DNA of 64,000 nucleotides from Candidatus Atribacteria bacterium (GTDB taxonomy: Bacteria; Atribacterota; JS1; SB-45; 34-128): assembly GCA_003451675.1 (NCBI GenBank), contig DMCY01000093.1, positions 1-64,000 on the forward strand, read 5' to 3'. Shown piece after piece: positions 1 through 64,000 of the stretch (within the stretch, counting starts at the first letter, position 1; each line of letters begins with the position of its first letter). Under the pieces are notes generated by a model that had not been told where the DNA came from, searched no databases, and saw nothing but the letters and a program-made list of their open reading frames with translations. A program made the translations under genes and the position numbers.

Positions 1-193
1 CTTTATCTGTCATTCCCGTGTTCTTTTTTGTCATTCCTGTATTTCATGCTTTGTCATTCCCGTGGAAACGGGAATCTATCTTTTTCCTCTCCGCCTCGTC
101 ATCATTCGGGTTCGATGAATCGAACCCCTACCTCTGACTCCTAATTTTCTTCACGCAATACTAACGACTATTCACTATTCACTAACGACTAAT
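1..193. repeat. Intergenic interspersed repeats
   Basis: No gene is seen. The stretch carries two or more copies of a 'gtcattcccgtg' motif, one extended to an inverted form (cattcccgtggaaacggg), then degenerate units of the type 'actaacgacta' and 'attcactattcac'. Related copies recur at about 6970, 8031-8075, 39180, 42600 and 47840-47912, so this is a dispersed family rather than local sequence. Confidence 0.7.
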
Positions 194-1258
194 TTATGAG
201 CTTTTATTATCTACCCCAGCATCGGCAAAAGTAGCCATTTGAGTTAATATTTTAACCCCGGCCTCAATAAAGCTGATACCCAAAGCAGCACCGGTTCCTT
301 CACCGAGCCGCATATCAAGATCAAACATTGGAATTTTCCCTATATATTTCAGGGCAATTTTATGCCCTTTTTCCACCGAATTATGACTCGCAAATATGTA
401 ATCTTTTGCCAAAGGAGCTAACTTAATCGCGATTAAGGCGCTCGCACAAGAAATAAAACCATCAATTACAATGGGAACTCGATGGGAAGCAGCAGCCAAA
501 ATACAACCTACTAACCCTCCAATTTCAAATCCTCCCACTTTAGACAAAACATCAAGTCCATTCTCCGGCTCAGGATGATTAACTTCTATCGCTTCTTTAA
601 TAACTCTTATTTTATTTTTAAGTTGGTTTTCGTCTATCCCGGTCCCTCGGCCGGTGACTTCTTCAACTTTAGATTTAGTCAAGCAGGCTACTATAGCACT
701 ACTAGGAGTTGTATTGGCAATTCCCATTTCCCCTAATCCTATAATGTCGATTCCTTTTCTGTTTAATTCATCTTCAAACACTTCAATCCCTGCAATTATT
801 GCTCTTTCTGCCTCATCTCTACTCATAGCCGGTCCTTTGGCCATATTATTCGTTCCATAAGCTATTTTCTTTCTTATTATACCCTCTTCCAAGGGAAAAT
901 CTTTAGCCACACCCATATCCACCACTAAAATCTCTGCTCCTATATGTCTGGCTAATACATTAATACCTGCTCCCTCTCGAATAAAATTATATACCATTTG
1001 AAAAGTAACTTCCTGCGGAAAAGCACTAACTTTTTCATGAGCAACTCCATGATCCCCAGCCATCACAAAAATTACTTTTCTTTTAATTATCGGAGAAAGA
1101 GTTCTGGATATTCCTACTATCCTCCTGGCAAAATCCTCTAATTTTCCTAAGCTGCCCCGAGGTTTGGTAAGATTGTCTAATTTTTCTTGTGCTTTTTCCA
1201 TTAGATTAAAATTAATTGGTTCAATTTTATGAATAATTTCTCCTATTTTTTTATTCAT
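194..1258 (-). CDS. cobT: Nicotinate-nucleotide--dimethylbenzimidazole phosphoribosyltransferase
   Basis: Makes alpha-ribazole phosphate from nicotinate mononucleotide and dimethylbenzimidazole, for the lower ligand of cobalamin, in the cytoplasm. The 354 residues match the usual family length. The N-terminal LDNLTKPRGSLGKLE block, the VFVMAGDHGV block near residue 65, the GEMGIANTT stretch and the C-terminal RLGEGTGAALG segment, which carries the catalytic-base glutamate in this family, are all present. The ATG start overlaps the end of the upstream phosphatase gene by 8 nt, so the two are translated from one transcript. That transcript starts behind a cobalamin riboswitch, so expression should fall when B12 is plentiful. 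Confidence 0.95.
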   Translation of the reverse strand: MNKKIGEIIHKIEPINFNLMEKAQEKLDNLTKPRGSLGKLEDFARRIVGISRTLSPIIKRKVIFVMAGDHGVAHEKVSAFPQEVTFQMVYNFIREGAGINVLARHIGAEILVVDMGVAKDFPLEEGIIRKKIAYGTNNMAKGPAMSRDEAERAIIAGIEVFEDELNRKGIDIIGLGEMGIANTTPSSAIVACLTKSKVEEVTGRGTGIDENQLKNKIRVIKEAIEVNHPEPENGLDVLSKVGGFEIGGLVGCILAAASHRVPIVIDGFISCASALIAIKLAPLAKDYIFASHNSVEKGHKIALKYIGKIPMFDLDMRLGEGTGAALGISFIEAGVKILTQMATFADAGVDNKSS

Positions 1259-1916
1259 CTCTTTCCCCCCTTATTAATCCGTTTTCCCACCAATCTTCAA
1301 GATGAGAAGTATCATTTAATAGAGAAATAAATCCTCTATTATCATAATAATCTATAATATTCAAAGCAGTTGATTTTTGTTTTATATTCCACAGATTTTT
1401 TAATTCAAGATTTAAAGCGTTACACAGAATAATTCGGATAGCTCCACCATGACAGACTATAGCTATATTTTTATCTTTATCTTCATTTTTATGTTCTTGT
1501 AATATCCTATTTACTTCGGTCATAACTCTTTCGTTCAAAATAGCTAAGTTCTCTCCTTGAGGAATAATGCTTTTTTCATCGGGATTTTCCATCCAGGAAG
1601 TAAATTTGGCTCCTTCTTTTAATTTAATTTCTTCAAATGTCATACCTTCCCAAATTCCAAAATTCATTTCCCGTAAATTTTGATTTATTAACATATCTAT
1701 ATCTCTATTTCCAAAAACTATGTCTGCAGTATGAATAGCTCTTTTTAAATCACTACAATAAACTGCATCTACTGGTACTTTTTTTAAGCGATATGCTAAT
1801 CTCTCTGCTTGCCATATACCTTTTTTAGTCAAATCTACATCCTGAAAACCAGAAAATTTTTTCTGGACATTACTGTAGCTTTCTCCGTGACGAATTAAAA
1901 ATAATTTTATTGCCAT
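1251..1916 (-). CDS. cobC: Histidine phosphatase, probable alpha-ribazole-5'-phosphate phosphatase
   Basis: A phosphoglycerate-mutase-type histidine phosphatase of about 221 residues. The N-terminal FLIRHGES motif holds the phospho-accepting histidine, and a second conserved histidine lies in VCHGGAIR. I place the start at the ATG directly before AIKLFLIRHGE, because the 23 residues available upstream from an ATG at 1985 do not resemble the family and the domain normally begins there. It lies directly upstream of cobT with an 8-nt overlap, and downstream of a cobalamin riboswitch, which supports the CobC role (removing phosphate from alpha-ribazole phosphate). Sequence alone does not separate CobC from other small histidine phosphatases, so the assignment rests on context. 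Confidence 0.82.
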   Translation of the reverse strand: MAIKLFLIRHGESYSNVQKKFSGFQDVDLTKKGIWQAERLAYRLKKVPVDAVYCSDLKRAIHTADIVFGNRDIDMLINQNLREMNFGIWEGMTFEEIKLKEGAKFTSWMENPDEKSIIPQGENLAILNERVMTEVNRILQEHKNEDKDKNIAIVCHGGAIRIILCNALNLELKNLWNIKQKSTALNIIDYYDNRGFISLLNDTSHLEDWWENGLIRGERDE

Positions 1917-2009
1917 TTCTATAAATACTCTCCCTTTCTTAGCACCCTGGTAGGATTTATACATAAATAAGATTAAAAAAGCCATCTAATTAGAATTGTT
2001 TTCAAATTA

Positions 2010-2049
2010 AAATAAAAAATATCACCCTCTTTCTCCACGAAGAGGTGAT
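2010..2049 (-). terminator. Intrinsic terminator, expression platform of the cobalamin riboswitch
   Basis: Read on the minus strand, ATCACCTCTT (2049-2040) pairs with AGAGGGTGAT (2030-2021), followed by a run of T residues. It lies between the B12 aptamer and cobC. This is the layout of a transcription-terminating riboswitch: ligand binding would favour this hairpin and switch cobC-cobT off. Confidence 0.8.
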
Positions 2050-2059
2050 TTTATATTTA

Positions 2060-2220
2060 TAAACAGGCAGGTCTCCTGGCTCAGGGGTCAACCTAATTGC
2101 TGTGCCTTCCCATCTAACGCTAAAGTAGAAATTATTTAACAGTGGCCCTTACAGCTTTCGTCTCCCATTACAGTAGCGGGACTGCGGTGGATTTTCACCA
2201 CTCTTCCCTTAAACTGTTTA
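2060..2220 (-). ncRNA. Cobalamin (B12) riboswitch aptamer
   Basis: The minus strand contains the B12 box, AGCCAGGAGACCTGCC (complement of about 2067-2082), at the 3' side of the aptamer. It also has the upstream core elements GGTGAAAATCCACC and CAGTCCCGCTACTG with GGGAGACGAAAGC between, the conserved order of a cobalamin aptamer. It is preceded by a sigma-A-like promoter and followed by an intrinsic terminator, then by cobC and cobT. The gene content fits a B12-sensing control of B12 synthesis. Confidence 0.93.
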
Positions 2221-2249
2221 TATTTAAGTATTTAGTTTATTCTAAAAAA

Positions 2250-2278
2250 ATTATAGCTCAAAAAAATAAAAAATACAA
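2250..2278 (-). promoter_or_regulatory. Promoter of the cobalamin riboswitch-cobC-cobT transcript
   Basis: On the minus strand TTGTAT (2278-2273) and TATAAT (2255-2250) are separated by exactly 17 nt. The start of transcription would fall near 2243, just before the aptamer. Confidence 0.65.
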
Positions 2279-2371
2279 TCTTTTGAATTCTTCTAATACA
2301 GATTTATCTGTATTAGAAGAATTACAAAAAGGATTTTCCATTTATTTTTTATGTTACGAGAAGATTGTATT
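2272..2371. repeat. Nested inverted repeats upstream of the riboswitch
   Basis: A perfect 17-bp inverted repeat (2286-2302 with 2307-2323, loop TTTA) lies within an outer 11-bp pair (AATACAATCTT 2272-2282 with AAGATTGTATT 2361-2371). The outer left arm overlaps the -35 box of the riboswitch promoter. The inner hairpin could end lysE transcription, although no clear T-run follows it. Confidence 0.6.
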
Positions 2372-2419
2372 AGTTAACCCAACAAATTTTCGGCTGAAGA
2401 AATAAATCATTTTAGGTAT

Positions 2420-3043
2420 TTAGAAAGGAAAGATTATTTTCGCTGCATCGAAAATAAATTTAGCACCAAAAAATAAGAGAAAAACTCCGCATATTGCAAA
2501 TAAAATCTGCTGGAGTCTTTTGCCAAAAAACTGCCCTCCTTTAAAAGATAGAGCAGAAAGAAAGTATAACCATAAAAAATCACATGACCAATGGGCAATC
2601 ATAAAGATAGTAAAACCGAGCAATCCAAAAGTATAAGAGCGGAAAATAAGAATAGAACCGATGGTTGCCATCCAGACCAGAAAATAAGGATTAGCCAGAG
2701 TGAGTATAATTCCAGCCCTCAGGGGAGAACTTGGACCATTAGCTGAATCAATTTTTGCTTGTTTAATTCCCTTAAGTAAGCTAAGACCCATCTTCAGGAG
2801 AAATAAGCCACCAATTAAACCTATTATCGCTTTAATATAAGTAATTTTTAATATATCACCAAAACCATAAAGTATCAGAATCATTAAGGGGATTTCTACA
2901 ATACCATGTCCCAGGGCAATAATTGCTCCGGCATGAGGAGATTTAGTCCCTTTGCTTACTGTTACAGCAGTAACAGGTCCGGGAGCTATAACTCCAGATA
3001 AAGATATTAAGACCGCTTCTAATAAAAAAGCTGATAGCAACAA
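2420..3043 (-). CDS. LysE/RhtB-family amino-acid exporter
   Basis: A 207-residue hydrophobic protein with about six membrane segments and the family's N-terminal GVIAPGPVTAVTVS motif (GPxxxxxxxxG type), followed by GAIIALGHGIVEIPLM and a LANPYFLVWMATIGS segment typical of LysE proteins. Such transporters export amino acids or related small molecules across the cytoplasmic membrane. The substrate cannot be read from sequence. The gene is monocistronic, and its 3' end faces the riboswitch promoter region. Confidence 0.85.
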   Translation of the reverse strand: MLLSAFLLEAVLISLSGVIAPGPVTAVTVSKGTKSPHAGAIIALGHGIVEIPLMILILYGFGDILKITYIKAIIGLIGGLFLLKMGLSLLKGIKQAKIDSANGPSSPLRAGIILTLANPYFLVWMATIGSILIFRSYTFGLLGFTIFMIAHWSCDFLWLYFLSALSFKGGQFFGKRLQQILFAICGVFLLFFGAKFIFDAAKIIFPF

Positions 3044-3205
3044 TTTTTACTCCTTAGCTGAAAAATATTTTTTAAAAAATTTTTATTATTTTTCTATTAT
3101 ACTCGATTTATTCATTTATTGCATTAATTTTTTACAATCGATATAACGCTAAAAAAGTAGAAGAAATAAAATTAACAATTATTAGCCTAATGTTCCTGTC
3201 ACTCT

Positions 3206-3763
3206 TTAAGTTAAGTGATTAATTAATATTCTCATTCCGATACCAATTAAAATTAGACCGCCGATTATTTCAATTTTCCTTTCAAAATAATGTCCAAATC
3301 GATTACCAAAATAAACCCCGAAAATCGATAGTAAAAATGTTACAACTCCAATTATTATTGCCGGTAGTGCAATAGAAATGTTTAAGAATGACAGGCTTAG
3401 ACCAACGGCCAAAGCATCTATACTTGTTGCAATGGATAACATCAGCAAAACATAAACATTCAGTGGATCCATTTTCTTGTTGTTTACTTCCATTTTAGAT
3501 GATTCATAAATCATTTTACAGCCTATTATACATAGAAGTCCAAAGGCTATCCAATGGTCAATATCTGAAATGAAATTTCGAAAACCCAGTCCTGCTGACC
3601 ACCCGATTAATGGCATAATGGCCTGAAATGATCCAAAAAATATTGCGATCTTTAAGACATCATTGATTCTTAAGTGTTTTATGGTTAATCCGCTGGTGAT
3701 AGATACAGCAAAAGCATCCATTGCTAATCCAAATGCTATAAATATAATTGAAATAATATCCAT
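3206..3763 (-). CDS. mntP: Manganese efflux pump MntP
   Basis: A 185-residue, six-helix membrane protein. Each half carries the conserved acidic motif of the family: GLAMDAFAVSIT near the N-terminus and IATSIDALAVGLS near residue 110. These aspartates are required for Mn(II) export in characterised MntP proteins. Start MDIISIIFIAFG is usual. It lies 6 nt downstream of a decayed thioredoxin-reductase gene; no Mn riboswitch of the yybP-ykoY type is visible upstream. Confidence 0.92.
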   Translation of the reverse strand: MDIISIIFIAFGLAMDAFAVSITSGLTIKHLRINDVLKIAIFFGSFQAIMPLIGWSAGLGFRNFISDIDHWIAFGLLCIIGCKMIYESSKMEVNNKKMDPLNVYVLLMLSIATSIDALAVGLSLSFLNISIALPAIIIGVVTFLLSIFGVYFGNRFGHYFERKIEIIGGLILIGIGMRILINHLT

Positions 3764-3769
3764 TTATAC

Positions 3770-4108
3770 CTCTTTCATCCAGTTCCTAAAATCCAAAGGG
3801 CTTTTAATTCGTCTGATATCCCGCTTGCTAACCTGAGTGATGTATATCTTATCTTGATTTTCTCCTGCATTATTTCGTCCCCGGCAAGGTAATCGGCAAT
3901 ATTTATAATATATACATAATTGGCAATCTTCATCAATTGTAAAGTAGCATCTTACGCATATGCTCTTCAAATTTTTCAGCTAGTTCCGGTCCAGAAATAA
4001 ATTGATAGCCTGTATAATTTTGAATATCTCCACTCCGGGCAACAATACAGCAGCGGTAATGCCAGCAGCTCCCGCTCCAATAATTTTCAAATCATAAATT
4101 CTTTTCAT
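3770..4108 (-). pseudogene. Degenerate thioredoxin reductase-like flavoprotein (trxB remnant)
   Basis: Starting at ATG 4108, the minus strand encodes a Rossmann motif (LKIIGAGAAGITAAV) that stops soon after. A second frame continues with DIQNYTGYQFISGPELAEKF, the segment that follows the FAD-binding part in thioredoxin reductases. A third frame gives YVYIINIADYLAGDEIMQEK, matching the KVYIIHRRDxLRADKIxQEK block of the NADPH domain. The order is right but about 50 residues are missing between pieces, and both the CxxC active site and the C-terminus are absent. The gene sits 3 nt after a glutaredoxin-like gene, its usual partner. A 68-codon open frame (3764-3970) over this region is a by-product of the decay. 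Confidence 0.8.
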
Positions 4109-4111
4109 ATT

Positions 4112-4345
4112 TTATCCCTTTAGAAGTTTTTCAATTTTAGTTTTATCAAATCCAATTATAATTTCCCCTTCAATTTCGATTACTGGTACAGTTTTTTGGC
4201 CAGATTTTACAATCATCTCTTTGGCAACGTGATTTATGGAGACATCCAGATATTCATAGTCAATACCTTCATCATCTAAATATTTTTTAGTCCTCCTGCA
4301 AACAGGACAAGTTGGAAGTCCGTATAATTTTACTTTTTTATTCAT
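4112..4345 (-). CDS. Glutaredoxin-like thiol-disulfide protein
   Basis: A 77-residue thioredoxin-fold protein with a CPVC redox motif at residues 13-16, the KTVPVIEIEG cis-proline segment and a C-terminal helix. This resembles the small glutaredoxin/NrdH-type proteins of anaerobes. Partner reductases normally lie next door; here the adjacent thioredoxin reductase gene is broken, so this protein would need another reductase or be a leftover. The function is inferred from the fold only. Confidence 0.85.
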   Translation of the reverse strand: MNKKVKLYGLPTCPVCRRTKKYLDDEGIDYEYLDVSINHVAKEMIVKSGQKTVPVIEIEGEIIIGFDKTKIEKLLKG

Positions 4346-4530
4346 AATAACCCTCCATTATTTTATTTTCCAGGGAAAGCTATACTTCTCTGCTTTAGTT
4401 ATATGTTTATTTATAAAATAATTTACATAATAAATGGGACAAGGGACGGCCTTATTTATTTAATTTAAAAGTAAAATATTAATTGTCTAAGAAAATAGGA
4501 TGTAGGCACCTATTTATTTAAACATTTATT

Positions 4531-5418
4531 TTACTTTTTCTTTTCCTGATTAACAGTCTTTTTTCTTTTTTCCTGATACATCCGCCGATCAGCAAGACTA
4601 AGGATATCTTCTAGGCTTTCCGTTTTGTCCGGTTTCCACAGTGCAGTCCCAATCGATAATGAAAGAGGGAAACCAGTCATGATTTCATCAATATTTAGCT
4701 TTTTCAGCTGTCGTATTAATCTCTCTTTTACACTCTCCAATTCCTCTCTCGATTCCGGGAGGACAATTAAAAATTCATCCCCACCATAGCGGATCACTTT
4801 ATCAACAGTTCTCAACTGATTTTTTAAAAATAGTGCTACTTTTTTTAATATCCTATCTCCCTGCTGGTGACCAAAGCGATCATTAATCTCTTTAAAACGG
4901 TCAATATCAAGCATCATAAATCCGATGGTATGACCATAGCGCCTGGAACGATCTATCTCCTGTTTCGCTGTCCTGGTAAAATAATGACGATTATAGGAAC
5001 CGGTGATACTGTCATGATCAGCCAAATAACTTAATTTTTTTTCAATTCTTTTTTGTTGAAAATAATGAATATAAAAGCCGTAGGCAATAATCAATAATCC
5101 CGTGATAGTGATGATACCTTCCAGAATAGTGTCAAAAAATTCCGGTTCCTTGGTAAATTCATCCAGAAAATCTATAATCAATCCCCAGGTAAACAAGCCC
5201 CACCCAATATTCAGTACCAATAAGTTCAGTCTTTTGATAAACAGTAAGGATACCAGGACAGCGAGTAAATACATTCCTTCAAAAAAGACATCCTCGATAT
5301 CAAAGGTTTTTTTTATTTCAAAAACATACAACCATAAAACAATGGTTAATAAATAGATAATAAAAATCAACCAAAAATATTGATTAGATTTTTTATTATT
5401 CTTCAGATCTAATCCCAT
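4531..5418 (-). CDS. Membrane diguanylate cyclase (GGDEF)
   Basis: A 295-residue protein with about four hydrophobic segments in residues 15-120, a short linker and a complete GGDEF domain (about 130-290). Visible motifs are HDSITGSYNR at the domain start, MMLDIDRFKEIND, and the active-site signature RYGGDEF. RTVD, five residues before GGDEF, fits the RxxD inhibitory site for product feedback. It should make cyclic di-GMP from two GTP at the membrane. No sensor domain other than the membrane part is seen, and it is a single-gene unit. Confidence 0.93.
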   Translation of the reverse strand: MGLDLKNNKKSNQYFWLIFIIYLLTIVLWLYVFEIKKTFDIEDVFFEGMYLLAVLVSLLFIKRLNLLVLNIGWGLFTWGLIIDFLDEFTKEPEFFDTILEGIITITGLLIIAYGFYIHYFQQKRIEKKLSYLADHDSITGSYNRHYFTRTAKQEIDRSRRYGHTIGFMMLDIDRFKEINDRFGHQQGDRILKKVALFLKNQLRTVDKVIRYGGDEFLIVLPESREELESVKERLIRQLKKLNIDEIMTGFPLSLSIGTALWKPDKTESLEDILSLADRRMYQEKRKKTVNQEKKK

Positions 5419-5798
5419 TAGTTCTAACCTCTCAACATTATTTTTTAGTATTTTTATTTTAATTGAATTTATAAAATTTACTTATTTATTGTAATTTTTT
5501 TACTTCCTTTTTTCAAATATTTATTCAACTCTCTTCATTGCCTCTGTCATTTTATTGAGAAATAATTAATTTTATCCGTATTCATATTCAAATATTTATT
5601 AGGGTCAAATCTTTATTCTGACAAAATACATTTGATTCTTTTAAATAAATCCTTCAATAATAGTAAATAGAGACATATCCTATTTTTTCTATAGTTTAAT
5701 TTTCCGTTTTACGAGGTCTTCCTTTAGGGCGTCTATCTATAATAATACCTAAAGCCTCAACCATCCGGGCAGGAACTCCTCAGATCCTATTATAGATT
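5419..5798. other. Intergenic stretch with a 27-codon C-terminal tail
   Basis: Positions 5419-5700 hold AT-rich sequence with nothing recognisable. Between about 5700 and 5790, the minus strand keeps a short open frame ending in RRPKGRPRKTEN, entered directly from the 3' end of the group II intron. It may be the 3' exon of the gene the intron invaded. I do not recognise the gene. Confidence 0.4.
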
Positions 5799-5874
5799 GT
5801 CACGGTAGGACAACCAGTTACCCGACTGCCCCCGCACAGATCCCAGCGTGCGGAATTACCGCACTGGGCCCTTC
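5799..5874 (-). ncRNA. Group II intron domains V and VI
   Basis: On the minus strand a hairpin of the CCCAGTGCGGTAATTCCGCACGCTGGG type is followed by ATCTGTGCGGGGGC, the hallmark of bacterial group II intron 3' ends. A second stem (GTCGGGTAACTGG with its partner) fits domain VI with the branch-point adenosine. It lies downstream of the reverse-transcriptase fragment, as expected. Confidence 0.8.
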
Positions 5875-5902
5875 AGAAATACTCGCTTCCGTAAAAGAAA
5901 AA

Positions 5903-6375
5903 CTAATAAGATTTAAACTGATAAGAAAACTCCGTAATTCTAGGTTTCTCAATATTATAGAATTTTGTAATCTGGTTAAATATATTATAGCAGAAACTAC
6001 GTTTCTGACTACGACGATTCAACCACTTAAATAAGATTTTCATCGCTTGGCGGAAAAACTCTTGCAAACTCGTAAAGTTACCGATAACTCCATAATAGTT
6101 ATAATAGCCTCTTAGTTTGGCATTAAGTAGTTTAAAGATTACCCTAAGACGAAGATTTCTGCATTTACGACACCAGAGGCTAAATTTTATCAAGCTTGAT
6201 AGTAATTTCTTCCTTGAGGTTCTCCGTTTAATTATATCTTTGCCCTTGCGGCTGGTACCCCAACGGAATTCAAAACCCAAGAATTCAAAGTAATTAGTCC
6301 CTTTCTCAAACCGACTGAATCTTATGATTCTAGTCTTATCAGGTGATAGAGAAAAACCGAACTTATTAAGCCTTC
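5903..6375 (-). pseudogene. 5'-truncated group II intron reverse transcriptase/maturase
   Basis: From about LRRLNKFGFSLSPDKTRI onward, the frame matches the end of the reverse-transcriptase domain. The FEFLGFEFRW block follows, then the maturase (X) domain with RGYYNYYGVIGNF and the C-terminal KRSFCYNIF region of LtrA-like proteins. The catalytic YADD part and everything before it are missing. Codons upstream of 6375 are antisense to a helicase fragment and not part of the protein. Domain V/VI follows at the correct distance. It is a dead 3' fragment of an intron and cannot reverse-transcribe. Confidence 0.85.
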
Positions 6376-6775
6376 TAAGAAAGAGACCCGAAAGTGGGCG
6401 GGATGGCTGGCAGAAGAGATAGATGCTCCGAGGGCAGAAGAAGCCATTGCTAAGCTCTCCCGGCTGGAGGAGACCAGGTCTCGTGATGAATTTTATACCT
6501 ATTGGAAAAAGGTATCGCCTATCATAATACTGACCTTTCCTGGGAAGAAAGAAACCTGATTGAATCATATCTGAAAAAAGGTGAAATAAAAATAATCTGC
6601 GCCACTACTACCCTGGCTATGGGAATAAACCTGCCTTTTAAAAATGTAATCTTATCAGGTGATAAATATGTATCTGACAACGGGGATTATAAGAGCAGTT
6701 ACTGCACCAGTCTTAGTCTGGCCGATGTGGAGAATATGGGAGGAAGGGTCGGAAGGTTAAACTGGAAAAAAGAGG
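6374..6775 (+). pseudogene. Frameshifted fragment of a superfamily 2 (Ski2-like) helicase
   Basis: The plus strand first reads SKKETRKWAGWLAEEI...RDEFYTYWKK, then shifts frame within a run of A residues near 6506. It continues as GIAYHNTDLSWEERNLIE and ICATTTLAMGINLPFKNVI, with MGGRVGR at the end. These are motifs IV to VI of the second RecA-like lobe of Ski2/Hel308-type helicases. The first lobe with the Walker motifs and the C-terminal domains are absent. The upstream edge abuts the truncated intron at about 6375, which marks a rearrangement breakpoint. Confidence 0.8.
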
Positions 6776-6792
6776 AGTTCGAACATAAGGGG

Positions 6793-6905
6793 TCAGGTCT
6801 TGCAATGCCACTTTTCATCTTCCTGCTCGACCCTTTTAATTGCTCTACTCACTGTAGAATAATGTACACCAAGATATTCTGCTATATCTTTTAAGGATTT
6901 TACGA
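6793..6905 (-). pseudogene. C-terminal remnant of a REP-associated tyrosine transposase
   Basis: The minus strand reads KSLKDIAEYLGVHYSTVSRAIKRVEQ and ends KWHCKT-stop. This is the helix-turn-helix tail found at the C-terminus of many Y1/REP-associated transposases. The catalytic HUH domain is absent. A REP-like palindrome lies about 80 nt away. Confidence 0.7.
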
Positions 6906-6981
6906 GAAGAAGAATTTTTTGCACCTGGATGTCCGACCTACCAAAAGAACCAGATGGAGGGAATAAATTAGTCGTTAGTAG

Positions 6982-7000
6982 GACAGGCGTCTCGCCTGTC
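6982..7000. repeat. REP-like palindrome
   Basis: GACAGGCG-TCT-CGCCTGTC is a perfect 8-bp hairpin with a 3-nt loop, next to a 'ttagtcgttagta' repeat unit and near a REP-associated transposase tail. Degenerate units of the 'ctggtagactggttaac' type follow at about 7070-7105. No protein is supported from 6905 to 7153. Confidence 0.7.
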
Positions 7001-7153
7001 TATAGATGTTTAGGCAAATGTAGGAGTTTGATTTATCAAGCCCGTCAGCATAAAGGGGGAACTGATAAACTGGTAGACTGGTTAACGGGTATACTGGTTA
7101 ACTTGGCAACCAATTTAATCGCTTAATCGGAATATTGTAAGAGGAGTGGAATA

Positions 7154-7423
7154 ATGAATGTTGAAATATTATCAAACATCATCGCTAATCAGGGCTTTCC
7201 TATCGCCCTATCGATACTCTTAATCTTTCGAATTGATAAATTTATGCAGGAGATAGTAGTTGCTCAGAAAGAAGGATATCGGCAAGTCCTGGAGAACACT
7301 AAAGAGATTCACAATACTATCACCACACTAAATCAGCAAAACAGAGAATATTCCTCCCTGCGCTTTGCAGAGGTGCAGAAAGAACTCTCTGGAATGAAAG
7401 TAGTGTTGGGTAAAATTAAATAG
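7154..7423 (+). CDS. Small membrane protein, holin/UviB-like
   Basis: An 89-residue protein with one N-terminal hydrophobic segment (about residues 12-28, FPIALSILLIF) followed by a charged, probably coiled-coil tail. This layout resembles BhlA/UviB or YvrJ-type small phage and bacteriocin-associated membrane proteins. GAGG lies about 8 nt before the ATG. No phage genes surround it, so a lysis role is not supported by context. The function is unknown. Confidence 0.6.
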   Translation: MNVEILSNIIANQGFPIALSILLIFRIDKFMQEIVVAQKEGYRQVLENTKEIHNTITTLNQQNREYSSLRFAEVQKELSGMKVVLGKIK

Positions 7424-7435
7424 AGACATATCATT

Positions 7436-7531
7436 AAAAAGCCAAACCTATTAAAAAAATTCTTTGGTTTATTTTATAATGACTTTTCGAAATTTTATCT
7501 TTTATTAATACAATTGTAGGTTTGGCTTTTT
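7436..7531. terminator. Long-loop inverted repeat, possible terminator
   Basis: AAAAAGCCAAACCTA (7436-7450) and its exact complement TAGGTTTGGCTTTTT (7517-7531) flank 66 nt. The right arm ends in a T-run on the plus strand, and the complement gives the same on the minus strand. It could end transcription of the small membrane gene and of genes facing it, or be a small mobile repeat. Confidence 0.5.
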
Positions 7532-7549
7532 TATATACATTTTTATTTT

Positions 7550-7990
7550 CTATTTCATAAGTAAATAACTAATTATATAGGATTTAATATTGTCCCGAAC
7601 TTTTCGGAATACTTTGGCAATTTCTTCTTCACTTCCTTGAGCTTTGGCAGGGTCCTCTATTTCCCAATGAATCCTTTCAACCTTACCTGGTAAAACTGGA
7701 CATCGTTCAGCAGCATCTCCACATAAAGTAACCACTAAATCTATTTTATCAATAGGAATCTCTGAAATATTTTTTGATTTCTGATGAGAGATATCAACGC
7801 CTATTTCTTGCATTACTTCTATCGCCATAGGATGTACACCTTTTGGCTCCAGCCCCGCACTAAAGATTTCCATATTTTCGGGAAGCATTTTTTTAACAAA
7901 CCCTTCCGCCATCTGGCTACGGCAGGAATTTCCGGTACATAAAAATAAAATTCCTTTTTTTGAGACAAACATTTCTTTACTTCTTTCCAT
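7550..7990 (-). CDS. arsC: Arsenate reductase, low-molecular-weight phosphatase type
   Basis: About 146 residues with the P-loop FLCTGNSCRSQMAEG near the N-terminus, which holds the nucleophilic cysteine and arginine. VTLCGDAAERCPVLPG contains the further cysteines used in the thioredoxin-coupled disulfide cascade. It reduces arsenate to arsenite in the cytoplasm. No arsR or arsB lies beside it, so an export partner must be elsewhere. ATG codons at residues 1 and 7 are both possible starts. Confidence 0.9.
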   Translation of the reverse strand: MERSKEMFVSKKGILFLCTGNSCRSQMAEGFVKKMLPENMEIFSAGLEPKGVHPMAIEVMQEIGVDISHQKSKNISEIPIDKIDLVVTLCGDAAERCPVLPGKVERIHWEIEDPAKAQGSEEEIAKVFRKVRDNIKSYIISYLLMK

Positions 7991-8030
7991 TAAGTAATCT
8001 TTCTTTTTAATAGAAAATATTATTAAAGGT

Positions 8031-8075
8031 AGATTCCCGCTTCCGCGGGAATGACATAAGTGGAGCGGGAATGAT
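8031..8075. repeat. Palindromic interspersed repeat
   Basis: ATTCCCGC-TTCC-GCGGGAAT (8033-8052), followed by 'gacataagtggagcgggaatga'. It is the same family as the copies at about 48-80 and 47841-47912. Confidence 0.7.
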
Positions 8076-8124
8076 AGAATTCTTCTCTTGCTGAGAATTA
8101 TAAACCTAGCAATATTTTATAAAA

Positions 8125-9483
8125 TTATTTTGATAATAAATCTTTAATCTGCTTTTCCGGATATCGGGTCATAATTATAAGCCCTAAAAGGGCTACTATA
8201 CTCCCTAATACCGGAGCTAATCTTACTCCCAGGGGGTTGCTGATGTCTTTCCCGAAAATAGAATATAAAAGAGCAAGGCTTGCGGTAGAAAGTCCTAAAT
8301 TGAGTTTCATAAAGAAACCCTGGACCCCAAAATACATAGCTTCTCTTCTCTCTCCGGTTTTTTTATAATCAACATCGCAAAGTTCAGAAAGTATTACATT
8401 AGGAATAATCATTAGAACTGCTGCAGGAAAGCCCATAAGTCCTACAAAAATAAGTCCCCATGTCTTGGGATTGACCGGGGTCAGACCGGTGAGGGATAGA
8501 AAAATAGAAAATATTGAGAATAAACCAAGACTTATAATCATAATAACTTTCTTTCCTCGAACCCTCGCCAAAAATCCCACAACCGGAAAACAGATAGCCG
8601 CAATGATAAAGAGGATAGTAAACATATTACTGGCAAAAGCCTCATCAGCACCCATCAGAGTAATTACAATAGGTATGGCAGATGAGCGGACAATATTAAA
8701 AAGAAACCATAAAGACATATTGGCAAAAAGGTAGATAATAAAAGCCTTATTCCTCACTGTTTTTTTAAAGGAATCAACAAGGGGAACCTTACTGGGTCTG
8801 GCATTGGAGAATCTTTTCTCATCTACCGCAAATACAGCTGCATATAATAATATAGCTCCAAAAATAGCCAGACAAATAACCATTTTCCGGTAAGACCCTA
8901 CATAATCAGTGTTCTGCATAAATAAAGTCAAAAGAAAAGGTCCGCCAATCATCACTACTGCTGAACCAATTAGAGAGAAGTATCCTTGAGCTGTGGTAAT
9001 ACCAATTCGAGCTTTTTCATTATGACCGAGTTCAGGAATTAGGGCAAGATAGGGAACGACATATACAGTAAAGAAAAAAAAGTAGAAACCAAAAACAATT
9101 GCCAGATAGATACCATTAATGAAGGAAGTATGGACTACAGGTGGGAAAAATATCAGAACTGTAGATAATGCCAGAGGAAGTCCGCCCATAATAAGGAACA
9201 ATCTCCTTCTCCCAAATCTTGAGGTGGAACGATCAGTCCAGGAGGCTACCAAGGGATCTGCAACAGCATCTATTATCCTTCCAAAGAGCATCACTGCTCC
9301 TAACACAGTAATAATTCCCAAAAATCTCTCATTCGAAATAAAAGAAATCATACCTTCTGCTACCTTCTCTTTGGGGGGAAGTAGAAAGGCTATAGCAAAA
9401 GTTAACCAGATCGAATCTAACAATACCCATCCTGCTGTGGATAGGTTATATAGAAAAAGTCTCTTGCCTTTAAATTCTTCCAT
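8125..9483 (-). CDS. GPH-family (MelB-like) sugar:cation symporter
   Basis: A 452-residue transporter with about 12 hydrophobic segments. The N-terminal half shows DAVADPLVASWTDRSTSRFGRRR, the signature of glycoside-pentoside-hexuronide symporters. It lies about 30 nt downstream of a nitrilase gene and is the last gene of an operon with two nitrilase-family proteins and an alpha/alpha-barrel glycosidase. It probably brings in the glycoside or amide that these enzymes act on. The substrate is not predictable from the sequence. Confidence 0.88.
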   Translation of the reverse strand: MEEFKGKRLFLYNLSTAGWVLLDSIWLTFAIAFLLPPKEKVAEGMISFISNERFLGIITVLGAVMLFGRIIDAVADPLVASWTDRSTSRFGRRRLFLIMGGLPLALSTVLIFFPPVVHTSFINGIYLAIVFGFYFFFFTVYVVPYLALIPELGHNEKARIGITTAQGYFSLIGSAVVMIGGPFLLTLFMQNTDYVGSYRKMVICLAIFGAILLYAAVFAVDEKRFSNARPSKVPLVDSFKKTVRNKAFIIYLFANMSLWFLFNIVRSSAIPIVITLMGADEAFASNMFTILFIIAAICFPVVGFLARVRGKKVIMIISLGLFSIFSIFLSLTGLTPVNPKTWGLIFVGLMGFPAAVLMIIPNVILSELCDVDYKKTGERREAMYFGVQGFFMKLNLGLSTASLALLYSIFGKDISNPLGVRLAPVLGSIVALLGLIIMTRYPEKQIKDLLSK

Positions 9484-9512
9484 CTCTTTCTCCTTTCTTA
9501 AAAAATTTATTA

Positions 9513-10592
9513 TTAATTTATACTATAGGTTCTTTCAATATATTTTTTTTCAAACTTAGCATTCTTATCTTCGTGATACTCTGCTTTTTCTCTTGCTTCA
9601 TATAATTTCTTTATGTTTAGATTGGCTGTTATCAGGTGATTTCCCTCATAAGAGGGAGATAAAGATAAAACTCCATCTTTTCCTTCAGTCATTAATAAGG
9701 GAGCAAATATTCCGGCCTTTCCTGTAAAATGCATCCCGGCAATCCATCCATTTAATGAGGATTTTAAACCATACAGATATGATTCTTGCACTCTCGGCCA
9801 GATTCCTCTGAGGGCTTTCCATATAGTATATTCTTCTAAATTAGCAATAGGTAAAATAACCATATCTGCTCCTATCTCTCTGGCAATACGGAAAGTCTCA
9901 AAGTAAGTGGCATCCATACAAATGGGGCATGCCACCTTACCAAAAGGCAAAGAATAAATCTCCATTTTATTACCTCTTTTTATTCCTATTTTAACCTCGA
10001 AATCAGTAAGGTGTATTTTCTTTTGAGTTCCTATTAAATTTCCATCAGGGCCAAAAAGAGAACCGGCATTATAAATTTCTTCTTTCTCCTTTAAAATATA
10101 ACTTCCGGTATAAATATATATTCCATATTCCTTTGCTAACAGAGAAACAATTCTTTTAATCCCCGCCTCTATTGGCTTGGCAACTCCTTTAAAAATAGTG
10201 GTCAGAAAATAATTGCTCCCTTTTAAATGAGATCCTTTTTCTTCTTCTTTTGCCTTTATTGCTTTTTTATTTAGAATTTGATTTAAGAAGTTAAACCCGG
10301 GAATTAGACCGAATAAATCAAAAAAGTTATATTCGGGGAAGATAATCAGGTGACTACCCTCTTTTACAGCTTGGTCTACAAAACCACAAAGTATATCTAT
10401 ATATTTTTCTATACTATTTACCGGATGAATCTGCCTTTGAACACAGGAAACTCGAATGTTTTCCAGGTTAATATTTTCTGAAAGTCTTCTTTCTTTTATC
10501 CTTAATTGTTTATAATATTTTCCTATTCTTTCTAAAGATATTTTTTTATTAAACCATTTTTCTATCAAGACTTCTATATTCACGGCACTCAT
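9513..10592 (-). CDS. Carbon-nitrogen hydrolase (nitrilase superfamily), catalytic triad intact
   Basis: A 359-residue nitrilase-fold protein with an extra N-terminal stretch of about 45 residues. The Glu-Lys-Cys triad is visible: E87 in IIFPEYN, K192 in TQKKIHL and C225 in CPICMDATYFE. The family hydrolyses amide or nitrile C-N bonds; the substrate is unknown. It overlaps the upstream paralogue by 4 nt, so the two are likely made in fixed ratio, possibly as a complex. The glycosidase and sugar symporter in the operon suggest an amide-bearing sugar as substrate, which is inference. Confidence 0.85.
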   Translation of the reverse strand: MSAVNIEVLIEKWFNKKISLERIGKYYKQLRIKERRLSENINLENIRVSCVQRQIHPVNSIEKYIDILCGFVDQAVKEGSHLIIFPEYNFFDLFGLIPGFNFLNQILNKKAIKAKEEEKGSHLKGSNYFLTTIFKGVAKPIEAGIKRIVSLLAKEYGIYIYTGSYILKEKEEIYNAGSLFGPDGNLIGTQKKIHLTDFEVKIGIKRGNKMEIYSLPFGKVACPICMDATYFETFRIAREIGADMVILPIANLEEYTIWKALRGIWPRVQESYLYGLKSSLNGWIAGMHFTGKAGIFAPLLMTEGKDGVLSLSPSYEGNHLITANLNIKKLYEAREKAEYHEDKNAKFEKKYIERTYSIN

Positions 10593-11437
10593 CTTCCTCT
10601 AAACATTTTCATCTGCTGATAAAATTCTCGATTTAATTGGGATAGCACATCAAATTTTGAAATTACTTTTCTTCTCTGCTCATTATCCAACTCAGCAATT
10701 ATTAAACTTTGTTGTCCACTACTTCTCTCTAAATATCCATCTCCCTCTTCAGTTATTTCCAAAGGGGCATAAATGACCGATTCTCCCCAAAAACTTTGCT
10801 CCTCCAGAAATCCATTAAATCCACTCTCTACCGCAAAAAATTGATTCTGCTGGGCTTCTTGCCACATACCACTTACTTGTAAAGCTCGATTTTTTTCTCC
10901 TATAAAGCCTACCGGAGATAGAACAATTTCTGCACCCCTTAAAGCCGCCATCCTGGAAACCTGAGGATAAAAAACATCAGTGGAAATTATTAGCGCAAGT
11001 CTCCAATCTTTTATTTCTCTTAAATCAATCTTTTCTCCCCGGGAAAATTCTAATTCTCTTTCCCAGCGGGCTAAATAAATTTGCCGTTGTTTAAGCTGGA
11101 CTTCTCCATTTATTATCAAACTGGATTCATGATAGATATTGCTTTTTTCTTTTTGCCAATAAGTTCCCGGACAAATTGTTATCTTACACTCTCGAGATAA
11201 TTCTTTAACCTGTTCGATGTATTCTGTGGAATCTGCTTCCTTTATTAAACTCTGTATACTCCTATCCGGGTAGCTCAGCTGTTGAAAAAAACACCCCGTA
11301 AATCCGGGAAACACTATTATATCAACCTGTTCTTTTATCGCTTTTTCCAGATATTCTTTTATTTTATCCACTAAAATCTTTGGTTTATCTATCCTTTTCC
11401 ATTCATTTTTCTTCCATTCTACTGAAGCTACCTTCAT
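10589..11437 (-). CDS. Nitrilase-fold protein lacking the catalytic triad (probable pseudoenzyme)
   Basis: A 282-residue homologue of its downstream neighbour. All three catalytic positions are replaced when the motifs are aligned by eye: Gly45 in VFPGFTG for Glu, Gln119 in KQRQIYL for Lys and Ser152 in LIISTDVF for Cys. The frame is otherwise complete and ends in a typical nitrilase tail (LIIAELDNEQR), so it is not a decayed gene. It overlaps the genes on both sides by 4 nt. A structural or regulatory partner of the active paralogue is a reasonable guess. Confidence 0.8.
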   Translation of the reverse strand: MKVASVEWKKNEWKRIDKPKILVDKIKEYLEKAIKEQVDIIVFPGFTGCFFQQLSYPDRSIQSLIKEADSTEYIEQVKELSRECKITICPGTYWQKEKSNIYHESSLIINGEVQLKQRQIYLARWERELEFSRGEKIDLREIKDWRLALIISTDVFYPQVSRMAALRGAEIVLSPVGFIGEKNRALQVSGMWQEAQQNQFFAVESGFNGFLEEQSFWGESVIYAPLEITEEGDGYLERSSGQQSLIIAELDNEQRRKVISKFDVLSQLNREFYQQMKMFRGR

Positions 11438-13242
11438 TCCCTCCCCTCCTTAATCAAGACATAATAGAGAGAATAAGCCAGATACCCACATCCGGAAGCA
11501 AACCCGACTCCGGTCTTAGCTTCTCCTGAATCTTTATCAAAACTCTCCGCAAGAAGACCATAGTCCATATTCGCTTCTTTTAACCATTTCAGTGCCGCAT
11601 TTGATAATAATGGATTTAGAATACTCCCGCATAGCCCCAGCCCTGAAGGGGTATTAGGATGGTGATCACAGGCCAATTCATTTATCCTGGCATTTTTAAA
11701 GTAATAAGGGTATTGAGAAGAATAATAATAATCTATAGTATTTTTAAATATGGGATCATCTTTATTTACAAATCTATAAAAACAAAGAGTGCCTAAACTC
11801 CCGGGAGGGTCATTATATAATCTGAAATTTTCCTTCCCATCAGTAGACCATAAAAATATTTTCTTCCCTTCTATTTCCTTAACTAAATATTTATAGATCC
11901 CTTTATGGATGTTTTCTATTTTTTGATTTATAAGCTGTGCCTTTTTTATCTCCCCTTTTTTTAATAAAATATCTCTCAAATTCTGCAACCCTCGCCATAG
12001 AATAACATTATCAATAGTAACCAGGGGATAATCTGACGGGTCATCAGAAGGGAGTAAGAAAGTTTTATATAGACCGGTTCGGGGGTCATACTCTCTTTCT
12101 ACCCGTTCAAATACTTCTTCCAGAGCTCTTATTAACATCTCATCAAAAAGATGGTCTTCCAGGTTATCTAAAAGAATAAAATAACTGGCTGCTTCATCCA
12201 GCTCAAAACCCGGATACAAAACGGTACCATCAATATAATAGGCATGATCCCCGGGATTTTTGCTGTGCAGAAGAATCATTTCTCTTGCCAAATGTTGATA
12301 TAATTGAGGACAAACCAATTTGATAGCAGGAAGAGACCATAAAAAACAATCTCTTTCCCAAAATGCTCCGGAAACATAATAGCGGGGACTTCTCGAAGTT
12401 AATGCCAGATATCTATCGCTCTCCATATCTTTGGCTATAGAGTAAAAATAATTAAAAAATAGATTTTCATTTAACCTGGTTTCTAATGCAGGGTCTTTAG
12501 GATAGGGAATGGTTTTTTTCTTCAACCAATCCAGAAATTCATTGTAGATTCCGCTACACCCTTTTCTTTTCAAGTGAATAAGAGTAGCAGAAGCACCATC
12601 TGGGTCATAATTTACAGCTATATAAAAGCAATTTTTATTTTGGCAGGATATCTTTAAATTTAAGGTTTGTTTTCCTTTAAAGTCATCAACTTCGAAATCT
12701 TTATCTCCGCCAAAGGCTAAGGCCAGCGAAACTTTTGAAGAAAAAATATTAGCTACCGGATTGCCCAGCCATTTATCTCTTTTTATTATCTTTTTAGTGT
12801 CTATCTTGTGAGAATCGAATCGTAATAAACATACATCTTTTACATCAAAAAATAAAGAAATATCAATTTCTTCTGAACTTTCAAAGCTATAAATTAGCCC
12901 CTTTTCCTTAAGATCGGTAAATATTCTTCCGGTTACTCTTATCCCGCCTTTTAAAAAGTAGTCTAAACGGGGTAGATAATACTGCTCTTTAGAGACATTT
13001 ATCTTTTCTATTTCAATTTCTTTTCCTTCTTTGTAAAAATGTGGCGTAAATAAATTTGCTTCTCCTTGTAATTCTACCAAAGCTTTATTAGAAAGAGATA
13101 CCACATTTATATTTTTGATAGCACCATTTTGGCAATCAATGATAGGTATGCTCAGGTAATGATTCCCGGCATACAAAACTCGCTCATTCTTTACTATTTC
13201 TTTAGGCCTGGTAATAATCCTATTCATATCCTTCTTGTTCAA
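11434..13242 (-). CDS. Alpha/alpha-barrel glycoside hydrolase-like protein
   Basis: A 602-residue protein without a signal peptide. The first 240 residues look like a beta-rich N-terminal domain. The rest resembles a six-hairpin glycosidase barrel, with SGAFWERDCFLWSLPAIK near residue 295, DGTVLYPGFELDEAASYF, and LACDHHPNTPSGLGL near the end. The W-RD and ELDE blocks recall GH125-like or amylo-1,6-glucosidase-like enzymes, but I cannot assign a family. It is the first gene of the operon with the two nitrilase-type proteins and the GPH symporter, so it acts in the cytoplasm on imported sugar. Confidence 0.65.
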   Translation of the reverse strand: MNKKDMNRIITRPKEIVKNERVLYAGNHYLSIPIIDCQNGAIKNINVVSLSNKALVELQGEANLFTPHFYKEGKEIEIEKINVSKEQYYLPRLDYFLKGGIRVTGRIFTDLKEKGLIYSFESSEEIDISLFFDVKDVCLLRFDSHKIDTKKIIKRDKWLGNPVANIFSSKVSLALAFGGDKDFEVDDFKGKQTLNLKISCQNKNCFYIAVNYDPDGASATLIHLKRKGCSGIYNEFLDWLKKKTIPYPKDPALETRLNENLFFNYFYSIAKDMESDRYLALTSRSPRYYVSGAFWERDCFLWSLPAIKLVCPQLYQHLAREMILLHSKNPGDHAYYIDGTVLYPGFELDEAASYFILLDNLEDHLFDEMLIRALEEVFERVEREYDPRTGLYKTFLLPSDDPSDYPLVTIDNVILWRGLQNLRDILLKKGEIKKAQLINQKIENIHKGIYKYLVKEIEGKKIFLWSTDGKENFRLYNDPPGSLGTLCFYRFVNKDDPIFKNTIDYYYSSQYPYYFKNARINELACDHHPNTPSGLGLCGSILNPLLSNAALKWLKEANMDYGLLAESFDKDSGEAKTGVGFASGCGYLAYSLYYVLIKEGRE

Positions 13243-13350
13243 TTTAAATTCCTTTTATATTCTGGTTCCTCAATAGCTGAAGCAGTCCCTTAAATTTCTC
13301 ATAATATAAACATTCTACATTCCCCACTAATTATCCTTCTTTTTTATCTC

Positions 13351-13383
13351 AAAAACTAAAAAATCCGAATATTAATTCGGATT
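13351..13383 (-). terminator. Intrinsic terminator downstream of nagB
   Basis: AATCCGAAT (13362-13370) pairs with ATTCGGATT (13375-13383). On the minus strand the stem is followed by TTTTTAGTTTTT. It lies about 100 nt past the nagB stop and marks the end of the etfB-etfA-ldh-nagA-nagB operon. Confidence 0.75.
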
Positions 13384-13480
13384 ATCAATAAAACGATCTA
13401 TAAATATAGGAATAGGAAATATTTGGAAATGTCAACAAGGAGAGGCTGTATTTATATATTTATAATATTACTACTATCAA

Positions 13481-14242
13481 TCATATCTTTTCTGGATAGG
13501 AAAGCGAATTAGTTACTGTAGAAGATGGATAAATCTTTTTATCCACTATCAAAATCACATCATTATGGACTTGTAATAATGAAGCGGGGACTTCAGTAGC
13601 AATATGTCCCGATGTAACTTTTAGAATTGGTTTTTTCTTCTCTGCCCCCCAGGCCATAAGAATAATTTTTTTTGATCTCATTATCGTTGCCATTCCCATA
13701 GTTATTGCTTTCTTGGGAACTTTATCTAAACTTTCGAAAAATCGGGAATTTGCTGTAATTGTATCATCAGAAAGTTGTATGACATGAGTTTTCGCTTCTA
13801 AATTAATATCAGGTTCATTAAACCCTACATGACCATTTATCCCAATTCCAAGAATTTGTAAATCAATTCCTCCGACTTTCTCGATTTCTTCTTCGTAATT
13901 CAGACATTCCTGAACAGGATCTTTGGCATCACCTTTAGGTATATGGATGTTCTTTTCTTCAATGTTTACATAGTTAAAAAAATTCTCGTGCATATAGTAG
14001 TGATAACTTTGTGGATGATCAGGAGATATTCCTAAATATTCATCAAGATTAAATGTTATCACCTGCGATAAATCTAAATCGCCCTCTTTATGCATTTTGA
14101 CTAACTCTCTATACATCCCTTCGGGCGTACTTCCGGTAGCAAGACCTAACACAGTGTTCGGTTTATCTTTAATCTGCTTTGCAACCATTTTAGCTGCTAA
14201 TTTACTCATCTCATCATATGAACTTATTGGTTTAATTTCCAT
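13481..14242 (-). CDS. nagB: Glucosamine-6-phosphate deaminase
   Basis: A 253-residue isomerase/deaminase that turns glucosamine-6-P into fructose-6-P and ammonia. LGLATGSTPEGMY binds the phosphate, FNLDEYLG holds the catalytic aspartate, and GIGINGHVGFNEP carries the active-site histidine. The start overlaps the nagA end by 11 nt. It is the last gene of the operon and feeds amino-sugar carbon into glycolysis. Confidence 0.96.
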   Translation of the reverse strand: MEIKPISSYDEMSKLAAKMVAKQIKDKPNTVLGLATGSTPEGMYRELVKMHKEGDLDLSQVITFNLDEYLGISPDHPQSYHYYMHENFFNYVNIEEKNIHIPKGDAKDPVQECLNYEEEIEKVGGIDLQILGIGINGHVGFNEPDINLEAKTHVIQLSDDTITANSRFFESLDKVPKKAITMGMATIMRSKKIILMAWGAEKKKPILKVTSGHIATEVPASLLQVHNDVILIVDKKIYPSSTVTNSLSYPEKI

Positions 14243-15407
14243 AATCTTTACTATAAATTACCTTTCCTTTTTTAATTGTATAAATAACATTAAAATTATC
14301 ATCTAAAACGACAATATCTGCCCGTTTACCAGGAGTCAAAGAGCCTCTGTATTTATCCAAACCTAAAAGTTGAGCAGGATTTAGTGAGGCCATTCTGATT
14401 GATTTTTCTATACTTATACTCATTTTTTCTACCATATTTTTAACTGCCCTATTCATTGTTAAAGTACCCCCGGCCAGATTTCCAGACTCAAGGCGGGCTT
14501 CACTATTTTTAACTATAACCTTCAAGCCTCCAAGGTCATATGTCCCATCCTGCAAACCAGCTGCTCTCATAGCATCTGTTATGAGAATTATTTTATCTAC
14601 ACCCTTTGCCTTAACGAGTAAATTAACAATTGCCGGATGGACATGAATACAATCTGCAATTATCTCCGCAAATAGATTTTTTTCGGTTAGAATTGCTCCA
14701 ACAGTTCCCGGTTCTCTGTGATGAATTCCTTTCATCTGATTAAATATGTGGGAGGATGATTTTAATCCAAGTCTAATAGCAGAAATTATAGTTTCATAAT
14801 CTGCAAAACTGTGTCCTGCAGAGGGAATAACTCCATTGTCATTAAGAAAAGATGTAAATTTAAAACCTGTATCCAGTTCGGGTGCATAAGTTACAATTTT
14901 TATTAATCCACCTGATTCTTTAATAAATTTCTTCATTACTTCTACAGATGGAGGTATTATTAAATCTTCCCTTTGGGCACCTTTTTGCATTGTATTAATA
15001 AAGGGGCCTTCCAGATGGACTCCAAGTATTTCAGCACCTTCTTTCGGAGACTGCTTACTATACTCGCAAATATTATTAAGGGCTTTGAAGGTGTCTTTTA
15101 TTGAAGATGTAACCGTTGTGACTAAAAAACCTGTACAGCCATTTTTTGCTTTAAATTTACTAATCTCCTTTAATGCCTCATATGTTGAATCCATGGTATC
15201 ATATCCATTACCGCCATGACAGTGAATATCTATAAACCCTGGAACAATATATTCGCCTTTATAAATATTGTCATATGAAGTTAAATCTCTGCTCTCTCCC
15301 TCTCCAACATATTCAATTACACCATCATTAATTACAATAATACCGTTCTCTATTATTTTTAAGGGCGTTATAATTTTATTACCTAAAATAATCTTTTGTT
15401 TTTTCAA
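14232..15407 (-). CDS. nagA: N-acetylglucosamine-6-phosphate deacetylase
   Basis: A 391-residue amidohydrolase. DIHCHGGNGYD is the family's N-terminal metal-ligand segment, followed by GVHLEGPFIN, SAGHSFADYE, HIFNQMKGIHHREPG and the catalytic aspartate in LITDAMRAAG. It removes acetate from GlcNAc-6-P, the product of MurQ and of GlcNAc kinases, and passes glucosamine-6-P to NagB, whose gene it overlaps. It lies 26 nt downstream of the lactate dehydrogenase gene in the same operon. Confidence 0.96.
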   Translation of the reverse strand: MKKQKIILGNKIITPLKIIENGIIVINDGVIEYVGEGESRDLTSYDNIYKGEYIVPGFIDIHCHGGNGYDTMDSTYEALKEISKFKAKNGCTGFLVTTVTSSIKDTFKALNNICEYSKQSPKEGAEILGVHLEGPFINTMQKGAQREDLIIPPSVEVMKKFIKESGGLIKIVTYAPELDTGFKFTSFLNDNGVIPSAGHSFADYETIISAIRLGLKSSSHIFNQMKGIHHREPGTVGAILTEKNLFAEIIADCIHVHPAIVNLLVKAKGVDKIILITDAMRAAGLQDGTYDLGGLKVIVKNSEARLESGNLAGGTLTMNRAVKNMVEKMSISIEKSIRMASLNPAQLLGLDKYRGSLTPGKRADIVVLDDNFNVIYTIKKGKVIYSKDYGN

Positions 15408-15433
15408 CTTTAATTTTACCTCGTGATATTTTT

Positions 15434-16846
15434 TTAGAATAGTTTTCCGGGATTTAAAATTAAGTTGGGATCAAGGGCTTTTTTGATATTTTTCATCATT
15501 TCAATCTGTGCCGGCTCTAATGCCATTGACATATACGTATTACGTTTACTTCCTATGCCATGTTCACCGCTAATTGTCCCTCCAAGTTCAATTGCTGCTT
15601 TATATAACTCCGGAAGTAATGCATTTAACTTTTCATACCACTCATTCATTAAAAATTTTGGATTTTTTATAGGGGTGGGATGCAAATTCCCATCGCCCGC
15701 ATGACCATAGCATGGAATAGGTACATCATATTTCTCTGAAAGCTCTTTTATCTTTGTCATAAATTTTGGTATTTCTGATATAGGAACTACAATATCTTCT
15801 ATGCTTTGGTGGGGGCTTATAAGTTTCCAGGCCTCTGCGATATTTTGTCTTATCTTCCATATCCTCTCTGATGTAGTAGCATTATCTGCAACATAAACTT
15901 CAATTGCTCCATTTTCCGTACATAAATTTCCTATTATTTCATATTGTCCTTCCAATTCCTTTTTACTGTTACCATCAAGTTCTATCAAAAGCATTGCACC
16001 TGCTTTTTCAAAAGGTATTTTCTCATTTAGGTATTCACAAGATGTCTTAAATGATAATTCATCCATAAATTCTATTGAGGTAGGTATAATTCTACCAAAG
16101 GTCATTATCTTTGGTACAAGCTTAATTGCACTTTCTATGTCTTTAAATAAAACAAGTAAGTTTACATTCGCTTGTGGAAGAGGTATTAGTTTTATATATA
16201 TTTTTGTAAATATTCCAAGAGTACCTTCAGAACCTACCATAAGATGTATGAGATCATACCCCGTTACATCTTTCATTCTCTTGCCGCCGAGATGTACAAT
16301 TTCACCCGTAGGTGTCACTACTTCAAGGCCATATATATATCTCCCTGTCACACCGTACTTAACAGCCCTTCCGCCTCCGGCATTTTCTGCAACATTCCCG
16401 CCTATATAACATGTCTCAACACTCATAGGATACCCTGCATAAAAAAGTCCATCATCTTTTACAAGATTATTTATATCATTCGTGACAACACCCGGTTCCA
16501 CAACAGCTATAAAATTTTTCTTATCTATTTCGATAATTCTATTCATCTTTTCAACAGATAACACAATACCGCCATTTACAGGTATTGCCCCACCTGATAG
16601 ACCGCTTCCTGCCCCTCTCGGAGTTACCGGTATTTTATATTTATTGGCAAGCTTCATAATTTTTGATATTTCTTTTGCAGTAGATGGTTTTACTACCACT
16701 TCGGGCATATGAGCATAAGATTTTTCTGCAACCTCATCATGGGAATACTGTTCCATAGCCTCAATATCATCATAAATTACATTTTTAGCACCCAATATCT
16801 TAATAAGTTCATCAATAATTTCGGAAGTAACTTTCTTGTATATCAT
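15434..16846 (-). CDS. FAD-linked D-lactate/2-hydroxyacid dehydrogenase (GlcD family)
   Basis: A 470-residue flavoprotein of the GlcD/D-lactate dehydrogenase family. The FAD-binding PCMH domain is at about 40-220 (VTPRGAGSGLSGGAIP, MVGSEGTLGIFT), followed by the FAD-oxidase C domain ending in HGIGSKRNTYM and ALDPNLILNPGKLF. It starts 4 nt inside the end of etfA, so it is coupled to the ETF pair. This is the gene order of the ETF-linked lactate dehydrogenases of anaerobes, some of which bifurcate electrons. The operon also encodes NagA and NagB, and MurQ nearby makes D-lactate, which is the likely substrate. Confidence 0.85.
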   Translation of the reverse strand: MIYKKVTSEIIDELIKILGAKNVIYDDIEAMEQYSHDEVAEKSYAHMPEVVVKPSTAKEISKIMKLANKYKIPVTPRGAGSGLSGGAIPVNGGIVLSVEKMNRIIEIDKKNFIAVVEPGVVTNDINNLVKDDGLFYAGYPMSVETCYIGGNVAENAGGGRAVKYGVTGRYIYGLEVVTPTGEIVHLGGKRMKDVTGYDLIHLMVGSEGTLGIFTKIYIKLIPLPQANVNLLVLFKDIESAIKLVPKIMTFGRIIPTSIEFMDELSFKTSCEYLNEKIPFEKAGAMLLIELDGNSKKELEGQYEIIGNLCTENGAIEVYVADNATTSERIWKIRQNIAEAWKLISPHQSIEDIVVPISEIPKFMTKIKELSEKYDVPIPCYGHAGDGNLHPTPIKNPKFLMNEWYEKLNALLPELYKAAIELGGTISGEHGIGSKRNTYMSMALEPAQIEMMKNIKKALDPNLILNPGKLF

Positions 16847-17871
16847 TTTTGAGCCTCTTTTGCCTTGTATTCTTTAAGTCTTTCAATTAAAAGTGGAACT
16901 ACCTCGTGTAAATCACCTACAATACCAAGATCTGCAAGTTTAAATATCTGTGCATCAGGTTCTTTATTGATGGCAATAATATTTTCCGATGTTTGCATCC
17001 CTGCGATATGCTGAACAGACCCGGATATACCGTTAGCAATATATAATGAGGGTGAAATAGTCTTACCGCTTAACCCTATCTGGTGGGGATATGTTTTCCA
17101 ACCTCTATCAACAACATCACGGGATGCACCGACCGCACCACCTAAGATCTCAGCCAATTCATCTATCATCTTAAATTTTTCTTTTTTCCCAATACCTCTG
17201 CCAGCAGACACAACTACTTTTGCATCCTGCACAGCGACCTGTTGAGATTCATCTTTTATAAATTTTATAAATTTTGCTCTCGATTTAAAAATCTCATCAC
17301 TATATTTTTTATATATTACTTCTCCTTTTCTGTTTTTATCAGGAAGAGCCGATTTCGTTGAATGCGGTCTTACTGTTGCCATCTGCGGTTTTGTATTTGG
17401 CGTTTTTATTGTTGCAAGAATATTTCCGCCTATTGCCGGTCGTGTTTGCAAAAGATTGTTTGTGCTCTCCTCTATATCAAGAACAGTACAATCCGCTGTA
17501 AGCCCCGTCTTTTTCTTAATTGCAATATAGGGCATTAGTGTCCTGCCCAATGTTGTAGCTGCGGCTATAAATATATGCGGATTATATTCATCTAAAAGTG
17601 AAACTAAAATTCTTGCATATGGTTCAACGAGAAAATTTTCCAAATGTTTATTATCAACAACGAATACTTTATCTGCACCTCTTGAAATTAGTTCATCTAT
17701 ATCCTCTTTTTTTATATTATAACCCAATATTACTGAAGTAAGCAGAGAATTTAACTTTTCTGTAAGCTTTTTCCCCCTGTTTAATAGTTCAAACGAAACT
17801 TCGCTTAATACGCCATGCCTTTGCTCTGCAAATGTCCACACTTCAGCCATCTTTATCCTCCTCATATTCAT
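16843..17871 (-). CDS. etfA: Electron transfer flavoprotein alpha subunit
   Basis: A 342-residue protein. The C-terminal FAD domain shows VVSAGRGIGKKE, VGASRDVVDRGW, QIGLSGKTISPSLYIANGIS and the HIAGMQTSENIIAINKEPDAQIF signature. It overlaps the dehydrogenase gene and the etfB gene by 4 nt each. With EtfB it forms the soluble heterodimer that takes electrons from the lactate dehydrogenase. Whether it is of the bifurcating type, with FAD also in EtfB, cannot be settled by eye. Confidence 0.93.
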   Translation of the reverse strand: MNMRRIKMAEVWTFAEQRHGVLSEVSFELLNRGKKLTEKLNSLLTSVILGYNIKKEDIDELISRGADKVFVVDNKHLENFLVEPYARILVSLLDEYNPHIFIAAATTLGRTLMPYIAIKKKTGLTADCTVLDIEESTNNLLQTRPAIGGNILATIKTPNTKPQMATVRPHSTKSALPDKNRKGEVIYKKYSDEIFKSRAKFIKFIKDESQQVAVQDAKVVVSAGRGIGKKEKFKMIDELAEILGGAVGASRDVVDRGWKTYPHQIGLSGKTISPSLYIANGISGSVQHIAGMQTSENIIAINKEPDAQIFKLADLGIVGDLHEVVPLLIERLKEYKAKEAQK

Positions 17872-18665
17872 ATCAATTCTTTTAAAATAAGATAATTCAC
17901 TATTTTATCTATTGCTTTTTCTAAATCATCTTCATCTTTGGCTATAAATTTTTCGCCTTCTCTTGATATCTTTTGAGCAAATATTTTAACTACCCTTGTA
18001 GGAGATCCTTTAAGGCCCAAACATTCATCTTGCGCATCAATATTTTCAGGTCCCCATATAGGTATTTTTATTTCCTTTGCCTTTAGCTTGCCTTTCAGAG
18101 TCGGCAATCTTGGATTATTTATTTCTTTTACAACTGTCACCACAGTCGGTAATTTTATATCTAAAAGTTCATAGCCTTCCTCTACAAGCCTTTTTACCTG
18201 AATCAAATCTTTTTCCAATCTGGCTATTTCACTTGTAAATGTAGATAATGGCAAATTAAGAAATGATGCTATACCCGGACCCACTTGTGCTGTATCACCA
18301 TCTGTAGCTCTTTCGCCACACAATATAAGATCAAAATTCCCCATCTTGTTTATGCATTGTGATAACACATAAGAGGTAACCCAGGTATCAGATCCAGCAA
18401 ATTTCCTATTCGATAGAAGTATTCCATTATCACACCCCATCGCAATTGCTTCTTTTATGGCCTCAATAGCTTTACCGGGGCCCATAGATATAACAGTAAC
18501 TTCGCCGCAGAATTGTTCTTTTAGTCTTATTGCTTCTTCGATAGCATATAAATCAAGAGGATTTATAATACTTTCAACCCCTTCTCTAATCATCGTCCCT
18601 GTTTCTTCGTCCATTTTTACATTACTCGTTTCAGGTACTTGTTTTATCGGTACAATAATCTTCAT
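17868..18665 (-). CDS. etfB: Electron transfer flavoprotein beta subunit
   Basis: 265 residues, starting MKIIVPIKQVPETSNVK as usual. NPLDLYAIEEAIRLKE, ILCGERATDGDTAQVGPGIA and the nucleotide-contact region LPTVVTVVKEINNPRLPTLKG are typical EtfB blocks. It is the first gene of the operon etfB-etfA-ldh-nagA-nagB, so the whole lactate and amino-sugar module is probably transcribed from a promoter just upstream of 18665. Confidence 0.94.
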   Translation of the reverse strand: MKIIVPIKQVPETSNVKMDEETGTMIREGVESIINPLDLYAIEEAIRLKEQFCGEVTVISMGPGKAIEAIKEAIAMGCDNGILLSNRKFAGSDTWVTSYVLSQCINKMGNFDLILCGERATDGDTAQVGPGIASFLNLPLSTFTSEIARLEKDLIQVKRLVEEGYELLDIKLPTVVTVVKEINNPRLPTLKGKLKAKEIKIPIWGPENIDAQDECLGLKGSPTRVVKIFAQKISREGEKFIAKDEDDLEKAIDKIVNYLILKELI

Positions 18666-18736
18666 TTACTATATTTTCTCCCTCAAATAAAATTAACTGA
18701 TTTTCCGAGCTTTAGATATTTATTTTATAAACATCC

Positions 18737-19939
18737 TCACCATTTTAAATGATTATAAAAATTTCTACCTGGTGTAATATCGCCTAAAACAACATGTTTT
18801 TTAGCTTTGGTAACCCGGGGAACATTGTTGGCTATTCCTTTCATAGTTTGATAAGCCAGAACTGCAAAAGCAATTGCTTCTTTAGCCTCACTGGAAAATC
18901 CCAACTCTTCCTGAGTTAAAACATTTATCTGCCTATTAGTAAGTAGTTTATTACAGTAATTTTTAATCATTTCCAACAGAGTCAAATTAAAACTTCCTCC
19001 CCCGCCGATAATAATTTGATCAATCTTACCTTTAATAAATCTTCGATAAGAATCAACTATTGAATAAGCTGTAAACGCAGTAGCAGTAGCAAGAATATCA
19101 GCTGCGCTTAATCCTATTTTTTGCCCTTGGGAAATAATTTCTCTGGCATATAAAAGACCAAAAACTTCTCGGCCGGTTGTCTTAGGAGCCTTTTGGCAAA
19201 TAAAAGGATGTTTCATCAACTCTTCTAAGAATTCTTCAGAAACTTTGCCTTCTTTTGCCCACTTGCCATCCTGATCATGTTTTAACCGACCATTGCTTAA
19301 TACAGAAACTATCCCATCAAGCAACATATTCCCCGGACCGGTATCTGTACCTTCAATCTCAGTAAAATTAGCTTTTGCAGGAAGATAAGTATAATTAGCA
19401 ATTCCACCGATATTTTGCAATATTCGAGAATATTTTGAATCACTATATAAAATATAATCAACATAAGGCACTAAAGGGGCTCCTTCTCCACCCCCTGCCA
19501 CATCCCTAATCCGAAAATTGCTTACTGTTGTAATCCCTGTTCTCTCAGTTATTACTCCTCCTGCCCCAATCTGCAAAGTAGAAATAAATTTTTTTTTCCT
19601 TACATCGTGATAAATTGTTTGCCCATGAGAACCAATTAAATCAACCTCTTCTAAACTTATGCCTGCCTTTTTTACAACCTGCAAAGCTGCATCAGCCAAT
19701 AATTCTCCTAATTTAAAATTCAACCTGCAAATCTTATCAACGGTCCCAAGTTTTTTATCACAGCAATTTAAAATTTCTTCATATACTGCTCGGCTATATT
19801 TTAAAGTGATAAATTCCACTAATTCAACTTCTAAACAATGCTTTTCTCCTATTTTAACTAAAGCTGCATCAATTCCATCCAAGGAAGTACCAGACATTAA
19901 CCCAACTACAAGTTTATAGCTCATCCTTCTCACCTCCAA
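18737..19939 (-). CDS. anmK: Anhydro-N-acetylmuramic acid kinase
   Basis: A 400-residue sugar kinase of the ASKHA fold. GLMSGTSLDGIDAALV near the N-terminus, SHGQTIYHD, GTDTGPGNMLLDG and IIGGGGSFN are the family blocks. It cleaves the 1,6-anhydro ring of anhMurNAc and phosphorylates it to MurNAc-6-P, the substrate of MurQ. The most N-terminal residues (MEVRR) may not be translated, since MSYKLVVGLMSGTS is the usual start. It lies within the cell-wall salvage island. Confidence 0.95.
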   Translation of the reverse strand: MEVRRMSYKLVVGLMSGTSLDGIDAALVKIGEKHCLEVELVEFITLKYSRAVYEEILNCCDKKLGTVDKICRLNFKLGELLADAALQVVKKAGISLEEVDLIGSHGQTIYHDVRKKKFISTLQIGAGGVITERTGITTVSNFRIRDVAGGGEGAPLVPYVDYILYSDSKYSRILQNIGGIANYTYLPAKANFTEIEGTDTGPGNMLLDGIVSVLSNGRLKHDQDGKWAKEGKVSEEFLEELMKHPFICQKAPKTTGREVFGLLYAREIISQGQKIGLSAADILATATAFTAYSIVDSYRRFIKGKIDQIIIGGGGSFNLTLLEMIKNYCNKLLTNRQINVLTQEELGFSSEAKEAIAFAVLAYQTMKGIANNVPRVTKAKKHVVLGDITPGRNFYNHLKW

Positions 19940-20009
19940 AAAAACCGAAATTTATCTATTATTTAAGCCTTTTACGCATACATCTCTCTCTTATTAAATT
20001 TGCCTTATT

Positions 20010-21095
20010 CTAAGAATTACAAAATAAACGTACAACTAAATTATGTAACAAGGGGCGAAATGAAATAATTTTTCTATTCTCTCTTGTTGGATGAACCCGA
20101 TTAGTTAATAAGGCCACTCCTATCTTTAATTCGGGATCAATCCAAAGAGATGTCCCTGTAAAACCGGTATGTCCAAAAGCCGCTTCACTAAAAAATACCC
20201 CGCCGGAAGAATGAGAATTTTTAATCAAATCCCACCCCAGGCCTCGGTGATTACCCAAATTAGAAGTCCAATCCTTCCTCATCAACTCTACTGATTTAAA
20301 AGATAATATCTTGACACCCTTATGCTTCCCATCGTTTAACAACATTTGTAAAAATTTAACCAAATCATCAATTACAGAAAAAAGTCCTGCATGCCCGCTA
20401 ACTCCATCGAAAGAAAATGCATTCTCATCATGCACTTCTCCAATCATCATTCTATCCCGCCACCCACACATCTCAGTGGCAGCATAATCTTTACTTTTAG
20501 TACAAGGTAAATTTTTTAGAGGATTAAAAACGGTCATCTTCATCCCTAATGGTTGAAAAATATGTCGCTCGGCATATTCGCCCAATCTCTTATCAGTTAC
20601 TCGCCAGATCAAATCTCCCAAAAGAATAAAATTCAAATCACTGTATATAACTTTTCCCCCCGTTTTAACTTCTAAAGGACTTTCTAAAACATGTTTAATT
20701 TTTTCTTTATAATTAAGACCTTGATCCCACAGACGAATAATCGCTGGAAATCCTGAGGTATGAGTTAATAGATGAAAAATGCTTATCTCTTTTTTTTCAC
20801 TGGGAAGCTCAGGATATAAATGCTTAATATAATCCCAAAGATTGATCTTCCCTTTTTCAATCAATTGCATAACAGCAATGGTGGTAGCCATGACTTTGGT
20901 TAAGGAAGCTAAATCAAAAATGGTGTTCTCTTTCATTTTAATCTTATCTGGCTCCAATTGGGCATAACCAAAACTATCTTGATATAAAACTCTTTTATCA
21001 TTCACTACTGTTAAAACAGCACCAGGAAAAACTCCTTTTTTCAAGCCGAACTGAATAAACCGGGCTACTTTTTCTTTTTTATCCTGTTCAATCAT
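20010..21095 (-). CDS. Beta-lactamase-family serine hydrolase
   Basis: A 361-residue class-C beta-lactamase-type protein without a signal peptide. The SxxK motif is in FDLASLTKVMATT, the YxN-type motif in VIYSDLNFIL, and the third motif is HTG in FGHTGFTG. Members act on peptidoglycan peptides or esters. Its place beside anmK, murQ and an oligopeptide importer favours a role in trimming muropeptides, which is inference. It ends 70 nt upstream of anmK. Confidence 0.82.
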   Translation of the reverse strand: MIEQDKKEKVARFIQFGLKKGVFPGAVLTVVNDKRVLYQDSFGYAQLEPDKIKMKENTIFDLASLTKVMATTIAVMQLIEKGKINLWDYIKHLYPELPSEKKEISIFHLLTHTSGFPAIIRLWDQGLNYKEKIKHVLESPLEVKTGGKVIYSDLNFILLGDLIWRVTDKRLGEYAERHIFQPLGMKMTVFNPLKNLPCTKSKDYAATEMCGWRDRMMIGEVHDENAFSFDGVSGHAGLFSVIDDLVKFLQMLLNDGKHKGVKILSFKSVELMRKDWTSNLGNHRGLGWDLIKNSHSSGGVFFSEAAFGHTGFTGTSLWIDPELKIGVALLTNRVHPTRENRKIISFRPLLHNLVVRLFCNS

Positions 21096-21400
21096 TTCTA
21101 ATTTTCTCCTACAATCTACTTAATTGTTGATTTTCCTGTAATTTTTAATAATTATAAATACTTTTTCGTGCTATTTTTTCTCATATAATATACCAAGAAA
21201 GCAATATATTTTCTAAGATGATAGCAATACATCTGTATCGACAGTCACAATTGGATATTTTATTTCTTTCTTTACCTTATCTGCATATTTTAAGTTTTCT
21301 TAAACCTTTTTTCTATCTTAATCTCAACTTTAATGCCTAACATTAAATAAACCGAATTTCAAAGACTTGAGGATATAAATTAGTGAGTACTACAATATTG
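21096..21400. other. Intergenic stretch without recognised features
   Basis: AT-rich sequence. It contains no supported gene, and no ATPase gene follows the permeases here. Confidence 0.5.
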
Positions 21401-22243
21401 CTATCTCACATTTTTTAATCTTGGGTCCAGAATATCTCTCAAACCATCTCCTAACAAATTAAAACCAATAACTATTAAAAAAATAGTTATTCCAGGAAAT
21501 ATAGCACTCCATGGAGCAATAATAATAAACCTTCTAGCATCACCCAACATACTCCCCCAAGAAGGAAATGGAGGTTGTACGCCTAATCCCAAAAAACTTA
21601 AGGACGATTCCAGAAGAATTCCTAGAGAAAGACATAAAGAAATTTGAACTATAAGAGAAGGTATAATATTAGGTAAAAGATGTTTAAATAAAATACGATT
21701 TCTAGTTCCTCCAATAGCTAAAGCTGCCTCTACAAATTCCAAATTCTTTATAGCTAAAATAGCTGCTCGGCTTATTCTAGCAAACTGAGGAATATAAACA
21801 ATGCCTATGGCAATTATTACATTATAAGTATTTTCTCCAAGAACTCCCATAATAAATATAGCTAGAAGAAGGGGAGGGAAAGAAAAAATAATATCATTTA
21901 TTCTCATTATAATATTATCGTAAATTCCTCCTAAAAATCCTGCCCAAATACCCATTAAAATTCCAAATGTAGCTGCTATAAGTGTTGCACTAAAACTGAC
22001 ACTAAGAGATATCCTGCTACCATATATAATACGTGATAAAACATCTCTTCCAAATTGGTCAGTTCCCATAAAATGCCTTGTTTTAAAGCATGGGGGCTGC
22101 AACATCTCTTCAAAATTCATCTCCAAAGGGTCGAAAGGTGTCCAAAAAATGCCCATAATTGTAATAAAACCATAAAATAAAATAATTAAAAGACCTACAA
22201 AGGCTACATGATTTTTATTTATCTTTAAGTAAAAAAGTTTCAT
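21401..22243 (-). CDS. Oligopeptide/dipeptide-type ABC transporter permease (DppC-like)
   Basis: A 280-residue membrane protein of the BPD permease family with the N-terminal OppC segment. HFMGTDQFGRDVLSRIIYGSRISL is the hallmark block. The EAA loop EAALAIGGTRNRILFKHLLPN contacts the ATPase, and it ends LGDGLRDILDPR as usual. It sits 11 nt after the DppB-like gene. The usual DppD and DppF ATPase genes do not follow, so the importer must borrow ATPases from another locus. Confidence 0.9.
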   Translation of the reverse strand: MKLFYLKINKNHVAFVGLLIILFYGFITIMGIFWTPFDPLEMNFEEMLQPPCFKTRHFMGTDQFGRDVLSRIIYGSRISLSVSFSATLIAATFGILMGIWAGFLGGIYDNIIMRINDIIFSFPPLLLAIFIMGVLGENTYNVIIAIGIVYIPQFARISRAAILAIKNLEFVEAALAIGGTRNRILFKHLLPNIIPSLIVQISLCLSLGILLESSLSFLGLGVQPPFPSWGSMLGDARRFIIIAPWSAIFPGITIFLIVIGFNLLGDGLRDILDPRLKNVR

Positions 22244-22254
22244 TTTTCCCCTTC

Positions 22255-23205
22255 TTATTCATATCTAATTCGAGGATCTATATATACATAAAGGATATCA
22301 GTAAAAAGATTTATAAGGACAAAAAATACAGTAGTAATCAATACAATTCCTTGCAAAAGGGGGTAATCTCTCTGATATATGGCATAAAGAACCAATCTCC
22401 CCATTCCTGGTAAAGCAAAAACTTCTTCTATTACAATGGCTCCTCCCATTAAATATCCTGCATTAAAACCCAATACAGTGATTACAGGCAAAAGGGCATT
22501 TTTCAAGACATGTTTTGCCAGTATATTTTTTTCAGAAACTCCTTTAGATCTTGCAGTTCTAATATAATCCATTTGGGTAACTTCTAATATATTATATCTC
22601 GTAAATCTCATAATTACTGCTGCTAAACCTCCTCCTAAAGCCAGAGAAGGAAAAAACATCATCTTTAAATTAAGAATAGAATTTTTTGATAAAGAAATAT
22701 AGGTTCCCATAGGAATCCACCCTTTAAAGGAAGAAAAAAACATCACAAATAAAATTGCTAAAAAAAATTGAGGAATAGAAAGTCCTAAAAGTCCTGCAAT
22801 CCTTATAACCAAGCCCATAAATGGATTTTGTTTCCTGCTCGAGAGAATGCCAAGAGGTATCCCTATTAGGACTGAAAAACATAAAGCAAAAATAGTAAGC
22901 TCTAAAGTTAAAGGAAGGCGACTTAAAATATCAGAAAGAACGGGACGACTAGTTCTTAAGGAACAACCAAAGTCACCTCTGATAATTCTAGAAAGCCACT
23001 CTCCGTAAAGAACAAGCACAGGTTTATCTTCTCCAAAAATTGCTTTTAACTCCTCCATCTGTTTAGGTGTTGTCTCTACCTGCGTTCCCAAATATACTTC
23101 TAAAGCACTACCAGGAATAAGCCGAACCATAAAGAATATTAAAATAGAAACTCCTAAAATAACAAAAACGAGACTGATAAATCTTTTTAAAATATATCCA
23201 TACAT
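22255..23205 (-). CDS. Oligopeptide/dipeptide-type ABC transporter permease (DppB-like)
   Basis: A 316-residue membrane protein. It has the N-terminal LGVSILIFFMVRLIPG block, the EAA loop DYIRTARSKGVSEKNILAKHVLKNALLP and the VFALPGMGRLVLYAIYQRDYP block of DppB proteins. It forms the membrane channel with the adjacent DppC-like subunit. A stable hairpin separates it from the upstream binding-protein gene. Confidence 0.92.
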   Translation of the reverse strand: MYGYILKRFISLVFVILGVSILIFFMVRLIPGSALEVYLGTQVETTPKQMEELKAIFGEDKPVLVLYGEWLSRIIRGDFGCSLRTSRPVLSDILSRLPLTLELTIFALCFSVLIGIPLGILSSRKQNPFMGLVIRIAGLLGLSIPQFFLAILFVMFFSSFKGWIPMGTYISLSKNSILNLKMMFFPSLALGGGLAAVIMRFTRYNILEVTQMDYIRTARSKGVSEKNILAKHVLKNALLPVITVLGFNAGYLMGGAIVIEEVFALPGMGRLVLYAIYQRDYPLLQGIVLITTVFFVLINLFTDILYVYIDPRIRYE

Positions 23206-23223
23206 AAATTACTCCTTAAAAGG

Positions 23224-23254
23224 AAAAGGAGGACTCACAAAGAGTCCTCCTTTT
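23224..23254 (-). terminator. Hairpin between the binding-protein and permease genes
   Basis: AAAAGGAGGACTC (23224-23236) and GAGTCCTCCTTTT (23242-23254) form a perfect 13-bp stem with a 5-nt loop. It lies between the stop of the binding protein and the start of the DppB-like gene on the minus strand. It probably acts as an attenuator or mRNA-stabilising stem that makes the binding protein more abundant than the permeases. Confidence 0.75.
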
Positions 23255-23259
23255 ATAAC

Positions 23260-24780
23260 TTATTTCTCCAGCCAAGTTTGGGAAAGATACTGGATGGAAC
23301 CATTCCCTATTTGTCTAAAATTTTTCACATTTGGACTTAAAACTTGAGTCTCTAAGGGAACATAAAGAAAGATTACGGGCATTTTTTCTGAAAGTAAAAC
23401 TTGAATTTTATCATATATAGGCTTTCTATCCTCAAATTTTACAAGCCCTCTTCCTTCATCTAACAAATTATCCACTTCTTCATCTTTAAATAACCAATTA
23501 TTTACGCCACCCGTACTGTGGAGACTACGATAAAGGAATCTATCAGGCTCAGGAGATCCTCCTCTAAGTTCTACGATAGAATCAAAATCTCTCTTCACCC
23601 AACGATTAATATATATTCCCCATTCTACTACCTCTAGCTCAGGAATAAGACCAATTTCCTTTAACTGACTCTGAATTACTTGAGCTACCGCTAATCCACC
23701 CTCATACGAATTAGAAGTAACAATATTAAAGGAAAAACCATCGGGATACCCTGCCTCAATAAGAAGCTCTCTAGCTTTCTTTAAATTCCGCTTAGAAAAA
23801 GGAAGTTCCTCTAAGGGTTTTGCCCACTTTTTTACAGAAGCAGAGAGAGGCCCTGAAGGCTGTGCCATTCCAAATTCAGCTGCAGTTACTATTTCATCTC
23901 TATCTATTGCCAAAGCAATTGCTTCTCTTACTCTTACATCATTAAAAGGTTTTCGGGTATTATTAAATCCAAACGTCCTTAAGTTAAGTCCTGGAATTTG
24001 CATTACTACAAGATTCGGATCTTTTTTGGCTTGCAATATTATACTTCCTTCATTAATAGTTGCCATATCAAGACTTCCCGATTTAATTCCAGCAAGAAGC
24101 GATGTTTGCTCTGGAATAACTCTAAAAATTACAGCATCAAGATATGGAAGCCCCTTTTCGAAATAATTAGGATTTTTTACAAGTTTCATATAATTATCAG
24201 GAATCCATTCTTCTAATTTAAAAGGTCCTGTTCCCACTGCATTCCTTTGAAGGTTCCCATATTTTTCCACTTCTTCCTTTGGAACTATGGAACAATTTTT
24301 GGAAGCAAGCCCATTTAAAAAAGAGGCTAAGGGAGACGAGAGTTTTATCCTTATAGTATATTTGTTAATTGGTTCAATGTTTGATATGGGAGCTATATAT
24401 GAGCGACCGGGAGAAGTCGTCTCAGGATCAAGTATTCTTTCTAAGCTAAATTTTACATCATCAGCAGTAAGTTCTCTTCCATTATGAAATTTTACACCCT
24501 TCTTTAAATGAAAAATGTAAGTTAGACTATCTGGGATTTCCCAAGAATCTGCTAAGTCTGGTACAATATTAAGGTTATAATCCAGTTTTACCAATGTATT
24601 ATAAAGAAGGTCTATACGTCGAAATGAAGAGAAAGCAGTAACTATGTGAGGATCTAACCCCACCACCTCTTGGTCCACACCAATAACAAGGGTACCCCCT
24701 TTTGATTCTGCTAACGCAAAAGGGGTTAATAAAATTACAATTAACATTAAACTAATTAGCAAAGTAAAAAAAATTTTCAT
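23260..24780 (-). CDS. ABC transporter solute-binding protein, family 5
   Basis: 506 residues. The signal peptide is a Lys-containing start plus a hydrophobic core, ending about AESKGG; no lipobox cysteine is seen. The family-5 signature is YNTLVKLDYNLNIVPDLADSWEI, then FHLKKGVKFHNGRELTADDVKFSLERI. It captures a peptide, muropeptide or oligosaccharide outside the cell and delivers it to the DppB/DppC-like channel encoded next. The surrounding peptidoglycan-salvage genes suggest a cell-wall fragment, but the ligand is not determined by the sequence. Confidence 0.9.
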   Translation of the reverse strand: MKIFFTLLISLMLIVILLTPFALAESKGGTLVIGVDQEVVGLDPHIVTAFSSFRRIDLLYNTLVKLDYNLNIVPDLADSWEIPDSLTYIFHLKKGVKFHNGRELTADDVKFSLERILDPETTSPGRSYIAPISNIEPINKYTIRIKLSSPLASFLNGLASKNCSIVPKEEVEKYGNLQRNAVGTGPFKLEEWIPDNYMKLVKNPNYFEKGLPYLDAVIFRVIPEQTSLLAGIKSGSLDMATINEGSIILQAKKDPNLVVMQIPGLNLRTFGFNNTRKPFNDVRVREAIALAIDRDEIVTAAEFGMAQPSGPLSASVKKWAKPLEELPFSKRNLKKARELLIEAGYPDGFSFNIVTSNSYEGGLAVAQVIQSQLKEIGLIPELEVVEWGIYINRWVKRDFDSIVELRGGSPEPDRFLYRSLHSTGGVNNWLFKDEEVDNLLDEGRGLVKFEDRKPIYDKIQVLLSEKMPVIFLYVPLETQVLSPNVKNFRQIGNGSIQYLSQTWLEK

Positions 24781-25069
24781 TTTTCCCTCCTTTAAACTTT
24801 TTTTCTAATTTTTAGTATTTAGTTTTCATATTTTTTCCATAGAGACATCCGAAAAACTTATAAGATTTTTGATATCATCTTATCAATACCTCCTCTCTCT
24901 TAATATTTCCTCAATTATCTTAGTTAAAACTTCTGACTCCACCCTCCTCTAATTCATTTAGTGAGATGCTAAATATACTTGATTTTTCTCAATAGATAAA
25001 TATCATATTTATGTAGATACCCCAGGCATACCTGTAATATTCTACCCTTCTGGTTAACAAAGAATATTC

Positions 25070-25567
25070 TTAAACCAATTTAGCCATATAAATATCGTTA
25101 ATATAGCAACCATTCACAAATAAAGAATGTTCTTTTACCCCTTCCACTTTAAAATCCATTTTTTTGTATAGCGCTTGGCCAGCTTTGTTGTTTTCCATTA
25201 CAGTTAATTCCAAACGATGAATTTTATTTTGAATAGCCCACTTTTCCAATTCGATAAACAGTTTTGTTCCAATACCCTGTCCTACATAATCCTGTAATAT
25301 CCCAATGCTTATGTGCACACAATGCTTGACTCTGCTAATATCACGTCCTAAGGCTAAAAGATAACCTACTAGCTGTCTATCTACATCTACAACTAATAAG
25401 GTTGATTTTTTATTTTTGGTTAAATCCCGAATAATTTTTCTCTGCTGGTCAATGGATATATTTAACTCCCCGGGTTCATAGAGCCTGAATTCCGTTTCCC
25501 TATCAAGCTTTTTACATAAATTTAAATAATTTTTTGCATCTTCCGTTCTTATCATTCTTATAAGCAT
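25070..25567 (-). CDS. GNAT-family N-acetyltransferase
   Basis: A 165-residue acetyltransferase. The acetyl-CoA loop is visible in ILQDYVGQGIGTKLFIELEKWA (V..G.G type), followed by LELTVMENNKAGQALYKKMDFKVEG. The substrate is unknown. It stands alone between the importer and murQ, with 290 nt and 285 nt of sequence on either side in which I see no gene. Confidence 0.88.
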   Translation of the reverse strand: MLIRMIRTEDAKNYLNLCKKLDRETEFRLYEPGELNISIDQQRKIIRDLTKNKKSTLLVVDVDRQLVGYLLALGRDISRVKHCVHISIGILQDYVGQGIGTKLFIELEKWAIQNKIHRLELTVMENNKAGQALYKKMDFKVEGVKEHSLFVNGCYINDIYMAKLV

Positions 25568-25852
25568 TAAATACTACCCCCTTTACCTTTCAATAGAAAT
25601 ACTAACTTGAACATTCCCATTCATCAAAAGACATTAGTAGTACTCGGTAAGCTATTTGAAAAATTATATCTAGATTACCTTTAGAAAATTCGTCTCTTAC
25701 TATAATAAAAGCTATAGCTTCGTTATATTACTCGAAAAATCATACTTTTCAACAAAAGTAAACCTCTGTTTATTTTTTTCAAACTCTCAATTATCGCAAA
25801 TTAATTTATTAATCATCATAAACTAATAACTAATATTTTCTTCTCTACTATC

Positions 25853-26752
25853 TCAATCAATTATCTTAACCAAAACTTCTTCCTTTTCTTTCAACAGTTT
25901 CAATGCCTTCTCCAGAGTAACTCCTTTTTGATACATTACAATAGCCGCTTTTATATTAAAATCAGCTTTTTTCAAATATTCTGCCGTTGTTTCGTAATTG
26001 GCATTAGTAATTTCCATAAAGATATTTTTAGCCCTCTCTCTCAGTTTGCAATTAGAAGGATTAAGATCAACCATTAAGTTTGAATAAACCTTGCCTAATT
26101 TAATCATCACTGTAGTAGATATCATGTTTAAGACCATCTTCTGGGCAGTCCCCGCTTTCATCCTGGTGGATCCTGTAATTACTTCAGGTCCTACAATAGG
26201 AACTATTGCCACTTCTACTTTTTTTTCTAAAAGTGAACCAATGATACAAACAAGTCCAATAATAAGGGCTCCATGTTTTTTAGCTTCTTCTATAGCTCCT
26301 AGCACATAAGGAGTATTCCCACTAGCAGCTATTCCAATTACACTATCTAAATCATTTATGCTATATTTTTTTATTGCTTTTGCCCCCATATCAAAATCAT
26401 CTTCTGTTTCTTCCTGTGAAGCAAACATAGCCTTTTCCCCTCCTGCTAAAATCCCTAGCACTTTACCCTTTTCCACACTAAAAGTGGGTCCACATTCTAT
26501 TGCATCTAATATCCCCAGCCGGCCACTGGTTCCTGCCCCTACATAAAACAATCGACCCCCTTTTCTCATTCTATCAGCAATCATATCAACTGCTTTTTTA
26601 ATAGCAGGTATCTCCGCTCTAACAGCCTCGGCTACTTTGGCATCTTCCTGATTAATTAAACGTATTATTTCCTCTGTGTCCATCTGATCAATTTTCATAC
26701 TAACAGGATTTCTTTCTTCGGTAATTATAGAAATTTTATTATTTAGTACCAT
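25853..26752 (-). CDS. murQ: N-acetylmuramic acid 6-phosphate etherase
   Basis: A 299-residue SIS-domain enzyme. YVGAGTSGRLGILDAIECGPTF is the MurQ signature; IGIAASGNTPYV and GSTRMKAGTAQKMVLN follow. It splits the lactyl ether of MurNAc-6-P to give GlcNAc-6-P and D-lactate in the cytoplasm. GlcNAc-6-P goes to NagA/NagB, encoded 11 kb away in the same island. The gene lies 43 nt downstream of an RpiR-type regulator that itself has a sugar-phosphate-binding SIS domain. Confidence 0.96.
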   Translation of the reverse strand: MVLNNKISIITEERNPVSMKIDQMDTEEIIRLINQEDAKVAEAVRAEIPAIKKAVDMIADRMRKGGRLFYVGAGTSGRLGILDAIECGPTFSVEKGKVLGILAGGEKAMFASQEETEDDFDMGAKAIKKYSINDLDSVIGIAASGNTPYVLGAIEEAKKHGALIIGLVCIIGSLLEKKVEVAIVPIVGPEVITGSTRMKAGTAQKMVLNMISTTVMIKLGKVYSNLMVDLNPSNCKLRERAKNIFMEITNANYETTAEYLKKADFNIKAAIVMYQKGVTLEKALKLLKEKEEVLVKIID

Positions 26753-26795
26753 ATTATCTCCTCACTGTTAACTTTTTTATGTATTCATAATTTAA

Positions 26796-27668
26796 TTACA
26801 ATTTGCTTTCTTGCATAACCAATCTCGTTTTAGTTAAGGCCTCCAGGGTTTTATCATATTCAGTAGTAGCTACTCCTAAAAACAATACATCAATTACAGC
26901 CAATTGAGCCATCCTCGAAGCTAAGGCACTTCCTCTAAAAGGTGTCTCTTGGGATGAAGTAAGCAAAGTAATATCTGCTAATTTAGTGATAGGGGAACCT
27001 AAATTAGATGTAATAGCAATAATTTTTGCCATTGTGTTCTTAACTATTTTAAGTGACTCAATTAATTCTTTAGTCCTTCCAGAATCGGATATGGCAATTA
27101 CTACGTCTTCCTTGGTTAATAAAGCTCCTATTGTCTTCTGCTTGTGATTATCTATTAAAGCCTCAGATATATAATTAATCCTTTTAAATTTCAAATCTGC
27201 ATCCTTTGCTACAATTCCTGAAGCCCCAAAACCAAAGAAATATAACCTGCGAGCTTTTAAAATCATCTCAATACCGGTTTTTATATCAGTATTTTGTAGT
27301 AATTCTTTTGTATTATTCAATGATTTACTGTAAATTTGAAAGATCTTTTTAATAATGATATTAATGTCGTCATTGGCCTCAATTTCGCCATAAATATGCT
27401 CTCTGTGTTCTTTTTCCCCTGCTTGTGCCAAGATAATTTTTAGCTCCTGGTAACCTGAATAACCAATATGCTGACAAAATTTAACTATTGTCGCCTCACT
27501 TACCCCCACATTCTCGGCCATCTTTGTAATAGAAAGATGAATAACTTCATTAATATTATTTAATATATAATCAGCCACTCTTCTTTCCGCTGGCTTTAAA
27601 GAAGTAAGCTGGCTTTTAATCCTTAAAATACCATTGGGCAAACTGTCTTTACCCTGTATTTGTATCAT
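26796..27668 (-). CDS. RpiR-family transcriptional regulator
   Basis: A 290-residue regulator. The N-terminal helix-turn-helix (about 20-85) contains AENVGVSEATIVKFCQHIGYSGYQELK. The C-terminal SIS domain (about 125-265) contains FFGFGASGIVAKDADLKF and VVIAISDSGRTKE. It probably senses MurNAc-6-P or a related sugar phosphate, like MurR, and controls murQ downstream. Its own promoter is probably in the A/T-rich stretch at 27700-27760, where TTTACT and TATAAT are 18 nt apart on the minus strand. Confidence 0.9.
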   Translation of the reverse strand: MIQIQGKDSLPNGILRIKSQLTSLKPAERRVADYILNNINEVIHLSITKMAENVGVSEATIVKFCQHIGYSGYQELKIILAQAGEKEHREHIYGEIEANDDINIIIKKIFQIYSKSLNNTKELLQNTDIKTGIEMILKARRLYFFGFGASGIVAKDADLKFKRINYISEALIDNHKQKTIGALLTKEDVVIAISDSGRTKELIESLKIVKNTMAKIIAITSNLGSPITKLADITLLTSSQETPFRGSALASRMAQLAVIDVLFLGVATTEYDKTLEALTKTRLVMQESKL

Positions 27669-27988
27669 CCTTATTCACATCCTTATTTTATTTTTACCTT
27701 CTTTTTTTATTATTATAATTATAATACCACATAAAAGTAAAAAAATCTTCTTTTTTTTATAAATATAATAAAATAATTTTATTATTATTTAATTTAACCT
27801 CAATTTACCATTTTCTAAGAAAATTATTATGGTCTTGCAGAGAAATAAAAATTAAGAAGAAAACTGAAATGGTGAAGTCTTTAATTAAAGGATTGAAGAT
27901 ATCTAAATTAAATCTGGTACCATTTTATTGATAGAAATCAAACAAGCAGTACGAAAAGCAGTAGAAGTAGTAAGGATGATATTTCACA

Positions 27989-28262
27989 TTATTGAATTTG
28001 AAATTGACGTGCAGTTGTAAATGCCTCTAAATAACTTTTTTCTCCGCTCATTAGCAATTGGTGTACTTCCATAACAAAAACGCCATGAACGGTTATCGGT
28101 TTTATACTTCCATCTTTATTTTTTATACCATACCCCGCTCCAGAATGAATCACATAATAATTATTCCCAACTCTGCCCAAATACATTACCACATGCCCTT
28201 TCATATAAATAGGGTCACCTGCTTCTAATCGATTAAGAATGTTTTCTCTGTTTTTAATAGAA
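27989..28262 (-). pseudogene. C-terminal remnant of an NlpC/P60 cell-wall peptidase
   Basis: The minus strand reads KFTGSIKNRENILNRLEAGD, then PIYMKGHVVMYLGRVGNNYYVIHSGAGYG. This is the C-terminal half of an NlpC/P60 domain, where GHVVMYLG holds the catalytic histidine. The first half, with the catalytic cysteine, is missing and its place is taken by an IS200-type element. The frame is read through from the transposase gene. A 71-codon internal start at 28204 exists but would make a non-catalytic piece. Confidence 0.75.
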
Positions 28263-28725
28263 CCTGTAAATTTAATATATTTACCTTATGTAAAAATTCC
28301 TGTTGCTCACTCTCTTCTTGTCTTTCTCTTTCTTCTTGATACTTTACATATTTTCTAATTTTGTTCTCATCCAGACCTATAGAACTTACACAATATCCAC
28401 GACTCCAAAAGTGATTTCCCCAATAGGGCTTCTTCCTGAGAGCAGGAAAGCTTTTGAAGAGTTTTATCGCTGTCTTACCTTTTAGCATTCCCATTACTTG
28501 GGATATTGATAATCTGGGAAGTATAGAAAGTATCATGTGTATATGATCCTCTTTTACATTCATTTCCAGTATCTCTATAGTTTTCCATTCACACAGCATT
28601 CTTAGGGTTTGTTCTACATATTCAGCCACTTGACCTTTTAGTATCCTGTATCTGTACTTTGGACACCATACGATATGATATTTACATTGATAGATTGTAT
28701 GAGATAATTTCTTCCATTTAGTCAT
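28225..28725 (-). CDS. tnpA: IS200/IS605-type transposase TnpA
   Basis: A 166-residue Y1 transposase. HTIYQCKYHIVWCPKYR is the family start, the HUH motif is His61-Ile62-His63 in KEDHIHMILS, and the catalytic tyrosine is in the KIRKYVKYQEE helix. It acts as a homodimer on single-stranded DNA. The last about 20 residues (HKVNILNLQV...) are not family sequence. They arise because the natural stop is gone and the frame runs into an NlpC/P60 remnant. No tnpB follows. Confidence 0.92.
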   Translation of the reverse strand: MTKWKKLSHTIYQCKYHIVWCPKYRYRILKGQVAEYVEQTLRMLCEWKTIEILEMNVKEDHIHMILSILPRLSISQVMGMLKGKTAIKLFKSFPALRKKPYWGNHFWSRGYCVSSIGLDENKIRKYVKYQEERERQEESEQQEFLHKVNILNLQVLLKTEKTFLID

Positions 28726-28800
28726 ATCTTATCTTAACATATATATCGGTTTTTATGGTAAAACCCTTTACCCATTACCACCTTCAAAGAAGGTGGTTTT
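28270..28800. mobile_element. IS200-like insertion element
   Basis: A lone tnpA with a perfect hairpin on its upstream side: ACCACCTTC-AAA-GAAGGTGGT at 28777-28797, the kind of subterminal palindrome recognised by IS200 transposases. The downstream edge is estimated at the point where NlpC/P60 sequence resumes. Exact ends are not defined. Confidence 0.65.
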
Positions 28801-28834
28801 TTAAGGTGAAATAAAAAACAATATTAATAAGTCC

Positions 28835-30151
28835 TTAATTATTTTTAGCAGAAACGGAAAGAGACTTAAGGTAGATATGAGGAAATTTATATTTTCCTTC
28901 TACCCATTTTGCTTTATTTCCTAAAGCAGCTATATTTTTTAGTTCTTCTATGGCATTACCGGCAATCATAACATCCTTAACCCTCCCTACTATTTTGCCC
29001 TTTTCTATTTTATAGCCCAGCTGTACATTATTAGAGAAGGCTCCACTTATTATATTGCCCTGGCCCAGTCCAAGAACCTGGTCGATAACTATCCCCTCTG
29101 AAATATCTTTAATCATCTCCTTAAAAGAAACTTCTCCTTTCTCCATTACCAAATTGCTTATACCGGGGGCAGGTCCACTCTGTAAACCAGCTCTTAAACC
29201 ATTTCCGGTACTCTCTACCTGGGCCATTCCCGCAGTCTGTAGATCATAATAAAAATTCTTAATCTCTCCTTTTTCTACCAAAGGAACTCGTTTCATTTCT
29301 ACTCCTTCATCATCAAAAGGAGCACTACCTAAAGCAAAATCTATAGTACCATCACTATAAATAGTTAACAGGTCACTCCACAACTTCTTGTTTTTCCGGG
29401 CAGCAAACGGTGAAATCTTCTTCAAGACCATTTTTCCATTTAGACCGCTAATTATAGGAAGAATTAAAACCAAAGCCGCTTTGGGAGTAAGGATAACCGG
29501 CATCTTCCCACTTTCTATGGGGACAATATTTTCTCCCCATTTTAAATTTTCAATTATCTCAGAAGTCAATTCTTCAAGCTCAAGATTGTCTTTCCCAGAT
29601 TCAAGAGAGGAATAAATCATCAACATATCTTGATTCTCGATCTGTTGTACCATTATCGAATAAGCAATCGCCGTCTTGTTATAAGAAAAATTCCCTCCCC
29701 TGGAATTAAAATATTCTATTTCATTACAATCTTTTACTATGGTGACATCACAACGCAATTTTCGGCTAAAATCTTTTAATCTTTCTACAATGCTTTCGCC
29801 AACTTTAACCATCTCTTCAACACTCTTATCTACCACTTTTTTATCGTATATATTTATCTTTTCTTTCCCCCCTCTTTTAATTTCCCCTGGGAAATCAAAA
29901 GAAGCTTCTGAACCAAATTCTGAGGTAGCTACTGCTTTTTCAAGCATTGAATCAAAGTCTTCACTCCCCGTAGATGAAGAAAATCCTACCATTCCCTTAT
30001 TAATCACTCGTAATGCCTTCCCTTCACTCTCAGAAATATCGATAGATTTTAATCTATTTACTTCAAAATTTACCGGGATAGTCTTGCTCTTTACTTTAAA
30101 TAGTTCGGCTGAATCTACTTTCTTACAGGCTTGCTGTAACAATTTTTCCAT
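28835..30151 (-). CDS. pmbA: TldE/PmbA-type metalloprotease subunit
   Basis: 438 residues, TldE/PmbA family. It has the C-terminal block with MIAGNAIEELKNIAALG and no HExxxH zinc motif, as expected for TldE, the non-catalytic partner of TldD. The heterodimer unfolds and digests peptides in the cytoplasm and matures some modified peptides. It lies 2 nt downstream of tldD in one operon. Confidence 0.93.
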   Translation of the reverse strand: MEKLLQQACKKVDSAELFKVKSKTIPVNFEVNRLKSIDISESEGKALRVINKGMVGFSSSTGSEDFDSMLEKAVATSEFGSEASFDFPGEIKRGGKEKINIYDKKVVDKSVEEMVKVGESIVERLKDFSRKLRCDVTIVKDCNEIEYFNSRGGNFSYNKTAIAYSIMVQQIENQDMLMIYSSLESGKDNLELEELTSEIIENLKWGENIVPIESGKMPVILTPKAALVLILPIISGLNGKMVLKKISPFAARKNKKLWSDLLTIYSDGTIDFALGSAPFDDEGVEMKRVPLVEKGEIKNFYYDLQTAGMAQVESTGNGLRAGLQSGPAPGISNLVMEKGEVSFKEMIKDISEGIVIDQVLGLGQGNIISGAFSNNVQLGYKIEKGKIVGRVKDVMIAGNAIEELKNIAALGNKAKWVEGKYKFPHIYLKSLSVSAKNN

Positions 30152-30152
30152 C

Positions 30153-31523
30153 TCATCTACCTCCTACTACTACCTTTTTTATTCTAAGGTGAGGACTACC
30201 AAAAGAGACTGGTAGAGGGCTTTGCCCCGCTTTTCCGCATCCACCACCTGTTTCAATCATTTTCAAATCATTTCCTACCCCCTCAATATTAAGAAGGGTG
30301 GTAAATAAATTCCCACTCAATACTACATCTTTAACCGGTTCAGCAATCTCCCCGTCTCTTATCATATAACCTTCCCCGGCACTAAAAGTAAACATCTCAA
30401 AGGTAGTCATCCCTCCATAGCAATCCTTGGCATAAATTCCTTTCTTTATTCCGGATAATAAATCTTTAAAAGGAACATCTCCATTTTCGATATAAGTATT
30501 GGTCATTCGAACAATAGGTTTAAAGCGATAATTGAGGGCACGGGCATTTCCGGTTGGCTCTTCCCCCATTTTAACAGCAGTTTCCCGCGAATGTAATCTA
30601 CCTGTTAGGATTCCATCTTTTATCAGATAATTTTTCTTTGTTCTAACTCCTTCATCATCATATTTGGCAGAACCTAATAAATCCGGAATAGAACCATCAT
30701 CAACTACATTAAGTTTGGGTGAGCCATATTTCTTCCCTAATTTCATTAAACCACTCATCCTCTCATCTTCATATAAAAAATCAGCTTCACTAAGATGTCC
30801 AAAAGCCTCATGGATAAAAACTCCGCCTAATATTTGATCTAAAATAACCGTATATTCCCCACCTTCCACTGGCTGTGCCTTAAGAAGATTGACTGCCCGA
30901 AAAGCTGCCTTTTGTGCTTTGGTAGAAATTTTTTCCATTATTTCAAAACCCTTGGTAGTTCCAATGCTTTCACTGGCCAGCTGAACATTATCTCCCTCCC
31001 GAGCTATAGCCGTAAAACGCGCACTCAAAAATGGTTTTTCCTGTTCGATATAACTACCTTCAGAATTGGCAAAATAAGTAGTAGAAAACCTGTCTGTATA
31101 GATTACGTTAGAGGATTGGATCAGAGGATTAGATTTCATAATTATATTATTATAATTTTCCATTAATTTCTTTTTCTCTCTCAAACTTATCTGGCGAAAA
31201 TCCTTATCTAATTCCCGCTTAATTATTTCCACCACTGGCGAAACAACAGCCAATTTGCTCTCTTCTTTGCCAATTAAACTCGCCACTTCTATTGCCTCTC
31301 TAACTTTCTCTTCTAAATTATCAAACTGATTAAAGGAAACAAAGCCCCATCCCCCTTTTACCAGAACACGAACATTTCCTCCTGTCTGCTGGGAGCAATT
31401 TATCTTTTCTAATTTCTTCCCCTGAAAATGAATGGTAGCGGCTTCTTTCTTTTCCGCCCTTATCTCGATATAATCTGCTTTATACTTATTATTTTCTAAA
31501 ATCTTTTTTAAAATCTCTCTCAC
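30153..31523 (-). CDS. tldD: TldD metalloprotease
   Basis: 456 residues. The zinc-binding HEAFGH motif is in GGVFIHEAFGHLSEADFL near residue 230. DDGSIPDLLGSAKYDDEGV and NYRFKPIVRMTNTYIENGD are typical TldD blocks. It forms a heterodimer with the PmbA/TldE protein encoded 2 nt downstream. It lies 14 nt after the YhaM-like gene and may share its transcript. Confidence 0.95.
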   Translation of the reverse strand: MREILKKILENNKYKADYIEIRAEKKEAATIHFQGKKLEKINCSQQTGGNVRVLVKGGWGFVSFNQFDNLEEKVREAIEVASLIGKEESKLAVVSPVVEIIKRELDKDFRQISLREKKKLMENYNNIIMKSNPLIQSSNVIYTDRFSTTYFANSEGSYIEQEKPFLSARFTAIAREGDNVQLASESIGTTKGFEIMEKISTKAQKAAFRAVNLLKAQPVEGGEYTVILDQILGGVFIHEAFGHLSEADFLYEDERMSGLMKLGKKYGSPKLNVVDDGSIPDLLGSAKYDDEGVRTKKNYLIKDGILTGRLHSRETAVKMGEEPTGNARALNYRFKPIVRMTNTYIENGDVPFKDLLSGIKKGIYAKDCYGGMTTFEMFTFSAGEGYMIRDGEIAEPVKDVVLSGNLFTTLLNIEGVGNDLKMIETGGGCGKAGQSPLPVSFGSPHLRIKKVVVGGR

Positions 31524-31537
31524 TATTATTTTCTCCT

Positions 31538-32539
31538 TTAACCTTCTTCAGTCTCATTTATTTTATTTTTTAATATTGCTTCTTCATCTAAATAAATTGA
31601 CCTTTCTAACCACCAAATCCATTTGCTCCATTTTTCTTTAAAATCTTTATTCTCTTCTTTGACATTTATAAAGCCACTTACCTTAGCATCCATCTCATCA
31701 GCATAATGAAGAGCTATAGCTGTTAAAATACTGGGAAGTCTGGGGGAACCGAATTCAAAATGGCCATGATGGCTTAAAAGGGTATGTTTTACCATTAGTT
31801 CTAAGTCTTTTGGAAAATTATCCAAACCTTTTATTTTTTGGTCAATCATCTCTATACCTATGGTAATGTGGCCCAGAAGCTTACCTTCATCAGTATGTTC
31901 CATAACCTTATCGTAGGCATATTCCCTTATTTTACCTATATCATGAAGAATAGCCATAGTAATTAAAAAATCACGGTTCATTTCTTTATAGATATTACCT
32001 ACAGTCTCACAAATATTCACTACATTTACAGTATGCTCAGCTAAACCGCCGATATAAGGTTGATGTACTTTCATTGCTGCTGGTGCCCTTGTAAACTTTG
32101 CCGTAAATTCCGGGTCATCAAAAAAACTCTTTAAAAGATTCTTTAAGTGATAATCTTCGATAGAATTAATCTTTGAAAAAATCTTACGCATCAGTTCATC
32201 TAAATTTTCTTTTGATTGAGGTAAATAATCTGAATAATCTAAATCCAAGGGGGGAGTTTCGGTAAGAGAAGAAACAGTTGCCTGAAGGGTCCCGTCAATC
32301 TTTTTTTTAGTTACATACCCCTGGACTCGGGCAAATTTAATCTTGCTTAATTTCTCCACTCTATCATTAGGAACATCCCAATTAATGGCTTCAATTTCTC
32401 CGGTCTTATCGGCGATTTTAAAGAACATATCTATAGTTTTTTTATCCCGCCTTACTTTAAACTCTACATCTTTCAAGAAAAAAATGTCGTTAATCCTGGT
32501 ATTTAAATTTAAATCAGTCACCATTTGTTTTTTAACCAA
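31538..32539 (-). CDS. yhaM: YhaM-like 3'-5' exoribonuclease (OB fold plus HD domain)
   Basis: 333 residues. The N-terminal OB-fold domain is at about 20-100 (VQGYVTKKKIDGTLQATV). The HD domain (about 160-290) has GGLAEHTVNVV, MAILHDIGKIREY and SHHGHFEFGSP, giving the metal-binding His/Asp set. YhaM enzymes trim RNA or DNA 3' ends in the cytoplasm. It is divergent from the tRNA-Leu gene. Confidence 0.9.
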   Translation of the reverse strand: MVKKQMVTDLNLNTRINDIFFLKDVEFKVRRDKKTIDMFFKIADKTGEIEAINWDVPNDRVEKLSKIKFARVQGYVTKKKIDGTLQATVSSLTETPPLDLDYSDYLPQSKENLDELMRKIFSKINSIEDYHLKNLLKSFFDDPEFTAKFTRAPAAMKVHQPYIGGLAEHTVNVVNICETVGNIYKEMNRDFLITMAILHDIGKIREYAYDKVMEHTDEGKLLGHITIGIEMIDQKIKGLDNFPKDLELMVKHTLLSHHGHFEFGSPRLPSILTAIALHYADEMDAKVSGFINVKEENKDFKEKWSKWIWWLERSIYLDEEAILKNKINETEEG

Positions 32540-32686
32540 AGCACTTCACTCCTTTTCTGATATTTTTGATACAGGGATGGTTTTTGTAATAAAAACTTGA
32601 CAATAATATCTATTTTCTTTATTCTATTTTCAGTAAAGACTCTTTCAGTTACCTATTAATTTTAAATTTATTCTCAAAAATAATAA

Positions 32687-32770
32687 GCCGAAGTGGCGGA
32701 ACTGGTAGACGCGCTACGTTCAGGGCGTAGTAGGTGTATGCCTGTGGGGGTTCAAATCCCCCCTTCGGCA
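32687..32770 (+). tRNA. tRNA-Leu (anticodon CAG)
   Basis: A class II tRNA of 84 nt. The acceptor GCCGAAG pairs with CTTCGGC with discriminator A, the D-arm has TGGCGGAACTGGTAGACGC, and the anticodon stem CTACG/CGTAG carries loop TTCAGGG. A variable arm follows, and the T-loop is in GGGGGTTCAAATCCCCC. CCA is not encoded. The hisC reading frame on the other strand overlaps its last 51 nt. Confidence 0.97.
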
Positions 32771-33796
32771 CCTCTTTACATAATCAGATAGCGCTTCTAC
32801 TACTCTATCCATTTCCCAATCTTCTCCAATGGTAAATCTGATAAATTGGTCGCCCAAACCAGAAAACTCATTTTCCCAGCCAGGTAAAGCATAAACTCCT
32901 CTTTCCTTTAAATGCTTCCAAATTTTTTTACATTCTTCTTTATCTCTAAACTCTACTAAAACAAAATTTGCTTTTGAATCATAAGCGAAAAATCCTAACT
33001 CATTTATTTGCCTTACAAACTTATCTCTTGTTTTCTTTATTTTCTCCCAAGCTTTTTGATAATAATCTAAATATTTCAGGACCTTTTCTGCAGCCTTCTC
33101 GGCCATTCTATTCACTCTAAAATATTGACCAAAAGCTGCCAATCTTCTTATATTTTGCGGGTTAGAAATGGCAAAGCCCAAGCGCAATCCGGCTAATCCA
33201 AAATTTTTAGAAAAACTTCGGGAAATAACCAAATTATCATATTTGTCAATTAAGTCTACCATAGTTTCTTCTAAATATTCATAATTACACTCATCAACTA
33301 CCACCATCCCTTTTGTTCTTTGTAGAATATCAATAATCTTTTCTCTGGGGATTCCTGTCCCGGTAGGATTATTAGGATTACATATCCATATCAATGAGGT
33401 TTTCTTTAGTTGTTTAGCAGAATAATTAATATTATATTCTCTATTATGCAGACAATTAACTAAAACCTTGGGTAAACCTGATCTATCAGCACTGACCTCA
33501 TATTGAAAAAAAGTAGGAATGGGGATTAAGACCTCTCCTTGATAAGCTCGAGTAACTATTTCAATAACTTCATCTGAACCATTAGTGGGCAAAATATTCT
33601 CTCTATTTACTCCTACATGCTCTGCTAAAACTTGACATAGTTGGGAATACCCTCCTCCTGAAGGATAAAGATTAATGTCCTTTAATTCTGTAGACAACTC
33701 TTTTAGTAGCATGGCAGGCAGAGGATATTTAAAATAGGAATGACTTAAAAATATTTTTTCTTTTTTAAAAGGTTTTATCTTCTCTTTGTTTTTCAT
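32720..33796 (-). CDS. hisC: Histidinol-phosphate aminotransferase
   Basis: A 358-residue class I/II aminotransferase. NPNNPTGTGIP, the aspartate of VVVDECNYEYLE and the PLP-binding lysine in SRSFSKNFGLAGLRLGF are present. It converts imidazole-acetol phosphate to histidinol phosphate; related enzymes handle aromatic amino acids, and no other his genes are near. The last 17 or so residues (RCRRGDLNPHRH...) are the antisense translation of tRNA-Leu. The family sequence ends at about ALSDYVK, so the natural stop seems to have been lost. Confidence 0.9.
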   Translation of the reverse strand: MKNKEKIKPFKKEKIFLSHSYFKYPLPAMLLKELSTELKDINLYPSGGGYSQLCQVLAEHVGVNRENILPTNGSDEVIEIVTRAYQGEVLIPIPTFFQYEVSADRSGLPKVLVNCLHNREYNINYSAKQLKKTSLIWICNPNNPTGTGIPREKIIDILQRTKGMVVVDECNYEYLEETMVDLIDKYDNLVISRSFSKNFGLAGLRLGFAISNPQNIRRLAAFGQYFRVNRMAEKAAEKVLKYLDYYQKAWEKIKKTRDKFVRQINELGFFAYDSKANFVLVEFRDKEECKKIWKHLKERGVYALPGWENEFSGLGDQFIRFTIGEDWEMDRVVEALSDYVKRCRRGDLNPHRHTPTTP

Positions 33797-33833
33797 CTTT
33801 TTGTTCTAATTATTTTCTCCTCTTTTTATCATT

Positions 33834-34925
33834 TTATCCTTTAAGATATTTAGAGATTAGCTCTTTCCATTCTTTATCGAAAACTCCTCTTAAAGAATCT
33901 TTTTCTCTTTCGGTCATAAAAGAAGCTTCGATAGAATTAAAACTAATCTTTCTAATCTCCTCTAAACTAAATCCAAACTTTTTAATTAAAATTAAATATT
34001 CTTTAGTAATCGAAGTATCAAACATAGTAGGGTCATCAGAATTGATAGTTACCATTAACCCTTCTTTAAAATAATTTCTAACTGGATGTTCTGCAAATTT
34101 TTTACATGCCCGCGTCTTGATATTACTTACTACACACACCTCTAAAGGTATCTGTCTTTCTTTAAGAAAAGCAATTAATCGGGGGTCTTCATAAGCCCTT
34201 AATCCATGACCTATCCGCTCTGCTTTCAATTCATTCACAGCTGCCCAAATAGATTTAGCACCATCAGTCTCACCAGCATGGGCAGTAAGCCGAAAACCTA
34301 GTTCTCTGGCTTCCCCATAGACTTTGGCAAATAGACCTGCCAGGAATATTTTTTCACTTCCTCCCAGCCCAATGCCTATAAGCCCCCGCCCTAAATAACC
34401 GCTCAGTTCTTTCACCAAATTAAGCCCCATGCGCGGACCATAATCCCTGACTACATCTACAATCAATTCACTTCGAATTCCAAAATCATCAAAAGCTTTT
34501 TTCTTACCTTTAATCAAACTTTCGGTTATTCCAGATGCAGATAATCGCTTATTTCTGAAAGTGAAATCTCGAGGAGAATAGAAAGCCTCTACATATTTCA
34601 CATTTTGTTCACTCAGACTCTTTAGAACCTGGTAAGATAATTCCTCAAAATCCTCATATTCAGTAATAAAACTGTTCTTCCATAACCAAACTTTAATAAA
34701 TTGAGTAAAATTAGAGTAGGTTAAATGCCTTTTAAGGTCTTTAAGATTCTTGATGGAGGAATTTTTATTTCGTTTTTGAATAAAGTTTAATAAAGTTGGT
34801 AAAGGAATTGCTCCTTCTAAGTGGAGATGGAGTTCAACTTTAGGTATTTCTCGCATAAATTGCGCTAATTTGTCCGAATGTTCTATTTCATTATTATTAA
34901 GAATTTGTATCTCTCTCCCTTTCAA
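33834..34925 (-). CDS. add: Adenosine deaminase
   Basis: A 363-residue metal-dependent deaminase. The HLHLEGA metal-binding motif lies near residue 35, HAGETDG carries the catalytic glutamate, IGHGLRAYED the histidine, and NSDDPTMF the aspartates. It deaminates adenosine or deoxyadenosine to inosine. The first 23 residues precede the domain; an ATG at MREIPKVELHLH is a likely alternative start. The frame overlaps the metalloprotease gene by 29 nt. It fits the nucleoside-salvage genes at the right end of the window. Confidence 0.93.
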   Translation of the reverse strand: MKGREIQILNNNEIEHSDKLAQFMREIPKVELHLHLEGAIPLPTLLNFIQKRNKNSSIKNLKDLKRHLTYSNFTQFIKVWLWKNSFITEYEDFEELSYQVLKSLSEQNVKYVEAFYSPRDFTFRNKRLSASGITESLIKGKKKAFDDFGIRSELIVDVVRDYGPRMGLNLVKELSGYLGRGLIGIGLGGSEKIFLAGLFAKVYGEARELGFRLTAHAGETDGAKSIWAAVNELKAERIGHGLRAYEDPRLIAFLKERQIPLEVCVVSNIKTRACKKFAEHPVRNYFKEGLMVTINSDDPTMFDTSITKEYLILIKKFGFSLEEIRKISFNSIEASFMTEREKDSLRGVFDKEWKELISKYLKG

Positions 34926-35286
34926 TCTTTCTCAAATCTGCCTCTCCCAAACCAAAATAATGCCCAATTTCATGAATAACCACTTTTCTGACCGATTCTT
35001 TTATGTCTTCTTTATTTTTACAACGAATTTCTATAGGTTTTTTAAAGATAATAATCTTATCAGGTAAAACATTCTTATACCAGATACCTCTTCTGGAATA
35101 AGGAACCCCCCGATAAAGACCTAAAAGACCATAGGGCGATCTGATCTTCATCTCCCTAAGAAGTTCTTGAGAAGGCAAATCTTCAATAACTACGGCAATA
35201 TTTTCCATCCTTTCTCTGAATTTTTCAGGAAGGGTGCTTATTGCCTCAGTTACTAATTCCTCAAATTCTTCTTCGGTTACTTTCAT
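34897..35286 (-). CDS. Small zincin-like metallopeptidase family protein
   Basis: 129 residues. HEIGHYFG near residue 110 matches the HExxH zinc motif, and the preceding GVPYSRRGIW, the DLPSQELL and the DKIIIFKKPIE segments are typical of the PF06262-type family often annotated as metallopeptidase family protein. Substrate and role are unknown. It is 1 nt from the flavodoxin gene and overlaps the start of add, so the three are likely co-transcribed. Confidence 0.82.
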   Translation of the reverse strand: MKVTEEEFEELVTEAISTLPEKFRERMENIAVVIEDLPSQELLREMKIRSPYGLLGLYRGVPYSRRGIWYKNVLPDKIIIFKKPIEIRCKNKEDIKESVRKVVIHEIGHYFGLGEADLRKIERERDTNS

Positions 35287-35287
35287 T

Positions 35288-35773
35288 TTACTTTTTTAGC
35301 TTTTCTTCCAAATTTTTTATAAATTCTTTCACTTTCTGCAGGTATTGGTCCCTGTTTACTTCTCGGGAGGTCAACTCAAGTAAAGCAAGTGGAGGTTTTT
35401 GGCAGATATCTTCCATATCTGTAAATACCTTCTTAGCATCTGAACCCAAACAGGTGCAGAAAAAAGCTACATTTTTAAAATCTTCCTTATGTAAAGAAAG
35501 ATAGGTCCTGATAGGAGCAGATATATTTCCAGCCCAAATAGGAGTTCCAATAATTACCAGATCATATATAGAGGGATTTTTCTTAAGTTCTTTAATTGTA
35601 GTAAATCTTCTATTAACAGCATCATTGCCAGCGCTTAAAAATCCTGAAACTCCTCTTCTATCTTTTGTATCAAAAATTTCTTCAATGTCACACTTTAAGA
35701 TTTCAGAAATAGCTTTGGCTACTTTTTTAGTTCTGCCGCTTCTCGAATAAAATACTACCAATATTTTTTCCAT
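35288..35773 (-). CDS. Flavodoxin-like protein
   Basis: About 161 residues. The FMN-phosphate loop is in VVFYSRSGRTKKVAK at the N-terminus, and DLVIIGTPIWAGNIS follows. I place the start at the ATG before EKILVVFYS, preceded by AAGGGAAG; an upstream ATG at 35809 would add 12 non-homologous residues. Such proteins carry electrons at low potential or act as oxidoreductase partners. It lies beside a nitroreductase gene, a plausible redox partner. Confidence 0.85.
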   Translation of the reverse strand: MEKILVVFYSRSGRTKKVAKAISEILKCDIEEIFDTKDRRGVSGFLSAGNDAVNRRFTTIKELKKNPSIYDLVIIGTPIWAGNISAPIRTYLSLHKEDFKNVAFFCTCLGSDAKKVFTDMEDICQKPPLALLELTSREVNRDQYLQKVKEFIKNLEEKLKK

Positions 35774-35871
35774 TTTATAACTTCCCTTCCATTTTTTCTT
35801 ACTTTCCATTATAGCTAATTTCCTTCATAAAAAAAGCTTTAGAAATAGTTATGAATTATTATCGGAAAAAT

Positions 35872-36501
35872 TTAGTCAATAAATTCTAATACCTCGTCTA
35901 TTTTCTTTACAATCTTGGGTTTTGGCTCTTGATCAGGAATACCCATCGGAACTAATGCCATTAACCTCCATGGTTCTTCTATTTTCAGTATTTCCTTTAA
36001 TGCCGGTGCAGCAATTAGAGGGCCACACATCCAGCAGGTTCCATAACCTTTTTCTGTAGCAGCCAACAATAAATTCTCCACTGCAGCAGCAACACTTTGA
36101 ATCTCTACCTGGGAGCGCAAGAGCTCTGCTTGGCCCTTCTTTAACCCCTCTAACTTTAATACCTCGTCAATCATTGAATGATAAGGTTTTACCAGTACAG
36201 CAAAAACCAGGGGTGCCTTTACAAAAAAAGTAGAATAAGCCCTCATCCCCTTTACTTTAACTCCTGCTCCTTTTAATTCTTGCCAGTTACTAACTTCTTC
36301 TATTTCGTTCATAATTGCCCTTTTCATCTCTCTCAATATATCTTTATTGCTTATAGCTATAAAACGCCACATCTGTTTATTGTGAGCACTAGGGGCAAGG
36401 GTAGCTGCATAAATAATATCATAAATATCTTCTTTGGGAATTTTATCTGATCTAAATTTACGTATACTCCTTCTTTTTTTAATTGCCTCTATTAATTCCA
36501 T
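35872..36501 (-). CDS. Nitroreductase-family flavoprotein
   Basis: About 209 residues. ELIEAIKKRRSIRKFRSDKIP is the FMN-binding N-terminal motif, and LLLAATEKGYGTCWMCGPL lies before the C-terminal MALVPMGIPDQEPKPK. I place the start at the second ATG, which has AAGGAG 8 nt upstream; the first ATG (36519) directly follows the stop of the SagB-like fragment. The family reduces quinones, nitro groups or other electrophiles with NAD(P)H. The substrate is unknown. Confidence 0.88.
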   Translation of the reverse strand: MELIEAIKKRRSIRKFRSDKIPKEDIYDIIYAATLAPSAHNKQMWRFIAISNKDILREMKRAIMNEIEEVSNWQELKGAGVKVKGMRAYSTFFVKAPLVFAVLVKPYHSMIDEVLKLEGLKKGQAELLRSQVEIQSVAAAVENLLLAATEKGYGTCWMCGPLIAAPALKEILKIEEPWRLMALVPMGIPDQEPKPKIVKKIDEVLEFID

Positions 36502-36519
36502 TGTTATTACTCCTTCCAT

Positions 36520-36804
36520 TTATAATGTCCCACTGGCATTACGTATAAGGGGATAGGTTGCGCCCGCAGAGGGTGCAATCCTGAAACCTATTCTTTTTTC
36601 AATAATTCCCTGGGCTGACCACAAGAGTTGCGAAACCTGTTCCAGAGTTAAAGAATAATCTTTAAATTCTCTTCTTGATCTCCTTCTGGCTAAGGCCTCT
36701 TCCACTGACATTTTCCCTTCTAACTGAGGTAAAGGGAGTTTAATCTCCTCTTCTGAAAAGGCATAAGCTATCAAAGGAGTTATAAAGATACTAATCATTA
36801 TCAA
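36520..36804 (-). pseudogene. Truncated SagB-type nitroreductase
   Basis: 94 residues. It begins with a signal-like hydrophobic segment, then LPLPQLEGKMSVEEALARRRSRREFKDYSLTLEQVSQLLWSAQG and FRIAPSAGATYPL. This is the N-terminal third of SagB/ThcOx-type nitroreductases. The frame then ends in IRNASGTL and a stop. The rest of the domain, including the remaining FMN contacts, is missing. The deletion joins it directly to the next nitroreductase gene. Confidence 0.7.
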
Positions 36805-36821
36805 AATAAATATTTTAGCAA

Positions 36822-37280
36822 TTAACCAACCTCCTTAAATTGCTCTTTTTCCCAGTCATATTTTTCTACCAATTCCCCAAAACTCATCTGGCCACACTTC
36901 ACCTTTTCTATATATCCCTTGCTCTGAAAGAAAAAGTTCTCTAAAGGATCTAATCTCTCGCCCTCTAACATCTTCAAAAGTATCTTAGAATATAAGCGGT
37001 CATACAGCTTTATAATATTTTCTTCTTTTTGTTTAATACCTACTTTTGTGTTATCAATTCTCTCTATCCAATATCCCAAATTTACCAAATCTGGAGTTTC
37101 TTCATATCCTGACTGAGCAAAAAATTCTAAATCCTTCTTATGAGGTCTCAACTCCTCCAACCTTCCAATATTATAGCCCAACATATTCTCCAAAGCTATA
37201 ATTGATTTTTCCTCTGCTCGCACTTTTTCCACAATATTTACCTTTATATCCTTATCAATCAATAAAGTGTTATTAAACAA
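36822..37280 (-). CDS. Conserved-looking protein of unknown function
   Basis: 152 residues, charged, mostly helical by composition, with no membrane segment or signal. Its C-terminus (SFGELVEKYDWEKEQFKEVG) abuts the SagB-like fragment 17 nt away. I do not recognise it. It shares the intergenic space with the divergent lexA gene. Confidence 0.6.
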   Translation of the reverse strand: MFNNTLLIDKDIKVNIVEKVRAEEKSIIALENMLGYNIGRLEELRPHKKDLEFFAQSGYEETPDLVNLGYWIERIDNTKVGIKQKEENIIKLYDRLYSKILLKMLEGERLDPLENFFFQSKGYIEKVKCGQMSFGELVEKYDWEKEQFKEVG

Positions 37281-37386
37281 TTCTCATCATTCTCCCTATT
37301 CTATATTCTGCCTAAATAATAGCCATATATAAAATTTATATATAATTTTTTCTTTTTAATTTTATCACATTATTCTATTAAGGCAA

Positions 37387-37423
37387 GATGTAAACAAAAG
37401 TGCCAGGCACCTTTGTTTACATC
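37387..37423. repeat. Large palindrome between the unknown gene and lexA
   Basis: GATGTAAACAAA and TTTGTTTACATC form a 12-bp inverted repeat. Inside it GTGCC and GGCAC pair around a single A, with one mismatch between the two stems. The core resembles the GTGCCTGGCAC-type palindromes found as dispersed repeats in many bacteria. It ends 1 nt before the lexA -35 box. Confidence 0.7.
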
Positions 37424-37453
37424 TTGACAATAAACATACGTTTGTTTTATAAT
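37424..37453 (+). promoter_or_regulatory. lexA promoter with LexA-type operator in the spacer
   Basis: TTGACA (37424-37429) and TATAAT (37448-37453) are 18 nt apart. Between them lies the palindrome AAAC-ATAC-GTTT (37432-37443). It has the spacing of the Gram-positive-type SOS box (GAACnnnnGTTC), with A for G at the ends. LexA binding here would block RNA polymerase, so lexA should control itself. Confidence 0.75.
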
Positions 37454-37487
37454 ATAATTAAATCAGTAGACAAGGAGGTAGAATATT

Positions 37488-38099
37488 TTGTCCAAATATT
37501 CACTTTCCTCCAACCTTACTAAAACTTTTCAGTTAATTCAAAAAAAGATTAAAGAGAGTGGTTATCCACCCACTGTTCGAGAAATCTGTAAAGCAGTAGG
37601 GGTGACTTCTTCTGCTACTGCCCATAAATATCTTACTATTCTGGAAGAAAGAGGTTATATCAGTCGAGAGAAAGAAAGGTCTCGGGCTATTAAAATTATA
37701 CCCCAGACCAAGAAAGTGCCTGTAGTAGGAAGTGTAGCTGCCGGAGAGCCTTTGTGGGCCTTAAAAGATATCACCGAAATTATCCCTATCCCCGAAGAAC
37801 TTTCTGGTAGCGAAGAAAGTTTTATGGTAAAAGTTGAGGGTGATAGCATGATTGGCGACCACATTCTTGATGGAGATTATGTTATGGTTAAACCCCAGCA
37901 AGATGCAGACAACGGGGATATCGTCATCGCTCTTTTAAATCAGGAAGAAGTTACCGTAAAAAGATTGTACAAAAAAGATAATCAGATTACCCTGCAACCT
38001 TCTAATCCTCTTTATAAACCTATAAATACTAAAAATGTAATTATTCTGGGCAAAGTTGTCGGAATTTTAAGAAGATTTAAGGGAGGGAAAAAACAGTAG
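37488..38099 (+). CDS. lexA: LexA repressor
   Basis: 203 residues. The N-terminal winged helix (about 1-70) contains GYPPTVREICKAVGVTSSATAHKYL. The self-cleavage site is Ala85-Gly86 in GSVAAGEP, and the catalytic dyad is Ser120 (EGDSMIGD) and Lys158 (VTVKRLY). TTG is the start codon, with AAGGAGG 9 nt upstream. It represses SOS genes until RecA filaments trigger self-cleavage. It is followed 2 nt later by a DUF72 gene and then by dnaE and dinB, likely targets. Confidence 0.96.
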   Translation: MSKYSLSSNLTKTFQLIQKKIKESGYPPTVREICKAVGVTSSATAHKYLTILEERGYISREKERSRAIKIIPQTKKVPVVGSVAAGEPLWALKDITEIIPIPEELSGSEESFMVKVEGDSMIGDHILDGDYVMVKPQQDADNGDIVIALLNQEEVTVKRLYKKDNQITLQPSNPLYKPINTKNVIILGKVVGILRRFKGGKKQ

Positions 38100-38101
38100 A
38101 T

Positions 38102-38932
38102 ATGTTATATGTTGGCACTTCTGGTTTTAGCTATAAAGATTGGATAGGGCCCTTTTATCCTGAAAATATTGATAAAAAAGAGATGCTTAAATTGTATGCT
38201 CAAAAATTCAAGGTTACCGAAATTAATTCTACTTACTATAGTATACCCCACCCAGCATCTTTTTATTATTTACAACAAAAGGTCCCTGCTGACTTTAAAT
38301 TTGTAGTAAAAGCTAATCAAGAAATGACTCATAGCCGAGAGGAAAATCCCACCGTCTTCAATGATTTCAAAAAATCTATAAAACCCCTAATAGAGTCAGG
38401 TAAATTCGCTTGTGTATTAGCCCAATTCCCTTATTCTTTTTATAATACTCCCATCAATCGGGATTATCTTCTCCGCTTTAAAAAAAGGATGGAAGATATA
38501 CCTCTGGTGGTAGAATTTAGAAATTCCTACTGGATAAATGATGAAATATTTAGAATTTTAAAAAACAATGATATAGGCTTTTGTTGTGTAGACCAACCCC
38601 AGATCAAAGGCTTAATTCCTCCTATAGCTGAAGCTACTTCTAATCTGGGTTATGTCAGATTTCACGGTCGAAATAAAATCAATTGGTGGGAACATGAAAA
38701 AGCTTATCAAAGATATGATTATCTCTATACTGAAGAAGAATTAAGAGAATGGGTGCCAAAAATAAAAAAGATTGCGGAAAAAACCACCGACCAATATATC
38801 TTTATGAACAATCATTATAAAGCTAAAGCAGTTAAAAATGCCTTGATGTTAATCAAACTCCTTAGAGAAGAAATAAAAGCTGGAGAAATTAAAGAAGTAG
38901 AGAAAGGGCAGGAAAAAGAGGAACAGGATTAA
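38102..38932 (+). CDS. DUF72 family protein (TIM-barrel)
   Basis: 276 residues. It starts LYVGTSGFSYKDWIGPFYP and contains FKFVVKANQEMTH, LAQFPYSF, VVEFRNSYW and GYVRFHGRN, the hallmark blocks of DUF72. The family has no settled function. The stop-to-start gap to lexA is 2 nt, so it belongs to the lexA transcript and should be SOS-controlled. In this window it lies with two DNA polymerases. Confidence 0.9.
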   Translation: MLYVGTSGFSYKDWIGPFYPENIDKKEMLKLYAQKFKVTEINSTYYSIPHPASFYYLQQKVPADFKFVVKANQEMTHSREENPTVFNDFKKSIKPLIESGKFACVLAQFPYSFYNTPINRDYLLRFKKRMEDIPLVVEFRNSYWINDEIFRILKNNDIGFCCVDQPQIKGLIPPIAEATSNLGYVRFHGRNKINWWEHEKAYQRYDYLYTEEELREWVPKIKKIAEKTTDQYIFMNNHYKAKAVKNALMLIKLLREEIKAGEIKEVEKGQEKEEQD

Positions 38933-39229
38933 AAAAGATTACTTATATTTTTTTTGCCCTCCGATACAAACATTAGTTCGGGATACGAGTTGCAAAATTA
39001 ATTCGTATCTCGTATCCCCATTTTCACGAGGACAAGTCTCGTGAATCGTATCTCGTTAAGAAGAAAGAAAAGATAGCGGATATAGTTGGTTAGTTAGTTA
39101 GCTGGTTAATTGATAATTAGTAATTAGTGATGAGTAATAAGTGATAGGTGACAGGTTTATAACTTCGGAGGTAGGGGTGTATTGTATCCGCTCACTAACG
39201 ACTGATTTAGTAAGAAAGGATTTTAAAAA
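38933..39229. repeat. Repeat-rich spacer before dnaE
   Basis: It carries 'attcgtatctcgtatcc', 'cgtgaatcgtatctcgtt' and related units, then low-complexity runs (gttagttagttagctggtta, taattagtaattagtgatgagtaataagtgata) and 'cactaacgactgattta'. Each unit type recurs elsewhere in the window. No gene or clear promoter is seen. Confidence 0.7.
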
Positions 39230-42200
39230 ATGGATATGGTGCATTTACATGTACATTCTCAATACAGTATGCAAGATGGACTTTGCAGTATTGAGGATTT
39301 AATAAAAAAAGCTGCAAAATTTAAGATGGCAGCATTGGCCTTGACTGACCATGATGGGCTCTATGGTGCTATTCAGTTTTATAAAAAAGCAAAGAGTGCA
39401 GGAATAAAACCCATTATCGGCTGTGAAATAAGGATCAAAACTAATCAAAAATCTAAAGAGGTGTATCACCTTCTTCTTTTAGCCAAAGATAAAAAGGGAT
39501 ACAATAATCTCTGTCAGATTATTACCAAAGCCCATTTATCTAATCCTAACTCTATCCCAGCTATAGAAAAAGATATCTTGGTTAAATACAGCAAAGGAAT
39601 TATTGGTCTAAGCGGGTGTAATAACGGAGAAATACCTCTTCTTCTTTCCCAAAAGAAGGTCAGACAAGCCGAAAAAGCTGCTTGCTGGTATCAACAGGTA
39701 TTCGGTAAAGAAAACTTTTACTTAGAATTGTATTTTCATGGCTTCGCTCAAGAAAAAGAAATTAATTCCCAATTGATAGAAATGGGACGAAAATTAAATA
39801 TTCCCGTAGTAGCAACTAATAATGTTCATTACTTAGAAAAAAATCAAGCCTCCTCTCAGCGTCTTTTAAACAAGATTGCTAATTTGGGAACAAAGGAAAG
39901 GTTTTATCACCAAAGACTGGAGACTGACGAATACTACTTTAAGTCCCCCTCAGAGATGGAAAAAATATTTTCCCGGGTGCCTCAAGCCCTTAAAAACTCA
40001 ATTAAAATCGCTGAAAAATGCAACTTAAAACTTGATTTAGAAGAAATTCATCTCCCGGCATATCCCCTCCCCTCTTCTTATTGTTCTGCTCAGGATTATT
40101 TAAAAAAACTTTGTCTGGATGGACTCAAAAAATATTATTCTCTCCCCTCACCAGAAGTCAAAACCCGTTTAGAATATGAATTAAAAATAATCAATCAGAT
40201 AGGTTTTGCCGGATATTTTCTAATTGTCTGGGATATAGTCCGCTTTGCTAAACAGAACAATATCCCAGTAGGACCGGGAAAGGGTTCTTCGGCTGGCAGT
40301 TTAGTCTCTTATCTTCTTAATATCACTGAGGTAGACCCTCTAAAATACCGACTCTTTTTTGAAAGATTCCTCAACCCGGAAAGAATAGACCTTCCGGATA
40401 TAGATATTGATTTTGGTCAGCTGGGGAGAGAAAAAGTAATCTCTTATATATTTAAGAAATTTGGGAATAATCGGGTAACCCATGTCAGCACTATTTCCAC
40501 TTACGCTGCCCGCTCAGCCATTCGAGATGCGGGGAGAGCACTGGGATTCCTCCCTCAGGAAATAAATAAAATTGCCCAATTTATGCCTATATTCTCCTCA
40601 CCAGGAGTAATTAAAGCTGCTCTTAAACATTTACCTGAACTGCAAAAACTTCCCTGTGACCAGGAACCCCTTAAATCACTATTCTCTTTTGCTCAGGCCA
40701 TAGAAGGAAAACCTCGACATCTCTCCGTACACGCCTCCTCAATGATAATCTCAGATAGACCGCTTTCAGAAGTAGTCCCTCTGGAGGTAACTAATCAGGG
40801 AGAGATAGTCAGCCAATATGAAAAAGAATCCATCAAAGATTTAGGCTTATTGAAGATGGATATCCTGGGCTCCCGCAGCCTTACTGTAATTAAAAAGACT
40901 TTAGAAATGTTAAAAGAAAATAATACAGATATTGATCTTAATAAAATTCCTCTTGACGATAAAGCTACTTTTTTTGCCCTGCAAGAGGGCAAGACTCTGG
41001 GAGTCTTCCAGTTGGAAAGTTCAGGGATGTCCTCTCTTCTAAAGAAGGTTTCTCCTTCTTGCTTAGACGATTTAATTGCTGCCTTATCTTTATATCGACC
41101 AGGTCCCTTAGATAGTGGAATGACTGAACACTATCTTAAAAGAAAACGGGGAGAAGAAGAAATAATTTATCTACATCCCAAATTGGAACCCATTTTAAAA
41201 GACACTTTTGGAGTTATCCTTTATCAGGAACAGGTTATGCAGGTAGTTTCTGCTTTTGCCAATCTTAGCTTAGGAGAAGCCGACCTCTTTCGTCGAGCCA
41301 TCAGCTCTCGTTCGCCGGTAGAAATGGAAAAACAGAGAGATAATTTCCTTAAAAAAGCCATAAATCAAGGGAATACTCAAGAAGAAGCAGAAAATATTTT
41401 TAATCTAATTTCCAAATTTGCTCACTACGGTTTTAATAAAGCACACAGTACCTCCTATGCCTTGATCTCTTTTATAACCTGTTATCTTAAAGTACATTAT
41501 CCCGCTTACTACCTGGCTTCCCTACTCACCTGTGGTATGGGTTATTATTCTCCTGACCGTTATATTCAGGAAGCCCGACGCCTTAAAGTTAAAGTACTCT
41601 CTCCTGATATAAATAAGAGTGAAGCTGGCTTTACCGTAGAAGAAGGAGCTATCCGGGTGGGATTGAGTAAAATAAAAGGTATGGGGGAAAAACATTTAAA
41701 ATCGATTCTATCCCTCAGAAAGGAATACCAAAGGTTTAATTCCCTGTATGATTTCTGCTGCAAAACTATATCTTCAAGAATCAATCAACCATTGATAGAA
41801 AATCTAATTAAGGTGGGTGCTTTTGATTTTACTACTTATTCTCGTTCCGCACTATTGACTTTACTTCCTCTTACTTTAAAAGAGGTTAGAAAAAAGGCTA
41901 AAGATAGGGTTAAAAATAAAATATCCGAAGAGAGAGAATTACGGAATACTGAACTTATTGCCTCTGACTCAATCCCCGCATATCCCTTTTCTAAATCTTT
42001 CCAAATGAATTTAGAAAAAGAAATACTCGATTTATATATAAGTGACCATCCCTTAAGCAGATACTACAAAGAACTAGCCTGCTTTTCAATTATAAAGTCC
42101 AATCAAATAGAAGATATTTGCAACCAGAAACCCATCTTCGTAGTAGGAATACTAATTCAAGTGAGAAGACAATTCACCAAACAAAGACAAGTTATGGCTT

Positions 42201-42433
42201 TCCTGCTCCTGGAAGATGAAGCGGGTTTCTTTGAGGCAATTACCTTTCCAGCAGTCTATCAAAAATATTCTAATCTATTTCGTAAGGAAGCACCTCTTTT
42301 GATAGAAGGTACTTTAAGTAAAAATGATGGTGATTCTAAAATAATCGCCCGAAAGATTGTGAATATAAATTCGTATCTCGTATCTCGTGAATCGTATCTC
42401 GTGAAGGAGATGGAAACCAGGTGCCTGAAGTAG
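39230..42433 (+). CDS. dnaE: DNA polymerase III alpha subunit, short DnaE type
   Basis: 1067 residues. The N-terminal PHP domain begins MDMVHLHVHSQYSMQDG and contains LALTDHDGLYG. The polymerase core shows the catalytic aspartates in LPDIDIDFG near residue 392, then SSAGSLVSYLL and FNKAHSTSYALISF. A C-terminal OB fold (about 960-1040) is present. The length and its place between lexA and dinB suit a damage-tolerance DnaE (DnaE2/ImuC-like), but a replicative role is not excluded. The final 20 or so residues come from an interspersed repeat. Confidence 0.92.
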   Translation: MDMVHLHVHSQYSMQDGLCSIEDLIKKAAKFKMAALALTDHDGLYGAIQFYKKAKSAGIKPIIGCEIRIKTNQKSKEVYHLLLLAKDKKGYNNLCQIITKAHLSNPNSIPAIEKDILVKYSKGIIGLSGCNNGEIPLLLSQKKVRQAEKAACWYQQVFGKENFYLELYFHGFAQEKEINSQLIEMGRKLNIPVVATNNVHYLEKNQASSQRLLNKIANLGTKERFYHQRLETDEYYFKSPSEMEKIFSRVPQALKNSIKIAEKCNLKLDLEEIHLPAYPLPSSYCSAQDYLKKLCLDGLKKYYSLPSPEVKTRLEYELKIINQIGFAGYFLIVWDIVRFAKQNNIPVGPGKGSSAGSLVSYLLNITEVDPLKYRLFFERFLNPERIDLPDIDIDFGQLGREKVISYIFKKFGNNRVTHVSTISTYAARSAIRDAGRALGFLPQEINKIAQFMPIFSSPGVIKAALKHLPELQKLPCDQEPLKSLFSFAQAIEGKPRHLSVHASSMIISDRPLSEVVPLEVTNQGEIVSQYEKESIKDLGLLKMDILGSRSLTVIKKTLEMLKENNTDIDLNKIPLDDKATFFALQEGKTLGVFQLESSGMSSLLKKVSPSCLDDLIAALSLYRPGPLDSGMTEHYLKRKRGEEEIIYLHPKLEPILKDTFGVILYQEQVMQVVSAFANLSLGEADLFRRAISSRSPVEMEKQRDNFLKKAINQGNTQEEAENIFNLISKFAHYGFNKAHSTSYALISFITCYLKVHYPAYYLASLLTCGMGYYSPDRYIQEARRLKVKVLSPDINKSEAGFTVEEGAIRVGLSKIKGMGEKHLKSILSLRKEYQRFNSLYDFCCKTISSRINQPLIENLIKVGAFDFTTYSRSALLTLLPLTLKEVRKKAKDRVKNKISEERELRNTELIASDSIPAYPFSKSFQMNLEKEILDLYISDHPLSRYYKELACFSIIKSNQIEDICNQKPIFVVGILIQVRRQFTKQRQVMAFLLLEDEAGFFEAITFPAVYQKYSNLFRKEAPLLIEGTLSKNDGDSKIIARKIVNINSYLVSRESYLVKEMETRCLK

Positions 42434-42640
42434 GGGCAAACCTTGTGTTTGCCATAGGATTCATTCACCATTGACTAAATTGACCGGGAGACTGGTAGAC
42501 TGGCTGACCGGTAGACATAAAAAATTGGCGAATTGTTAAATCGGGCAATTGGACAATTGGTGAATTGGTGAATTAATATTAACTGGCAAACCGGGTAACT
42601 GGCTAACTAAATACTAACGACTATTCACCAACGACTAATT
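42360..42640. repeat. Repeat cluster across the dnaE 3' end and the dnaE-dinB spacer
   Basis: 'cgtatctcgt' occurs three times in 42371-42402 inside the last codons of dnaE. The spacer then has 'accgggagactggtagactggctgaccggtaga', 'gacaattggtgaattggtgaattaa', 'ggcaaaccgggtaactggctaact' and 'ctaacgactattcaccaacgacta'. The same unit types appear at about 7075, 39000-39200, 47700 and 52590-52830. Confidence 0.75.
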
Positions 42641-42662
42641 AGTCAGAAAGGAATAAAAAATA

Positions 42663-43877
42663 GTGGACAACATCAATCGTCTATCCATAATTCATCTGGA
42701 TCTCGATGCCTTCTTTGCTTCCGTAGAACAAAGAGATAACCCGGCCTATCGGGATAAACCTCTTATTGTAGGAGGAATAAGTGGCGGAGGAGTAAGTAAT
42801 TTGAATCGTGGAGTAGTCTGTACCGCTTCCTATGAAGCCCGTAAATATGGTATTCGTGCTGGTATGCCTATCTGGGAAGCTCGCCAAAAATGCCCCCGAG
42901 GAATTTTTGTCCCCACCCAAATGAACAAATATTTAAAGGAATCCCGCAAATTCTTTCAGGTATGCAGCACTTATACCCCTCTAATAGAACCGTTGAGTGT
43001 AGATGAACTTTTTTTAGATGTATCCGGGTGTGAATCACTCTTTGGCTCATCTGAAATAATCGGCAGAAAAATTAAAGAAAGAGTTTATCAAGAATTAGGA
43101 CTCAAGGTTTCGGTAGGAATAGCAGAGAATAAATTCTTAGCCAAGATAGCCACCAACCTGGGGAAGCCGGACGGTTTCTACATCATCCCTTCAAAAGATA
43201 TTCAAAAAATTCTCTATCCCCTCCCCATCTCTGCTCTCTGGGGCATAGGGAAAAAGACGGAAGAATTACTTAACAAATCCGGTATTTACCGGGTAGAACA
43301 ATTAGCCCGGATGCCTGATTCTATCCTGGAAAATCTTCTGGGGAAAAACGCAAAAAAGATAAAACTTCTGGCTCAGGGGATAGACGAGAATCCGGTTACT
43401 CCTCCATCAACCGCAAAATCTATCGGCAAAGAAACGACTTTTAGCACTAATATAACCGAAAAAGAAATTTTGGTAAAAGAATTGCTCAAACTTTCTCAGC
43501 AGGTGGGTTATGTCGCCCGAAGAAAAAGTTATAAAGGCCGAACCATTACCTTAAAAATAAGATTTCAGAATTTTACTACCTTTAACAGGTCTAAGACTTT
43601 AGAAAACCCTACCAATCTTGATGATATCATCTTTAAAACCGTGGTAGAACTCCTGGGCAAAGTAAGATGTAAAAAAGGCGGGGTTAGACTTTTAGGGATA
43701 AAACTCTCCAATCTTGCTTCGGGAAATGAAAGAAAACAATTGAAGCTCTTAAGAGAGGAAGAGGATAAAAAAGGTGATAAATTAGAACAGCTTACTCAGT
43801 CCTTAGATAAAATCAGAGAAAAATTTGGCACTAAAGCCGTAACCCGGGCTAGTCTCTTATCTAATCCAAAGAGGTAA
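42663..43877 (+). CDS. dinB: DNA polymerase IV (Y family)
   Basis: 404 residues, GTG start with AGAAAGGA upstream. The catalytic aspartate and steric gate are in IHLDLDAFFASVEQRDNP. The second acidic pair is in LSVDELFLDVSG, the thumb has VSVGIAENKFLAKIATNLGKPDG, and the little-finger domain follows (about 245-360). It copies damaged DNA with low fidelity. It lies 230 nt after dnaE; a shared transcript with lexA and dnaE is possible but repeats fill the gap. Confidence 0.95.
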   Translation: MDNINRLSIIHLDLDAFFASVEQRDNPAYRDKPLIVGGISGGGVSNLNRGVVCTASYEARKYGIRAGMPIWEARQKCPRGIFVPTQMNKYLKESRKFFQVCSTYTPLIEPLSVDELFLDVSGCESLFGSSEIIGRKIKERVYQELGLKVSVGIAENKFLAKIATNLGKPDGFYIIPSKDIQKILYPLPISALWGIGKKTEELLNKSGIYRVEQLARMPDSILENLLGKNAKKIKLLAQGIDENPVTPPSTAKSIGKETTFSTNITEKEILVKELLKLSQQVGYVARRKSYKGRTITLKIRFQNFTTFNRSKTLENPTNLDDIIFKTVVELLGKVRCKKGGVRLLGIKLSNLASGNERKQLKLLREEEDKKGDKLEQLTQSLDKIREKFGTKAVTRASLLSNPKR

Positions 43878-43915
43878 AACCTTAAAATTATGTAAAAAAT
43901 TAACTTTCAAATTAG

Positions 43916-44920
43916 CTATTCCTTGCAGTCCCCTCTCTTCTCTTTCAGGGCTTTTAGAATCTTTTCCGGAGTGATAGGAAGGTCGCAGATTCTTGCCCCT
44001 GTGGCATCATAAATGGCATTGGCAATGGCCGGAGCAGTGGCAATAGTAGCCGGTTCCCCGATTCCCTTGGCTCCAAAAGGCCCTTCTGAATCTTCGTTTT
44101 CTACTATCCGAGTAGTGAAGAGAGGAGTGTCCATAGAAGTAGGAATTAGATAACCGGTTAAATCCGGATTCAAGGTGATGCCTTCTTTAACAACCTGCTC
44201 TTCCATCAGAGCCATACCTATCCCCTGGACGGTTCCTCCTTCTATCTGCCCTTCCACGTTCTTAGGATTTACAGCTTTACCGATATCTGCCGTAGTATAC
44301 ACATTTAATACTTGAACAATACCCGTATCGGTATCAACTTCCACTTCAACCACCTGGGTAACAAAGGTATAAGCCACATAAACTTTTTCGCCCTGTCCGG
44401 TTTTGGGGTCGGGTTTATCAGTGTGAGGGAAGAAGGACGCTTCTGCCTTTAAACAATCACCTTTTTCTTTTACCCTCTTGGCTAATTCCCAATAACTTAT
44501 TTTATTATTTGGATTATCATTTCTAAAAACATAACCATCTTTTATTCCTAATTCTACATAATTGCTTCTAAACTCAATACTGGCATAATGATAAATATTA
44601 CTCAACAACCCTTCTGAAGCCTTTTTCACTGCATTGCCAGTAAAAAATGTCTGCCGGGTTGCTGAAGAAGAGCCGGAATTTTTAGTTAAATGAGTATCGC
44701 CAGGAATAATTCTGATTACCTCCGGCTTCACCTTTAAAACCTCTGCTGCAATCTGAGTAATTACAGTTAAAACACCCTGTCCTACATCTGCTGCAGCAGT
44801 TCTTATTAGAATCTTTCCCTCATCTTCAACTTCTGCTGAAGCAATGGAGTGGTCAGGAAATCCTTCTCCATAACCAAAACCGAACATAATAGTAGCTATT
44901 CCTCTCCCACGTTTCTTCAT
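43916..44920 (-). CDS. Molybdenum hydroxylase large subunit, C-terminal half
   Basis: About 334 residues covering the second half of xanthine-dehydrogenase-type molybdopterin subunits. TAAADVGQGVLTVITQIAAE, SSSATRQTFFTGNAV and the C-terminal GAKGIGEPATIATAPAIANAI are visible; the last contains the active-site glutamate. The ATG overlaps the stop of the preceding half in an ATGA, with GGAGG 7 nt upstream, so re-initiation can make two polypeptides from one message. Together the halves equal a normal subunit of about 767 residues. A frameshift in a once-single gene is the alternative reading. Confidence 0.85.
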   Translation of the reverse strand: MKKRGRGIATIMFGFGYGEGFPDHSIASAEVEDEGKILIRTAAADVGQGVLTVITQIAAEVLKVKPEVIRIIPGDTHLTKNSGSSSATRQTFFTGNAVKKASEGLLSNIYHYASIEFRSNYVELGIKDGYVFRNDNPNNKISYWELAKRVKEKGDCLKAEASFFPHTDKPDPKTGQGEKVYVAYTFVTQVVEVEVDTDTGIVQVLNVYTTADIGKAVNPKNVEGQIEGGTVQGIGMALMEEQVVKEGITLNPDLTGYLIPTSMDTPLFTTRIVENEDSEGPFGAKGIGEPATIATAPAIANAIYDATGARICDLPITPEKILKALKEKRGDCKE

Positions 44921-46218
44921 AGTCTTCCCTCCTTCCATTCCTCCCAGCCAGCTAAATCTACCGCTCCTTTAATGGTCTCTTTCACTCCTACACTATGGGT
45001 CAATACCTGCCCATTGGGGGTAGAAGAACCGATACTATAGGCATTTTGTAAACGGAATTGAACCGGGTCAATCCCCAATTTATGAGCTAAAATATCCATC
45101 TGGGATTCATAAGCAAAAGCCATCTGAGTAGCTCCAAAACCACGCATCGCTCCCGCGTAAGTATTGTTAGTATAAACAGTATAGGCCACACCTTTTACAT
45201 TATCTACATTGTAAGGCCCCGTACAATGATACATACCTTTATGTACTACAGCTGGACCACTGGAGGCATAAGCCCCAGTATCGCCAATCACTTCCACCTG
45301 CCAGGCAGTTAAATAACCTTCTTTAGTCGCTCCAGTTTTTGCTCGAACAATAAAAGCGTGCCGTTTAGATTGAGTAATCATTGATTCTTCTCTAGTATAA
45401 GTGAGTTTAACTGGCTTTTTAGTAATCATTGCCGCTAAAGCCAGATGGATATGAACCGAGATATCTTCTCTCTTACCAAAGGCACCTCCGATAACTGGTT
45501 GAATAATCCTTATCTTTTCTTTAGGTAAACTTAAAGATTGGGCAATATCTGCCTGAGTGTCATGAAGCCATTGAGTAGCTACCCAGAGTTTGATAATCTC
45601 AGTTTCCGGGTCAAAAACCCCCACCCCAGCCTCTACCTGAAGGGGAACCTGATCTAAAAAGCTTGTTCTGTATTCATTTTCTACAACCACATCTGCCTGG
45701 GCAAAACCTTTTTTTATGTCCCCCTTTTCTAGGTAATGGGTAGCCAGGATATTGCCATCTTGGTGAATAAGAGGGGCATCTTTTTCCATAGCTCGCAAGG
45801 GGTCGGAAATTATTTCTAATTCTTCTACTTCCACCTCGATTAATTTAACTGCCTTAGACGCGATCTCTTTACTTTCGGCAATTACTATTGCCAAAGCATC
45901 ACCCATATAACGCATTTTCTGACCAACTCCAACAAGAACCGGTTGGTCTTTAATAATCAAACCAAAATTTTTAACCCAGGGGATGTCAGCAGCAGTGATT
46001 ATCCTTACTACCCCTGGTAATTTTTGTGCTTTACTAATATCTATTCGGCGTAAATAAGCATGGGGATAAGTGGCTCTTTTAATCTTTATATACAACATAT
46101 CATCAAAATATATATCATCAGCATATATAGCCTTGCCGGTTACTTTGTCATAGGCATCTACTTTGAAAATATTTTTACCTACATATTCTTTAGGCATCTT
46201 CTTCACCCCTTCCCCCAT
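44917..46218 (-). CDS. xdhA: Molybdenum hydroxylase large subunit, N-terminal half
   Basis: 433 residues covering the N-terminal alpha/beta hammerhead domain (about 20-130, VTGKAIYADDIYF), the molybdopterin-contact loop GGAFGKREDISVHI and the AGAMRGFGATQMAFA block of purine-type hydroxylases. It ends in GWEEWKEGRL, just where the second half begins. It overlaps the 2Fe-2S subunit gene by 29 nt; the ATG before PKEYVGKNIFKVD is another possible start. The substrate is probably a purine or another N-heterocycle. Confidence 0.9.
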   Translation of the reverse strand: MGEGVKKMPKEYVGKNIFKVDAYDKVTGKAIYADDIYFDDMLYIKIKRATYPHAYLRRIDISKAQKLPGVVRIITAADIPWVKNFGLIIKDQPVLVGVGQKMRYMGDALAIVIAESKEIASKAVKLIEVEVEELEIISDPLRAMEKDAPLIHQDGNILATHYLEKGDIKKGFAQADVVVENEYRTSFLDQVPLQVEAGVGVFDPETEIIKLWVATQWLHDTQADIAQSLSLPKEKIRIIQPVIGGAFGKREDISVHIHLALAAMITKKPVKLTYTREESMITQSKRHAFIVRAKTGATKEGYLTAWQVEVIGDTGAYASSGPAVVHKGMYHCTGPYNVDNVKGVAYTVYTNNTYAGAMRGFGATQMAFAYESQMDILAHKLGIDPVQFRLQNAYSIGSSTPNGQVLTHSVGVKETIKGAVDLAGWEEWKEGRL

Positions 46219-46693
46219 CTCTACTGGATAACCTATCTGCCGCTAATCTGATAGCATCAAATATTTTTTGATAACCGGTACAGCGGCAGAGGTTTCCAGA
46301 AATACCCCGCTTTATTTCTTCTTCGGTAGGATGGAGATTTTCTTCGAGCATTTTTTTAGCAGCTAAAATCATTCCCGGGGTACAGAATCCGCATTGAATT
46401 GCCCCGCTCTCTATAAAAGCCTCTTGAACTGGATCCAGACCTTTGTCATCTCCTACTCCTTCAATAGTAGTGATAACTGCTCCATCAGCCTGAGGCGCCA
46501 GCACTAAACAGGATGCTACTAACTCACCATTCATTATCACTGTGCAGGCTCCACATTCACCTTTTCCGCAACCTTCTTTGGTTCCGGTTAAATGCAGGTC
46601 ATCTCTTATTAAATCCAGTAAACGAGTTGAAGGAGTAGTCTCTACCTTTTTTTTCTTACCATTAATGGTCAACTCTATTATTAATTTAGTCAT
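46190..46693 (-). CDS. xdhC: Molybdenum hydroxylase 2Fe-2S subunit
   Basis: 167 residues. The plant-type 2Fe-2S cluster cysteines are in GCGKGECGACTV plus a later Cys. The second cluster is in IQCGFCTPGMI and SGNLCRCTGYQ. It passes electrons from the molybdenum centre to the FAD subunit. The gene overlaps both neighbours (4 nt and 29 nt). Confidence 0.95.
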   Translation of the reverse strand: MTKLIIELTINGKKKKVETTPSTRLLDLIRDDLHLTGTKEGCGKGECGACTVIMNGELVASCLVLAPQADGAVITTIEGVGDDKGLDPVQEAFIESGAIQCGFCTPGMILAAKKMLEENLHPTEEEIKRGISGNLCRCTGYQKIFDAIRLAADRLSSRDGGRGEEDA

Positions 46694-47619
46694 TTATATG
46701 ACCTCCACCAACTTGAATACACTTCTTCTAAGGCATTGATCATTATTTCTTTGGCTACATCTTTGCGGTATTCCCTGGTCCCTCTAATATCATCAATAGG
46801 TGAAATCTTGTCTTCTACCATCTGTCCTAACTGATTAAAATCTAATTGATTAAAGTTTTTTCCTATCATTCTTTCTCTAATCTCTTTTATTTGAATAGGA
46901 GTGGGTGCTACTGAGCCCAAGCAGGCTCTTGCCTCTTTAATTGTTTTATTATCTTCAGCCATTTTAACTACCAAAGCTAAAGTAATAGTGGCAATGGCTA
47001 AAGCCCTTCTCTTACCAATTTTAATCCAGCTATCATAAGTTTTTTCATATGGCAGAGGAAGGATTACCTGAGTCAATAATTGGTCTGGTTTTATAATAGT
47101 TTGTTTAGGTCCTACAAAAAATTCTTCCGCGGGAATTAGCTCTTCTTTTTGAACAGAGAGCAATTTAAATTGAGCGTCATAAGCCATTAAAGGAGGCAAA
47201 AGGTCACCAGCTGGTGAGGCATTAACAATATTCCCTCCCACGGTCCCTCGATTTCTTATCTGGGGAGAACCAATATCAGCAGCTGCTTGACTTAAGATGG
47301 GAAAGTACTTTTTGATATCTTCAGAGTTTTCTAATTGGGAGTGGGTAACCGTCGCCCCAATTTCCATTTGATTCTTGCTTATTCTTATCTTCTTTAATTC
47401 TATAATGTTTTTTAAATCTAACCAGTTATTGATTTCATAAAGTCGGTCATAATATTGAACTAACAGGTCGGTCCCTCCAGCAATTATTTTAATTTCTTCT
47501 CCATATTTAGATAAAATTTCCAGTGCTTCCTCTATTTTCTGAGGAGCAAAATACTGAGAGAGAGCAGTTTTCTGATAAGTTTTTTGGCATCCCTTTAAAT
47601 CTCCGAATGATTCTTCCAT
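46690..47619 (-). CDS. xdhB: Molybdenum hydroxylase FAD subunit
   Basis: 309 residues of the CO-dehydrogenase/xanthine-dehydrogenase FAD-binding family. KIIAGGTDLLVQYYD and IGSPQIRNRGTVGGNIVNASPAGDLLPPL are the two FAD-binding signatures. It is the first gene of the hydroxylase operon. An N-terminal stretch of about 18 residues precedes the domain, so a later start is possible. Repeats fill the region upstream. Confidence 0.94.
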   Translation of the reverse strand: MEESFGDLKGCQKTYQKTALSQYFAPQKIEEALEILSKYGEEIKIIAGGTDLLVQYYDRLYEINNWLDLKNIIELKKIRISKNQMEIGATVTHSQLENSEDIKKYFPILSQAAADIGSPQIRNRGTVGGNIVNASPAGDLLPPLMAYDAQFKLLSVQKEELIPAEEFFVGPKQTIIKPDQLLTQVILPLPYEKTYDSWIKIGKRRALAIATITLALVVKMAEDNKTIKEARACLGSVAPTPIQIKEIRERMIGKNFNQLDFNQLGQMVEDKISPIDDIRGTREYRKDVAKEIMINALEEVYSSWWRSYK

Positions 47620-47979
47620 AAGTCGGATTCACCACCTCCTAATCCAATATATATTTTATCACTTAAAAAATGCTCTTGCCAAGTTATTATAAAATATAGT
47701 ATCGAGTATATAGTATCCAGTATCGAGTTAAGAAAGAGAAGAAAAGATACAAAAAAGTAGTATTCTTATTTCTACCTAACTATACCACTAAAGTTTACAC
47801 TAACTTATTGCGTATTGCGTATCGCCATACAACTCTTTTCTGTCATTCCCGTGGAAACAGGAACTTATCTTTAAATATTATTCTGGGTTCCCACTTTCGT
47901 GGAAATGACATAAGATACTAGAATGATACTGGTAAAGCCAAAATTACATTACTATCGTCATAAATTTTGAATTTTAAAG
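47620..47979. repeat. Repeat-containing spacer between ygfK and the hydroxylase operon
   Basis: 'agtatcgagtatatagtatccagtatcgag', 'gcgtattgcgtatcgcc' and a 'gtcattcccgtggaaacaggaa' palindromic unit at 47841-47912. No gene is seen. The promoter of the hydroxylase operon should lie just upstream of 47619 but I cannot pick it out. Confidence 0.65.
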
Positions 47980-50900
47980 TTAAATTAAATAATTGTAATC
48001 TTTTAATACAGTGCTTATTATTGCGCTGGCTTTTTTAAGTTCTTTGATGTTATAATCATCCGGACATTGTGAATCTACAGGAATCAATTTACCGTCTTTA
48101 CCCAATTTTAATTTCCACAGATTATCATTCAACCTCAGGGTTATTAACTGACTATCGGTGTAATCGGCAGCTATAAAACCGTTATTAGTGCTATTTTCAA
48201 AGTCCTCTTTGGTTGTAAAAAGAGTCAGCTTATCTTTATATGGTTTGCCATCATAGGGACAAAATGTAGCACAGTTTCCACATTCATTACACAGTGCATC
48301 AAGATGGAGAATCTGAAAGACATCTTGAAAATCTTCTTTCTTATCAATCTCAATCGCCACATTTGCCCGATTTGGACAGACATCCATACATTTATTGCAG
48401 ATAATCTTACACTCTAGGCACCGCTCTGCTTCACTTTCAGTTATTACCCTATCGTCTTCGGATATTACCTCAGGAATGAGACGACTTTTTTTACGGTAAA
48501 TCTCGGAAATCTGTTGTTTTTTATTGAATTTCAGTTTAAAATCCTTATCTAAACCTTTCCAGCCTGGCATCTCCTTTTTAATAATAGCCTCTGCTGCCTT
48601 TCGGGCATCGGCAATAGATTGGACCACGGTCGAGGGTCCACGATAGGCATCGCCGCCTATAAAAACATTTTTCACATTAGTCTCCAGAGTTTCTGGGTCT
48701 GCATAAGGCTTGTTTCCAGTCTCAAGTTTTATTCCTTGAGCAGTTAGGAACCTGATATCTGGAATCTCTCCAATAGCACTGATTACAGAATCTACATCAA
48801 TTTCTTCGGTCTCTTCAGTGGGGACAGGACGTCGACGACCACTTTCATCAGGTTCGCCTAAAGTCATTCGACGGCATTTTAGAATACCTTTTTGAGAAAA
48901 TGATTCTGGTAACAAGAGGGATTTGAAAATTATCCCTTCTTCAAGTGCGTGTTCATATTCCTCACGGTCTGCCGGCATTTCTTCCTCAGTACGACGGTAA
49001 ATGATAAAAACCTTCTCAACACCGTCAACCTTCAGCGCTGCTCTTGCGCTATCCACAGCAGTATTCCCCCCTCCTATTATGGCAACCCTTCGACCAAGAT
49101 TAAGAGCTCCTGCATTTTTATTAAAAGACCTTAAAAAATCCAGAGCTTTATAGTTGTTGCTATTGTCACACGCTAACTTTAGTTCCCTTGAAACTTCTGC
49201 ACCAATCCCGATAAAGATATATTTATATCCCTCTTTACTTAAATTATTAATAGAAAACTCTTCTGATACCCCAAACTGGAAATCCACCCCTAGTGTTTTG
49301 ATAATCGCAATATCTTTTTCGATAGCAGAGACAGGGATTCTAAAATTAGGCAGTATATGGCTCACTACCCCACCGGGAGAATCTTGTTTCTCAAATACAG
49401 TAACCTTAAATCCAGCTTTAGCCAGAAAATAAGCTACAGATAATCCTGCTGGTCCTGCACCGATAACCGCTACTTTTGTATCCAACTCATTAAACTGTTC
49501 ACCAGTGATGTAACTCTTAACATTGTAGGTAACTTCTCCCTGTTCAGCCGCAATCTTTTTCACTTCGCGAATATTAACCGCTCCTTCATAATCGAGTCGA
49601 GTACAATTATACATACACTGATGGTCACAAATATAGCCAGTTATATGGGGAAGCGGATTTTTTGAATAGATAAGTTCCAAAGCTTTATTATATTGTCCAC
49701 TACCTGCTAATCGAATGTATTCAGGAATATCCTGTCGGATGGGACAGGAAAAAACACAGGGAGCTGTATAGCAATCAATTAAAGGTAGTTTTTGATCAAC
49801 GCAAATTTCCTTCGTGCCTCTCCAACCCTTCCGATAATATTTTTCCCCAAGGGCTTCTTTGGCTAATTTTTCGAGTTTTTTCACATCAATAATTTTGAGT
49901 TGCCTCTTCCCGCTAATAATTGGTTCTAATTTTCGGGCCATCTCCACCATTCTAAGATAGCCACCTGGTTTTAAGAGGTTGGTAGCCATTGTAATTGGTT
50001 TAATTCCTGTTTCAAAAATCTGAAGGATATTTAGCTGGGATGCTCCTCCTGAGTAAGATATAGGAAGAGTCCCTTTAAACTCCTTCGATAAACGGGAAGC
50101 TAAAGTGATAGTAATCGGGAAGAGAATGCGTCCCGATAAATACATCTCCTCTCCCGGAAGGACACCGAGGGTATTTACCGTTCCCAGCGTATTGGAGAGT
50201 TTAACCCCAAAATTACAGCCACAATCAGTGGCTACTTTAGAAAGTCGTTCAAGCATACCTATCGCATCATTCCATTGCAAATCTTTAGTAAATGTAGATT
50301 CTTTAAGGGATATATAATCGAAACCCAGGTTATCCAGTATTTCCCTGACCTTTCTAAATCCCAGGAGAGTTGGATTTAATTTCACATAAGTATTAAGTTT
50401 TTTTTCTGTCAAAAGATATTTACAGATCGCTTCTATTTCAAGGGGAGGACATCCATGCATAGTAGAAAGTGTTACAGAGTGAGTAATAAAAGGGGAAATA
50501 GTTCTGGAAATATTCTTTAGGTTTTCAATATTTCCTTTTAGATTATTAATCTCTTGAAAATTTGTTCCTTGAACAAAAAAATCTAATTCCTCCAGATAAC
50601 GTTTAAATACTGGTTGTTCCGAGGCATCAATTAAACCATTAATAAATGAATCCATACGTTGTGTTTTAATTCCCTCTAAGTCATAACCAACACTCATATT
50701 AAAAATAAAAGAAGGTTTTGTAGTAGCTCGTATATCAAGAACTGATTCTATAAAGTGAAGCAGTATCCAGGCTTTAACATATTCACTATATGCCTGTTCC
50801 AGAGAAAGTTCAGTAGACCATTCGGTATTATAACCCTCATCTCGGGCATCAATACAGGGCTTGTCAAATTGCAGGCTATCTAGTTTTTGTACGGTTTTAA

Positions 50901-51144
50901 GCTCAAAAAAGCGCCCCCCAACCAGATAGGCAGCGATAATATTCTGAGTCAACTGAGTGTGGGGCCCTGCTGCTGGCCCTATAGGAGTGTCACAAATTTC
51001 GTTAAATATCTGAATACTTTTTGGGTTTTCTTTCTTAAAAAATTGTGATTCTGGTATCCCAAAAATGGTTCGCTGTTTCCTATATTCCTCAGTTATCCAA
51101 TAAAGTAGTCGTTTAAAGGATATTGGCCGCATAATATCTCCCAT
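47980..51144 (-). CDS. ygfK: YgfK-type iron-sulfur flavoprotein (putative selenate reductase subunit)
   Basis: 1054 residues in three parts. The N-terminal region (about 1-430) resembles dihydroorotate/dihydropyrimidine dehydrogenase barrels (HSVTLSTMHGCPPLEIEAI). The middle glutamate-synthase-beta-like region has an iron-sulfur Cys set (CYTAPCVFSCPIRQDIPEYI), an FAD Rossmann motif (VIGAGPAGLSVAYFLAKAGF) and an NAD(P) motif (AIIGGGNTAVDSARAAL). The ferredoxin-like C-terminus has CLECKIICNKCMDVCPNRAN and CNECGNCATFCPYDGKP. YgfK genes mark clusters of selenium-dependent molybdenum hydroxylases; here the hydroxylase operon is next to it. Its exact reaction is not established. Confidence 0.9.
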   Translation of the reverse strand: MGDIMRPISFKRLLYWITEEYRKQRTIFGIPESQFFKKENPKSIQIFNEICDTPIGPAAGPHTQLTQNIIAAYLVGGRFFELKTVQKLDSLQFDKPCIDARDEGYNTEWSTELSLEQAYSEYVKAWILLHFIESVLDIRATTKPSFIFNMSVGYDLEGIKTQRMDSFINGLIDASEQPVFKRYLEELDFFVQGTNFQEINNLKGNIENLKNISRTISPFITHSVTLSTMHGCPPLEIEAICKYLLTEKKLNTYVKLNPTLLGFRKVREILDNLGFDYISLKESTFTKDLQWNDAIGMLERLSKVATDCGCNFGVKLSNTLGTVNTLGVLPGEEMYLSGRILFPITITLASRLSKEFKGTLPISYSGGASQLNILQIFETGIKPITMATNLLKPGGYLRMVEMARKLEPIISGKRQLKIIDVKKLEKLAKEALGEKYYRKGWRGTKEICVDQKLPLIDCYTAPCVFSCPIRQDIPEYIRLAGSGQYNKALELIYSKNPLPHITGYICDHQCMYNCTRLDYEGAVNIREVKKIAAEQGEVTYNVKSYITGEQFNELDTKVAVIGAGPAGLSVAYFLAKAGFKVTVFEKQDSPGGVVSHILPNFRIPVSAIEKDIAIIKTLGVDFQFGVSEEFSINNLSKEGYKYIFIGIGAEVSRELKLACDNSNNYKALDFLRSFNKNAGALNLGRRVAIIGGGNTAVDSARAALKVDGVEKVFIIYRRTEEEMPADREEYEHALEEGIIFKSLLLPESFSQKGILKCRRMTLGEPDESGRRRPVPTEETEEIDVDSVISAIGEIPDIRFLTAQGIKLETGNKPYADPETLETNVKNVFIGGDAYRGPSTVVQSIADARKAAEAIIKKEMPGWKGLDKDFKLKFNKKQQISEIYRKKSRLIPEVISEDDRVITESEAERCLECKIICNKCMDVCPNRANVAIEIDKKEDFQDVFQILHLDALCNECGNCATFCPYDGKPYKDKLTLFTTKEDFENSTNNGFIAADYTDSQLITLRLNDNLWKLKLGKDGKLIPVDSQCPDDYNIKELKKASAIISTVLKDYNYLI

Positions 51145-51191
51145 TATTCTCCTCCTAATTAAAAATAGTGATACATTCCATTTTTATAATT

Positions 51192-52385
51192 TTACCATTT
51201 AAAGAATTCTTTTACCAACTCACTATGATCACCTTTGCAAATCAGATGGTGATTACCCAACGAACTTTGTAAAAAATATTTTATATCTTCATCTATCCTC
51301 ATCCTGATTTGTGTACGGCATAGATTTTCTTTGTTTAAATTTTCTAAAATCTCCCCACCGGATACAAAATAATTTTTAGCATCGCTGGAGAGTTTAAAGA
51401 TAGTGGCTTCCCCTTCCTCAATGACTCCCTGAATCCCCACTCCCAGACCTGATTCGAAGTGGGTTTTTAAATAAAATTTATCAGGCATATTTAAAGGCAA
51501 AGTACAATGAGCTAAAATTACTTCATTCTGGTTAATATCAATACTGGAAGGATTAGCCATAAAAATAGGCCCGCCAGTTAAATAGTGCAGAATAACCATA
51601 GATACAAGAGCGGGAATATCGCCTTCACAACCAGCTATAATCCCCTCATCGTTTAATAAGGAAAGACCAAGGCAACCGGTATTTTTATAAATTTCCAGCA
51701 GGTCAAAACATCTTACGGTAATGCCATCAAGTTTATATTTGTTTATGATAGCTTTAAACCCGCTATATATTTTCAGTGCCCCATCGATTGATTTACTATC
51801 AAACTCTTTATTCTTAATATCGTTTAATTTAGGATGGTCAAAACGATGACCCCGGTCAATTTCTTTAACCAATTCATCCATTTCAATATCAATTAATGAA
51901 ATCCCTAAAGTTTCTTTTACCTTCAGATAATCTACATCACTGGCTATAAGCCAATCGGACGGCTTACCGATAACTCCTAATTTAGTGGAGGCTAATTTAC
52001 TTTTCACTTCAAATATTTTACTAAGTTCCTTTATCCTCCTGGCAATATAATCACTGTCACCATGGATTATCTCTACTTTTTCTCTTTTCTGTTTTAAAAA
52101 GGAAGCAATCTCTAAAGAGGCGGCAAAAGAATTATGCCATCTACTGGATAAAAGCAGGTAAGGTCCATTAATTTGGGTAAAAATCTGTTTAAAATTTCCC
52201 TCCACTCCGCCAGATTTAATAAAGATAAGAGAAAAATAATTTCTTTGGTTAAAATCTATTAAACTTATATTCTCAAACTTTTCACCTAATTTTTCTTCAA
52301 TATCTGTTAAAAAACCTTGCAAAGTACTATCAATATGTTTTTCATTGTGTACTTCTGAAACCAGATTATATAATCCTATTTTCAT
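51192..52385 (-). CDS. L-fucose/L-arabinose isomerase-like protein
   Basis: 397 residues. The C-terminal half resembles the fucose isomerase C-terminal domain (GCEGDIPALVSMVILHYLTGGPIFMANPSSID, then EVILAHCTLPLN). The N-terminal half is like the family's Rossmann-type domains. Members are sugar isomerases or proteins of unknown function. It is 47 nt upstream of ygfK on the same strand, perhaps its operon leader gene. No sugar genes are adjacent, so the substrate is unknown. Confidence 0.7.
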   Translation of the reverse strand: MKIGLYNLVSEVHNEKHIDSTLQGFLTDIEEKLGEKFENISLIDFNQRNYFSLIFIKSGGVEGNFKQIFTQINGPYLLLSSRWHNSFAASLEIASFLKQKREKVEIIHGDSDYIARRIKELSKIFEVKSKLASTKLGVIGKPSDWLIASDVDYLKVKETLGISLIDIEMDELVKEIDRGHRFDHPKLNDIKNKEFDSKSIDGALKIYSGFKAIINKYKLDGITVRCFDLLEIYKNTGCLGLSLLNDEGIIAGCEGDIPALVSMVILHYLTGGPIFMANPSSIDINQNEVILAHCTLPLNMPDKFYLKTHFESGLGVGIQGVIEEGEATIFKLSSDAKNYFVSGGEILENLNKENLCRTQIRMRIDEDIKYFLQSSLGNHHLICKGDHSELVKEFFKW

Positions 52386-52837
52386 ATCAAGTATCCTTTC
52401 TTTTATGAACTTAGTATCTATAATTAGTAAATTAATTTTTCTTAATTCTCAAAATTATATTACCTTATTTATGTTATTTATATTCTACAAAATTTACAAA
52501 TTTCCTCTTTTTTTTCTAAAATAAATAAAAAATGATTATGCTTATTAATTTTTCTTTCTCTTTTTCTTAGCGCAATACCTGATACGAATTAGTTATCCAG
52601 TTACCCAGTTTACCAGTCAAAATCAATTAGCCGATTTCACCAATTGACCAATTAACCAATTGAATTTAGTTTATCAACCAGCCGGTTTACTTATAGGGTG
52701 AATAGTAATGTACCCCTATTTTTTAAAATTTAATACTCGTAACTTGTCACTAATTACTCATTACTTATCACTGTATCCTCTACGCTATTCGCTAAACGCT
52801 TTACGTTATAATACGAGATACGAATTTATACATACTC
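52386..52837. repeat. Repeat-rich spacer before the selenocysteine genes
   Basis: Units of the types 'tatccagttacccagtttaccagt', 'caccaattgaccaattaaccaattg', 'aacttgtcactaattactcattacttatcac' and 'cgctattcgctaaacgc' follow one another at 52570-52830. They are the reverse-orientation relatives of the 42480-42640 cluster. No gene is seen. Confidence 0.7.
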
Positions 52838-52866
52838 TTGTAAAGTCTTGCAATACAATTTATAAT
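52838..52866 (+). promoter_or_regulatory. Promoter of the selC-selA-selB-selD cluster
   Basis: TTGTAA (52838-52843) and TATAAT (52861-52866) are 17 nt apart; transcription would start about 28 nt before the tRNA. Confidence 0.6.
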
Positions 52867-52900
52867 TAAAAATAAAATATCTTAAAAAGTTAAATTAAGA

Positions 52901-52999
52901 GGGAGCGGATAGGCTCTGGTGGGCCTTGCGGACTTCAAATCCGTGGGCGGTAATTAATGGTAATTGCCGCGGTGGGTTCGATTCCTACCCCTCCCGCCA
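52901..52999 (+). tRNA. selC: tRNA-Sec (selenocysteine, anticodon UCA)
   Basis: A 99-nt tRNA with encoded CCA. Anticodon loop CTTCAAA within stem CGGA/TCCG gives anticodon TCA. The D-stem is six base pairs with a 4-nt loop (AGGCTC-TGGT-GGGCCT), the variable arm is long (GGGCGGTAATTAATGG...), and the extended acceptor has one C-C mismatch. All are hallmarks of bacterial tRNA-Sec. It is charged with serine and converted by SelA, encoded next. It carries UGA-directed selenocysteine with SelB. Confidence 0.97.
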
Positions 53000-53043
53000 T
53001 TAATATTTATCTTCAAATATCACCAAAGGAGAAGTTTTGCTAA

Positions 53044-54462
53044 TTGAAGAATAATGAGAATAATAAAGATTTAAACAATAATAATTTAAATTTATTACTA
53101 TCCAAAATACCCAGTGTAGAAATAATTTTACAAAATAAAGCCCTAAAACCTTTAATACAAAAATATTCCCGAAAAATACTTACCCAAACAGTAAGAAAAG
53201 TTATCTCCGAAGAGAAAAAAAATGCTCGCAAAAATAGCCACCTCTATTCAGCACAAGAAAGGATAAATAAAATTAAAGAATATTTAGAAAAAGAAAATGT
53301 GTCTTATCTGCAAAAAGTTATAAATGGCAGTGGGGTAATCCTCCATACCAATCTGGGAAGAGCACCTCTGGGCGAAGAAATACTTAAAACAATCCAGAAT
53401 ACACTTCAGGGTTATATTAATTTAGAGTATGATCTTATAGAAGGGAATAGAGGGAAAAGAGGAGAAATTGTCGAAAAATTACTCTGTACCCTCAGCCATT
53501 CAGAAAAAAGCCTAATAGTTAATAATAATGCTGGTGCCATATTCTTGATACTAAATACCCTGGCTAAAAACAAAGAAGTGATTGTCTCCAGAGGAGAATT
53601 AGTGCAAATTGGGGGAGGATTTCGCATTCCAGAGATATTGGAACAGAGCGGTGCTCACCTTCGAGAAGTAGGAACTACTAACCAGACTTTTATTGGTGAT
53701 TATGAAAAAGCAATTAATGAAAATACTTCCCTAATCCTAAAAGTCCATCAAAGTAATTTTCATATGAACGGTTTCGTTCACCAAGTTGAAGTTAAAGAAC
53801 TTAAAAAATTAGGGGGAAAATATAATTTACCGGTAGTAGTAGACTTGGGAAGTGGGACATTCTTAGCCACCGAAACTTTTGGACTAAAGCACGAACCAAC
53901 TGTTCAAGAAAATATTAGGGCAGGTGCTGATATTGTCTGTTTTAGTACAGATAAACTCTTAGGAGGCCCTCAGGGAGGAGCTATTTGTGGAAAAGAGATT
54001 TATCTGAAGAAAATATCCCAACACCCTTTATTTCGAACCCTCAGAGTAGACAAAATGGCTTTAACTATCTTACAAGAAGTTTTATTGTATTATTTAAAGG
54101 ATGAAGCGGTTACTAAAATTCCCATCTGGAAGATGATTTCCTGCCCCTTAGAAAAAATTGAACTACGCAGCCAAAATATCTGTCAAGAATTAAAAGAAGA
54201 AGGTATCCCAGCATTTACTAAAGAAGGGCAAACTGCTATTGGGGGAGGTTCTTTGCCCGGACAAACTTTACCCACAAAATTGATAATCATCAAACCCCCT
54301 TGTCCAGTAGAAATTTTTTCTAAAGAATTGCGATTATCCCACCCTCCTCTTCTGGGAAGAAAAGAAAAAGAATATTTTGTTTTAGATCCACGTACTATTG
54401 ACCCTTCAACAGATAATTTAGTAATAAAAATAATTAAATCAGTTTATTCCAAGATGAAATAA
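53044..54462 (+). CDS. selA: L-seryl-tRNA(Sec) selenium transferase
   Basis: 472 residues, TTG start with AGGAG upstream. It is a fold-type I PLP enzyme with HTNLGRAPL near residue 100, NNNAGAIFLILNTL, and the PLP lysine in CFSTDKLLGGPQGGAICG. It converts seryl-tRNA(Sec) to selenocysteyl-tRNA(Sec) with selenophosphate. It follows tRNA-Sec and precedes selB by 12 nt, so the operon is selC-selA-selB-selD. Confidence 0.96.
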   Translation: MKNNENNKDLNNNNLNLLLSKIPSVEIILQNKALKPLIQKYSRKILTQTVRKVISEEKKNARKNSHLYSAQERINKIKEYLEKENVSYLQKVINGSGVILHTNLGRAPLGEEILKTIQNTLQGYINLEYDLIEGNRGKRGEIVEKLLCTLSHSEKSLIVNNNAGAIFLILNTLAKNKEVIVSRGELVQIGGGFRIPEILEQSGAHLREVGTTNQTFIGDYEKAINENTSLILKVHQSNFHMNGFVHQVEVKELKKLGGKYNLPVVVDLGSGTFLATETFGLKHEPTVQENIRAGADIVCFSTDKLLGGPQGGAICGKEIYLKKISQHPLFRTLRVDKMALTILQEVLLYYLKDEAVTKIPIWKMISCPLEKIELRSQNICQELKEEGIPAFTKEGQTAIGGGSLPGQTLPTKLIIIKPPCPVEIFSKELRLSHPPLLGRKEKEYFVLDPRTIDPSTDNLVIKIIKSVYSKMK

Positions 54463-54474
54463 AAAGAGGTTTCT

Positions 54475-56364
54475 ATGTTTGTTTTCGGTACAGCAGGACA
54501 TATTGACCATGGTAAAACAGCCTTAATCTATGCTCTAACTTCCATAGATACTGACCGTCTACCCGAAGAAAAAGAAAGAGGTATGACTATTGATTTGGGG
54601 TTTGCCTGGATGAAACTTCCCTCGGGAGAAAAAGTTGGAATAGTCGATGTTCCTGGTCACGAAAACCTGGTAAAGAATATGATAGTTGGAGCAACCGGAA
54701 TCGATGCGGTAATTTTAGTTGTTGATGCAAAGGAAGGATGGATGCCTCAAACTGAAGAACATTTCCAAATTACTGAACTCCTCCACATAAAGTATGGTAT
54801 CATTGCTATAACTAAAACTGATCTGGTAGACCAAAGTAGAGTAAATATTGTAGAAAGACAGATTAAAGAGAGGTTAAAAAATACTGTCCTCTTCAATGCA
54901 CCAATAGTAAAAGTAAGTACGGTAAAAAAAACAGGAATTGAACAAATAAAATTAGCCATTCAAAACTTGATTCCTCAGATGAAACCCCAGAGAGATATAG
55001 GGAAACCAAGACTATACATCGACCGGGTCTTTAATATTAAAGGAAGTGGCACAATAGTAACCGGTACTCTTAAAGGAGGCACTCTTTATAAAGGAATGGA
55101 AGCAACCATCTTCCCTTCTTATCAAAAAACTCGCCTGAGAAGTTTACAAACTTACAAAGAGAAAGTAGAAAAAGCTCTTCCGGGAAGCAGAGTAGCCCTT
55201 AACTTAGCAGGAATAGAAAAAAACGAACTTCATAGAGGAGACATCGTCTTTGGAACTAAACAGATTAAAGCCAGTAAATACTTAGATGTCCAGATACAAC
55301 TTCTCTCCCAACCTCAACTTAAAAATTATTCCTTAAAAAATCGGTCAGAAGTAGTTTTTTTTACTGGAACCAAAGAGACCCTGGCTAAAATATTTTTTCC
55401 CGAAAACAAACCTCTTTGTCCTGGTGAAACAGGATTCGCCCAACTTCGCTTTAAAGAACCGCAGGCAACATTTTTGGGAGACCGCTTTATCTTAAGAATA
55501 CCGAGCCCTCCTAAAACTATTGGTGGGGGATTAATTATCGACCCTTTAGCCTACAAGCATCATTTTAAAGACAAAGACATAGTTAATCTTTTACAGAAAA
55601 GCGCAAAACTTGACTTAAGAGAATTAATCTTAGCTGAACTAAAAAAGGATAACTTTATTAAAAAGGATAATTTATTAATTAATAGTAATTTTTCGTATTC
55701 AAACATTATGAATATAACAGAGTTGTTAGAACAAGAAGGTAAATTAATTGCTACCTCTTCCTGGCTAATTGATAAAAACTACTGGCAAGAGCAGATAATA
55801 AATTTTATGAAAAGATTGAACCAGGAATATGAATTATCTCCTTTGCAAATCGGCTTCCCCTTAAACAAATTTCAAAGTTATTTCTATTATCTTAAACCAG
55901 AAATATTTAATGGCCTGATAAAATCTCTGATTAAGGCAAATAAGATAAATTTAAAAAGGGGAATGATATTTTTACCTTCCCGCAAACCTAAACTTTCTGC
56001 TTCCCAAAAAGAGTTAATGGATAAAATATTAAAAATCCTGAAAGAAAATTTTACCAATCCCCCCAAGGAGAAAACACTTATCTCTCAAATTGCTGGCAGC
56101 AAAGAAATTATAGATTTTTTGATTCAAGAAGGAGAAATTATCAAATTAAGCGACGGAATTTTACTAGATAGTAAAAATTATGATATTATGAAAAATAAAT
56201 TAATAGATTTTTTAAAAGTAAAGGGCTCCATCTCTATTGGTCAGGTGAGGGACTTATTAGGGATAAGCCGCAAATATATAATTCCTTTGCTTAATAAGAT
56301 GGATGAGGAAAATATTACTCAACGAAAAGAAAATGTTAGAATATTAAAAAATAAACTTAGCTAA
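54475..56364 (+). CDS. selB: Selenocysteine-specific elongation factor
   Basis: 629 residues. The N-terminal GTPase domain has GTAGHIDHGKTALIYAL (P-loop), ERGMTIDLGF (switch), VDVPGHE and TKTD. EF-Tu-like domains 2 and 3 follow. Winged-helix repeats from about residue 380 to the end bind the SECIS hairpin (SQKELMDKILKIL, GSISIGQVRDLLGISRKYIIPLL). It brings Sec-tRNA to the ribosome at UGA codons, and the SECIS hairpins it needs are visible in two genes downstream. Confidence 0.96.
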   Translation: MFVFGTAGHIDHGKTALIYALTSIDTDRLPEEKERGMTIDLGFAWMKLPSGEKVGIVDVPGHENLVKNMIVGATGIDAVILVVDAKEGWMPQTEEHFQITELLHIKYGIIAITKTDLVDQSRVNIVERQIKERLKNTVLFNAPIVKVSTVKKTGIEQIKLAIQNLIPQMKPQRDIGKPRLYIDRVFNIKGSGTIVTGTLKGGTLYKGMEATIFPSYQKTRLRSLQTYKEKVEKALPGSRVALNLAGIEKNELHRGDIVFGTKQIKASKYLDVQIQLLSQPQLKNYSLKNRSEVVFFTGTKETLAKIFFPENKPLCPGETGFAQLRFKEPQATFLGDRFILRIPSPPKTIGGGLIIDPLAYKHHFKDKDIVNLLQKSAKLDLRELILAELKKDNFIKKDNLLINSNFSYSNIMNITELLEQEGKLIATSSWLIDKNYWQEQIINFMKRLNQEYELSPLQIGFPLNKFQSYFYYLKPEIFNGLIKSLIKANKINLKRGMIFLPSRKPKLSASQKELMDKILKILKENFTNPPKEKTLISQIAGSKEIIDFLIQEGEIIKLSDGILLDSKNYDIMKNKLIDFLKVKGSISIGQVRDLLGISRKYIIPLLNKMDEENITQRKENVRILKNKLS

Positions 56365-56394
56365 ATAACTTATCAGAAAGGAGACAGAAAAGGT

Positions 56395-57432
56395 TTGATA
56401 GACAAAAGAAAATTAACTCAAATGGCTTCTGCTGCTGGATGAGCAGCTAAATTAAATCCTAAAGATCTCGGTGAGGTCTTAAAAAAAATTAATGTTCTAA
56501 AAGATAATAATTTATTAGCTGGGTTTGAAAAATATGAAGATGCTGCTGTTTATCGATTAAACGATAAACAAGCCCTTATTTTTACCCTGGATGTCATTAC
56601 CCCGATAGTTGATGACCCATACACTTTTGGACAAATTGCCGCAGCTAATGCCTTAAGTGATATTTTTGCTATGGGAGGAAACCCTCTTCTTGCTTTAAAT
56701 ATAGTTGCTTTTCCCGAAGATAGAGTAGATGATCTTGGACTTATTTTAAAAGGAGGGGCAGATAAAGTTGCAGAAGCTGGCGCTCTTTTAGTGGGTGGAC
56801 ATACCATAAAAGATAAAGAACCAAAGTATGGATTGGCTGTAGTGGGATTAATTCATCCTCAGAATATTATTTATAATGATACTCCTCAAGAAGGAGATTT
56901 ACTGATATTAACCAAACCCCTGGGTACCGGAATATTATCTACTGCCCTTAAGGCTAATATTGCCGAGCCAGACACTGTAAAAAAAGCTATTTTTTGGATG
57001 GCCAAACTAAATCAACTTCCCAAAGAACTATTAAAATTATCCATACACGGTTTGACTGATATCACCGGTTTTGGTCTGATTGGACATTTAAGTGAGATGC
57101 TGACTAAAAATAAACTGGGGGCTGAATTGTGGATTAATGATATTCCGGTAATAGACGGCCTGGATAAATATATTTCTTCGGGGATGATTCCGGGAGGGAC
57201 ATTGAAAAACAAGGAAATTTACTCCTGTTCGGTTGAAACAAAACAGGACATTCCTTCAGAAAAGGAAATCATCCTATATGATGCGCAAACCTCAGGAGGA
57301 TTATTACTATCTATTAGTCCTGAACAGGCAGAAAAAGCAAAAGAATTGCTCTTCCAAAAAGGATTTACTTCCAGCCAAGTTATTGGTAAAGTCATAAAAG
57401 TTTCCTCTGGTAAAAAAATACGGATAATTTAA
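56395..57432 (+). CDS. selD: Selenide, water dikinase, itself a selenoprotein
   Basis: 345 residues if the in-frame TGA at 56440-56442 is read as selenocysteine (codon 16). The start is TTG, with AAAGGAGA 6 nt upstream. The N-terminus reads LTQMASAAG-U-AAKLNPKDL, the family motif where other SelD proteins have Cys or Sec. The rest, with FTLDVITPIVDDPYTFGQIAAANALSDIFAMGG and GHTIKDKEP, is a complete SelD. It makes selenophosphate from selenide and ATP. Conventional calling would lose the first 92 residues by starting at an internal ATG (56671). Confidence 0.95.
56440..56478 (+). promoter_or_regulatory. SECIS element of selD
   Basis: After the TGA (56440-56442) the stem GATCTC (56464-56469) pairs with GAGGTC (56473-56478). 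One T-G pair is included, and the loop is GGT, or CGGTG if the top pair opens. The loop lies 27 nt after the UGA and contains G and U, as bacterial SECIS loops do. Confidence 0.75.
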
Positions 57433-57467
57433 ATAATATATTTTAAGATAGATATATTATTTTTTTG
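57432..57467 (+). terminator. Intrinsic terminator after selD
   Basis: AATAATATAT (57432-57441) pairs exactly with ATATATTATT (57452-57461) and is followed by a T-run. It overlaps the last base of the selD stop codon. Confidence 0.75.
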
Positions 57468-57492
57468 TTTTTCCAGAAAGGAGGTGATTATC

Positions 57493-58128
57493 ATTAAAAA
57501 TAAAAAATTATTGCTCAGTTTAAGTGTATTTTTTATTGCATTTTTATTTACTGGTTGTTTTCTTTTCAACATTTCACCATCAATTGAATCTGATCCAATA
57601 ACTACTGCTAAAGAAGGTGTGGCCTATACTTATGATGTCGATGCCACTGACCTTAACGGAGACACTTTAACTTATTCCCTAATTATTTATCCCTCTGGTA
57701 TGACCATTAATTCTACCACCGGGGTAATCAGTTGGACTCCGATAGAAAGTCAAATTGGTGAAAACGAAGTCGTGGTAGAGGTCTCTGATGGTAGTAAATC
57801 AGACACTCAATCGTTTACTATTACAGTAAATGAAGCCTTACTTACTTCGATAGAAGTACTTCCTACCACTATGTCGATAGCAGCAGGTAGCTCAAAGAAA
57901 ATAACTTCCGTTACTGCTCATTATGATAATGATACTTCTGCTGATATAGCACTTAGTGCTTGTACCTATGCATCAAATAACACTAAGGTCACAATCGCTA
58001 ATGGAGTAATTACAGTATTGTCATCATGCTCAACTACTACCGCGATTATCACCGTAAGTTATACAGAAGGCGAGATAACTAAAAGTGATACCGTAAATAT
58101 TACTGTTACTTCAAGTGGCGGCGGCTGA
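57493..58128 (+). CDS. Secreted lipoprotein with Ig-like domains, probable ATT start
   Basis: About 211 residues. The signal peptide KNKKLLLSLSVFFIAFLFTGC ends in a lipobox cysteine. A putative-Ig (cadherin-like) domain at about 25-110 (YTYDVDATDLNGDTLTYSL, GVISWTP) and a BIG2-type domain at about 115-210 (VLPTTMSIAAGSSKKI) follow. Only a GTG (57484) exists as a standard start, but it lies inside the Shine-Dalgarno AAAGGAGGTGA (57477-57487). An ATT at 57493 stands 8 nt after GGAGG and gives a standard signal peptide, so initiation at ATT is the better reading. The function is unknown; it sits between two selenoprotein genes. Confidence 0.78.
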   Translation: MKNKKLLLSLSVFFIAFLFTGCFLFNISPSIESDPITTAKEGVAYTYDVDATDLNGDTLTYSLIIYPSGMTINSTTGVISWTPIESQIGENEVVVEVSDGSKSDTQSFTITVNEALLTSIEVLPTTMSIAAGSSKKITSVTAHYDNDTSADIALSACTYASNNTKVTIANGVITVLSSCSTTTAIITVSYTEGEITKSDTVNITVTSSGGG

Positions 58129-58141
58129 GGGAGCTAAGTTC

Positions 58142-58160
58142 CACCGGTAGTTTACCGGTG
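58142..58160 (+). terminator. Hairpin after the lipoprotein gene
   Basis: CACCGGTA-GTT-TACCGGTG is a perfect 8-bp stem 14 nt past the stop. No T-run follows, so it may protect the mRNA 3' end rather than terminate. Confidence 0.55.
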
Positions 58161-58204
58161 AAAATAAAACCTTTCTAAAATTTAAAATTAATTTACCATT
58201 AATG

Positions 58205-58233
58205 TTGACAAAATTACTCATATATAGTATTAT
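58205..58233 (+). promoter_or_regulatory. Promoter of the HesB-like selenoprotein gene
   Basis: TTGACA (58205-58210) and TATTAT (58228-58233) are 17 nt apart, about 55 nt before the start codon. It suggests the selenoprotein has its own promoter. Confidence 0.7.
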
Positions 58234-58288
58234 TACATTTACATGTTAATATCAAATAAATAATTTAATTATTTAGAAAGGATAAGAA

Positions 58289-58591
58289 ATGTCGATAAAA
58301 GTAACCAACAAAGCTTTAGGGGAAATAAAAAAAGTTTTAGAACAAAAAAATGCAACGAACAAAAAGATAAGAATATTTTTAGCAGGAATTGGCTGAGGCG
58401 GCCCAAGCTTTAATCTTGCTCTGGATGAGCAAAAAGAAAATGACGAAATCTACTCAGAAGATGGTATTGATTTTGTGGCAGATAAAAGTTTAATAGATCA
58501 ATATAAAGGTTTTAAGATTGACTATTCTAACTTTTTTCTTCAGAGAGGATTTTTAGTCCATCCCTACAGCGGCCCAGCTTCTACTTGTTAA
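58289..58591 (+). CDS. HesB-like selenoprotein
   Basis: 100 residues when the TGA at 58394-58396 is read as selenocysteine (codon 36). ATG start with AGAAAGGATAAGA upstream. The middle reads FLAGIG-U-GGPSFNLALDEQ and the end GPASTC. This matches HesB/IscA-type small proteins in which Sec takes the place of the first conserved cysteine. Related proteins carry or bind iron-sulfur clusters; for the selenoprotein form the role is unknown. It is preceded by its own promoter and followed by a strong terminator. It has no stop-free frame as an ordinary gene and would be missed. Confidence 0.93.
58394..58432 (+). promoter_or_regulatory. SECIS element of the HesB-like selenoprotein
   Basis: TTGCTC (58416-58421) and GAGCAA (58427-58432) form a perfect 6-bp stem around loop TGGAT. 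It begins 19 nt after the UGA, and the loop 25 nt after it. A G in the second loop position suits bacterial SECIS rules. Confidence 0.85.
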
Positions 58592-58602
58592 CAATAGAAA
58601 AC

Positions 58603-58645
58603 AAAAAACCTATCAGGAGTTAAATCTCCCGATAGGTTTTTTATT
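58603..58645. terminator. Bidirectional intrinsic terminator
   Basis: AAACCTATC-A-GGAG pairs with CTCC-C-GATAGGTTT around a short loop, with T-runs on both strands. It separates the convergent HesB-like selenoprotein and DUF6506 genes. Confidence 0.9.
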
Positions 58646-58655
58646 TTTCAATTTT

Positions 58656-58973
58656 TTAGGAAAACCAACCTTCTCTTTTCATTACTTCTCTGGTTACCTT
58701 ACTACTCGGGCCATCTCCTCGAGCTACTGAAATTCCTACATTCTCTCCTACTGCTTTGGATATCTCTGCCACATTCTGATGGGTAAATCCCGGGCAGAGG
58801 AGTACGGAATGAATACCCTCTTCTCTAACCAACTTTTTGCAAACTTCTACCGCCTGCTCCTGATTCTTTACTAACCTTACCAGGAGTTTGTATTTAGGTG
58901 TTTCGACTACACACTGGTGTTTTTCCGGTTCTGCATCAGGGGTATGAGCGATAAAAACTACATTAAAAGCCAT
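58656..58973 (-). CDS. DUF6506 family protein
   Basis: 105 residues. Begins MAFNVVFIAHTPDAEPEKHQC and contains LCPGFTHQNVAEISKAVG and SVARGDGPSS, the pattern of the small proteins annotated as DUF6506. The function is unknown. No signal or membrane segment is seen. It is single, with a strong terminator shared with the selenoprotein gene. Confidence 0.75.
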   Translation of the reverse strand: MAFNVVFIAHTPDAEPEKHQCVVETPKYKLLVRLVKNQEQAVEVCKKLVREEGIHSVLLCPGFTHQNVAEISKAVGENVGISVARGDGPSSKVTREVMKREGWFS

Positions 58974-59169
58974 AGTGGTTACCTCCTAATTTATTTTTTA
59001 GATTTTACTATCTTTATCTACTAAATTATATATATTAATATTCTACAAAACTTTTAGAAATCCTCTTTTTAATTGACGGAGTTTTTAAAATAGACTATCA
59101 TTAAATATATTACCAATACAAAGAACTGTTTCTTGCATTATTTTTTATTATTTAAAAGGAGTGGGAAAA

Positions 59170-59925
59170 TTGGAACAAGTACAATATCATATAAGATGCA
59201 AAAAAGGTGAAGTGAATAAAGCGGTATTGCTACCCGGAAATACCGAAAGAGCAGACTATATTGGGGCAAAATTTTTCCAGGATTCTGAAAAAATTGTAGA
59301 GAACAGGGAATTTCATATTTACAACGGCAGCTACGAAAATAAGCCTATGGCGGTCTGCTCCACCGGAATCGGATGTATGTCAGCTGCTGTAGCCATAGAA
59401 GAACTGACCAATATAGGCTGTAAATATTTTATCAGAGTGGGGACCTGTGGTTCCCTCTCCCCCGAAATAAACCCCGGGAATATAATTATTGCAACCGGAG
59501 CTGTTCGCGGGGACGGGGCATCTAAAGAATATATCCCCATAGAATACCCGGCAGTGGCAGATTATCACACTGTTACTGCCCTACGAAATCGGGCTAAAAA
59601 AGAAAGCACTGACTATGATTTGGGAATAATTAGAACCCATGATGCTTTTTACATGGAATCTCCTTTTGCCTTCGGAAATTATAAAAAAAGAGTCGCCATC
59701 TGGGCTGAAGCTGGAGTCTTAGCCATCGAGAATGAAGCTTCTGCCCTTTATGTGATAGGCTCTCTGAGAAAAGTACAAGTGGGTGCAATACTGGTGGCTG
59801 CGGGAAATTTAATCACCGGCAAAAAAGGTACAAAAGACGAACTGCAAAAAAGCATTGATAAGGCAATAACCATCGCTGCTGGAGCTTTGGTCGACCTTCA
59901 AAAGGGAGAGGGGAAAAAGATATGA
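59170..59925 (+). CDS. Nucleoside phosphorylase, uridine-phosphorylase-like
   Basis: About 251 residues of the NP-I family. LLPGNTERADYIG binds phosphate, CSTGIGCMSAAVAIEEL and RVGTCGSLSPEINPGNIII line the active site, and IENEASALYVIGSLR is the C-terminal signature with the nucleoside-contacting acidic residue. I choose the TTG at 59170, 8 nt after GGAG; the in-frame GTG at 59161 overlaps that Shine-Dalgarno. It splits nucleosides with phosphate to base and ribose-1-P. The base specificity is not certain. It overlaps its paralogue downstream by 4 nt. Confidence 0.88.
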   Translation: MEQVQYHIRCKKGEVNKAVLLPGNTERADYIGAKFFQDSEKIVENREFHIYNGSYENKPMAVCSTGIGCMSAAVAIEELTNIGCKYFIRVGTCGSLSPEINPGNIIIATGAVRGDGASKEYIPIEYPAVADYHTVTALRNRAKKESTDYDLGIIRTHDAFYMESPFAFGNYKKRVAIWAEAGVLAIENEASALYVIGSLRKVQVGAILVAAGNLITGKKGTKDELQKSIDKAITIAAGALVDLQKGEGKKI

Positions 59926-60659
59926 AAAAGATGCATCATCTTCAGATAGAACCGGGTCAAATAGGAGAATTTGTAATAATGCCAGGTGATCCCGGCCGTT
60001 GTCATCTGATTGCTGAACATTTCGAAAATCCTCAATTAATTGCTCAACACCATGAATATACAACTTATACTGGAAAATATAAAGGATTAACGGTCAGTGT
60101 TACCTCAACCGGTATGGGCTGCCCTTCTGCTGCCATCGCCCTGGAGGAACTTATCATGTCCGGCGCAAAGTATTTAGTCCGTCTTGGCACCACCGGAGCA
60201 CTGCAAAAAAATATAAACTTAAGGGATATTATCATACCCACCTCAGCAGTGAGATTGGAGGGCACATCAGTAGAATATATACCAATAGAATTCCCCGCTG
60301 TCGCGAATGTTGATATTGTAGATGCCCTCATAAAAGCAACCCGCAGCAAAAATCTAAAATCTCACATAGGAATAATTATGAGCCATGACGCCTTCTACAA
60401 GGGCTCAGTATTTGCCGATCCTGATTTTCTGAAAAGGGAACAGGTATGGATTGATTCCAATGTTTTAAGTGTGGAAAATGAATCTTCTGCCCTCTTTACT
60501 ATCGGTTACCTCCGAAAAGTTAAAATAGGAACCATCCTTACCGTAGTAGCCAATCACTTGACTCGGGAAGTTGTTACTGATGAAGAAAAAATAAATCCCA
60601 TATTTCACCAGATGACTGACCTCTGCCTGGAAGCTTTTAAAAATATAAGAAAGGAATAA
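59922..60659 (+). CDS. Nucleoside phosphorylase, second copy
   Basis: 245 residues, same NP-I family as its upstream neighbour. VIMPGDPGRCHLIAEHF binds phosphate, SVTSTGMGCPSAAIALEEL and RLGTTGALQKNINLRDIII follow, and VENESSALFTIGYLRK is near the end. The 4-nt overlap indicates translational coupling. Two divergent copies may split pyrimidine and purine nucleosides, or form a hetero-oligomer. Next to a nucleoside importer of the BMP type and a purine-type hydroxylase in the window. Confidence 0.88.
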   Translation: MKKMHHLQIEPGQIGEFVIMPGDPGRCHLIAEHFENPQLIAQHHEYTTYTGKYKGLTVSVTSTGMGCPSAAIALEELIMSGAKYLVRLGTTGALQKNINLRDIIIPTSAVRLEGTSVEYIPIEFPAVANVDIVDALIKATRSKNLKSHIGIIMSHDAFYKGSVFADPDFLKREQVWIDSNVLSVENESSALFTIGYLRKVKIGTILTVVANHLTREVVTDEEKINPIFHQMTDLCLEAFKNIRKE

Positions 60660-60664
60660 AAAAA

Positions 60665-60709
60665 GGGCGGCTGCCCTCTTTTAGTGAAGGTTACCGCCCG
60701 ATTTTTTTT
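60665..60709. terminator. Terminator between the phosphorylase and BMP genes
   Basis: GGGCGG (60665-60670) pairs with CCGCCC (60694-60699), followed by a T-run on the plus strand; the A-run before the stem gives Ts on the other strand. Confidence 0.8.
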
Positions 60710-60722
60710 AACTTCTCTTATT

Positions 60723-61901
60723 CTATTCCCAGGGACCGACGATGCCGTCCACCGCCCAGTCCATAGTGGTTAACTCAAACACCGACATGCGTAAGCCCTC
60801 TGGAACTTTAAGGTTTCCTTCGCGGTCGTAGACCGGCCCGTTAAATGGATCGAAGACCATTGACGGATCAGCCATCTGCTCCAGCCGCTTCAAAACCAGG
60901 TCGTAGACACTGATCATCCCCAGAACGGGGTCATTGATGTGGATCGCTTTTAGTTTATCCTCATAGGTGGGATTTATCAGCATTCCCGGCTTGGCTCCCA
61001 TCTCTACTGCCTTTTCCTTAAGCAACCACCAGTAGTCAACATCGGCAAGGTTGTGCGCCGTGTATACACCAGCATAGACCTTTGCCAGGAAGTCAAGGTA
61101 AATTTCCTCCCAGTGCGCGATCTGTCCAGAGACAACATGTTCGGGACTAAAATCGTACATCGGTGAGTAATGCCCGAAGGACGGGAATCCTTTTTCTGCG
61201 GCAACCTGTACGACCGTTGGTGAATCCTCGGTAAAAGCAAATACATCACATCCGTCAGCAATCAATGCCTCGGCAGCCTCCTTGGCGGCTGTGGGACTAA
61301 ACCATTCGTAGATCCATCGTATATGCACCTCGGCTTTGGGTTTGGCTTCCCGGACTCCCACAGTGAAAGCACCCATATGGCGTTTTAGTTCAGGAATTGG
61401 GAAGGCACCTACATAAGCAGTCTTATTTGTTTTAGTAAGCGCTCCAGCGATTAACCCATTCAGATAGTAAATCTGATAAAAATCTGCCATATAGGTCATC
61501 ATATTAGGATTACGTTTGAACCCGGAGCAGTGGGCAAATATCTTGTCTGGATACTTCTGTGCTGAAATCAGTGTTCCATCCATAAAGCCAAAACTGGTGG
61601 TAAAGATGACATCACAACCCTCTTCCCTGATCAGCTTGTCAATATAGAGCCCTTCACTCCCCTCGGGAACAGCCTCTACATAGACTGTCTCCAGCCAGGG
61701 GAAGGTATCATCACAGATTCTCCGTGCCTCATCATGGGCATAACTCCAACCCAGATCACCGATCGGTCCGACATAGATGAACCCTGCCTTGAGTGGCGTG
61801 CCAGGAACATACTCCTTTGCCATCATTACTGAAGTAAGACTGAAGATGACTACTATTATTAATGTAGTTACCAACACAACTTTATTTCGTTGAGTAAACA
61901 T
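60723..61901 (-). CDS. BMP-family ABC transporter substrate-binding protein
   Basis: About 392 residues. The signal peptide is VVLVTTLIIVVIFSLTSVMMA after a short Lys/Arg start, and the mature protein begins near KEYVPGTPLKAGFIYVGPIGDLGWSYAHDEAR, the BMP (PnrA/TmpC-like) start. I place the start at the ATG before FTQRN, preceded by GGGAGG; an upstream ATG at 61967 gives an atypical N-terminus. Such proteins bind nucleosides outside the cell. The two permeases are encoded upstream in the operon. Confidence 0.9.
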   Translation of the reverse strand: MFTQRNKVVLVTTLIIVVIFSLTSVMMAKEYVPGTPLKAGFIYVGPIGDLGWSYAHDEARRICDDTFPWLETVYVEAVPEGSEGLYIDKLIREEGCDVIFTTSFGFMDGTLISAQKYPDKIFAHCSGFKRNPNMMTYMADFYQIYYLNGLIAGALTKTNKTAYVGAFPIPELKRHMGAFTVGVREAKPKAEVHIRWIYEWFSPTAAKEAAEALIADGCDVFAFTEDSPTVVQVAAEKGFPSFGHYSPMYDFSPEHVVSGQIAHWEEIYLDFLAKVYAGVYTAHNLADVDYWWLLKEKAVEMGAKPGMLINPTYEDKLKAIHINDPVLGMISVYDLVLKRLEQMADPSMVFDPFNGPVYDREGNLKVPEGLRMSVFELTTMDWAVDGIVGPWE

Positions 61902-62148
61902 TTTATAACCTCCCTTATTATATATTATAGGCTGTATAAACAGCCTTTTGATTTTCACAATCTTCACTGCTTATTTTACTACATATTCAGGATAGTGCAG
62001 TACTAACTATCCAGAATACAGATGAGATAGATTTAGGAATAAACGCCTCACCTCCCTCATTTTTAATAGTTTGCACAAACATCAAGCAATAAAATATTTC
62101 CTTCATCTTGCTATGCCCTTAGTTATATTTTTTCATTATTTTCCATAC

Positions 62149-63078
62149 TTACTCTTCACCCCTTGTATAAGGTAAGCCTAATGCAGCTGGCGCTCCCATT
62201 CGCTTCTGTAATGTCCCTCGGGATACAAAGATCAAAACCAATATTGCGAAGGCATATGGCATCGCCTTAAGTAGTTCCGGTGACACCCATATCTGCATGC
62301 GGAATGCCAGGTGGTAGAGAGCCGCAAATAAATAAGCCCCCAGCATACCGTAGACTGGGTTCCAGAAGGCAAATATGGTCAACGCAATAACAATCCATCC
62401 CATTCCGGCAGTCATTCCTTCGGTCCATGCCGGTCGATAGGCAACCGAGAGATACCCTCCAGATAGACCCGCAAGGATTCCACCAATAAAAACGCATACA
62501 TAGCGGACTCGAGCAACATTTATCCCCAACGAATCAGCAGTAGCAGGGCTCTCACCTACAGAGCGTATCGTAATCCCAATTCGCGTTCGATAGAGAATAT
62601 ACCACAATAAGGGGACGAGGAGGATTGTCATATAGACAATCAAATTCTGCCCCTCGAAAAAGATCGGTCCCAAGAGAGGAATTTTAGAAAGACCCGAAAT
62701 AGTAATTTTAGAAATAGTAGCAGGAAGTGGTTTACCCTCCCAACCGCGTCCAAACATACCTGACAGACCAAGACCAAGCATGGTAAGGGAAAGTCCGGAA
62801 ACGACCTGATTCGCCTTAAGTGTTACACTGGCAAAAGCATGGACCAGGGAGAAAACACCGCCGACAATTGCTCCTACCAGGATTCCCTTCCATGGATTTC
62901 CGGTAATATAGGTAGTAGTGAAGGCCGAATAGGCTCCCATAATCATCATTCCCTCAACGCCAAGGTTTAGCACGCCGGAACGCTCCGCGTATATCTCACC
63001 AAGCGTTCCCAAAAGAAGCGGAGTTCCGTAGGCAAGAGAACGACTAAGTGTTGTAATTATCCAGGTTTCCCAACCCAT
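62149..63078 (-). CDS. Nucleoside-type ABC transporter permease, inner subunit 2
   Basis: 309 residues, eight or so membrane segments. GTLGEIYAERSGVLNLGVEGMMIMGAY is the N-terminal signature of BmpC/NupQ-like permeases, and SVGESPATADSLGINVARVRY is the ATPase-contact loop. Its partner permease starts 3 nt upstream. The ATPase gene is not in the window and probably lies beyond the right edge. Confidence 0.93.
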   Translation of the reverse strand: MGWETWIITTLSRSLAYGTPLLLGTLGEIYAERSGVLNLGVEGMMIMGAYSAFTTTYITGNPWKGILVGAIVGGVFSLVHAFASVTLKANQVVSGLSLTMLGLGLSGMFGRGWEGKPLPATISKITISGLSKIPLLGPIFFEGQNLIVYMTILLVPLLWYILYRTRIGITIRSVGESPATADSLGINVARVRYVCVFIGGILAGLSGGYLSVAYRPAWTEGMTAGMGWIVIALTIFAFWNPVYGMLGAYLFAALYHLAFRMQIWVSPELLKAMPYAFAILVLIFVSRGTLQKRMGAPAALGLPYTRGEE

Positions 63079-63080
63079 AA

Positions 63081-64000
63081 CTACCTCCTCAAAAAAAAGG
63101 ATATTTTGTAGCGAAGAAGAATCTCACTTCCAATAAGGAAGAATAATATTAATCCGTTAAATACATTAATTAATTGGAACGGTAGCCCAAGTGATACTTT
63201 AATTACATCCCCTCCGGACATAATAACCCCAAACAGAAGAGATGTTACTATCACAGCTAAGGGATTGCGTCGTGCTAACCAGGCGACGATGATTGCGGTA
63301 TACCCATAACCCATTGAGATATGAGTCGGCCCCAATAGCCGCATATGAATACCCGCAATCTCCCCCACTCCAGCCAATCCCGCAAAACCCCCGGAAATAA
63401 GCATTACAAGTAGAGTCGTCTTGAGTTGACTAATACCCGCATACCTTGCTGCATCAGGGTTCTCTCCAATAACCCTGATCTCAAACCCACTCCTGGTGTA
63501 GTTAATTAATATATACATTACAACAGCAAGAACAAGTCCCAAGACTAAGGTCGGCCAATGGATGCGGGTACCATAGATGGTCGGCAGCCATGCAGCACGC
63601 GGGAAAGTATCAGAATAGGCAAATCCACGCGCGGATGGCCCTTTCCAAGGACCGTGGATTAACCACTCAACAAAGTATATGGCAACATAGTTCATCATTA
63701 AAGTCGTAATGACATCATTTACCCCCAAAATAACTTTTAAGATGGCTGGAATAAGTCCCCATGCGGCTCCGCCCAAGAACCCACCTATAAACATCGCTGG
63801 TAAGAGTAACGGACCAGGTAGCTTACTAAAAAGAGCAATTCCAGCTGCGGTAACTGCTCCCATAAGAAGCTGTCCTTCGGCTCCAATATTCCAGAAGAAA
63901 GCACGGAAGGCAATCGTTAACCCAACCCCACAAAGTAATAGAGGAATCGCCCGACGTATTGTTTCGGTCAGCCCAAATGTGCTTCCCAATGATCCCCGTA
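63081..64000 (-). CDS. Nucleoside-type ABC transporter permease, inner subunit 1 (partial)
   Basis: At least 306 residues; the frame runs open to the window edge, so the start is outside. The sequence shows ETIRRAIPLLLCGVGLTIAFRAFFWNIGAEGQLLMGA and EIRVIGENPDAARYAGI, typical of NupP/BmpB-like permeases. The TTG at 63989 is in frame but the reading continues upstream, so it should not be taken as the start. It pairs with the permease encoded 3 nt downstream. Confidence 0.92.
   Translation of the reverse strand, partial: RGSLGSTFGLTETIRRAIPLLLCGVGLTIAFRAFFWNIGAEGQLLMGAVTAAGIALFSKLPGPLLLPAMFIGGFLGGAAWGLIPAILKVILGVNDVITTLMMNYVAIYFVEWLIHGPWKGPSARGFAYSDTFPRAAWLPTIYGTRIHWPTLVLGLVLAVVMYILINYTRSGFEIRVIGENPDAARYAGISQLKTTLLVMLISGGFAGLAGVGEIAGIHMRLLGPTHISMGYGYTAIIVAWLARRNPLAVIVTSLLFGVIMSGGDVIKVSLGLPFQLINVFNGLILFFLIGSEILLRYKISFFLRR

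Follow-up and report, generated by a model that had tools for sequence, protein, structure and literature searches.

Which proteins does the selenocysteine (Sec) locus of this Atribacterota genome serve, and was it inherited with its host or acquired as a mobile island? The window (the whole stretch of 64,000 nucleotides that was analysed) contains a complete Sec decoding set, with tRNA-Sec, SelA, SelB and SelD all encoded, adjoined by three UGA-containing genes: selD itself, a lipoprotein gene and a HesB-like gene (Table 1). A sequence-only reading of this DNA had proposed the decoding set and the UGA-containing selD and HesB-like genes, and all of them were found where it had placed them. 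Its count of two clients was incomplete; both are supported, and the lipoprotein gene brings the number, in our reading, to three. Taken alone, a decoding set with SelD and HesB clients is ordinary, both client families being already known. From the comparisons below we consider it very probable that this is the chromosomal, vertically inherited Sec locus of one Atribacterota order, serving three adjacent clients, and we read the lipoprotein as a predicted new selenoprotein family carrying Sec on a flexible C-terminal tail. The proposed gene order tRNA-selA-selB-selD is present in the window and is not universal among relatives, since genome G016 has selA-selD-tRNA-selB and G021 has selB and tRNA-Sec on different contigs.

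Table 1 Features of the Sec locus in the window
Feature	Position	Strand	Evidence
Promoter-like site before tRNA-Sec, TTGTAA-17-TATAAT	52838-52866	+	Consensus scan only, 10/12
tRNA-Sec, anticodon UCA	52900-52998	+	ARAGORN; Rfam RF01852, 70.1 bits (gathering score 47)
selA, L-seryl-tRNA(Sec) selenium transferase	53044-54462	+	TIGR00474, 535.6 bits (cut-off 267.9); PF03841
selB, Sec-specific elongation factor, C-terminal winged helix	54475-56364	+	TIGR00475, 363.9 bits (cut-off 242.25); PF09107
selD, selenophosphate synthetase, itself a selenoprotein	56395-57432	+	TGA read as U; TIGR00476, 360.9 bits (cut-off 125)
SelD bSECIS-like hairpin, AAGAUCUC-GGU-GAGGUCUU	56462-56480	+	MFE -7.9, z -1.33
Third selenoprotein (predicted), signal-peptide lipoprotein with Ig-like domains	57484-58137	+	UGA 58126-58128, stop UAA 58135-58137
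Lipoprotein bSECIS-like hairpin, CACCGGUA-GUU-UACCGGUG, past the gene's stop codon	58142-58160	+	UGA-to-hairpin MFE -13.9, z -3.33
Promoter-like site for the HesB-like gene, TTGACA-17-TATTAT	58205-58233	+	Consensus scan, 11/12, best of the region
HesB-like selenoprotein, UGA 58394-58396 (codon 36), UxGP motif	58289-58591	+	TGA read as U; TIGR01911, 69.7 bits (cut-off 66.35)
HesB bSECIS-like hairpin, UUGCUC-UGGAU-GAGCAA	58416-58432	+	UGA-to-hairpin MFE -12.8, z -1.58
Terminator-like hairpin after HesB	58599-58646		Consensus scan lists minus strand, 20 pairs; plus-side T-run by eye

SelD and the HesB-like protein

The UGA of selD is codon 16 (56440-56442) and aligns to the AGC-motif Cys of SelD chain 3u0o. 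Sec takes the place of the N-terminal loop Cys, as is common in bacteria; the difference is in the second Cys of the loop, AGCGCK in 3u0o, which is Ala here (AGUAAK). All 13 copies compared keep this UGA and have the hairpin after it, with loop GGU (11) or GGG (2) at +30 from the U of the UGA, and their true stops are UAA (10) or UAG (3). The proposal that SelD is itself a selenoprotein is thereby supported, and the same can be said of the HesB-like protein. Its UGA aligns to a Cys of 1nwb and is kept in 13 of 13 copies (one cut by a contig end); in a search of 41 genomes, 13 had a HesB match, each a single match holding exactly one in-frame TGA. The hairpin loop, at +28, was identical in the 12 copies examined. 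The protein, of Fe-S type, is a member of the HesB-like family TIGR01911 with no important difference seen, scores 81.6 bits against NF038090 (3.4 short of the cut-off of 85), and carries UxGP, the motif given for HesB-like selenoproteins (PMC13188914 Table 1). The outcome that the sequence-only reading had named as speaking against it, no conserved UGA-containing genes elsewhere together with signs that both UGAs act as stops, did not occur.

A lipoprotein with a C-terminal UGA

The third gene is open to its UGA (57484-58128) and reads on as the tail SSGGG-U-GS. Its product has a He_PIG domain (PF05345, residues 32-116) and, in an AF2 model of mean pLDDT 90.1, a second beta-sandwich domain. 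The UGA was invariant in all 18 copies counted, which come from 11 other genomes besides the window. This count leaves out three copies truncated at contig ends (L125/G008, L131/G016 and the first of L133/G017) as well as that of G001, which is nearly identical to the copy in the window. The true stops of these copies were 13 UAA and 5 UAG. GG-UGA was also invariant across the 13 rows of alignment A1, at a variable linker length before GG-U. Three paralogues of the family lie outside the sel locus; they lack the GG tail and keep UGA and hairpin, and two of them read C-x-x-U (CDTU, CAFU). Only a few, unconserved residues follow the UGA, and in three copies (L133, L136 and the first of L138) a second in-frame UGA stands just before the UAG. 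By eye, a lipobox Cys is missing from four or more of the 18 copies (L133, the second of L134, the first of L138, and L177). In genome G010 the gap between SelD and HesB is only 125 nt, so that the lipoprotein is absent from that locus.

The simplest alternative is that UGA 58126 is an ordinary stop, that the lipoprotein ends in GGG and that the hairpin behind it belongs to the 3' end of the mRNA and has nothing to do with Sec. The tails are indeed short and unconserved, and stops are often followed by another stop at a short distance. Furthermore, none of the best 120 of 835 homologous proteins carries Cys where the UGA stands, which removes the customary check by Cys/Sec pairs. Against an ordinary stop is the choice of codon, UGA in 18 of 18 copies but in only 29 of 172 other stops (ORFs of at least 120 aa) from 14 regions, the window and 13 loci, chosen for holding sel genes. 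The UGA also co-occurs with SelB and sits at the sel locus: UGA-bearing copies were found in 12 of the 18 genomes of the order with a long SelB match, in none of the six without one, and in none of 26 genomes from the phylum's other five families, where no long SelB match was found either. As for the homologues, 109 of the best 120 of 835 end in GG (omitting P0019, which ends in GG only after W), a pattern that gene callers halting at the UGA would produce, and four read W at the position, either by code-4 translation or from a real UGG. Alignment A6 contains the window protein and 33 of these 120, chosen to span identity.

The hairpin downstream of the lipoprotein UGA

Bacterial SECIS (bSECIS) elements are described as having a loop of 3-9 nt with G in the first two positions, a stem of 4-16 bp, a distance of 16-37 nt from the UGA and an MFE of -7.5 or lower (PMC13188914 Fig 2A legend). 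The lipoprotein hairpin of the window falls within all these limits, with a 3-nt GUU loop, 8 bp, 21 nt and an isolated MFE of -10.9. A hairpin with loop GUU, GUC or GGU was found 20-27 nt after the UGA in 17 of the 18 copies, one of them (the second of L134) with a stem mismatch; the script recovered 16 as the same kind. The remaining copy, L178, has the UGA and a different hairpin lacking G in the first two loop positions. In 12 copies the hairpin lies wholly past the true stop. All of the 8 copies (out of 18) folded with their flanks were at or below -7.5, but of 10 hairpins folded in isolation only 3 attain -7.5 kcal/mol.

The hairpin is also rare behind other stops. With a G[GU]N triloop, a stem of at least 6 and the published bSECIS spacing, it followed 9 of 10 family UGAs, 1 of 172 other stops and none of the 29 other UGA stops in sel-bearing regions; the Fisher p values of 2e-13 (against the 172 stops) and 5e-8 (against the 29 UGA) were obtained with related copies and a rule chosen after seeing the family. 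A looser rule gave 8 of 10 against 3 of 172. Covariation was assessed by five measures in all, two of them weak. Double-sided changes affected 6 of the 8 stem pairs, with 27 double-change cells against 10.6 in shuffles, and the covariation score was 0.512 against 0.242, with none of 500 shuffles as high. The weak measures were the number of pairs with double changes (6 against 4.3, 11 of 500 shuffles as high) and that of further pair types (10 against 11.3, 461 of 500 as high). The loop GGU is common to SelD and four copies of the lipoprotein family. The fit of the hairpin to the bSECIS constraints (PMC13188914 section 5), its rarity at other stops and, by eye, no U-run after it all argue against a mere 3'-end element, and together with the codon choice and the co-occurrence with SelB at the sel locus they make an ordinary stop unlikely.

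Another possibility is that UGA and hairpin act mainly as a selenium-responsive switch. Reading through the lipoprotein UGA would then modulate how the neighbouring genes are translated or how stable their mRNA is, and the Sec tail itself would be of little use. The unconserved tails would suit this, as would the location near tRNA-Sec or HesB in both families of the order (HesB in f1; tRNA-Sec and selAB in several f2 genomes). On the other hand, the position of the lipoprotein gene relative to the sel genes differs between f1 and f2, the paralogues elsewhere in the genome keep UGA and hairpin (two with C-x-x-U), and the product shows conservation at the protein level, its GG-U following a linker of variable length. 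We regard such a switch as quite improbable.

In the selenoprotein reading, which we prefer, selenophosphate from SelD would be used by SelA to make Sec-tRNA, and SelB would bind each hairpin and deliver Sec to the UGA upstream of it. The loops bound would be GGU or GGG in selD, GUU, GUC or GGU in the lipoprotein family and UGGAU in HesB. In the window the lipoprotein UGA stands two sense codons ahead of the true stop, with the hairpin in the 3' untranslated region, so that failed recoding would cost the protein its tail only. The product is predicted to be exported and lipid-anchored via Cys25, displaying Sec as a strong nucleophile on a disordered Gly-rich tail. It might serve as a redox partner, perhaps forming a pair with Cys160, which is invariant, or as a soft-metal or selenium ligand.

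Inheritance and distribution

The sequence-only reading had also suggested that the island could behave as a transferable unit, to be checked by comparing gene and host phylogenies. In a quick SelA tree the host families f1 and f2 formed one clade each, without discordance; the two were sister clades, and the 71 SelA rows from other phyla fell outside them. Among the nine f1 loci with enough upstream sequence, eight have an SftI-like neighbour, with YgfK in seven of them. Tree and synteny therefore indicate vertical descent, and the idea of a transferable unit finds no support. A recently mobile island would agree with the compactness of the locus and with its GC content (0.30-0.36), lower than that of the downstream flank (0.44-0.46), but the GC content of the upstream flank is 0.35-0.41 and no mobile element was noticed in passing among the ORFs at the edges. 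With SelA following the host families and the f1 neighbourhood conserved, recent mobility is highly improbable.

Relatives of the lipoprotein extend further. Two weak ones were found on viral contigs, and 38 plasmid records matched, all below 60% identity. In 132 genomes of another phylum there were matches in 53, those listed covering mostly the first Ig domain only and none containing an internal TGA. A covariance model (R1) was run on 24 genomes with E up to 5, scoring only the best 150 first-look candidates per genome. The 16 matches at E of 0.001 or less were all copies of the lipoprotein family, and all except the G001 copy, with the same tail as the window, had been in the training set. 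In 15 loci with weaker matches, read with the match taken at base 1501 (an assumption that does not hold for loci truncated by a contig end; L203 gave nothing), no UGA ended a long ORF; one weaker match, G001:C9, has UAG at the position.

Other Sec clients were sought in 24 genomes. GrdA (PF04723) gave no match in them, but 14 control genomes were equally silent. Formate dehydrogenase FdhA (TIGR01591) matched in 23 of 24 genomes, in 22 over the cut-off, and was not seen as a client: the matches listed hold no internal stop, and the retention of Sec is therefore not explained by FdhA.

Relation to known selenoproteins

The lipoprotein family is not in the 119-family table of a 2026 review (PMC13188914 Table 1), and we found no earlier description of it. 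That table includes '-star' families with C-terminal Sec, namely UXX-star 1 and 2 (NF041114, NF041211; motif of family 2 GxGU), KCU-star (NF033934) and the Cys-Cys-COOH SaoC (NF040734). Judging by the names alone, these resemble the lipoprotein in having Sec close to the stop, so that their SECIS would run past it. The lipoprotein differs in being an Ig-fold, mostly lipid-anchored protein, and no '-star' model appeared among the NCBIfam matches of 13 A1 members (E up to 10, HMMER filters applying). Its domain fold is shared with He_PIG (PF05345) and other Ig-like surface domains such as LigA (8gyr). To our knowledge no Sec has been described in such domains. The eukaryotic SelK and SelS have C-terminal GGU(G) tails with Sec 1-3 residues from the end and a SECIS in the 3' UTR. 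The Gly-rich tail with near-terminal Sec and the SECIS placement are alike, but these are unrelated ER membrane proteins with a eukaryotic SECIS, and the likeness is at most an analogy.

We tentatively propose, at somewhat less than even confidence, that the lipoprotein is the founding member of a bacterial class of cell-surface selenoproteins, in which an Ig stalk carries one Sec on a flexible Gly tail at the C-terminus and the SECIS usually lies in the 3' UTR. It would have no Cys counterpart since Sec would be the sole purpose of the tail, and among bacteria it would be an analogue of the eukaryotic GGU-tailed selenoproteins. It may be a main reason why the order keeps its Sec machinery, because its formate dehydrogenases show no UGA among the matches listed. 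As 109 of the best 120 homologues end at GG, an exported selenoprotein of an uncultured lineage has seemingly been overlooked. If real, the family would extend selenoproteins to Ig-fold, mostly lipid-anchored surface proteins, make a 3' UTR position the usual SECIS arrangement of a bacterial family and show that covarying hairpins can reveal selenoproteins for which there are no Cys homologues. The reason for Sec retention in an order lacking UGA in the formate dehydrogenase matches listed would also become testable.

Promoter- and terminator-like sites

The island had further been described as bounded by a promoter and strong terminators. Such sites exist before tRNA-Sec and after HesB, but their counts over the whole region hardly exceed those of shuffled sequence: 19 promoter-like matches against 22.2, not above chance, and 6 terminator-like matches against 4.9. 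The best promoter match directly precedes the HesB-like gene, which may therefore sit on a separate transcript.

Selenocysteine locus

The selenocysteine (Sec) island described by the sequence-only reading does exist, and it is an ordinary one. All the elements that it named (tRNA-Sec, selA, selB, selD and a second selenoprotein gene) are present, with the genes above curated thresholds. The two adjacent clients, SelD and a HesB-like protein, were borne out: their UGA codons (codon 16 in selD and codon 36 in the HesB-like gene) are kept in 13/13 copies each, one HesB-like copy being truncated at a contig end. Each UGA corresponds to a Cys in a solved relative, 3u0o and 1nwb, respectively. The count of two missed a third UGA gene, coding for an Ig-domain lipoprotein, and it is this gene that raises the interest of the locus. 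The DUF6506 protein adjoining HesB is also found beside it in genomes G001, G002, G010 and G012, not in G003 or G004.

Features of the Sec locus and other elements in the window
Feature	Position	Strand	Remarks
Cobalamin riboswitch	2049-2232	-	91.7 bits
Xanthine-dehydrogenase-like subunits (by eye) and YgfK	43916-51144		YgfK: TIGR03315, 1442 bits; divergent from adjoining sel genes
Neighbour of tRNA-Sec conserved in family f1	51192-52385		Nothing in Pfam at E <= 0.001; weakly similar to sulfoquinovose isomerase SftI, with a score far under the cut-off
tRNA-Sec	52900-52998	+	
Lipoprotein ORF	57484-58128	+	Outwardly an ordinary lipoprotein; He_PIG domain; LFTGC precedes Cys25 (by eye)
HesB-like selenoprotein gene	58289-58591		
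DUF6506 protein	58656-58973	-	Adjoins HesB

A probable third selenoprotein

The lipoprotein ORF ends in SSGGG-UGA-GS-UAA and is followed downstream by the hairpin CACCGGUA-GUU-UACCGGUG. We inspected 18 copies at the DNA level, taken from the window and from 11 further genomes. Several lines of evidence favour Sec over a stop at the UGA. It was present in 18/18, related copies rather than independent draws, vs 29/172 among control stops (those of the other ORFs of at least 120 aa in 14 regions with sel genes). SelD, by contrast, has no fixed true stop in the same genome set (10 UAA, 3 UAG). Past the UGA of the lipoprotein the next stop comes after 1 to 11 codons (UAA in 13 copies, UAG in 5), and three copies have a second UGA just ahead of the UAG.

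A hairpin of 6-9 bp is found 20-27 nt 3' of the UGA in 16/18 copies, with the loop GUU in 11, GUC in one and GGU, common also to the SelD hairpin, in four. The second copy at locus L134 has the family hairpin with a mismatch and L178 a hairpin of a different type. Relative to the true stop (17 copies) the hairpin lies wholly beyond it in 12, overlaps it in four and is inside the coding part in one. A G[GU]N triloop hairpin with at least 6 pairs and the published spacing, a rule chosen after the family had been seen, follows 9/10 lipoprotein UGAs vs 1/172 other stops, and none of the 29 other UGA stops. Relaxing the rule (loop 3-9 with G within the first two, 6-pair stem, E <= -4) gave 8/10 vs 3/172. 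Six of the eight stem pairs have changes on both sides and 90.6% of cells pair. The covariation score was 0.512 vs 0.242 (sd 0.034) in shuffles that ignore relatedness, from an alignment cut around the hairpin and thus favouring it somewhat. The number of double-change pairs was only mildly above the shuffles (11/500 as high) and that of pair types was not above them.

Several observations count against the Sec reading: the residues beyond the UGA are not conserved, in G010 only 125 nt separate SelD and HesB, and none of the best 120 of 835 database homologues has Cys at the UGA position, which removes the classical Cys/Sec test. In favour of Sec, 109 of these 120 have GG as their last residues, the point at which gene callers would halt on meeting the UGA; four continue with W and seven end otherwise, three of these in PG. 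Also in favour, three paralogues outside the sel locus, two in G011 and one in G020, are without the GG tail and keep UGA and hairpin, and two of them read C-x-x-U.

Homologues sit between selD and HesB in family f1 of the window's order, and upstream of tRNA-Sec in G015, G018, G020, G021 and G023 of family f2. In G016 and G017, also of f2, the homologue is beside HesB on a contig without other sel genes. UGA-bearing copies were found in 12/18 genomes with a long SelB hit (at least 500 residues, some truncated at contig ends), in 0/6 genomes of the order without one, and in 0/26 from other families, where a single weak match without UGA appeared (G044, E 8.6e-4). Six SelB genomes are without a counted copy: those of G008 and G016 are truncated at contig ends, and in G005, G007, G009 and G013 the contigs end within selB. 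In our view the lipoprotein gene probably represents a new family of selenoproteins, with an unusual architecture. At G001:C9:36603-36639 (L208) a CCGATA-GTT-TATCGG hairpin resembling that of the family stands behind a short ORF with GGG-TAG in place of GGG-TGA, and is perhaps a relic.

The literature was covered through parts of PMC13188914, PMC12013277 and PMC9312934. The review PMC13188914 counts 119 selenoprotein families or subfamilies, and its Table 1 has no Ig-domain lipoprotein among the entries. Its '-star' families, as far as described there, are the nearest in kind; their NCBIfam models are absent from the NCBIfam matches of 13 members of the lipoprotein family at E <= 10, and the models matching the window copy all fall far below cut-off. 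Our search retrieved no paper on Atribacterota selenoproteins or an Ig-like bacterial UGA lipoprotein, of which '-star' or SAO papers may hold an earlier mention. Nothing related appeared by title for selenocysteine with lipobox, and in further searches no title or abstract opening pointed to such a protein.

Inheritance of the Sec machinery

The phylum search comprised 50 genomes, 24 of the window's order and 26 from five other families. Long SelB hits were confined to the order (18/24, in f1 and f2; 0/26 elsewhere, where the best matches reached 31-37% over the GTPase part only). The six genomes of the order without such a hit are 63-87% complete, and since one of them, G010, carries both selD and HesB, its lack of SelB is probably no more than a gap in the assembly. 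G001, the nearest compared genome (44% of sampled words common with the window), has the same locus, and the SelA of Candidatus Atribacteria bacterium UBA9904 (DOTB01000003.1) is 100% identical. In a SelA tree of 88 rows (quick search, SH-aLRT support only) f1 and f2 each form one clade and both together another, with a Zixibacteria genome as nearest outsider. The SftI-like neighbour is kept at 8/9 f1 loci with enough upstream sequence (the exception is G002) and YgfK at seven; sel gene order in f2 differs from f1. The SelB distribution, the SelA tree and the f1 synteny therefore led us to reject, within reach of these data, the proposal of a transferable unit. G019 has a SelB fragment (C150:2871-3305, residues 482-626, 44%) with one internal TGA and no longer SelB hit; this genome may have lost the Sec trait.

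Other uses of selenium

YqeB, which acts in the maturation of selenium-dependent molybdenum hydroxylases, was matched in 13/24 genomes of the order, 12 above cut-off. A selenium-dependent molybdenum hydroxylase trait is likely present. From the YqeB matches, YgfK and the xanthine-dehydrogenase-like neighbours, SelD probably serves also this second selenium pathway. GrdA had no match in the 24 genomes, the control genomes being silent too. FdhA, which PMC13188914 names as the bacterial selenoprotein family with the widest distribution, was matched in 23/24 genomes, with an internal stop in none among the matches listed. Our searches covered selected selenoprotein families and further Sec clients may exist.

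Structure and relatives of the lipoprotein

The AlphaFold2 model (34-row alignment) predicts a helix at the N-terminus followed by a pair of beta-sandwich domains with high confidence (mean pLDDT 90.1); confidence is low at the end, where the last residues score 46. Among solved structures it best matches Ig-like and cadherin domains, with LigA at the top of the list and TM-scores in the range 0.3-0.6. Cys25 and Cys160 are found in 34/34 rows, and Cys160 is also invariant across the 13 rows of a second alignment. By eye the lipobox Cys is absent in at least 4/18 copies (L133, L134 second, L138 first and L177), therefore lipid anchoring is not general. The protein would be a surface stalk bearing Sec on a mobile tail, where it might form a bond with Cys160, take part in peroxide or disulfide chemistry, or bind soft metals or selenium.

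L178 (G018:C23, 9-2210) codes for the C-terminal half of the Ig protein alone, with GGGG-U-GS; the genes around it are, by eye, permease-like, VIT1-like and one for a small AhpD/carboxymuconolactone-decarboxylase-like protein. Larger relatives, from about 600 aa upwards and with no internal UGA seen, occur at G006:C6 (L160), G001:C51 (L171) and G008:C34 (L170); their first domain is of the same Ig type and they have, by eye, the look of a right-handed beta-helix.
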